From a virus: 23,365 nucleotides of DNA. Position numbers and translations under genes: made by a program. Positions 1 to 23,365 of the stretch are shown here, piece by piece. The stretch is taken from IMG/VR virus record IMGVR_UViG_3300021425_000197, positions 1 to 23,365 of that record. One strand, given 5' to 3'. Position 1 is the first letter of the stretch; each line of letters starts with the position of its first letter. The notes under the pieces were generated by a model. The model was not told the origin of the DNA. It searched no databases and saw nothing but the letters and a program-made list of their open reading frames with translations.

Positions 1-19
1 ATTTGGGGAGTGTGCCTGC

Positions 20-355
20 TTATCGTGCATGGTAGCCTGTGCAGTAGGCTTCGTAGAGTCCGTCAAATAGGTCTTCTTTTTCTACGAGGATGGTCCATAT
101 TTCGTTGAGAAGGTAGGTTTTGATGTGTTCGTAGTGTTCTGGGGTGGCTTCTGTGAGTAGCCATTGGTAGGCGTCGGAGTCTAAACTGTTGCTTTTGAGT
201 TCGTTTCGGGCGAACTTTTGCATCTGCTCCCTGCTGATATCTAGGGTGATGATGGGGTTTTCTGGGGTGTAGTCGAAACTTAGGTTATGTATTTCAAAAT
301 TGTCTTCTCCGTACATAACGGCGTTATCGAATTCTTCTTCTGTGGGTGTAGGCAT
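20..355 (-). CDS. Hypothetical acidic protein, 111 aa
   Basis: I do not recognise this protein. It is soluble, acidic and predicted mostly helical in its second half, with no signal peptide, membrane segment or Cys-based metal site. The start at 355 is supported by an AAGGAG Shine-Dalgarno (SD) sequence seven bases upstream on the minus strand. It is the last gene visible in the leftward train of small genes and is separated from the 36-aa gene by about 40 nt. A TTGACA-N18-TACAAT candidate promoter inside that upstream gene could give it its own transcript. Composition and packing look like phage early or accessory genes. Confidence 0.75.
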   Translation of the reverse strand: MPTPTEEEFDNAVMYGEDNFEIHNLSFDYTPENPIITLDISREQMQKFARNELKSNSLDSDAYQWLLTEATPEHYEHIKTYLLNEIWTILVEKEDLFDGLYEAYCTGYHAR

Positions 356-396
356 GTGTTTGCTCCTTTTGTGATCGTGGTGGGCTTAGCCGCCGT

Positions 397-507
397 TTAT
401 TTGGGGTAGGTCCCGACTTCTGCGTTCGTGTAGAGTTCGGTGATCTTACGTAGTGCATTGTACCCTGCAATTAGGGCGGCTGTCAAGAAAATAGCGGTTT
501 TAGTCAT
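397..507 (-). CDS. Very small predicted membrane peptide, 36 aa
   Basis: A 36-codon frame beginning MTKTAIFLTAALIAGYNA. Residues 4-18 form one hydrophobic helix, followed by a charged tail. Its ATG overlaps the end of the 39-aa gene (the upstream stop lies 5 nt inside it), so translation is probably coupled. It is too short for ordinary ORF thresholds. Support comes from the unbroken chain of overlapping starts and stops from 901 down to 397 and from the TM-plus-charged-tail design common in phage micro-genes. Function unknown. Confidence 0.55.
   Translation of the reverse strand: MTKTAIFLTAALIAGYNALRKITELYTNAEVGTYPK
457..486 (-). promoter_or_regulatory. Candidate sigma70-type promoter for the 111-aa gene
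   Basis: On the minus strand there is a perfect TTGACA (481-486), an 18-nt spacer and TACAAT (457-462), inside the coding sequence of the 36-aa gene. A transcript from here would start near 450 and read the 111-aa gene after a leader of about 95 nt. The sequence match is good but no function is shown. Confidence 0.35.
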
Positions 508-619
508 TTGGGAGTTCGTTTCGGTCGGTTTTGGGGCGTAGGTCTACACCGTATCGGATGTTGGCAAGCATGATCCAGACGGCTTTTGCTTCCTGAAAAT
601 AGTGTCTAATTTTCGTCAT
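500..619 (-). CDS. Very small hypothetical protein, 39 aa
   Basis: A 39-codon frame starting MTKIRHYFQEAKAVWIMLA, amphipathic then hydrophilic. Its ATG sits in an ATGA overlap with the stop of the upstream 45-aa gene and is preceded by AAGGA about seven bases before the start. Its own stop overlaps the start of the 36-aa gene. I see no recognisable domain. It is included because the coupling on both sides and the SD make it a better reading than any alternative frame here. Confidence 0.55.
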   Translation of the reverse strand: MTKIRHYFQEAKAVWIMLANIRYGVDLRPKTDRNELPND

Positions 620-753
620 TTGGGGTTCCTTTTAGAGATGTTTTTGTACACTTTTTTGGCAATGATGGTTACTACTTTGTAGGCCGTGTAGCACCCTGTT
701 GCGGCTCCTGCGAGCATCATGAGGATCATGGATGCAAGTAAGGGTTCATTCAT
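616..753 (-). CDS. Small predicted membrane protein, 45 aa
   Basis: A 45-codon frame with an N-terminal hydrophobic segment (about residues 4-20, ending GAATGCYTAY) and a Lys-rich C-terminus, the layout of a single-pass peptide with a cytoplasmic basic tail. It begins inside the 3' end of the 51-aa zinc-ribbon gene (8-nt overlap) and ends in an ATGA overlap with the 39-aa gene. A start four codons later is absent, so the ATG at 753 is preferred although its SD (GAAAGA) is weak. Function unknown. Holin-like or membrane-depolarising roles are possible but unsupported. Confidence 0.55.
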   Translation of the reverse strand: MNEPLLASMILMMLAGAATGCYTAYKVVTIIAKKVYKNISKRNPK

Positions 754-901
754 TGTCGGCGTCTTTCAACCGTTCTTCTGTGCTAATGTACCGTTTTTGT
801 TGTTCACCGGGGTCAGAACACAGCCAGCATTGGGTGTCTGTCGATTCCCAGTATACGTCGCAGTGTTCACAATACATAGGGGGTAGCCATAACGGTTCCA
901 T
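746..901 (-). CDS. Mini zinc-ribbon-like protein, 51 aa
   Basis: A 51-codon frame carrying C11-x2-C14 and C25-x2-C28, i.e. two Cys knuckles ten residues apart, the minimal pattern of a zinc ribbon or rubredoxin-like knuckle. A charged helix follows. The ATG overlaps the stop of the upstream nuclease gene by one base (TAATG), so it is probably translated by re-initiation. Such mini zinc ribbons are common small proteins in actinobacteriophage genomes (general knowledge). Nucleic-acid or protein binding is likely but not shown. Confidence 0.65.
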   Translation of the reverse strand: MEPLWLPPMYCEHCDVYWESTDTQCWLCSDPGEQQKRYISTEERLKDADNE

Positions 902-1440
902 TATACTGTCGCATAGTGTTCTTGCCGTCTAAACAGGAACTTACAAAGTTCATCGAAAGTTTTCATGTCTGATTTGCGGGCATAATACCACACATCGTTG
1001 ATCTGGCGAACCCTATCAAACGACGACTTCTTCACCCAGTTACCCTCACTACTTCTAGGCACAACCAGCATCTTGTCGGTAAACTGGCTCACCATCACAA
1101 CCCCGAAAGGCTTAGGGGACTTCTTATCCCAACCAGAACAAGTATCAACAAAAGCGTCAGCATACGGGAAAGAACTAGGATTATCGGTGAACTTGAGACG
1201 CCGAGACTTCACTTCCAGACACCCATCCATATGCTCAAATACGATATCTTGCTCGTTCTCGTACTCCTTGATCTGTTCATCCGTGGTAGCAAACGTTAAC
1301 TCTGTTGCACGACAGACAATATGTGCGGCCCTCAGCCTCTCCGCTACCTTCTCTGCATAGGTTTGGCCGATAGTAGCCTCTGAAACAAACAGGTCCCTAC
1401 TGTACCCAAACTGCCTCGTGAGAGATGAATTTTCGGTCAT
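901..1440 (-). CDS. PD-(D/E)XK-like nuclease, 179 aa
   Basis: The segment D65-x10-E76-V-K78 (within DIVFEHMDGCLEVKS) fits the D...ExK core of restriction-endonuclease-fold nucleases: an Asp ending one strand, then ExK on the next. A helix with E30 and E34 precedes it, as expected for the fold. The rest (residues 90-160) is mixed alpha/beta with no other signature. The 179-aa length suits a stand-alone phage nuclease of this superfamily. It starts in an ATGA overlap with the 87-aa gene and ends in a TAATG overlap with the zinc ribbon. DNA processing or degradation is the probable role, but the assignment rests on a short motif, so a degenerate or structural relative is possible. Confidence 0.6.
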   Translation of the reverse strand: MTENSSLTRQFGYSRDLFVSEATIGQTYAEKVAERLRAAHIVCRATELTFATTDEQIKEYENEQDIVFEHMDGCLEVKSRRLKFTDNPSSFPYADAFVDTCSGWDKKSPKPFGVVMVSQFTDKMLVVPRSSEGNWVKKSSFDRVRQINDVWYYARKSDMKTFDELCKFLFRRQEHYATV

Positions 1441-1700
1441 TTGGGGGTATCCTCCATCCAGATAATCCGGTTATCACAGTCCTCAAGGAAGTAATGATCC
1501 GACTTGATACGAGGAGATACACCAATCATGGCGTAAGTGCTCTCGTAAGCAGCGACCCGACGCTCCTCCAACTGCCCCAACAAACCAAGATTATAGGATT
1601 CTTTCATCACATTTTCGGTGATCTTATCCACAATCTTCACATACTGGATGTCAGTATCGACATACCAATGCTGTGTTCCTGCTGTAAATTCACAAATCAT
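1437..1700 (-). CDS. Hypothetical protein, 87 aa
   Basis: Unrecognised soluble protein. The frame can be extended to a TTG at 1706, but the ATG at 1698-1700 forms a TAATG junction with the stop of the upstream membrane-protein gene and matches the coupling style of its neighbours, so I take 1700 as the start. The body has a helical centre (about residues 25-55) and a Trp/aromatic C-terminal part with no Cys or His cluster. The stop forms an ATGA overlap with the nuclease gene, so the two are probably co-translated. Confidence 0.7.
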   Translation of the reverse strand: MICEFTAGTQHWYVDTDIQYVKIVDKITENVMKESYNLGLLGQLEERRVAAYESTYAMIGVSPRIKSDHYFLEDCDNRIIWMEDTPK

Positions 1701-1951
1701 TACCAAAACCTAATCTTATTTTTCAATGTAGTGAGCACCCTGTACGGGATAACTTCCTGAGTTGACGGCCTATTAGCCGGATGGGTCTTGTGCTTAAATA
1801 TCTTTTTGTCTACGTGGTAGAATATCGCCGCCCCTACAGCGTTAGCGATCACTGTCTGCCACAACGCTCCACCGGGGATTACAACAATACACAATGCTAG
1901 CACAGGTGTGGAGAGTTGCCAACGAAAGGCATACTTTAAGAATCGTTTCAT
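1700..1951 (-). CDS. Small membrane protein, 83 aa
   Basis: A hydrophobic stretch at about residues 13-46 (interrupted by a Pro-Gly-Gly turn) suggests one long or two short membrane helices, followed by a basic tail with several Lys, His and Arg. The positively charged N-terminus (MKRFLKYAFRW) favours the inside. It starts in an ATGA overlap with the 57-aa gene and ends in a TAATG overlap with the 87-aa gene. No holin or lysis partner is seen nearby, so I do not name it. Confidence 0.65.
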   Translation of the reverse strand: MKRFLKYAFRWQLSTPVLALCIVVIPGGALWQTVIANAVGAAIFYHVDKKIFKHKTHPANRPSTQEVIPYRVLTTLKNKIRFW

Positions 1952-2121
1952 ACGTCATCTACCTGATCCTTACTAGCGTTAACCATATTCAGAAGGTCAA
2001 GTAGTCCGTCCTGAACGTAGGCGGCTTCCACCATATGCTTCTTAGACACATTTTGAAGCATAGTCTCAATCTGCGTAATCATTTCATCAACCTGCGTGTA
2101 CGTAGCACCGGTTTCGGTCAT
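1948..2121 (-). CDS. Small acidic helical protein, 57 aa
   Basis: A 57-codon frame beginning MTETGATYTQVDEMITQIET, almost entirely amphipathic helix with Met/Leu/Val heptad-like spacing (about residues 10-48) and an acidic C-terminus. A short coiled-coil or oligomerising peptide is the simplest reading. An AAAGGA SD lies about 11 nt upstream of the ATG. The stop is in an ATGA overlap with the next gene. Function unknown. Confidence 0.6.
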   Translation of the reverse strand: MTETGATYTQVDEMITQIETMLQNVSKKHMVEAAYVQDGLLDLLNMVNASKDQVDDV

Positions 2122-2137
2122 ATGGAAGTTTTTCCTT

Positions 2138-2224
2138 TCAATCGTCGCCTATAAACTTAATTAATAAATATATGGTTGGGATAACTAAAATAGCAATAAC
2201 ATCTAGCGTTCCAAAAGCAATCAT
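2138..2224 (-). CDS. Micro membrane peptide, 28 aa
   Basis: A 28-codon frame (MIAFGTLDVIAILVIPTIYL then a charged end) that is essentially one membrane helix. The ATG is fused to the stop of the upstream 66-aa gene as TGATG, the same junction style seen throughout this block. Such one-helix phage micro-proteins often escape annotation. The size makes the call uncertain, but it fills an otherwise empty 100-bp gap in the right frame and strand. Confidence 0.5.
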   Translation of the reverse strand: MIAFGTLDVIAILVIPTIYLLIKFIGDD

Positions 2225-2424
2225 CAGTATCCAGACGCCTTACGGTTAGGCTTAAATCGGTCCCAACGGCGACGAATCTCCATTACTGCCGGAGAATCAA
2301 GCACCGTCACAGACTCAAAGTCTTCCTCAGTGATAGGCTTGTAAACATCTTGATCAGACGTATATCCCTCAAAGGCGGGCTTACCATACCTAATCCAATT
2401 ACGCAACCTGCGGAACTTATTCAT
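2224..2424 (-). CDS. Small basic hypothetical protein, 66 aa
   Basis: Begins with an Arg/Lys-rich helix (MNKFRRLRNWIRYGK), then an acidic middle and an Arg-rich second helix (about residues 46-60). It is unrecognised, and nucleic-acid contact is only a guess from charge. Two in-frame ATGs exist. The SD (AAGGAG) is only one or two bases from the one at 2433 but about ten from the one at 2424, so I prefer 2424. It is the first gene of the leftward small-gene train, just downstream of tRNA-Thr. Confidence 0.65.
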   Translation of the reverse strand: MNKFRRLRNWIRYGKPAFEGYTSDQDVYKPITEEDFESVTVLDSPAVMEIRRRWDRFKPNRKASGY

Positions 2425-2459
2425 GTATATCATTCTCCTTCACTAGAGCGTATACCGTT

Positions 2460-2465
2460 ATTTTA
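2460..2465 (-). promoter_or_regulatory. Candidate extended -10 promoter for the small-gene train
   Basis: On the minus strand TGG-TAAAAT resembles an extended -10 element (TGn plus TAAAAT) about 36 nt before the first small gene. The -35 is poor (TGGATT at 17-nt spacing). Alternatively the train is read through from the tRNA promoter upstream. Weak evidence. Confidence 0.3.
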
Positions 2466-2493
2466 CCATAAACTGTGGCCTCAATCCACTCGG

Positions 2494-2566
2494 AGCCGGA
2501 TGCCAGAATCGAACTGACGACATCTTCATTACAAGTGAAGCACTCTACCAACTGAGTTAATCCGGC
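2494..2566 (-). tRNA. tRNA-Thr(UGU)
   Basis: A complete cloverleaf on the minus strand. The 7-bp acceptor stem is perfect (GCCGGAT with ATCCGGC). The D-loop contains AGTTGGTA and the anticodon stem CTTCA/TGAAG flanks the loop CTTGTAA, giving anticodon UGU at 2531-2533. The T-loop is TTCGATT. No CCA is encoded. Only four bases separate it from tRNA-Arg, so the two are clearly co-transcribed. Confidence 0.93.
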
Positions 2567-2570
2567 GAAG

Positions 2571-2643
2571 CGCCCCCGGCAGGAATCGAACCTGCAATCT
2601 ACAGATTAGAAGTCTGCCGCCTTATCCGTTAGGCCACGAGGGC
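2571..2643 (-). tRNA. tRNA-Arg(UCU)
   Basis: Cloverleaf on the minus strand. The acceptor GCCCTCG pairs with CGGGGGC (one T-G pair), the anticodon loop CTTCTAA gives UCU (AGA codons), and the T-loop TTCGATT and T-stem GCAGG/CCTGC are intact. The discriminator is G and no CCA is encoded. It begins nine bases after the stop of the winged-helix gene. Confidence 0.93.
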
Positions 2644-2652
2644 TAAACCCAC

Positions 2653-2955
2653 TTACTTAAGAGGGGCAGTCACACGCTCAGGATCACCACTGCTCACATC
2701 AAGCCGGTACTCATAAACGTTGTTATGGGGAAGAATACGAGTTTCCAAAGTAAACCCACCAAACTTCTTCTTACGCAAGTCACGCATACGAGCCGATGCT
2801 GAAGCCTCAGGAGCGTCCGCAAGAACACTAATATCGTTCAAAGACAACCAAACCCCTTCAGCAAGTACGTCATATACACGGACCAACTGCTTCTTAAGGC
2901 GAGGGTCTTTGCGTGCCCCTTCTTGGTCGCCATTACCATCAAAAATACTTTCCAT
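2653..2955 (-). CDS. Winged-helix DNA-binding protein, 100 aa
   Basis: Residues 23-62 form the helical core of a winged helix: a first helix (KKQLVRVYDVLAEG), a turn, the segment LSLNDISVLADAPEASASAR as helix-turn-recognition helix, then basic RDLRKKKFGG leading into a beta wing (70-85). This layout resembles the small HTH proteins frequent in actinobacteriophages that sense or regulate genome traffic (general knowledge). The frame stays open through the upstream tRNA-Trp, but the real start is the ATG at 2955, with AAAGGAG five bases before it. It is embedded in the tRNA cluster and probably lies on the same primary transcript, released by tRNA processing. Confidence 0.75.
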   Translation of the reverse strand: MESIFDGNGDQEGARKDPRLKKQLVRVYDVLAEGVWLSLNDISVLADAPEASASARMRDLRKKKFGGFTLETRILPHNNVYEYRLDVSSGDPERVTAPLK

Positions 2956-2985
2956 AATTTCTCCTTTGTTATATATCCGATAAAC

Positions 2986-3059
2986 TGGCAGGGGTAGTAG
3001 GAATCGAACCCACGCCAACGGGTTTGGAAGCCGTTGTTCTACCATTAAACTATACCCCA
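2986..3059 (-). tRNA. tRNA-Trp(CCA), CCA tail encoded
   Basis: Cloverleaf on the minus strand. From the D-arm (GTTTAATGGTAGAAC) the anticodon loop counts to TTCCAAA, giving anticodon CCA, and G73 precedes an encoded CCA. Both features fit Trp. Two oddities are a T-T mismatch at acceptor position 1-72 and a C-C mismatch at 31-39 at the top of the anticodon stem. A shifted reading would give a Gly-like CTTCCAA loop (UCC), but the stem then fails to pair and the discriminator is wrong for bacterial Gly. It is the only one of the four tRNAs with an encoded CCA. Confidence 0.72.
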
Positions 3060-3063
3060 ACGG

Positions 3064-3148
3064 CGGAGAGGGTGGGATTCGAACCCACGGAGGCTTGCAC
3101 CTCAACGGTTTTCAAGACCGACCCATTCGTCCGCTCTGGCACCTCTCC
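3064..3148 (-). tRNA. tRNA-Ser(UGA)
   Basis: A class II tRNA on the minus strand. The acceptor GGAGAGG pairs perfectly with CCTCTCC, the loop CTTGAAA gives anticodon UGA, the long variable arm is a GAGG/CCTC hairpin, and the T-arm is GTGGG-TTCGAAT-CCCAC. The discriminator is G and no CCA is encoded. It is the first RNA gene after the promoter at 3160-3188. Confidence 0.93.
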
Positions 3149-3159
3149 ATGTGTCCACA

Positions 3160-3188
3160 ATACTAGCACACTCCCCAACCACTGTCAA
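3160..3188 (-). promoter_or_regulatory. Promoter of the tRNA cluster, inside a coding 3' end
   Basis: On the minus strand: TTGACA (3183-3188), exactly 17 nt, then TGC-TAGTAT (-10 at 3160-3165), an extended -10. The predicted start is near 3153, a few bases before tRNA-Ser. The -10 overlaps the TAG stop of the metallophosphoesterase and the -35 lies in its coding sequence. Confidence 0.7.
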
Positions 3189-4092
3189 GCACAATCCGAT
3201 CAACAGTAACAAAAGTCCACTGATACCAGTCCTCCATCAAATCCAAAACCAAAACACCAAAATCTGAATCAAACATCTCAGAAGAACCATCCTCTAACCT
3301 GCCAACATTTCGCAGGCTCTTACCACCTGTGCCCACAACGAACTGTGTCATACCATCAATAGGCTCAAACCTTTCGTAGTGATGGTCGTGGCCTGACAGA
3401 ACAATGTCTCCACCGGCATCTGAGATTGGTCCCCAGAGCCTCTGTATGGCCTTCTGAGAGCCGTGCACACCCGATGACCATCTGGGGCTGTGCCAATACG
3501 CTATGATGCATTCAGCGTCTGTAGAAGCCAAATCATTAGCAAGCCATTCGTCCTGCTCTGTAGACATATACTCGGAGTCTAGTGCGATAATATGCCAGTT
3601 ATCTACGTCAATAGAGTAGTAGAAAGAATCTAAGTTAAAGTATTCTCTGATTCCATCACCCATCGAATAGTATTCATGGTTTCCGACCGCAGGGTAAGTT
3701 ACGCCTTTAAAGCGCCCCCAACTAGAATCGTAGGTGGTCTCAAACTCAGAAAGAGCGCCCGACTCATACTGTAGATCACCTAAAGCCAATACCATGTCAG
3801 GATCAAACCTAGACGCCAACAATGCGGTATCTTTATGAGCGCAAGTAGCAGTGGAATCAGCAGAACACACCATATCACCAACCGCAACAACAGTTTTATG
3901 TAGAATCACGGGAGGTAAAGTAGACGAAGTGGTCGTCGTTGTACTAGTAGTACTCGTCGTAGTCGAAGTGGAAGACGAAGTAGTGGTAGTCGGTGTGGTT
4001 GACTCAGGAACAGTGGGTGTACGCACGCTCGTGACCGGAGCAGTACACCCTAGTAACAGAATCGAAAGTAGAAATGATTTTTTCGTCAGCAT
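3163..4092 (-). CDS. Lipoprotein metallophosphoesterase, 309 aa
   Basis: The N-terminal signal with lipobox (LLLGC, Cys16) predicts a secreted, lipid-anchored protein. Residues 25-60 are an almost pure Thr/Ser linker. From 68 on there is a calcineurin-like phosphoesterase domain with GD at 72-73, LGD at 104-106, GNHE at 137-140, H201 in YWHSPRW and GHDHHYER at 234-241, followed by VVGTGG. The first motif lacks the usual GDxH His, as in purple-acid-phosphatase-like subfamilies. The family hydrolyses phosphomonoesters or diesters, and the substrate cannot be read from sequence. SD GGAGGA is well placed. It sits just after a terminator and before the tRNA cluster. A host-acquired phosphate-scavenging or envelope-modifying enzyme is plausible, and the Thr linker resembles actinobacterial lipoproteins. 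Confidence 0.85.
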   Translation of the reverse strand: MLTKKSFLLSILLLGCTAPVTSVRTPTVPESTTPTTTTSSSTSTTTSTTSTTTTTSSTLPPVILHKTVVAVGDMVCSADSTATCAHKDTALLASRFDPDMVLALGDLQYESGALSEFETTYDSSWGRFKGVTYPAVGNHEYYSMGDGIREYFNLDSFYYSIDVDNWHIIALDSEYMSTEQDEWLANDLASTDAECIIAYWHSPRWSSGVHGSQKAIQRLWGPISDAGGDIVLSGHDHHYERFEPIDGMTQFVVGTGGKSLRNVGRLEDGSSEMFDSDFGVLVLDLMEDWYQWTFVTVDRIVLDSGWGVC

Positions 4093-4106
4093 ATCAATCC
4101 TCCGCT

Positions 4107-4152
4107 AAAAAAGAAGGCTACCCGCCGAATCTTCCCAATCCAACGGGTAGCC
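4107..4152 (-). terminator. Rho-independent terminator
   Basis: A perfect 9-bp inverted repeat (4116-4124 with 4144-4152, GGCTACCCG/CGGGTAGCC) with a 19-nt loop. On the minus strand it is followed by TTCTTTTTT. It ends transcription from the 95-aa gene just before the ribosome site of the phosphoesterase gene. Confidence 0.8.
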
Positions 4153-4171
4153 CCTATCTTTCATATTTGTT

Positions 4172-4192
4172 TATGTTGCCCAATGCAACATA
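4172..4192 (-). other. Perfect 8-bp hairpin ahead of the terminator
   Basis: TATGTTGC (4172-4179) and GCAACATA (4185-4192) pair perfectly around a 5-nt loop, four bases after the stop of the 95-aa gene. No U-tract follows on either strand. It may be a transcript-stabilising 3' hairpin or part of a two-hairpin termination unit. Confidence 0.55.
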
Positions 4193-4196
4193 GGGG

Positions 4197-4484
4197 TCAT
4201 CGGGTAGTGGAAACTACCTCACCCCAAGCCATGCCCTTGTTGGCACGGCTGTTAGCCTCCCGAACCCAAGCGGTAGCCGCAGGGTTAAGGAAACGCTCAT
4301 ACTTCCGGTTACCCTGAAGCGAACGAATCTCACGAGGCGAAAGACCAGCGGTATGCAAAGCATTGCCGATCAGGCCACGAGGATGACGGTACGTCACCAT
4401 CTTCGATGAACGGTTACGGGCAGACGGAGCACGCTCCGCAACCTCAGTAGCCGCCTGAATAATTGCCTTCTTCGTAATCAACAT
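4197..4484 (-). CDS. Small basic hypothetical protein, 95 aa
   Basis: Unrecognised. It starts with an amphipathic helix (KKAIIQAATEVAERA) and then becomes Arg-rich, with RSSKMV, RHPRG and SPREIRSLQGNRKYERFL suggesting a small nucleic-acid or protein-binding fold. Net charge is strongly positive. The start is firm: ATG preceded by AAAGGAG with five bases spacing, and a consensus promoter 31-59 nt upstream of the start. It is monocistronic because a hairpin and a terminator follow directly. A consensus promoter, strong SD and private terminator imply abundant expression. Confidence 0.75.
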   Translation of the reverse strand: MLITKKAIIQAATEVAERAPSARNRSSKMVTYRHPRGLIGNALHTAGLSPREIRSLQGNRKYERFLNPAATAWVREANSRANKGMAWGEVVSTTR

Positions 4485-4514
4485 AATCTCCTTTGTTTGT
4501 CGTTGACTGTGGGT

Positions 4515-4543
4515 ATTATACTAGCCTCGGCGCAGTGTGTCAA
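4515..4543 (-). promoter_or_regulatory. Consensus promoter (TTGACA-N17-TATAAT)
   Basis: On the minus strand a perfect TTGACA (4538-4543) and a perfect TATAAT (4515-4520) are separated by 17 nt. The -35 overlaps the TGA stop of the deaminase gene. It drives the 95-aa gene with a leader of about 25 nt containing AAAGGAG. Confidence 0.85.
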
Positions 4544-4914
4544 GGCCAGACTCTGAAGAACGTCCACTCACCATTCTCATCAGTGTAGTAGACCCTCTTG
4601 ATTCCATGCTCCCTAATTGCTTCCATGCAACGAGAACAAGGCTTAGCAAGCGCCAAATTGCCGCCCCGAGTAACACGAGCAACAAACAACCTAGCACCCT
4701 GAGCATCACCAGCATTCCGCAAAGCATCCGCTTCAGCATGAATAGAGCAATGGAAATGCTTATCATCCTCTACAACGGAAGGATCGTTCTTCACACGATT
4801 AAAGCCCGTGGAAAGCACGGAACCACCTCGCCATACAACAGAGCCTAGACGCCACTTATCGTGATCTGATTTTTCAGCGGTGTTGACAGCCAAAGCCATA
4901 GCAGTAGATGTCAT
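4540..4914 (-). CDS. Cytidine/dCMP deaminase-family enzyme, 124 aa
   Basis: The zinc site of the cytidine deaminase-like superfamily is complete: H59-A60-E61 (ligand His plus proton-shuttling Glu) and P92-C93-S-R-C96 with two Cys ligands. N-terminal strands (LGSVVWRGGSVLSTGFN) match the fold's first hairpin. At 124 aa it is slightly shorter than typical dCMP deaminases and lacks an obvious allosteric insertion. It probably deaminates dCMP or a related nucleotide to feed dUMP/dTMP synthesis, although a tRNA- or base-specific deaminase cannot be excluded. It begins in an ATGA overlap with the 30-aa membrane-peptide gene and is transcribed from that gene's leaderless promoter. Confidence 0.85.
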   Translation of the reverse strand: MTSTAMALAVNTAEKSDHDKWRLGSVVWRGGSVLSTGFNRVKNDPSVVEDDKHFHCSIHAEADALRNAGDAQGARLFVARVTRGGNLALAKPCSRCMEAIREHGIKRVYYTDENGEWTFFRVWP

Positions 4915-5003
4915 TCCCAGTCCCCGTCAGTGTTGAGCAGCCACGTCATCAGAATAATGATTCCGATAGCGCAACCGATTCCAAAAGCGTGCCAGTGATT
5001 CAT
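4911..5003 (-). CDS. Micro membrane peptide, 30 aa
   Basis: A 30-codon frame (MNHWHAFGIGCAIGIIILMT, then WLLN and an acidic end), one membrane helix with a short acidic tail. It begins exactly six bases after the -10 box TAGACT and has no SD, so it is predicted to be leaderless. It ends in an ATGA overlap with the deaminase gene. The precise promoter geometry, shared with five other genes here, is the main support for its being real. Confidence 0.6.
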   Translation of the reverse strand: MNHWHAFGIGCAIGIIILMTWLLNTDGDWE

Positions 5004-5009
5004 ACCGTC

Positions 5010-5038
5010 AGTCTAGCACACGCACATAGGCACGTCAA
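5010..5038 (-). promoter_or_regulatory. Leaderless-type promoter for the 30-aa peptide and deaminase
   Basis: On the minus strand: TTGACG (5033-5038), 17 nt, TGC-TAGACT (-10 at 5010-5015), then six bases and ATG. The expected start point is the A of the ATG. Confidence 0.7.
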
Positions 5039-5040
5039 GC

Positions 5041-5250
5041 CTAGTGCTCGTTCAACACCTCGTTAGCGTACTCAGCAAATTCTGACGCATCGTTCTTAAA
5101 CCAAAACGGGAACACGGCGTGGACGAGCAGCATAAAGCCAATCACAATAAACTCTACAGCAAAACCTGCGGCGAACAAGAAATGATCGCCGTATGTCGTC
5201 TTATTTGACTTCGGGTGATCCGAAAACTTGGCGCAAATTTTCTTCCACAT
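5041..5250 (-). CDS. Small membrane protein, 69 aa
   Basis: A basic N-terminus (MWKKICAKFSDHPK) is followed by a long hydrophobic stretch (about residues 25-50, FLFAAGFAVEFIVIGFMLLV) and an acidic C-terminus: a single-pass protein, N-inside by charge. It overlaps the end of the upstream 55-aa gene by 50 nt in another frame. The SD is GGAG about ten bases before the ATG. It is the third gene of the thioredoxin operon. No family recognised. Confidence 0.65.
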   Translation of the reverse strand: MWKKICAKFSDHPKSNKTTYGDHFLFAAGFAVEFIVIGFMLLVHAVFPFWFKNDASEFAEYANEVLNEH

Positions 5251-5368
5251 TTTTGCCCCGCTCCTTCTTCACTACTTCAGCCGGAGTGACTACTCGCTTA
5301 GACAGATACTCTACCGGGGGACGATCACCAAGCATCTCAGTCGGCAGATCGTCCCACAGGTCAGGCAT
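5201..5368 (-). CDS. Small hypothetical protein, 55 aa
   Basis: A 55-codon frame starting MPDLWDDLPTEMLGDRPP, with an acidic start, a Pro-rich turn, then a basic helix (VVTPAEVVKKERGKNVEENL). Its ATG is joined to the thioredoxin stop as TGATG and is preceded by AAGGAAG, so translation is coupled. It overlaps the 69-aa membrane gene by 50 nt. Function unknown. Confidence 0.6.
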   Translation of the reverse strand: MPDLWDDLPTEMLGDRPPVEYLSKRVVTPAEVVKKERGKNVEENLRQVFGSPEVK

Positions 5369-5754
5369 CAGACTTCCTTTGTCTCCACGGCCATGAACGA
5401 GCCTAGTTCTTTCTCAAGCATGTCTAAAGGCATAGCGCCGACAGTGCTATGCTGAGCCTTACCATCGACAAAGACCATCAAAGTCGGGATGCTAGAAACA
5501 TCAAAACGCTCCATAAGCAAGGGAGCCTTATCGGCTTCCACCTTGATTACCTGAATATCATCTGCATACTTGGCGGCAAATTCGTCTAGAACTGGAGCCA
5601 TTGCTTTGCATGGGCCGCACCAGTCTGCCCAAAAGTCCACCAATACAGGTTTAGCAGAAGTTGAGATCATATGCTCAAACTGCTTTTCATCAACAGGGAT
5701 TGCGTAACCCTCAGCCATAACAACTCTCTTTACTGATTCTTCGTCTCGTCTCAT
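5368..5754 (-). CDS. trxA: Thioredoxin, 128 aa
   Basis: Thioredoxin fold with the WCGPC redox motif (Cys at residues 46 and 49 of the long form), the preceding VLVDFWAD strand, and cis-Pro in SSIPT. It is a cytoplasmic dithiol reductant. In phages it can support ribonucleotide reductase or act as a DNA polymerase processivity factor, and neither partner is visible here. Two starts compete. The ATG at 5754 lies exactly six bases after a -10 box (leaderless). The ATG at 5718 begins MAEGYAIP, has an AAAGAGAG SD and gives the usual family length of about 116 aa. I keep 5754 because of the recurrent promoter geometry. It heads the operon with the 55-aa and 69-aa genes. Confidence 0.9.
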   Translation of the reverse strand: MRRDEESVKRVVMAEGYAIPVDEKQFEHMISTSAKPVLVDFWADWCGPCKAMAPVLDEFAAKYADDIQVIKVEADKAPLLMERFDVSSIPTLMVFVDGKAQHSTVGAMPLDMLEKELGSFMAVETKEV

Positions 5755-5760
5755 AAAGAT

Positions 5761-5789
5761 ATATTAGCACAAATCACAGCGACAAGCCA
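5761..5789 (-). promoter_or_regulatory. Extended -10 promoter for the thioredoxin operon
   Basis: On the minus strand TGC-TAATAT (-10 at 5761-5766) lies six bases before the ATG at 5754. The -35 at 17-nt spacing is weak (TGGCTT), probably compensated by the extended -10. It sits back to back with the plus-strand promoter. Confidence 0.55.
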
Positions 5790-5818
5790 TTGCATCGGCG
5801 GGGTTATTTCACTAAAAT
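5790..5818 (+). promoter_or_regulatory. Leaderless promoter of the plus-strand oxygenase operon
   Basis: TTGCAT (5790-5795), 17-nt spacer, TAAAAT (5813-5818), then AAACAC and ATG at 5825. There is no SD before the start codon, so the mRNA should begin at the A of the ATG. Confidence 0.65.
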
Positions 5819-5824
5819 AAACAC

Positions 5825-6526
5825 ATGTACGTACAGGATAACTTCATTACAGACCACGACTTGATAGAGGCCATCAAGCAGGACGAGACATTCTTCCCGC
5901 CTGTCATGGCCACCTTTGAAGATCGTGGAAGTCTTGGCGACTATCATGGACAGCAGTACCACAGCGAAGAGGCATCATGCTTCGCACCCTACATGTTCTG
6001 GGATGGCTGGTGGAACTCTCCTGCCGACACGCTCAAGAAGCAAGTCATTCAGGCCATCTGGCAACACCCTGACAAACGAGATTTTAATCTAGAAGATGTG
6101 ATTGGGTTTGAGTACTGGACACGAACTTTCGTCCCACCTCAGTACCTGCCGCACCACGTAGATGAAGACACGTTCCAATATGCTCACGATAAAACATTTA
6201 ATGCCCCCATCAGTGGGTGCATATGGTACGGCTTTACTGAAGCAGACGAAGGCGGGATGTTAGAAATCCACCGTCCCCGTATTGAAGGCTCTCCTCCAGA
6301 AGTCTTAGAAACCGATCATGTTAGCACATATCTAAGCCCGCCTGACGAAAGGGAACGCATCGCATACACGCCAAATAGATTAATTATTTTCGATGCTGGG
6401 CGCAGATTCCACCAGACAACAGTAGTTAAGTCAGGGACACGACAAGTGATGGTGGTCAACGTATGGCATAAAGATAATCCACCAATGGCACTCAGCACAG
6501 GAGAGTTTTACAGTGAAAGTACATGA
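5825..6526 (+). CDS. 2OG/Fe(II) oxygenase-like protein, 233 aa
   Basis: The double-stranded beta-helix iron site is readable: H111-V-D113 as HxD, distal H196 in RRFHQTT, and R206 ten residues later for the 2OG carboxylate. A Trp-rich N-terminal part (FWDGWWNS) and a long acidic insert (about 150-180) distinguish it from its neighbours. The family inserts oxygen into C-H bonds with decarboxylation of 2OG, and the substrate is unknown. It is the first gene of a four-oxygenase operon. It is leaderless by prediction, and its 3' end overlaps the next gene, whose GTG start has its own AGGAGAG. Bacteriophage 2OG oxygenases act on nucleobases, proteins or lipids, so a virion or host protein target is only one option. 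Confidence 0.75.
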   Translation: MYVQDNFITDHDLIEAIKQDETFFPPVMATFEDRGSLGDYHGQQYHSEEASCFAPYMFWDGWWNSPADTLKKQVIQAIWQHPDKRDFNLEDVIGFEYWTRTFVPPQYLPHHVDEDTFQYAHDKTFNAPISGCIWYGFTEADEGGMLEIHRPRIEGSPPEVLETDHVSTYLSPPDERERIAYTPNRLIIFDAGRRFHQTTVVKSGTRQVMVVNVWHKDNPPMALSTGEFYSEST

Positions 6527-7271
6527 ATTACAAGATAACGTTCTTTATATAGAAAATGCCTTACCAAACGCAGCAGAATTCATTGATCAAATAAACATTA
6601 ATGATAGAAATCACGAATTTTTTCGTGTTATCCCACCGTGGGACAACTGGTGGGATGGGTCGCCTGTAAAAACTGGGGACGGATGGCAGCAAGTATTTTC
6701 CTACGAAGACGGCCAACGCAGAGGGGTTGCTAAGCACTTTGACTGGGATGTAACAGAAAATAACCAAAATGAGGTGTGGCCTAGAAATAAAGTTACGCCT
6801 GACTTCAGTATAGCACACGCACATGCAAATAAAATTATAAACTTAATCGAACCCGACTACATCAAAGCCCTACAGGTGTGGGCTGACCTTACCGGTAACA
6901 CTATGCCAGAGTACATCACTAGAAACTACTGCCTACGTAAATACCGTACAGGTGCATCCATGGGAAAGCACATCGACAGAAACACAGACAATCCTAAAAA
7001 TACAATGGATTGGACGGCTCTACTGTACCTTAACGACGACTATACTGGAGGGGAACTGTTCTTTCCCGAAACAGGTATGAAACTATCGCCGTCGGCAGGT
7101 AGTATAGTGTTTTTACCATGCCTGCTTGAACACGCCTGTTTAGAAATAATGAGCGGAGAGAAGTATTACATATTTACATTTATGCACACGCAATACAGCA
7201 CAACAACCGCATTAGGTGAACCATATCATGCTCTTAATGAAGCCATCGACAAATTCAGGGGTGCGCAGTGA
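6513..7271 (+). CDS. P4H-like 2OG/Fe(II) oxygenase with Lys ligand, 252 aa
   Basis: Prolyl-4-hydroxylase-like catalytic core: H153-I-D155, the strand LLYLNDDYTGGELFF with the GGEL turn, P-x-AGS, distal H207 and K217. A Lys ten residues after the distal His is the arrangement of collagen prolyl 4-hydroxylase (family knowledge), whereas most relatives here have Arg. The N-terminal 140 residues form a helical substrate-side domain, also Trp-rich (WDNWWDG). The start is GTG at 6513 with AGGAGAG seven bases upstream, overlapping the previous gene by 14 nt. The stop overlaps the next start (GTGA). Confidence 0.82.
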   Translation: MKVHELQDNVLYIENALPNAAEFIDQININDRNHEFFRVIPPWDNWWDGSPVKTGDGWQQVFSYEDGQRRGVAKHFDWDVTENNQNEVWPRNKVTPDFSIAHAHANKIINLIEPDYIKALQVWADLTGNTMPEYITRNYCLRKYRTGASMGKHIDRNTDNPKNTMDWTALLYLNDDYTGGELFFPETGMKLSPSAGSIVFLPCLLEHACLEIMSGEKYYIFTFMHTQYSTTTALGEPYHALNEAIDKFRGAQ

Positions 7272-8128
7272 GTATTGAGCACTTAGGGACAGGTATCGTT
7301 AAAATTTCAAATGGGGTGACAATTCAGCCTGAAATTTTTCCGGCAATTGAGTCTCTAAGACAAGACGCACTAAACAATCACTACACCTACGTCTATGACG
7401 AAGAGGGTAATATTATGCACGCAACTAACTTAAGCGGTCATCGGTTCACACCAGAAGAACTAGATGCAAACTGTGTGAGAATAAACAACTTTCATGAACT
7501 TGAAGAGGAGTGGCAATCAGCATATTTTAGAAACTTAGAGACTGAAATATATGCCGCTCTTCTAAAATACGCAACACAGTTTCCTATGATTATCCCCTGC
7601 TTGTGGTGGAAAACAAAAGGACATGTACTCTCTTATAAACCCGGATCGGCATTGGGTCTTCATGCCGATAACGACATCAACTATCAGCCACATTATGAGC
7701 CTGATTACCAACTCGGAATCAAGCATGTCCTAGCGGCAATCGCCTATCTCAACGACGACTATGAGGGCGGAGAAATAGTTTTCCCATACGCAGGCGTGAC
7801 CTACTCCCCCAAAGCCGGGGACGTTCTACTCTTTCCAGCAAACTTTATTTGCGCCCACGAAGTCAAGCCAATCACCGCAGGCAACAGATACGCCTACCTA
7901 TCATACTTTGGACAAGGTTCCTCTGCGCCGGATTACGGGGTGACAATAATCGAAGATGACCACAACATCAACAGTGGTCAAGTATGGATGCATAACCTAT
8001 TCAAAGACTATGCAAACTACGTGAAATACAACGAACTTAGCGAAGACTTACTACTACCAATTCACAGAGCCTTTAACTCAACAGGCACACGAAAGGAAAT
8101 AAATCATGCAGAAAATGCCTCTAGTTAA
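7268..8128 (+). CDS. P4H-like 2OG/Fe(II) oxygenase, 286 aa
   Basis: Iron site H132-A-D134 (LGLHADND), core strand LNDDYEGGEIVFP, distal H197 in CAHEVKP and R207. The N-terminus (IEHLGTGIVKISNGV) and the CxWWKTKGHVLSY strand closely resemble the minus-strand paralogues at 8669, 9436 and 11157. After the core there is a GQG turn and a C-terminal tail with VWMHNLFKDY, a signature shared with those three. GTG start in a GTGA overlap with the preceding gene, with AGGGG upstream. Substrate unknown. Paralogy points to lineage-specific duplication with strand inversion. Confidence 0.85.
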   Translation: MSIEHLGTGIVKISNGVTIQPEIFPAIESLRQDALNNHYTYVYDEEGNIMHATNLSGHRFTPEELDANCVRINNFHELEEEWQSAYFRNLETEIYAALLKYATQFPMIIPCLWWKTKGHVLSYKPGSALGLHADNDINYQPHYEPDYQLGIKHVLAAIAYLNDDYEGGEIVFPYAGVTYSPKAGDVLLFPANFICAHEVKPITAGNRYAYLSYFGQGSSAPDYGVTIIEDDHNINSGQVWMHNLFKDYANYVKYNELSEDLLLPIHRAFNSTGTRKEINHAENASS

Positions 8129-8702
8129 TATCCCATACTTTTTTGGGCTAACAGAAGATGTTGACAATGAATTGATTGCACAACAAATCGAACAATATGG
8201 AGAACCCTGCGGAGACGAAACCCAACCGTGGGACGACCAAGACATTCTGCTACCGGACTCTCCAGAAATCAACGAATTACTCACTAGGCTTACACGGCTA
8301 GTGCAATACGCCGCAGAAGATCAAACTCTAGTTTTAAAATCGCAGTGGGCACTAAACTTGCAAGAAGGGAAGAGTGTAGGACCTCATTCGCACCACGCTA
8401 ACTTTCACATCTACCCTGAGGACTACTGGTCAGCAGTGTATTACCCAATCGCAGATGAAGACTCTGCCAAACTCATACTATCGGTAACTTGGTGCAACAC
8501 CGTACATAAGAATATCCACATACAACCACAGTCAGGAATGTACGTTATATTTCCTTCGTATGTTATGCATTGGACAGAGCGCCAGCAGTCACCTGAAACT
8601 AGACTTGTAATTGGTGCTAACTTTGACCCCGCAGAGCCTAACATGACACCGAACGTAGACTTCTCAATCTATGATCGGCGTCCGTCCATCGACCTTTCCT
8701 GA
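8106..8702 (+). CDS. 2OG/Fe(II) oxygenase-like protein (Oxy_5 type), 198 aa
   Basis: A compact beta-helix protein. W81 starts the core, followed by GPHSHHANF (H94, H96), the YWSAVYYP strand, PQSGMYVIFPS, distal H155 in VMHWT and R166. The order resembles the putative 2OG-FeII_Oxy_5 family (PF13759), whose members carry an H-x-H pair and an FPS-x-x-x-H segment. A cupin-type protein is the alternative. SD AAAGGA lies eight bases from the ATG, and the gene overlaps the previous one by 23 nt. Its last 34 nt overlap, antisense, the 3' end of the minus-strand operon, with no terminator between. Confidence 0.7.
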   Translation: MQKMPLVNIPYFFGLTEDVDNELIAQQIEQYGEPCGDETQPWDDQDILLPDSPEINELLTRLTRLVQYAAEDQTLVLKSQWALNLQEGKSVGPHSHHANFHIYPEDYWSAVYYPIADEDSAKLILSVTWCNTVHKNIHIQPQSGMYVIFPSYVMHWTERQQSPETRLVIGANFDPAEPNMTPNVDFSIYDRRPSIDLS

Positions 8703-9436
8703 CTGTCTGTAATTAGATCAGGCATCCAAATTCTAGGGCCTTCCTGCCCAACAACTTCATTGTTGCTAGTGTCAACACCGTAGCAGGCCATACTTAGAAA
8801 TGCGACACGCCTTCCAGATTCTACAGGATAGACTTCGTGACGGCCAACATAACTAGACGGGTATATGGCAACAGAGCCAGCCTCAGGAGCAAATGCTTGA
8901 CCGGCATGAGGGAAGTTAATTTCGCCACCGGTATAATCGGTTCCGCAGTTGTTTAGATAAAGGTTTATACTGGTGCTATTGTGCATTGACACTTGGTTCG
9001 GTGGAGCCTCGCCCCACTCAAAAGGAACCTGATCATCGCAATGAGGACCTATGTTCTGCCCTGCATCATACACAGCAACGTGACCTTGTGGTCGCCACCA
9101 AGCAGTCGTGGCCGCATCAGGGAAAATCTTACAGTACTCAACAAGGGCAAGGTACAACGCATCTTCGCAGGAGTCAACAAAGTCTAAGTACTTCTGAGGC
9201 ACTTCTTCATTACGATTCCGTCCACGGGTATCAAGGAACCGTTGGGGTGCCATACCGATATCCTCAATACTAAACTTGAATCCTGTCTGATTAACAGCAT
9301 GATCTTTTTCAAACTTGAAGGTTTGCTCAGATTGACCGGTCAACCAACCGCAGTATTCTGCAAAAAAGTCAGGATCAATGTCTAACACGTTACGACAAAT
9401 AACTACCCCCATGCCAATATGTTCTGATGTAATCAT
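8669..9436 (-). CDS. P4H-like 2OG/Fe(II) oxygenase, 255 aa
   Basis: Iron site H132-C-D134 in IGPHCDDQ, core strand with DYTGGEINFP, distal H200 in GRHEVYP and R210. Ser-His-Ile-Gly-x-Gly-Val-Val at the N-terminus parallels the 7268 gene. The C-terminal tail contains RIWMPDLITD, the shared WMxxLxxD signature. The start at 9436 is a TAATG junction with the upstream paralogue and has GGAGGG four bases before it. It is the last gene of the long minus-strand oxygenase block and converges with the plus-strand operon, overlapping its last gene by 34 nt. Confidence 0.85.
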   Translation of the reverse strand: MITSEHIGMGVVICRNVLDIDPDFFAEYCGWLTGQSEQTFKFEKDHAVNQTGFKFSIEDIGMAPQRFLDTRGRNRNEEVPQKYLDFVDSCEDALYLALVEYCKIFPDAATTAWWRPQGHVAVYDAGQNIGPHCDDQVPFEWGEAPPNQVSMHNSTSINLYLNNCGTDYTGGEINFPHAGQAFAPEAGSVAIYPSSYVGRHEVYPVESGRRVAFLSMACYGVDTSNNEVVGQEGPRIWMPDLITDSQERSMDGRRS

Positions 9437-10329
9437 TATCCCTCCGAATTAAGTAAAGTAGTACGATATTGCTCTGAGTTGTGGTCGTAGCCACGCTCAT
9501 CTAAAAATGCCCGATAATCTTCTCGCAGTGTAGGCATCCACACGTTAGTGCTGACTTCTGCCCCTTCTGGATTCTGTAGCGGGTCAACAACGTCTTCCCT
9601 TACAGCAGGGTTGGGAGTACCTTGAGAGTACCAGCCCAAGTACGACATTCTCCTACCCTTTCCGACGGGACGAACTTCGTGGGCAGCAACGTAATTGGAT
9701 GGGAAGAATATAATTGTTCCCGCTTCAGGAATAATCGGATCAATGTCTAAATAGTTAAAGTTATGCGTACCTTCAGTAAAGTTTCTACCGTCTAGTTCGG
9801 CTTCTGATACCGATGAGTTTAGGTATGTCACGTTAGACACGACATTGCGTAGTGCTAACTCTTGCGAAGTGCGATGAACTCCGTAGATGTACTCAGCGCT
9901 AATGTCTGAATGCGATCCGAGGTACACCCCATCTCCGTAAGACACTACGTGCCCTTTCACCTTCCACCACACGCAGTTGTACGCCAAAGGGTAACATGTA
10001 AAATACTTTAACAAACACGCATCTTTAGCCGCCTCTAGTTGAGTCAGCAACCCACGGACATCTTCCCGAGGGTTTAAGTGCAGTGATGACCCACGGCGGG
10101 GCATTGACTGATAAGTGTCAAGCCCGAACAAGTATCCACTTTTGTTCTCATAAGCAACCTCACCGGTTTCAGGATCGGTAACTTCAGTGTACATGCTCGC
10201 ATATTCTTCGTCTACTAAAACAGAAATTTCGTCATACACTTTGTCCCAGTCGCAGGAGACAGCATTGCGAAAAATAACTACGCCACCACCTAAATCTTCA
10301 GGCTCTGGATCGTTGTACTTGATAAACAT
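9436..10329 (-). CDS. P4H-like 2OG/Fe(II) oxygenase, 297 aa
   Basis: The N-terminus EDLGGGVVIFRNAV is nearly the same as in the 11157 gene. Iron site H140-S-D142 (LGSHSD), distal H217 in AAHEVRP and R227, then a GQG turn and tail NVWMPTLREDY. The strand holding YLN is followed by an acidic insert (SVSEAELDGRNF) where the shorter paralogues have DDY-GGE, so the usual GGE turn is altered. The ATG lies exactly six bases after TAAAAT of a TTGACA-N17-TAAAAT promoter and has no SD, so this pair of genes can be transcribed separately and leaderlessly from inside the block. Confidence 0.85.
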   Translation of the reverse strand: MFIKYNDPEPEDLGGGVVIFRNAVSCDWDKVYDEISVLVDEEYASMYTEVTDPETGEVAYENKSGYLFGLDTYQSMPRRGSSLHLNPREDVRGLLTQLEAAKDACLLKYFTCYPLAYNCVWWKVKGHVVSYGDGVYLGSHSDISAEYIYGVHRTSQELALRNVVSNVTYLNSSVSEAELDGRNFTEGTHNFNYLDIDPIIPEAGTIIFFPSNYVAAHEVRPVGKGRRMSYLGWYSQGTPNPAVREDVVDPLQNPEGAEVSTNVWMPTLREDYRAFLDERGYDHNSEQYRTTLLNSEG

Positions 10330-10335
10330 ACAGAT

Positions 10336-10364
10336 ATTTTACTGAAACAAATAATCGCTGTCAA
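10336..10364 (-). promoter_or_regulatory. Internal leaderless promoter
   Basis: On the minus strand: TTGACA (10359-10364), 17 nt, TAAAAT (10336-10341), six bases, ATG at 10329. The -35 and part of the spacer lie in the 3' end of the TauD-like gene, whose stop is at 10339-10341. Confidence 0.75.
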
Positions 10365-11160
10365 TGGAGGGGTGGCTACAGAAGTAACCTAAGAACTTTC
10401 GTTCTCCCGGCTTGAAACCGCCTGCAACAGCATGAGACATTACAAACAAATCACTTATGAGTAAGTCGCCAACTTCCCAGTTCCATGTTAACCTCTTCGA
10501 TGAATTGTAAACTATCTCTATCTCAATTGTTGCTACGTGCTGATGGAACTGTTCATGCTCAGATATGGTAGGCTCACGCCCATCAAAAGAAACCAGCCTA
10601 ATGTCTCCCTGACATATCCGCAACACTTCAACATCTTTAAAAGGATGTTTCTCTATTGCATTTCTATGGTTCACAGAAGTTAAATTACCTTTCATATCAG
10701 TAATCGCAGAACTAGAAATTACTGACTTTCTCATAAAGTCTATAACCTCTGCCGGTAAAAAATTAATTAACTTTGAATTGTCTCTAAAATAAGTCATCCC
10801 CACAGAAGATGGGCAATCAAACTTCAGCATATTCCAAAACCCCGCTACCGTAGAGTTTTCCAGTGAAGAAAAAACATGCTCTAAGTGCCAGTTTACAGAC
10901 AGGTCTTTCTCAGTATGCTCCTTATGTTTAAATGTGTGCGAGTGATCTTCCTCATACCGCCTTAGCAAACTTTCATCAAAATCAGCGTGTCTAGGCGTCC
11001 AACCTACGTAGTCACCAATAGCCAGAATAATATCTAACTGTTGTTCTTCCGTGGCGTGCAAACCACGTATACCGAAAACCCCATCGTGTAGAAACTTCCA
11101 AGCAAAGTATTCAGGGTCACGCATGACATCCGCATACGAGCAACGGACTACATCAATCAT
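10339..11160 (-). CDS. TauD/TfdA-like dioxygenase, 273 aa
   Basis: This oxygenase belongs to a different branch. The N-terminus (FLHDGVFGIRGLHATEEQ) is the typical TauD entry, the iron site is W91-H92-L-E94 (HxE rather than HxD), and the end of the core GDLLISDLFVMSHAVAGGF carries distal H243, followed by R254 eleven residues later as in TauD. TauD/TfdA enzymes hydroxylate small molecules such as taurine, gamma-butyrobetaine or amino acids (family knowledge). The substrate here is unknown. It starts in an ATGA overlap with the upstream P4H-like gene and ends inside the promoter of the next one. Confidence 0.85.
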   Translation of the reverse strand: MIDVVRCSYADVMRDPEYFAWKFLHDGVFGIRGLHATEEQQLDIILAIGDYVGWTPRHADFDESLLRRYEEDHSHTFKHKEHTEKDLSVNWHLEHVFSSLENSTVAGFWNMLKFDCPSSVGMTYFRDNSKLINFLPAEVIDFMRKSVISSSAITDMKGNLTSVNHRNAIEKHPFKDVEVLRICQGDIRLVSFDGREPTISEHEQFHQHVATIEIEIVYNSSKRLTWNWEVGDLLISDLFVMSHAVAGGFKPGERKFLGYFCSHPSIDSDYLFQ

Positions 11161-12224
11161 GATTCGATTGGTACACCGTCAGTTCCGCAGTTAGCCGAGT
11201 CATCTACCGTTTCAGCATCGTGAGTGGTACCGTACTGCGCTACACACCGGCCCTGATAGACAGGATTGATGCCAATGTTCTGCTCTTCGCCAGTGGAGAA
11301 TCGTGAATACTCTGACTTGCAATACTTTTCGTAGTCGTCGTAAATGTTGTTCATCCACATCGCAGGGCACCACTGATAACTGTCAGCAGGTTCAACAATG
11401 TTAATATTAGCCTCTTGGTGCGGGGAACCCTGACCGAAGAACGACAAATAACTGTAACGCACTCCGGCATCCATTCGGCTGACCTGATGTGAAGCCATAT
11501 AGTTCGTGGGGAAGAACACAATGTCGCCCTTCTTGGGCTTGTACTCAATACCGAGATGGAAGAACTCTAAAACGCCGCCAGTGAAGTTGGTACCGTCTAA
11601 CTCTTCCTCACTATCCACCGAGTCGTTTAGGTACACAAGACATCCGCAGGTCTGTCGTGCGGCCATCTGCCCACGAGGCATGTATCTGACCCCTTCAGTG
11701 ACTTTATAGTTTGTGTCATTGTCGCAGTGAGCGCCGAGGATGCCCTCGTCGGCGTAGCGAAGAATGTGTCCACGGTTCTTCCACCATACGCATCCAACAA
11801 TTAGGGGGAAGTAGTCGATGTAACGAATTAACGCCTTGTAAATAGTGTCTTCCATGTTGTGAAAGAACTCACGGGGAACGTCAGGCGTCTCTTCGGTAAC
11901 AGGGTGAAGTAGGCGTACAGGAGTTGCTGGAATATCTTCAGGGCGATAACGGAAGCCGTCTTCATTGATGCCGTACTTTTCGCCATCCTCGCCAACGATG
12001 TATTCCCATCTGTTTTGATGAGAAACTTCAGACTGTGCGTCAATGTACTTGAAAACTTCTTCGGTGTCACCCTTTACAGCGTTGCGGAAAACTAGTACAC
12101 CACCTCCCAAGTCCTCTACTTCAAACTCGCCAATTTCCTTGACGGCATCGTCATCAATTGTAGGAGTGTCAGGGTGCGGGTCACCACTACGCCAGTCTTC
12201 GGGCTGAATATTTTCGTCTGTCAT
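11157..12224 (-). CDS. P4H-like 2OG/Fe(II) oxygenase, 355 aa
   Basis: The longest of the set. An acidic N-terminal extension (residues 1-35) precedes EDLGGGVLVFRNAVKG. Core: CVWWKNRGHILRYAD, H166-C-D168, YLND with an acidic insert (SVDSEEELDGTNF), GGVLEFF, distal H246 in ASHQV and R256, GQG, then tail MWMNNIYDDYEKY. A C-terminal extension of about 50 residues with a few Cys follows. Most similar by eye to the 9436 gene. The start follows the stop of the methyltransferase-like gene (TAA-AATG) without a clear SD. The stop overlaps the TauD-like gene as ATGA. Confidence 0.85.
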   Translation of the reverse strand: MTDENIQPEDWRSGDPHPDTPTIDDDAVKEIGEFEVEDLGGGVLVFRNAVKGDTEEVFKYIDAQSEVSHQNRWEYIVGEDGEKYGINEDGFRYRPEDIPATPVRLLHPVTEETPDVPREFFHNMEDTIYKALIRYIDYFPLIVGCVWWKNRGHILRYADEGILGAHCDNDTNYKVTEGVRYMPRGQMAARQTCGCLVYLNDSVDSEEELDGTNFTGGVLEFFHLGIEYKPKKGDIVFFPTNYMASHQVSRMDAGVRYSYLSFFGQGSPHQEANINIVEPADSYQWCPAMWMNNIYDDYEKYCKSEYSRFSTGEEQNIGINPVYQGRCVAQYGTTHDAETVDDSANCGTDGVPIES

Positions 12225-12225
12225 T

Positions 12226-12969
12226 TTACTGCTTAACTAAGATTTGGAACCCAATAGCGTGGGGAATGTGATAACTTGTAATGTCTGTACGGTCGTCTAG
12301 CGCTTCGTACATGTCGTACAGCGGCTCAATGTAGTAGTCTGGTGAGTACAGACGCATCATCTCATTAGCAACAGGAATGTAAATCGCTCCACCTGAGTTG
12401 GTAACGTCAACAATTTTATCTACTAAATCAGGGTTGATAGTCAAGTCTGGGGAATGCATATGAACCAAATCAAACTGCGGCTCGGTCATGGCTTCTAGTT
12501 CTTCGACTTCAATTACAGTGTAGTCACCAGTAAACGGATACTCTGGGTGCGTCAAAACGTGTGCCTCAAAAGCCTGTAGACAATCGTTGTTAAGAAACGT
12601 AAGAGCGACACCTTTTCTGTTTAGGTCAGCCACAAAGTCAAAGTTCCTGTCAGGCGAGGCCACAAGAGCGGTAGTAGGCTTAACCAAATCGACAACCATC
12701 TGCGAATAGATTCCTGTAGAAATGTACACCATTTCTTTCCAACCAGAAACCTTACCTGAAAGTAAATCCCAGACATGAAGGTAATAATCGGTTCCAACCG
12801 CAATTGATCTACGATCAAGGTTACGAGAAGTCCAGTCCGTGTTTACAGCACGAACAATGTCGTCGTAAACAGCAAAGAAGTCATAGTCCAATGCTTGGGA
12901 AGAGTTTTTAGAAAACTCATATGTGAGAGCGTTTGCAATTAAAAACTTGTTACCTAAAATCTTATCCAT
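12226..12969 (-). CDS. Methyltransferase-fold-like protein, probably degenerate, 247 aa
   Basis: Alternating strands and helices suggest a Rossmann-like SAM-methyltransferase fold: EMVYISTGIYSQMVVDLV (80-96) occupies the motif I place but lacks the GxGxG glycines, NFDFVADLNRKG and LTFLNND follow like motifs II-III, FDLVHMHSPD (167-175) like motif IV, and NSGGAIYIP (191-199) like the post-strand GG turn. SAM binding may be lost. The frame can begin at a TTG (12975), but the ATG at 12969 has AAGGAG at eight bases, so I use it. It overlaps the upstream 103-aa gene by 8 nt. Function unknown. The fold call is tentative. Confidence 0.5.
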   Translation of the reverse strand: MDKILGNKFLIANALTYEFSKNSSQALDYDFFAVYDDIVRAVNTDWTSRNLDRRSIAVGTDYYLHVWDLLSGKVSGWKEMVYISTGIYSQMVVDLVKPTTALVASPDRNFDFVADLNRKGVALTFLNNDCLQAFEAHVLTHPEYPFTGDYTVIEVEELEAMTEPQFDLVHMHSPDLTINPDLVDKIVDVTNSGGAIYIPVANEMMRLYSPDYYIEPLYDMYEALDDRTDITSYHIPHAIGFQILVKQ

Positions 12970-13273
12970 TGACAATACTCCTTGCTACCTGCCAGCGGTG
13001 CCACAGTCGCCGCACGTTAACCATCAAAAGCACATTAACTTCCTTTAACGCATCATTCGATGCCAAACTACGACCTTCCTCCAAACGCAAGAACGGGAAA
13101 GTCGATTTGATCTGAGCGACAATATCATCAAACGATGAAGATGAAATATCATCTGTTGTCATACCCAAAACATACATAACGGTAATTAATTCCCGTTCTA
13201 CGTGAGCCAAGTCAGCAGCAGCATCATAGGCGGGTGTACTAGCATTTCCAGTTCTACTCATCAGCAAACTCAT
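12962..13273 (-). CDS. Hypothetical protein, 103 aa
   Basis: Unrecognised, mostly helical: helices at about 20-38 (HVERELITVMYVLG), 45-58 and 72-100 with Trp/Arg near the end. It could be an oligomeric adaptor, and no catalytic motif is visible. Two starts are possible, ATG 13273 (20-nt overlap with the upstream gene) and ATG 13261 (8-nt overlap, weak GGATGAG SD). Its stop overlaps the methyltransferase-like gene. It belongs to a run of four unrecognised genes inside the oxygenase block. Confidence 0.7.
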   Translation of the reverse strand: MSLLMSRTGNASTPAYDAAADLAHVERELITVMYVLGMTTDDISSSSFDDIVAQIKSTFPFLRLEEGRSLASNDALKEVNVLLMVNVRRLWHRWQVARSIVNG

Positions 13274-13529
13274 CCAAATTCTCAGCGGTCAAGGGCAGCG
13301 CAGTGCGTAACGGATCAGTGTCACCCGAATAGAAATGGCACAGAAACCCGTCGCCTGATGGAACATTCCACGCTGTCGTGGACGTATCAAACTTTACTGG
13401 TTCTTCAGCAACATGTGAAGCGTCAGTCGGTTCGGGGCCTTCGTCGGACTCGCCAAAAGCATTAATATCAACACCTCGGGCTTGTGCCTCAGTTTCCACG
13501 GCACCGTCAGTTACGGTATACTTCTTCAT
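13254..13529 (-). CDS. Acidic hypothetical protein, 91 aa
   Basis: Unrecognised and strongly acidic, probably disordered between residues 12 and 45 (rich in Glu, Asp, Gly, Pro, Thr), with a more ordered end containing TTAWNVPSGDGFLCHFY. It starts in an ATGA overlap with the 72-aa gene and overlaps the 103-aa gene at its end, so these are co-translated. No domain assigned. Confidence 0.68.
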   Translation of the reverse strand: MKKYTVTDGAVETEAQARGVDINAFGESDEGPEPTDASHVAEEPVKFDTSTTAWNVPSGDGFLCHFYSGDTDPLRTALPLTAENLDEFADE

Positions 13530-13744
13530 GACTCTAGCGCTTCTAGGTTCTCCACCATCGTCAGCAAAGACCGGTAAGCAGGGTAATCAGCGTCAGCCTC
13601 AGCAACCGGGATAACAAAACTTGAATCAAGAGTTGAAGTGTCTACATTCAGCATCATCGCCATAGAGACAATATTCTGATTCAAAAAATCAATTGCCTTC
13701 TCTTTAGCCTTCTGGCGTTGTGCTTCTGAAACGGTTACAGCCAT
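13526..13744 (-). CDS. Small helical hypothetical protein, 72 aa
   Basis: Two amphipathic helices (about 5-33 and 53-70) joined by a short acidic linker. It has no Cys and no known motif. The ATG at 13744 has a GAGGAA SD and follows the 283-aa gene by seven bases. It is small, coupled (ATGA) to the 91-aa gene and probably part of one functional set with it. Confidence 0.7.
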   Translation of the reverse strand: MAVTVSEAQRQKAKEKAIDFLNQNIVSMAMMLNVDTSTLDSSFVIPVAEADADYPAYRSLLTMVENLEALES

Positions 13745-13751
13745 AATTTCC

Positions 13752-14603
13752 TCACAATCGTGCTAAATCGTTCTCTGTATTCTTATATGATACACAATCT
13801 TTATATAGTTGCGCAAGTATAGGGCGAGGCTCTTGCATCAAATTGTTAGTTGCTGCCCAGAGTCTGAAAGACAAAGGCATGTCGGGAGTGACTTGATTCA
13901 GAGAACACTCTCCGGTTCTCACATATTGTGCCACCTGCATATCGGGAAGAGCCATCAAATCCCGAACAATTTCGTTGGAATCCTCCTCGTCAACATGTAA
14001 TTGAAAGTGCTCCAACACGTCGCTCGCTAACTGAGCAACCGGCTCAGTATTACCAGCGTGCAATAAAGCCCACTGCCACTCCAGCAAAAGTTTAAAGAAC
14101 TCATGCAGCGAACAAGCGGCAGTATACGGATGGGTCATCTGTAACTGTTCAATAATTCCTGCGCCCACATCAGAGTCAACTTGGGTATAAATGATATGAG
14201 CCAACCCCTCATGGTGAAAAAGTGTCAAATGTTTTTCAATCATTCGTAGAAAATCAGAACCCGTGTGATTCAGGACAGTAGACTTGTAATCTTCTCTGCC
14301 GTGTAACTCATCAACAGTCATAGGCATATGTGTCTCCGTGGACGAGCACAGCGGATTCATCCAATGATCAGGATGATCGGCACGGGGAACTGACGCCCAC
14401 AACCGATAACCGCCCCTGAACCTAGCAGGGTCTCCGTCGCTAATTACAGACAGCATACCCGGAATCGTGTCAATCAATCCTTGAACATCAGCGTAGTCAG
14501 CGGGGTCAAACCCAGCATCACGAATAGACACATCCAAAAGAGGACGCAACTTACTCAACTTGTCTTCAAGAGCAATCTTTTGTACGCTGTTAGTTAAACG
14601 CAT
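13752..14603 (-). CDS. Hypothetical alpha-helical protein, 283 aa
   Basis: Unrecognised. Largely helical, with a His/Asp-containing middle (HPDHWMNP at about 77-84; HLTLFHHEGLAH at about 125-136) and a helical second half (EFFKLLLEWQWALLH). The His-rich patch could bind metal but matches no motif I know. SD GAAAGGTG precedes the ATG. Upstream of it a perfect TATAAT (14626-14631, minus strand) lacks a matching -35, so a promoter is only possible. It heads the four-gene unknown run. Confidence 0.72.
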   Translation of the reverse strand: MRLTNSVQKIALEDKLSKLRPLLDVSIRDAGFDPADYADVQGLIDTIPGMLSVISDGDPARFRGGYRLWASVPRADHPDHWMNPLCSSTETHMPMTVDELHGREDYKSTVLNHTGSDFLRMIEKHLTLFHHEGLAHIIYTQVDSDVGAGIIEQLQMTHPYTAACSLHEFFKLLLEWQWALLHAGNTEPVAQLASDVLEHFQLHVDEEDSNEIVRDLMALPDMQVAQYVRTGECSLNQVTPDMPLSFRLWAATNNLMQEPRPILAQLYKDCVSYKNTENDLARL

Positions 14604-14635
14604 CGCAACACCTTTCTCTACTAATATTATACCTA

Positions 14636-15253
14636 TTAATAGTCAAGCACCTCGTCAATGCACTCACGGATTGTCCAACTCTCACCAGTAGTTAAAGGAA
14701 CATCATCTAGCGGGTCGCTCTGCCAATTAAACCGTGTAATCATCTGACCATCACGGCCAACAACAAACTTTTCCCAACTGTGAGAAATACGTGCAACCGC
14801 ACCTCCAGCCTTATTCCAACCTTCAAAAGCAGCCTCGGAAGTATCGGCAGGAGAAGCATCCTTAACCCGAACCACGTTTCCAAGCAACGCCGAATAAACT
14901 AGGCTAGCCTCTTTACCATTTACATCAATTTTTTCAGACATAGGGAAATTAACAAACGGATACGACTCTTTCATCCAAGCAGAAATTTCGCTATTGTCAG
15001 ACGGCTCCATTCGTCCAAACTGATTACACGGAAAAGCAACAACGCTAAAACCTCTGTCCTTAAACTCGTCATGTACTTGCTGTAACTGCCAGAACTGTCG
15101 GGTAGTGCGAGCAAACGACCAAAACGTACTACAGCGTGGAGTGTACCCCAACTTTGAAACTGTGTTAACAACGAGAGTAACCTTACCTTCAAACTGTTTC
15201 AAGAAGTTCGGATCGCCGTCAATTGAATTCATCTCAATGTCATAAATACTCAT
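14636..15253 (-). CDS. Glutathione-peroxidase-like protein without the catalytic tetrad, 205 aa
   Basis: GPx/thioredoxin-fold family: FEGKVTLVVNTVSKLGYTP (21-39), VVAFPCNQFG (71-80) with the conserved Q78, FPMSEKIDVNG (103-113), then SWEKFVVGRDGQMITRF. In active GPx the third segment has the peroxidatic Cys/Sec at the position of L35 here. Cys41 lies six residues later. The WN pair of WNF before the last core strand is replaced (H158-S159-W160). So of Cys, Gln, Trp and Asn only Gln remains clear. There is also an aromatic insertion at 43-57. Either C41 or C76 serves a new redox role, or the protein is non-catalytic. ATGA overlap with the 15250 gene. Confidence 0.75.
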   Translation of the reverse strand: MSIYDIEMNSIDGDPNFLKQFEGKVTLVVNTVSKLGYTPRCSTFWSFARTTRQFWQLQQVHDEFKDRGFSVVAFPCNQFGRMEPSDNSEISAWMKESYPFVNFPMSEKIDVNGKEASLVYSALLGNVVRVKDASPADTSEAAFEGWNKAGGAVARISHSWEKFVVGRDGQMITRFNWQSDPLDDVPLTTGESWTIRECIDEVLDY

Positions 15254-15561
15254 TGCTCACTCCAAGGGTGTGGATTGTCAGAAACCTTACCCTCAACTGG
15301 GCACGACAAAATAGGTTTACTGGTATGAGGGTCAAGTATCTCTACCGTCCCCGCCAGCATATCAGCAACTGGTGTACACTGGATACGCACCATGCAGTCG
15401 AAGGGCACGTTAGAGAATGCAGAAAGAACATAAGTTTCGTTCATCCGATTATATTCGGTAAACTCTAAACTACCTTTAAACATATGGGCACTACCGCAGT
15501 CATCTCCAGCAGGTAAATGTAAAAGAAACTTTTCATATCCTAACGGGGTGTGTACGGTCAT
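15250..15561 (-). CDS. Hypothetical protein, 103 aa
   Basis: Unrecognised beta-rich protein (KFLLHLPAGDDCG, SLEFTEYN, YVLSAFSNV, MVRIQCTP, GTVEILDPH) with Cys at 22, 56, 62 and 87. The start is ambiguous. ATG 15561 forms an ATGA overlap with the DUF6065-like gene, whereas an in-frame TTG at 15573 has a strong GGAGG seven bases upstream. I use the ATG because coupling is the rule here. It lies between the DUF6065-like and GPx-like genes and is probably co-translated with both. Confidence 0.7.
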   Translation of the reverse strand: MTVHTPLGYEKFLLHLPAGDDCGSAHMFKGSLEFTEYNRMNETYVLSAFSNVPFDCMVRIQCTPVADMLAGTVEILDPHTSKPILSCPVEGKVSDNPHPWSEQ

Positions 15562-16289
15562 TGCGTAAGCCAATTTGGAACCTCCGGTATTTCAGGGTCT
15601 TGCAAGTCTACCAAGCCGTCATGACGAGGGCCTATACGATTACCATCAGCGTCTAATCCAGTACGGATTCCGTTCATCCACGTCCAAGGCTCATCCTGCA
15701 TTTTTTGCATTTTTGCCTTGTTGTACTTCATCCGATCTTCCATTAGTTGAGGCTTATCCCACAAGTTCTCAACAGTACACTCTATGGTAGGCATTAAGTT
15801 AGTATCAAAAACAAAAAAGAATGCGAAAGGAGTCCCCTTTGGGAATACTACTTCTTTCCCCACCTCTGTAATTTTCCACGCCATCTGAACTTCGTCAGGC
15901 CACCAATCACTAGGAATAATGGCAGACAACGGGGTAGCGCCCTCCACAAAGTAGTTAGGGGAACCCGTAAGCCATGTGTGGTGACCTTCTTCAGTATTAA
16001 ACGCCCAACCCAACTGAAAATCGACCATGCCGATCTTGTTACAGTTCGCAACCATGCGATGATCGTGCTCGCCTCCTTCAATTAATGTAGGTACAGTTTG
16101 ACCACCATCCCATTTAACAACAACATCACAGGGAAGTAAAACTTCCCAGCCATTTACATTAGCCATTGTAATAGGTAAACACCGGTAGGCGTGCTTATTG
16201 TAGGTGTCATCCATCCAACCACGCCGCAAATCAGATTGTTGGACATGGGGAGATGCTTGGTGTGTTCTAACTAAAGTAAGTTTACTCAT
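15558..16289 (-). CDS. DUF6065-like protein, 243 aa
   Basis: The opening YRCLPITMANVNGWEVLLPC (from about residue 35), the middle with W-x-F/TGSPNYF-x-EG-x-x-PLSAIIPSDWWP, MAWKIT and KGTPFAFFFVFD match the DUF6065 pattern as I remember it, a family of unknown function found near oxygenase or modification genes. The C-terminal third is a Lys/Met-rich helix followed by a linker. ATGA overlaps at both ends. Its position between a P4H-like oxygenase and a GPx-like protein suggests a shared modification pathway, but no reaction can be assigned. The family name is recalled, not searched. Confidence 0.6.
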   Translation of the reverse strand: MSKLTLVRTHQASPHVQQSDLRRGWMDDTYNKHAYRCLPITMANVNGWEVLLPCDVVVKWDGGQTVPTLIEGGEHDHRMVANCNKIGMVDFQLGWAFNTEEGHHTWLTGSPNYFVEGATPLSAIIPSDWWPDEVQMAWKITEVGKEVVFPKGTPFAFFFVFDTNLMPTIECTVENLWDKPQLMEDRMKYNKAKMQKMQDEPWTWMNGIRTGLDADGNRIGPRHDGLVDLQDPEIPEVPNWLTQ

Positions 16290-17149
16290 GGCTGTACACC
16301 ATATTGGTAGGTATAGTTCGTATTACCTGCTTGTTGTTGAGCCTCCCAACTCGCTACAGCATACTTATGAATTTCTTCGTGAATAATTTGTCGTAACTGC
16401 TCTTCATCAAAACCAGCCACAATTGCCTGCCCACCGTCAGGGAACGAAGGCTTTGCAGGCTGCTCATTTGTTTGACCAAAATCTCTGGAAAAACCACCAT
16501 GCTTGTGTGCATCATCATTGTAATCAAACATCGTGACTGCTGAATACTTCACACCCTCTGTCACGGGAAGAGATGCATGGGCATAGATGTACGTAGACGG
16601 GAAAAAGATAGAATCCCCAGCCTCAGGCTTGTAAGTGATGTCTAACAGGGGGAAGTGCAACTCGCCGCCCTCGTAGTCATCATTAAGATACACAATATTA
16701 GAGACAGTGCAAATATACGAGAAGCCGTGGTCGGTATGAACGGCAAAATGTTCTCCGGGGCCATACTTAACAAAGTTTATTGCTTCCATGTAACGCATGG
16801 TGATGTTGTACATGCTCTGGTAGTGCTTCAGACCGTCGTTAATCCTAGAAGACACATCTGTGTAAACTCCAACAACCTCAGAAAACTCTGAAGGGGTGTT
16901 TGGGATGTACTCTTCAGCCATTTTAAAGTCTACACAGTCTCGGTACTCGGGCATCTTGACGCCTTCACCAACCAGTGAGTCGTGCCACTTGAAGTAATCA
17001 TGTTCACTGTCGTCCAACGCTTTATGTAGGCGAGTAGGGACATAATCTATCCCATCTAAACAATTCTTGTACACTACAATACCCAAATGGGGATCGCCAA
17101 TATACTCGTAGTTAAACTTTGACTCAGTGTTGTGATTACCGTAACTCAT
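16286..17149 (-). CDS. P4H-like 2OG/Fe(II) oxygenase with Lys ligand, 287 aa
   Basis: Core H138-T-D140 (FAVHTDHG), IVYLNDDYEGGELHFP, PEAGDSIFFPS, distal H191 in YAHASLP and K201 ten residues on. The Lys replaces the usual Arg, as in collagen prolyl 4-hydroxylases. After about residue 215 comes a non-catalytic Gln/Gly/Asn-rich extension with an amphipathic helix (EEQLRQIIHEEIHKYAV). The ATG sits six bases after the -10 of a TTGACT-N17-TACGAT promoter and lacks an SD, so it is predicted leaderless. It leads the subunit 17149 to 12226. A P4H activity on Pro-rich protein is the most natural guess. Confidence 0.85.
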   Translation of the reverse strand: MSYGNHNTESKFNYEYIGDPHLGIVVYKNCLDGIDYVPTRLHKALDDSEHDYFKWHDSLVGEGVKMPEYRDCVDFKMAEEYIPNTPSEFSEVVGVYTDVSSRINDGLKHYQSMYNITMRYMEAINFVKYGPGEHFAVHTDHGFSYICTVSNIVYLNDDYEGGELHFPLLDITYKPEAGDSIFFPSTYIYAHASLPVTEGVKYSAVTMFDYNDDAHKHGGFSRDFGQTNEQPAKPSFPDGGQAIVAGFDEEQLRQIIHEEIHKYAVASWEAQQQAGNTNYTYQYGVQP

Positions 17150-17155
17150 GTTGTT

Positions 17156-17184
17156 ATCGTATCAAACGTAGCGGGTGGAGTCAA
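17156..17184 (-). promoter_or_regulatory. Internal leaderless promoter
   Basis: On the minus strand: TTGACT (17179-17184), 17 nt, TACGAT (17156-17161), six bases, ATG at 17149. The -35 lies in the 3' coding end of the upstream oxygenase. Confidence 0.65.
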
Positions 17185-17734
17185 ATCTTTCAAGTACATG
17201 CCAAAAGGTAGTTGTGTTAAGCCGTTCACCTGATTCAATCTTGCCTACTTGATGAAGATAATATTCAGATGACGGGAATGCTACAAGGGTTCCTGCCTTT
17301 GGGAATATAAAAAGGTCTTGCTTTGCCATAAATAATTCCCCTCCAGTAAAGTCAACACCGTGGTTGTTGAAGTACAGTAAAGTTGAAATATCACGAGAAG
17401 GGTATCCTGAGTAAGTCTCTAAGTTGAGAGACTTGTCTTCAAAGTTATCTGAATGCATTTGTAGTTCCCACCCCGGAAGACCGCTAACAAGAGATGCGAG
17501 TTCTTCCTGACCCACAACGCATGAGTAGTAATCTTGAATAAAGGTTTTAACACTTAGTTTTAAATCGTCCATTAGGGGACGCAAAACGTCACTCTCTCCC
17601 ATTTGAATAAACTTATCATGCTCATGGCCAACTACATCGTAACGCTCTAACTTTGAAATTTCTTCAGTAAACACTGCCATTACATCAGGAGATATGAAGT
17701 TGGGTACAACTACTACACCGTCTTTCTCTTTCAT
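17162..17734 (-). CDS. P4H-like 2OG/Fe(II) oxygenase, 190 aa
   Basis: A compact core enzyme: VVVVPNFISPDVMAVF opening, iron site H94-S-D96 (LQMHSDNFED), LLYFNNHGVDFTGGELFM, FPKAGTLVAFPS, distal H161 and R171. No C-terminal extension. The frame extends to 17788, but the ATG at 17734 is in an ATGA overlap with the upstream oxygenase and gives the expected N-terminus. Of the set it is the closest in size to a minimal P4H domain. It forms a two-gene unit with the 17731 gene. Confidence 0.83.
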   Translation of the reverse strand: MKEKDGVVVVPNFISPDVMAVFTEEISKLERYDVVGHEHDKFIQMGESDVLRPLMDDLKLSVKTFIQDYYSCVVGQEELASLVSGLPGWELQMHSDNFEDKSLNLETYSGYPSRDISTLLYFNNHGVDFTGGELFMAKQDLFIFPKAGTLVAFPSSEYYLHQVGKIESGERLNTTTFWHVLERFDSTRYV

Positions 17735-18369
17735 GGCGTGGCTTCTCGCAAGTTTTCTACTACCGTGTAAAACGAGGGGGTAGTCCATCTTTCACCGCTG
17801 GTAATCGGGCGAACACCGTGCAGGTAGTTGCGGTCCCCAACAAACATTAACGCTAATCCGGGCTTGGGAGTAATTTCAATATCGTGCTGTGGGAAATACA
17901 GTTCACCACCAGTAAAATCATCGTTGTAGTAAAACAGTGAGTTTAAGTCGTAGGTTGGAAATGGATTCGGGCTACCATCGTTTAATTCTTTATCTGCGTG
18001 CGGCTGTTGCTCTATACCTTCAAACCATCGCATTAAAACAGGGGCACGCCCATAGACTTTAACATTGAAGAATTTTTCAACTTCGTTCGCCATTTTATCA
18101 ATGTATTTCTCAATGATGTTGTAGACTTGTGGATTTTTCCGATCAATAATAGGGCCGCTACACATCCGGTCATTCCAGTATGATGCATCATAAATGCACA
18201 CACCATTCTCGTCGTACTCAGTCTCTTTCCCATTTTCCCACTCGTCAATCGTGGGCAGGAATGCCTGAACTATTGATAAGTCATCAGGGTCGATAAAGTT
18301 CTCAAAAACAACAATGTTGTCAGAACTGTCCCCGTAGTAGCCTGATGGTATAATCGAAACTTCTTCCAT
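17731..18369 (-). CDS. P4H-like 2OG/Fe(II) oxygenase, 212 aa
   Basis: Opening NIVVFENFIDPDDL, iron site H124-A-D126 in QQPHADKE, SLFYYNDDFTGGELYFP, KPGLALMFVG, distal H184 in YLHGVRP and R194. All ligands of the class are present. It is the first gene downstream of the virion module, 39 bases after the PPxF-repeat gene, and has a leaderless promoter in that gap (TTGACG-N17-TAGAAT, six bases, ATG). This adjacency is the basis for suspecting fibre proteins as substrates. Confidence 0.85.
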   Translation of the reverse strand: MEEVSIIPSGYYGDSSDNIVVFENFIDPDDLSIVQAFLPTIDEWENGKETEYDENGVCIYDASYWNDRMCSGPIIDRKNPQVYNIIEKYIDKMANEVEKFFNVKVYGRAPVLMRWFEGIEQQPHADKELNDGSPNPFPTYDLNSLFYYNDDFTGGELYFPQHDIEITPKPGLALMFVGDRNYLHGVRPITSGERWTTPSFYTVVENLREATP

Positions 18370-18375
18370 ACGTAT

Positions 18376-18404
18376 ATTCTACAGTACGTTTCCTGTACCG
18401 TCAA
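18376..18404 (-). promoter_or_regulatory. Leaderless promoter at the head of the oxygenase block
   Basis: On the minus strand: TTGACG (18399-18404), 17 nt, TAGAAT (18376-18381), six bases, ATG at 18369. It occupies the whole intergenic gap after the repeat-protein gene. Confidence 0.75.
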
Positions 18405-18407
18405 CGC

Positions 18408-19466
18408 TTACTTGAACGATGGCGGGAAGTAAGGTGGGAAGAATGGCGGGAAGAAAGGCGGAAAGAACGGTGGGAAGAACGGTGGGAAGAACGGTGGGAA
18501 ATAGGGCGGGAAATAAGGTGGGAAGAATGGCGGGAAGAAAGGCGGAAAGAACGGAGGGAAATAGGGTGGGAAATAGGGCGGGAAGAAAGGCGGAAAGAAA
18601 GGCGGAAAGAACGGAGGGAAATAGGGTGGGAAATAGGGCGGGAAGAACGGCGGGAAAAATGGGGGGAAGTACGGGGGAGCAACAGGAGTTTTGTTTCCCA
18701 GCGAGCCTACCTTACTATAAGAATCGTTGTACAGTACATATCGTGCTGAATATGTGGTTCCATTTGTTAAACCAGAGATAGTCCTAGTAGTTGCACCTGT
18801 GTACTCAAAAACATCATCGTAGGTCGGTGTGCCACCATCAAGAACATACATGCGCATATAGTACTTGCCGCCATATGCCGTGTAGTCGTCATTATCCTCA
18901 ACGCCAAAATCTTCTGAAGTGAAGTTGCTGCCAATAGTGAAAGTTATGGAGGCGTCATCCCCATCACTAGCACTAATAGTAGCACCAATATTTCCCGGCT
19001 CTACAACAGGAACAAAATAGTTGGTACTTTCATTAGCAATAACGCCCTGCCTAAAGTCGGCAGCAATACTAGCAGGCATAGCGCCCGCAATACTAGAAAC
19101 GTCAAACGTTTGGTAATCTGTCAGAATGCCTGTTGAGTCTTCGGCACGCCACTCAATTTTGTATGCTTTACCGGCCTTAAGAGTATACGCATTGCCAACG
19201 TTAGTGTAAGCGCCAACATTGACTACCTTATCGCTAGAAGAATTAATTAAAAACTCGTATACTACGGTTCCGGCAGTATCTTTGAACCTGAATCTAATAT
19301 TTACACTGCCGGTCTTTCCAAGACCTGCGCTATCCGTTATTGCACGCTTAAACGAAAAGGTTGTTTCATCAAAATCAGCAAAAGCAGGAGCGGCATAACT
19401 TACAAACTGTAGTTCTGCACCATAAAGGTCTTTTCCGCCCTGTCCTACATCTTTATTTATAGCCAT
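18408..19466 (-). CDS. Virion-associated protein with a PP(Y/F)F repeat tail, 352 aa
   Basis: Residues 1-130 are a beta-rich domain (MAINKDVGQGGKDLYG start). About 160-262 looks like a fibronectin III or Ig-like domain (SGLTNGTTYSARYVLYND). From about residue 264 to the end the chain is 22 consecutive tetrads: PPYF or PPFF in the order Y F F YYFFF YYFFF YYFFF FF Y, then PPSF and K. This is a low-complexity, extremely hydrophobic and Pro-rich tail of 88 residues. SD GAGGTG precedes the ATG, and the gene follows the 855-aa fibre gene by eleven bases. It is likely a fibre tip or decoration protein, though binding or assembly roles are unknown. Frame and codon use differ sharply in the repeat (GA-rich plus strand). 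Confidence 0.8.
   Translation of the reverse strand: MAINKDVGQGGKDLYGAELQFVSYAAPAFADFDETTFSFKRAITDSAGLGKTGSVNIRFRFKDTAGTVVYEFLINSSSDKVVNVGAYTNVGNAYTLKAGKAYKIEWRAEDSTGILTDYQTFDVSSIAGAMPASIAADFRQGVIANESTNYFVPVVEPGNIGATISASDGDDASITFTIGSNFTSEDFGVEDNDDYTAYGGKYYMRMYVLDGGTPTYDDVFEYTGATTRTISGLTNGTTYSARYVLYNDSYSKVGSLGNKTPVAPPYFPPFFPPFFPPYFPPYFPPFFPPFFPPFFPPYFPPYFPPFFPPFFPPFFPPYFPPYFPPFFPPFFPPFFPPFFPPFFPPYFPPSFK
18414..18677 (-). repeat. Tandem 12-bp/60-bp repeat coding PP(Y/F)F
   Basis: Twenty-two 12-bp units. Within them a 47-nt stretch (18541-18587) recurs exactly 60 bp away (18601-18647), and a block starting at 18431 recurs 84 bp away at 18515. The distances are multiples of 12, as expected from slippage or unequal exchange. 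The plus strand is GA-rich with regular GGG runs. Confidence 0.9.
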
Positions 19467-19477
19467 GCCTACACACC

Positions 19478-22045
19478 TCAGTCGGAAAGGTCACCCACAG
19501 CAACCCAAGTATTTGTGCCCCTCTTTATTAGTGTAGCAGAAGACCACTGATCACGCAACTTAAGACCCGGAGTACCATTAATAGTCACACCCGAACCCGG
19601 AGTAATAGTCGTCTGGCCAGCACCAGTCTGCAAAACAGTAATCTGAGTACCAACAGGATAAGCAACAGAAGAATTAGGAGGAACAGTCAAAGTGTTAGCC
19701 GAACCGACACCCATCTCAACCAACTTATCTTTATCAGCCAAAACAAGCGTATAACTCGCAGTCCGTGCATTCGTCTTCAAAGTAGACGAAGCAAACTCAC
19801 GCTGAGTAGAACCGTCACCAACAATAATCTTATCATTCGTGGAATCCCAAGCAATGCGTCCCTCCGAAGAAGAAGCAGTAGCCGAAAGCAGCGAAACTGC
19901 AACAGCCGTACCAAGTGCCGAAGCCGACAGCACAGAAGTGTTGTTAATGTAGAATGCTTTACCTGAAGCAAGGTCAATGTGTTCTGATGAAGTCCACGAA
20001 TCAGTAGCATCAACCCAGTTGAAGGTTTTATCTGTAGTTCCTTTAAGGGTAATGCCGCCACCATCAGCAGTTGTATCTGTCGGGGTACCTACAGAACCTA
20101 ACTCAATATTTTTATCATCTACACTGAGTGTGGTGGAGTTGACGGTCGTTGTTGTTCCGTTGACTGTTAGGTCACCGCTAACTATCAGGTTGTCGTCTAC
20201 TGTGACTGTGCCTCCGGCAGAGTCAATAGTTAAGTTACCAGTTGAGGTATCAATTTCGCTTGTAGCGGTAACCCCAATTTGAATATTACCTGCTGTGACA
20301 TTGCCTGTGACATTGCCCGTAACGTTGCCGGTCAGGTCACCTGTAACGTCTCCAGTTACGTTACCAGTTACGTTACCAGTTACGTTTCCAGTTATGTTTC
20401 CAGTTACATCCCCGGTTAGATCACCAGTAACGTTGCCGGTTAAATTACCTGTAACAGAAGTAGTTGTGATTACGCCAGTGCTAGGGTTATACGTCAACCC
20501 TACATCTGTTTCAATTCCCTGAGACCCTGTTTGGCCATCTACAAAAGTAAGATAGACAGTCTCGTCTGTAGAGTCGTTGGCGGTAGAGGTTACAGAAGTG
20601 GCTACATCAGCCGTGCCAGTCAAATCACCGGTCAAGTTGAACGCCGCATTTGACACAGTAGCGCTGTTAAGATTCACTGTGCCCGAGAACGTGGAAGTTC
20701 CAGAAGATGTAACGTTACCTGTCAAGTCGCCAGTGACATCACCAACAACACTACCAGTAAGTTGAGCGTCTGTACCGTCAGAACCGTTCTCTAAAATCTT
20801 GCTCGTTCCGTTAGACGCATAAACATCACCAGTTAAATCTCCGGTAACATTACCAGTCACATTACCCGTGACATTTCCATTTAAGTCGCCAGTAACATCA
20901 CCTGTCAGGTTGCCTGTAACGTTTCCAGTTACATTTCCAGTCACAGCACCCGTAACATCACCAGTCACATTACCAGTGAGGTTACCCGTAACATTACCTG
21001 CCACACTGCCGGTTAAATCGCCTGTAACATTACCCGTAAGATTACCAGTCACAGAAGTAGAACTAATGTTTCCCGTACTAGGATTGTACGTCAGTCCTGT
21101 ATCCGTTTCAACACCCTGAGTGCCTGTGTCACCATCAACAAACGTGATATAAACTGTTTCATCAGTACTGTTATTAGCAGTAACAGTAACGCTCGTCGCA
21201 ACATCTGCTGTACCTGTAACATCACCAGTCACATTGCCAGTCACATTGCCAGTCAAATCACCCGTAACATCACCCGTCACATTACCGGTGAGATTGCCCG
21301 TCACATTTCCTGTAACATTACCTGAAACATTACCTGTCAAATCACCCGTAACATCACCAGTCAAATCACCAGTAAACGCAGTAGACGTAACAGCCGACAA
21401 ACCAGTCAACGTAGCATCAAGATTAATCGTGTTACCAGTCTTCGACAAATTCGTGCCAGCAACAACAGAACTCACACCAGAAAACTGAGTGTAAGTTAAA
21501 GAATCCGTACCAAGCGTATGAACCTCACCCGTGCCAGTGCCCTCAGACGTGAGAATAAAACCCTGATTAGAATTATCAGAACCACCCAAAACCCACGTAG
21601 CATCACCAGCATACAAACTCGTGTCATTATCAGTAGCACGAGTCAACACATACGCAGTTGAACCATCACCCTGAGTCGTAACAGTATAAATGCCGTTCTG
21701 CGCAGCAGCAGCCTGATTCTTAACAAGAACCCTATCACCAGCCGTACCATTCACACCATCAACAACAATACGGGCATTAGAGCCAGCCGTCAATGTGGCT
21801 CCAACGCCAGAAGAACCATTGTCATACGTGGGGGAATTAGGTAGTGCAGCCGCCGTCGCTAAGTCCACAGCCTCGTTCCAGCGCACACCGGTTTCAACAG
21901 TTGAGTCCACGTAGTCTGTTGTTGCAATACGATCAGAAGCGTTACTAACCACGATAGACCAGTATGTTCCGTTCCATTGCCATGTACGGTTGCTGACTGT
22001 GTGGGTGTCGTTTACGGAGGGGGAATCTGGGAAATCAATAGCCAT
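19478..22045 (-). CDS. Tail fibre with TG(N/D)(V/L) repeats, 855 aa
   Basis: The N-terminus (MAIDFPDSPSVNDTHTVSNR then WQWNGTYWS) is a common tail-fibre attachment element. Residues 55-190 are a receptor-type domain (DGVNGTAGDRVLVKNQ, NGIYTV). Tetrapeptide repeat blocks TG(N/D)(V/L) lie at about 225-278, 332-408 and 531-584, consistent with a trimeric beta-helix or spiral shaft. A 65-residue module (TSVT-TAN-STDETVY-TFVDG) occurs twice, at about 284 and 483. Residues 615-700 (SVDDKNIELGSV, GGGITLKGTTDKTFNW) are familiar from marine phage fibres, and 757-855 is a C-terminal tip domain ending in TLIKRGTNTWVAVGDLS. It starts in a TAATG overlap with the S74 gene. Confidence 0.88.
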   Translation of the reverse strand: MAIDFPDSPSVNDTHTVSNRTWQWNGTYWSIVVSNASDRIATTDYVDSTVETGVRWNEAVDLATAAALPNSPTYDNGSSGVGATLTAGSNARIVVDGVNGTAGDRVLVKNQAAAAQNGIYTVTTQGDGSTAYVLTRATDNDTSLYAGDATWVLGGSDNSNQGFILTSEGTGTGEVHTLGTDSLTYTQFSGVSSVVAGTNLSKTGNTINLDATLTGLSAVTSTAFTGDLTGDVTGDLTGNVSGNVTGNVTGNLTGNVTGDVTGDLTGNVTGNVTGDVTGTADVATSVTVTANNSTDETVYITFVDGDTGTQGVETDTGLTYNPSTGNISSTSVTGNLTGNVTGDLTGSVAGNVTGNLTGNVTGDVTGAVTGNVTGNVTGNLTGDVTGDLNGNVTGNVTGNVTGDLTGDVYASNGTSKILENGSDGTDAQLTGSVVGDVTGDLTGNVTSSGTSTFSGTVNLNSATVSNAAFNLTGDLTGTADVATSVTSTANDSTDETVYLTFVDGQTGSQGIETDVGLTYNPSTGVITTTSVTGNLTGNVTGDLTGDVTGNITGNVTGNVTGNVTGDVTGDLTGNVTGNVTGNVTAGNIQIGVTATSEIDTSTGNLTIDSAGGTVTVDDNLIVSGDLTVNGTTTTVNSTTLSVDDKNIELGSVGTPTDTTADGGGITLKGTTDKTFNWVDATDSWTSSEHIDLASGKAFYINNTSVLSASALGTAVAVSLLSATASSSEGRIAWDSTNDKIIVGDGSTQREFASSTLKTNARTASYTLVLADKDKLVEMGVGSANTLTVPPNSSVAYPVGTQITVLQTGAGQTTITPGSGVTINGTPGLKLRDQWSSATLIKRGTNTWVAVGDLSD
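20294..20455 (-). repeat. TG(N/D)(V/L) tetrapeptide repeat block, C-terminal
   Basis: Degenerate 12-bp units (plus strand: variants of ccagttacgtta) coding about 13 tetrads of the fibre shaft. DNA identity between units is high locally, suggesting recent slippage. Confidence 0.8.
20822..21052 (-). repeat. TG(N/D)(V/L) tetrapeptide repeat block, central
   Basis: The longest of the three shaft blocks, about 19 tetrads with occasional substitutions (SVAG, GAVTG, DLNG). Same unit as the flanking blocks. Confidence 0.8.
21212..21373 (-). repeat. TG(N/D)(V/L) tetrapeptide repeat block, N-terminal
   Basis: About 13 tetrads just before the first copy of the duplicated 65-residue module of the fibre. 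Confidence 0.8.
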
Positions 22046-23365
22046 TAGTTAGCCTCCAATGCTTCTATGCGGTCAGTCAACGAATCAATCTGAGCCTGTT
22101 GACGTTGCACTACACTGATGAGATGCGGCACTAGACGGTCGTACTGTACGCCTTCTGGCTCAGACAGACACTCTTTAGTATGTTCCAAATGTTCACCCTC
22201 TGGGGCAACGCAGGAACAGTCTGGTGATGAGCCGAAGTGGACTAGACGAGGATCAACTTCGGCAACCTCTTCAGCAATCAAGCCGTAAAAAGAATAACCT
22301 TCAGGCTCGTTGCCAGTAGTAGATCGATACCAAACGGGGCGAAGATCAAAAATGATGTTTGCGTGTTCTTCGTCAATGGTTTCAATATCAGTTTTGTATT
22401 TTGCTGACGAAGTGGATCGCATTATCTGACCTGAAGATAAGATCACCATGTTTGCGCCAGCAGCATTAGTGTCGTTGTAAACAGCGGTCATGTAGAGTGC
22501 GCCGTCTGAGCGCATAAACCCATGACGAGTGTTGTTCGTCCAGAACTCTAAATAGTTGTTATTGACATTGCCTATCATTACGGCATCACCGCTCAAAGAA
22601 CCTGTGCCACCCTTGCGTAAAGCCCAAGAGGACTGTGTGCCCGAGCGTTCAAACCCATAACCAAGATCCCCCGTGTCTGCAAGAATCATCCCATTTACAT
22701 GCAATTTTTCTAGAGGCGCCGTTGTACCGATACCGACATTTCCAGACGAGTCAATCGCCCCCCTGTCAGTCCCACCAGTCCTGAAGTACATTTTGTCTGC
22801 GCTGTGCTGATAACGGAAGCCGCCCTGAGCCGATGCGTCAGAATCACCAAACCGCAAATAGCCGTTACCAGTCGTGGACGAATACACGGCCATGCCAGAG
22901 TCGGACGCTTCGCCTGAGTCAGCAATAATCATGTGCGATGTCGGCACGGACGCAGGAGCCGCAGATGTGCCTATCTGGACATGCAGTTTGTTATCAGGTG
23001 CCGTTGTACCGATACCGACATTTCCAGACGAGTCAACAGTTACACGATTATCACCGTTCGTTCGTATCTGAAAGTCATCACCGCTAGAACGCAACACCAC
23101 GTTGCTCGTAGTGCCAGCATCAGCAAGAATAATGCCAGAGGTGGACTGACCGGACTGCACTGACAGCGGAAAAGCATTATCTGTGTAATTTGCAACGATG
23201 CGCCCCCGTACATCTAGGGCTTGTCCGGGTGTTGTTGTGCCGATACCGACATTGCCAGACGAATCAATAATCATCCGCTCCGAACCGGCAGTATCAAAAC
23301 GAATATTATCCTCATCCGCAGACTCCTCAACCTGAATCTTCGTATCCTCATCCAAATCCGTAATA
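22045..23365 (-). CDS. Tail fibre/spike with peptidase S74 chaperone domain, 5' end outside window
   Basis: The frame is open to the window edge, so this is a C-terminal part of at least 439 aa. The apparent TTG at 23355 lies inside a typical TKIQVEESADEDNIRFDTAG motif. Three copies of SSGNVGIGTT(T/A)P mark a repeated beta-structured stalk. The C-terminal 120 residues are an intramolecular chaperone (S74): SSAKYKTDI, with Ser and Lys five apart as in the autoproteolytic dyad, then FDLRPVWYR, YGLIAEEVAEVDP, and QYDRLVPHLISVVQRQQ leading into a coiled coil. The family trimerises the fibre and cleaves itself off (established for endosialidases). An unusual Cys/His-rich insert (CSCVAPEGEHLEHTKEC) lies inside the chaperone. 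Confidence 0.88.
   Translation of the reverse strand, partial: ITDLDEDTKIQVEESADEDNIRFDTAGSERMIIDSSGNVGIGTTTPGQALDVRGRIVANYTDNAFPLSVQSGQSTSGIILADAGTTSNVVLRSSGDDFQIRTNGDNRVTVDSSGNVGIGTTAPDNKLHVQIGTSAAPASVPTSHMIIADSGEASDSGMAVYSSTTGNGYLRFGDSDASAQGGFRYQHSADKMYFRTGGTDRGAIDSSGNVGIGTTAPLEKLHVNGMILADTGDLGYGFERSGTQSSWALRKGGTGSLSGDAVMIGNVNNNYLEFWTNNTRHGFMRSDGALYMTAVYNDTNAAGANMVILSSGQIMRSTSSAKYKTDIETIDEEHANIIFDLRPVWYRSTTGNEPEGYSFYGLIAEEVAEVDPRLVHFGSSPDCSCVAPEGEHLEHTKECLSEPEGVQYDRLVPHLISVVQRQQAQIDSLTDRIEALEAN
22718..22754 (-). repeat. 37-bp exact repeat, copy 1
   Basis: Identical to 23000-23036. Both encode the SSGNVGIGTTAP stalk motif of the S74 fibre. Nucleotide identity beyond what the protein requires suggests recent duplication or gene conversion. 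Confidence 0.85.
23000..23036 (-). repeat. 37-bp exact repeat, copy 2
   Basis: Exact copy of 22718-22754. A third, diverged copy lies near 23231-23270. Confidence 0.85.

Follow-up and report, generated by a model that had tools for sequence, protein, structure and literature searches.

PP-aromatic arrays, tandem repeats of Pro-Pro-aromatic-Phe units on probable viral surface proteins, are linked to islands of prolyl-4-hydroxylase-type 2OG-Fe(II) oxygenase genes, a linkage that is new here. Such tails occur in hundreds of otherwise unstudied aquatic viruses, and on the surface proteins of aquatic phages the arrays apparently form a widespread class of repeat that has yet to be described. Because the tails almost always lie near clusters of prolyl-hydroxylase-like genes, the array is a good candidate substrate of these puzzling viral enzymes. 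The array from which the analysis is described lies in a window of 23,365 bases, which is a whole virus record and probably comes from a bacterial virus of an aquatic setting.

The window array forms the C-terminal part of a 352-aa protein, in which it follows a short KDVGQGGK-type N-terminus and two predicted FN3/Ig-like domains. Translation of the open reading frame confirmed the 22 predicted Pro-Pro-aromatic-Phe tetrads at the C-terminus, which fill residues 264–351 as 13 PPFF, 8 PPYF and, in final position, one PPSF; a single Lys then precedes the stop codon. Tyr occupies tetrads 1, 4, 5, 9, 10, 14, 15 and 21, so the predicted five-tetrad YYFFF super-period is real, with three clean copies at tetrads 4–18, but irregular at both ends. 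At the DNA level, the array matched itself at 84% at a lag of 60 compared with 72–79% at the other multiples of 12, and TRF run on the window DNA reported a 60-bp unit. The super-period is local, however, and the Tyr pattern was rejected as a common structural feature: as relatives have other orders, often a 3-tetrad YFF, and 40 arrays share no super-period, it is a lineage-specific duplication with no structural rule behind it.

No family or structure covered the array in Pfam, PHROG and PDB searches, and a PDB query with the array alone was also empty, in agreement with the original prediction that it matches no nameable class. The window protein as a whole was likewise unmatched in Pfam, PHROG, PDB and phage isolates, its one PDB hit (E = 0.49) not being significant. 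An AF2 model, weak in this region with a pLDDT of about 50–60, gave the array no regular secondary structure, and Foldseek found that the N-terminal part of this low-confidence model resembles tandem FN3 domains.

A pattern scan of IMG/VR, following the proposal to search viral metagenomes for (PP[FY]F)n proteins, yielded at least 120 loci with strict tetrad arrays and at least 120 loci with a second format of (A/S/G)PPxFF hexads. Far from being a one-off, the array is a recurrent module with two formats and many carrier proteins. The hexad format, (A/S/G)PP(G/S/A/...)FF, was first met in loci fetched by an oxygenase motif, and its carriers have the layout NIGxKxxAQDNFIGP-FN3-FN3, in several cases with a Hint-like domain at the C-terminus. 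Searching with residues 1–261 of the window protein retrieved one relative (L121) that is 83% identical and bears 13 tetrads instead of 22, and two (L122 and L123) that are 28% identical, all three ending in arrays. Library scans of other array proteins against Pfam and PHROG named the families of the flanking domains, which in 59 array proteins were FN3 (PF00041; 33), PASTA (6), He_PIG (3), Hint (3) and S74 (1), and array proteins also drew tail and virion PHROG matches. The domain that comes after an array is in some proteins Hint, S74 or Cys-rich. Arrays were terminal in 54 cases, 39 of them ending in Lys, mostly as PPxFK, and were followed by more protein in 65, so that an array is not always at a tip, where the original prediction had placed it.

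Several carriers have further features of their own. A Hint-like (hedgehog/intein-type) domain stands straight after the array in L500, L540, L477, L532, L006 and L050, where it could act in cleaving or attaching the end of the array. In L041:1085-1762 a PASTA-like N-terminal part precedes the array and an S74 chaperone domain follows it, and L141, L134, L014 and L010 encode PASTA-like phage proteins carrying or ending in arrays; the usual ligands of PASTA domains are fragments of the cell wall. Phage isolates searched with the window protein, with the FN3-type, PASTA-type and hexad-type N-terminal parts and with array DNA gave no match, the BLAST low-complexity filter limiting the array searches. 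A bacterial origin was rejected, since 85,000 bacterial genomes gave 11 pattern stretches, of which 4 were true arrays, in viral-looking or mis-binned MAG contigs. A literature search for the strings PPYFPP, PPFFPP and PFFPPFF returned, among the matches listed, only unrelated peptides and proteins.

The array gene starts 11 bp after the gene for an 855-aa fibre-like protein, which itself follows a tail-fibre gene with an S74 chaperone domain (Table 1). This S74 gene and the PHROG tail-fibre/virion matches upstream bear out the fibre-cluster setting of the array gene, and from gene context, the neighbouring tail-fibre genes and the FN3-like domains, the array protein is probably a virion protein. 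Three 2OG-Fe(II) oxygenase genes follow in a row directly past the array gene, and five further PF13640 proteins are encoded beyond them; a thioredoxin gene also lies in this oxygenase region.

Table 1 Features of the window around the array gene and its oxygenase region
Feature	Position	Strand	Evidence or remark
Array protein gene	18408..19466	(-)	ORF, 352 aa
22-tetrad array Pro-Pro-(Tyr/Phe/Ser)-Phe with terminal Lys	18411..18677	(-)	60-bp super-repeat mid-array
Fibre-like 855-aa protein, (V/L)TGN/D-rich repeats, only 12 Pro	19478..22045	(-)	PHROG tail-fibre/virion matches
Tail-fibre protein with Peptidase_S74 (endosialidase-type chaperone) at its C-terminus, truncated at the window end	22045..23355	(-)	PF13884 E = 4.5e-7, PHROG tail fibre
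2OG-Fe(II) oxygenase, start 38 bp past array gene	17731..18369	(-)	PF13640 31.0 bits, above cut-off
2OG-Fe(II) oxygenase	17162..17788	(-)	PF13640 44.1 bits
2OG-Fe(II) oxygenase, top PDB match B. anthracis prolyl 4-hydroxylase	16286..17149	(-)	PF13640 45.3 bits
DUF6065 protein, found repeatedly in array loci	15558..16289	(-)	PF19541 E = 4.8e-44
Glutathione-peroxidase-like gene	14636-15253	(-)	
2OG-Fe(II) oxygenase	11157..12224	(-)	PF13640
TauD-type 2OG dioxygenase	10339..11160	(-)	PF02668
2OG-Fe(II) oxygenase	9436..10329	(-)	PF13640
2OG-Fe(II) oxygenase	8669..9436	(-)	PF13640
Putative 2OG-Fe(II) oxygenase, other subfamily	8106..8702	(+)	PF13759
2OG-Fe(II) oxygenase	7268..8128	(+)	PF13640
2OG-Fe(II) oxygenase	6513..7271	(+)	PF13640
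Four tRNA genes Thr(tgt), Arg(tct), Trp(cca), Ser(tga)	2492-3148	(-)	

The window's eight PF13640 proteins all exceed the curated cut-off of that family, each with over 27 bits, and share an invariant HxD...H triad (H138, D140 and H191) and a distal basic residue, Arg or Lys, after an invariant Gly. In a PDB search, the oxygenase at 16286-17149 matched 3itq, the B. anthracis prolyl 4-hydroxylase (E = 2.6e-6), 5hv0 and, weakly (E = 0.005), the prolyl 4-hydroxylase 5c5t, the chlorovirus enzyme, and the oxygenase at 17162-17788 had no match in PDB. The substrates of prolyl hydroxylases are extended chains rich in proline. Relatives of the window oxygenases are labelled ‘ferrochelatase’ in Synechococcus phage ACG-2014f records (H22 onward), and PHROG 2297/274, named ‘DNA endonuclease’, matches the window oxygenases; both labels are probably misannotations. 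DUF6065 is present in 37 of 123 array loci (e.g., L086, L064 and L047) and 0 of 120 control loci, and possibly belongs to the same island as the array and the oxygenases; its AF2 model (pLDDT 67) is weakly dUTPase-like. The glutathione-peroxidase-like family occurs in 20 array loci and no control loci.

The original prediction had drawn no connection between the array and the 2OG-Fe(II)/prolyl-hydroxylase genes close by; these genes are the strongest clue to the chemistry of the array. PF13640 was present in 46 of 50 array records, often in 5–11 copies, and in 3 of 45 control records, which were chosen by the S74 tail-fibre motif and all lack the array (Fisher p = 1e-18), counts that are inflated by physical linkage and shared ancestry since the contigs are fragmentary and partly redundant. 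The four array records with neither PF13640 nor PHROG 61 are all fragments of at most 38 kb. With an HMM made from the window's own oxygenases and their hits, we counted 318 oxygenases in 1074 kb around tetrad arrays (2.96 per 10 kb) and 291 in 974 kb around the independently fetched hexad loci (2.99 per 10 kb). By contrast, the controls gave 2 in 1129 kb for S74 loci (0.02 per 10 kb), 0 in 967 kb for PFPF loci (0.00), and 3 in 1087 kb (0.03 per 10 kb) and 0 in 412 kb (0.00) for two terminase sets. Of the 125 PF13640 domains in the 18 array records with a length of 50 kb or more, 88 lay within 10 kb of an array, compared with 38.6 (sd 9.7, maximum 70 in 2000 rotations) under a rotation null. 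The linkage also held in the reverse direction, as loci fetched by the oxygenase motif often carry PP-aromatic arrays and TerL and S74 loci carry none.

The large terminases of array records are of at least two unrelated kinds. A T4-like terminase clade comprised 22 records whose terminases are 78–100% identical, 10 with and 12 without an array. The array-plus records held 5, 8, 6, 6, 8, 2, 6, 7, 0 and 6 PF13640 domains, whereas the array-minus records held 0, 0, 5, 0, 0, 0, 1, 2, 0, 0, 0 and 0, so that five or more domains were found in 8 of 10 compared with 1 of 12 (p = 0.0015); in the two low array-plus records, the array sits within about 2 kb of the contig end. A second terminase clade, with 26 records and about 1.5 Mb, had no arrays and only 6 PF13640 domains. 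Array and oxygenase island tend to come and go together, with fragments and physical linkage contributing to the pattern.

Taking these observations together, we propose that the array is a proline-aromatic low-complexity module on the fibre or adhesin proteins of the virion surface, here a tail after FN3-like domains, whose Pro-Pro pairs would be hydroxylated in the infected cell by some of the phage 2OG-Fe(II) oxygenases of the same island. Hydroxylation may lock the array into an extended polyproline-II (PPII)-like rod and tune its hydrophobicity, and as a stiff or sticky tip, or as a spacer when internal, the array could bring the virion to cell or particle surfaces. We give this proposal about an even chance; hydroxylation, PPII shape and virion location are each inferred from the arrays and their genomic setting, and the adhesive role is a guess drawn from parallels with the hydroxyproline-rich proteins of plant cell walls and with the foot proteins of mussels. 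Among the adhesive, membrane-inserting and PPII rod functions first suggested for the array, an extended PPII-like rod that serves in adhesion remains the preferred guess, membrane insertion being suggested by the composition only. Against hydroxylation, 5–11 oxygenase paralogues seem many for one simple repeat. A literature search for a phage prolyl hydroxylase combined with a proline-rich fibre found no such paper, nor, among the papers searched, a reported phage substrate. More tentatively, and with less than even confidence, the arrays might be an unnamed class of hydroxyproline-rich phage surface polymers, PPII rods or adhesives made by dedicated multi-enzyme prolyl-hydroxylase islands, a phage counterpart of the plant hydroxyproline-rich proteins, and a main reason why many aquatic phages carry many 2OG oxygenases beside fibre genes. 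A concrete candidate substrate, physically linked to the oxygenase genes, can now be named, and phage surface proteins are seen to bear an unnamed proline-aromatic repeat class with a possible use as an adhesive or rod that can be genetically encoded. Even if the hydroxylation idea fails, this repeat class remains, as does its linkage to the oxygenases.

A serious competitor, although we think it somewhat improbable, is that array and enzymes merely share an adhesin island, in which the oxygenases modify something else, such as collagen-like fibres, FN3 loops, Asp, Asn or Lys side chains, glycans or host molecules, and the array is an unmodified passenger. Immediate array-oxygenase adjacency was rejected (42 observed and 47.5 expected, with no excess beyond the regional density), which fits a passenger, as does the presence of the lysyl hydroxylase LH3 among the weak PDB matches of the oxygenase at 16286-17149. 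Collagen-like tracts, a classical substrate of prolyl 4-hydroxylases, occur in 12 of 123 array loci (e.g., L034) compared with 0 of 120 and 1 of 111 control loci, so that other proline-rich fibres are competing substrates. Cyanophage S-SCSM1 has 24 2OG oxygenases, for which an effect on host 2-oxoglutarate metabolism has been predicted instead (PMC9602691). Our search of this isolate genome found no PP-aromatic array, which means that such enzymes have other substrates and that arrays cannot be the sole one. Its virion protein gp19 (L550, record 23462-31273) contains a (Pro-Arg)n run, another proline-rich candidate substrate. However, the enzymes are present in nine of every ten array records, at equal density around two independently searched formats, collagen-like genes are found in only a tenth of the loci and not in the window, and no other stretch of the window's fibre cluster approaches the array in proline content, the array having 44 of the 75 prolines of the three proteins.

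Less probable still, and in our view unlikely, is an unmodified hydrophobic tail that binds surfaces and interfaces, whose Phe and Tyr would stick to membranes, cell walls or particles while Pro prevents sheet aggregation. The composition suits this function, the array and its Lys counting 43 aromatic residues and 44 Pro in 89 residues, with the last Lys as sole charge. Across arrays, the third tetrad position accepts Tyr, Phe, His or Trp, as a physico-chemical role would allow, and copy number varies from 3 to 39 units. Yet such a tail leaves the oxygenase islands unexplained, more arrays are internal than terminal, and the Kyte-Doolittle mean of the window array is only 0.14. We regard as distinctly improbable an assembly element that bundles chains as a trimer glue or spacer, or drives condensation on the virion surface, with no part in host contact; arrays do join folded domains in many proteins, including the S74-chaperone protein of L041 and the Hint-tailed proteins, but about half of them are free C-terminal tails and the collagen signature is absent from the array.

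An assembly error, a non-coding repeat or a wrong frame could be suspected from a single contig of low-complexity DNA, in which the antisense frame of the array gene is also open. In the 21 PP[YF]F units of the window, however, the first two codon positions were invariant apart from the Phe/Tyr base, whereas third positions were highly diverse, and 1150 units from 140 distinct arrays on separate contigs gave nearly the same pattern, with His also present. As variation is almost confined to third positions and the Phe/Tyr base, the codon pattern indicates that this reading frame is under selection, and non-translation through a frameshift, named at the outset as what would overturn the prediction, was rejected. 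A 36-nt array pattern holds about 51 bits, which is beyond chance, and a composition control also speaks for the true frame, (PP[FY]F)x3 lying in the longest frame in 106 of 127 cases and the permuted (P[FY]PF)x3 in only 7 of 81. The codon-position pattern of the 140 arrays refutes an artefact in the main, and we consider it hardly credible.

Among known systems, the extensins and PRPs, hydroxyproline-rich proteins of the plant cell wall, resemble the array in being surface proteins with tandem Pro-rich, Tyr-bearing repeats and, putatively in the case of the array, PPII-like rods, and they are made where prolyl 4-hydroxylases act, as the array is encoded amid P4H-type genes. The defining motifs of extensins are Ser-Pro(3-5) and, in many cases, Tyr-X-Tyr (PMC4769139). 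By contrast, the array belongs to a phage and has no Ser followed by 3–5 Pro, consisting of PP[YF]F units except for the last PPSF, and no Tyr-X-Tyr, its Tyr residues being spaced by at least 4 residues. Mussel foot protein 1, an adhesive animal protein, has decapeptide repeats with Pro-Pro, Tyr and hydroxylated prolines, but differs in its Lys, Ser, Thr and DOPA and has no Phe-rich tetrads. The chlorovirus PBCV-1 prolyl 4-hydroxylase and the cyanophage ‘2OG-Fe(II) oxygenase’ genes (PHROG 61) belong to the same superfamily as the window oxygenases; they are known as enzymes, to which the arrays now add a linked candidate substrate. Array carriers share FN3, He_PIG or PASTA domains with the structural Ig/FN3 and PASTA decoration domains of phages, families that lack the PP-aromatic tail. 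The collagen-like (Gly-X-Y)n fibres of phages and bacteria likewise combine tandem proline-containing repeats in fibres with P4H-type partners, but the array has no Gly, a period of 4 or 6 instead of 3 and no triple-helix rule, and a search of the window for a Gly-X-Y tract found none. By its defining motifs the array is neither extensin nor collagen-like, and its likeness to these hydroxylated proteins may be one of function.
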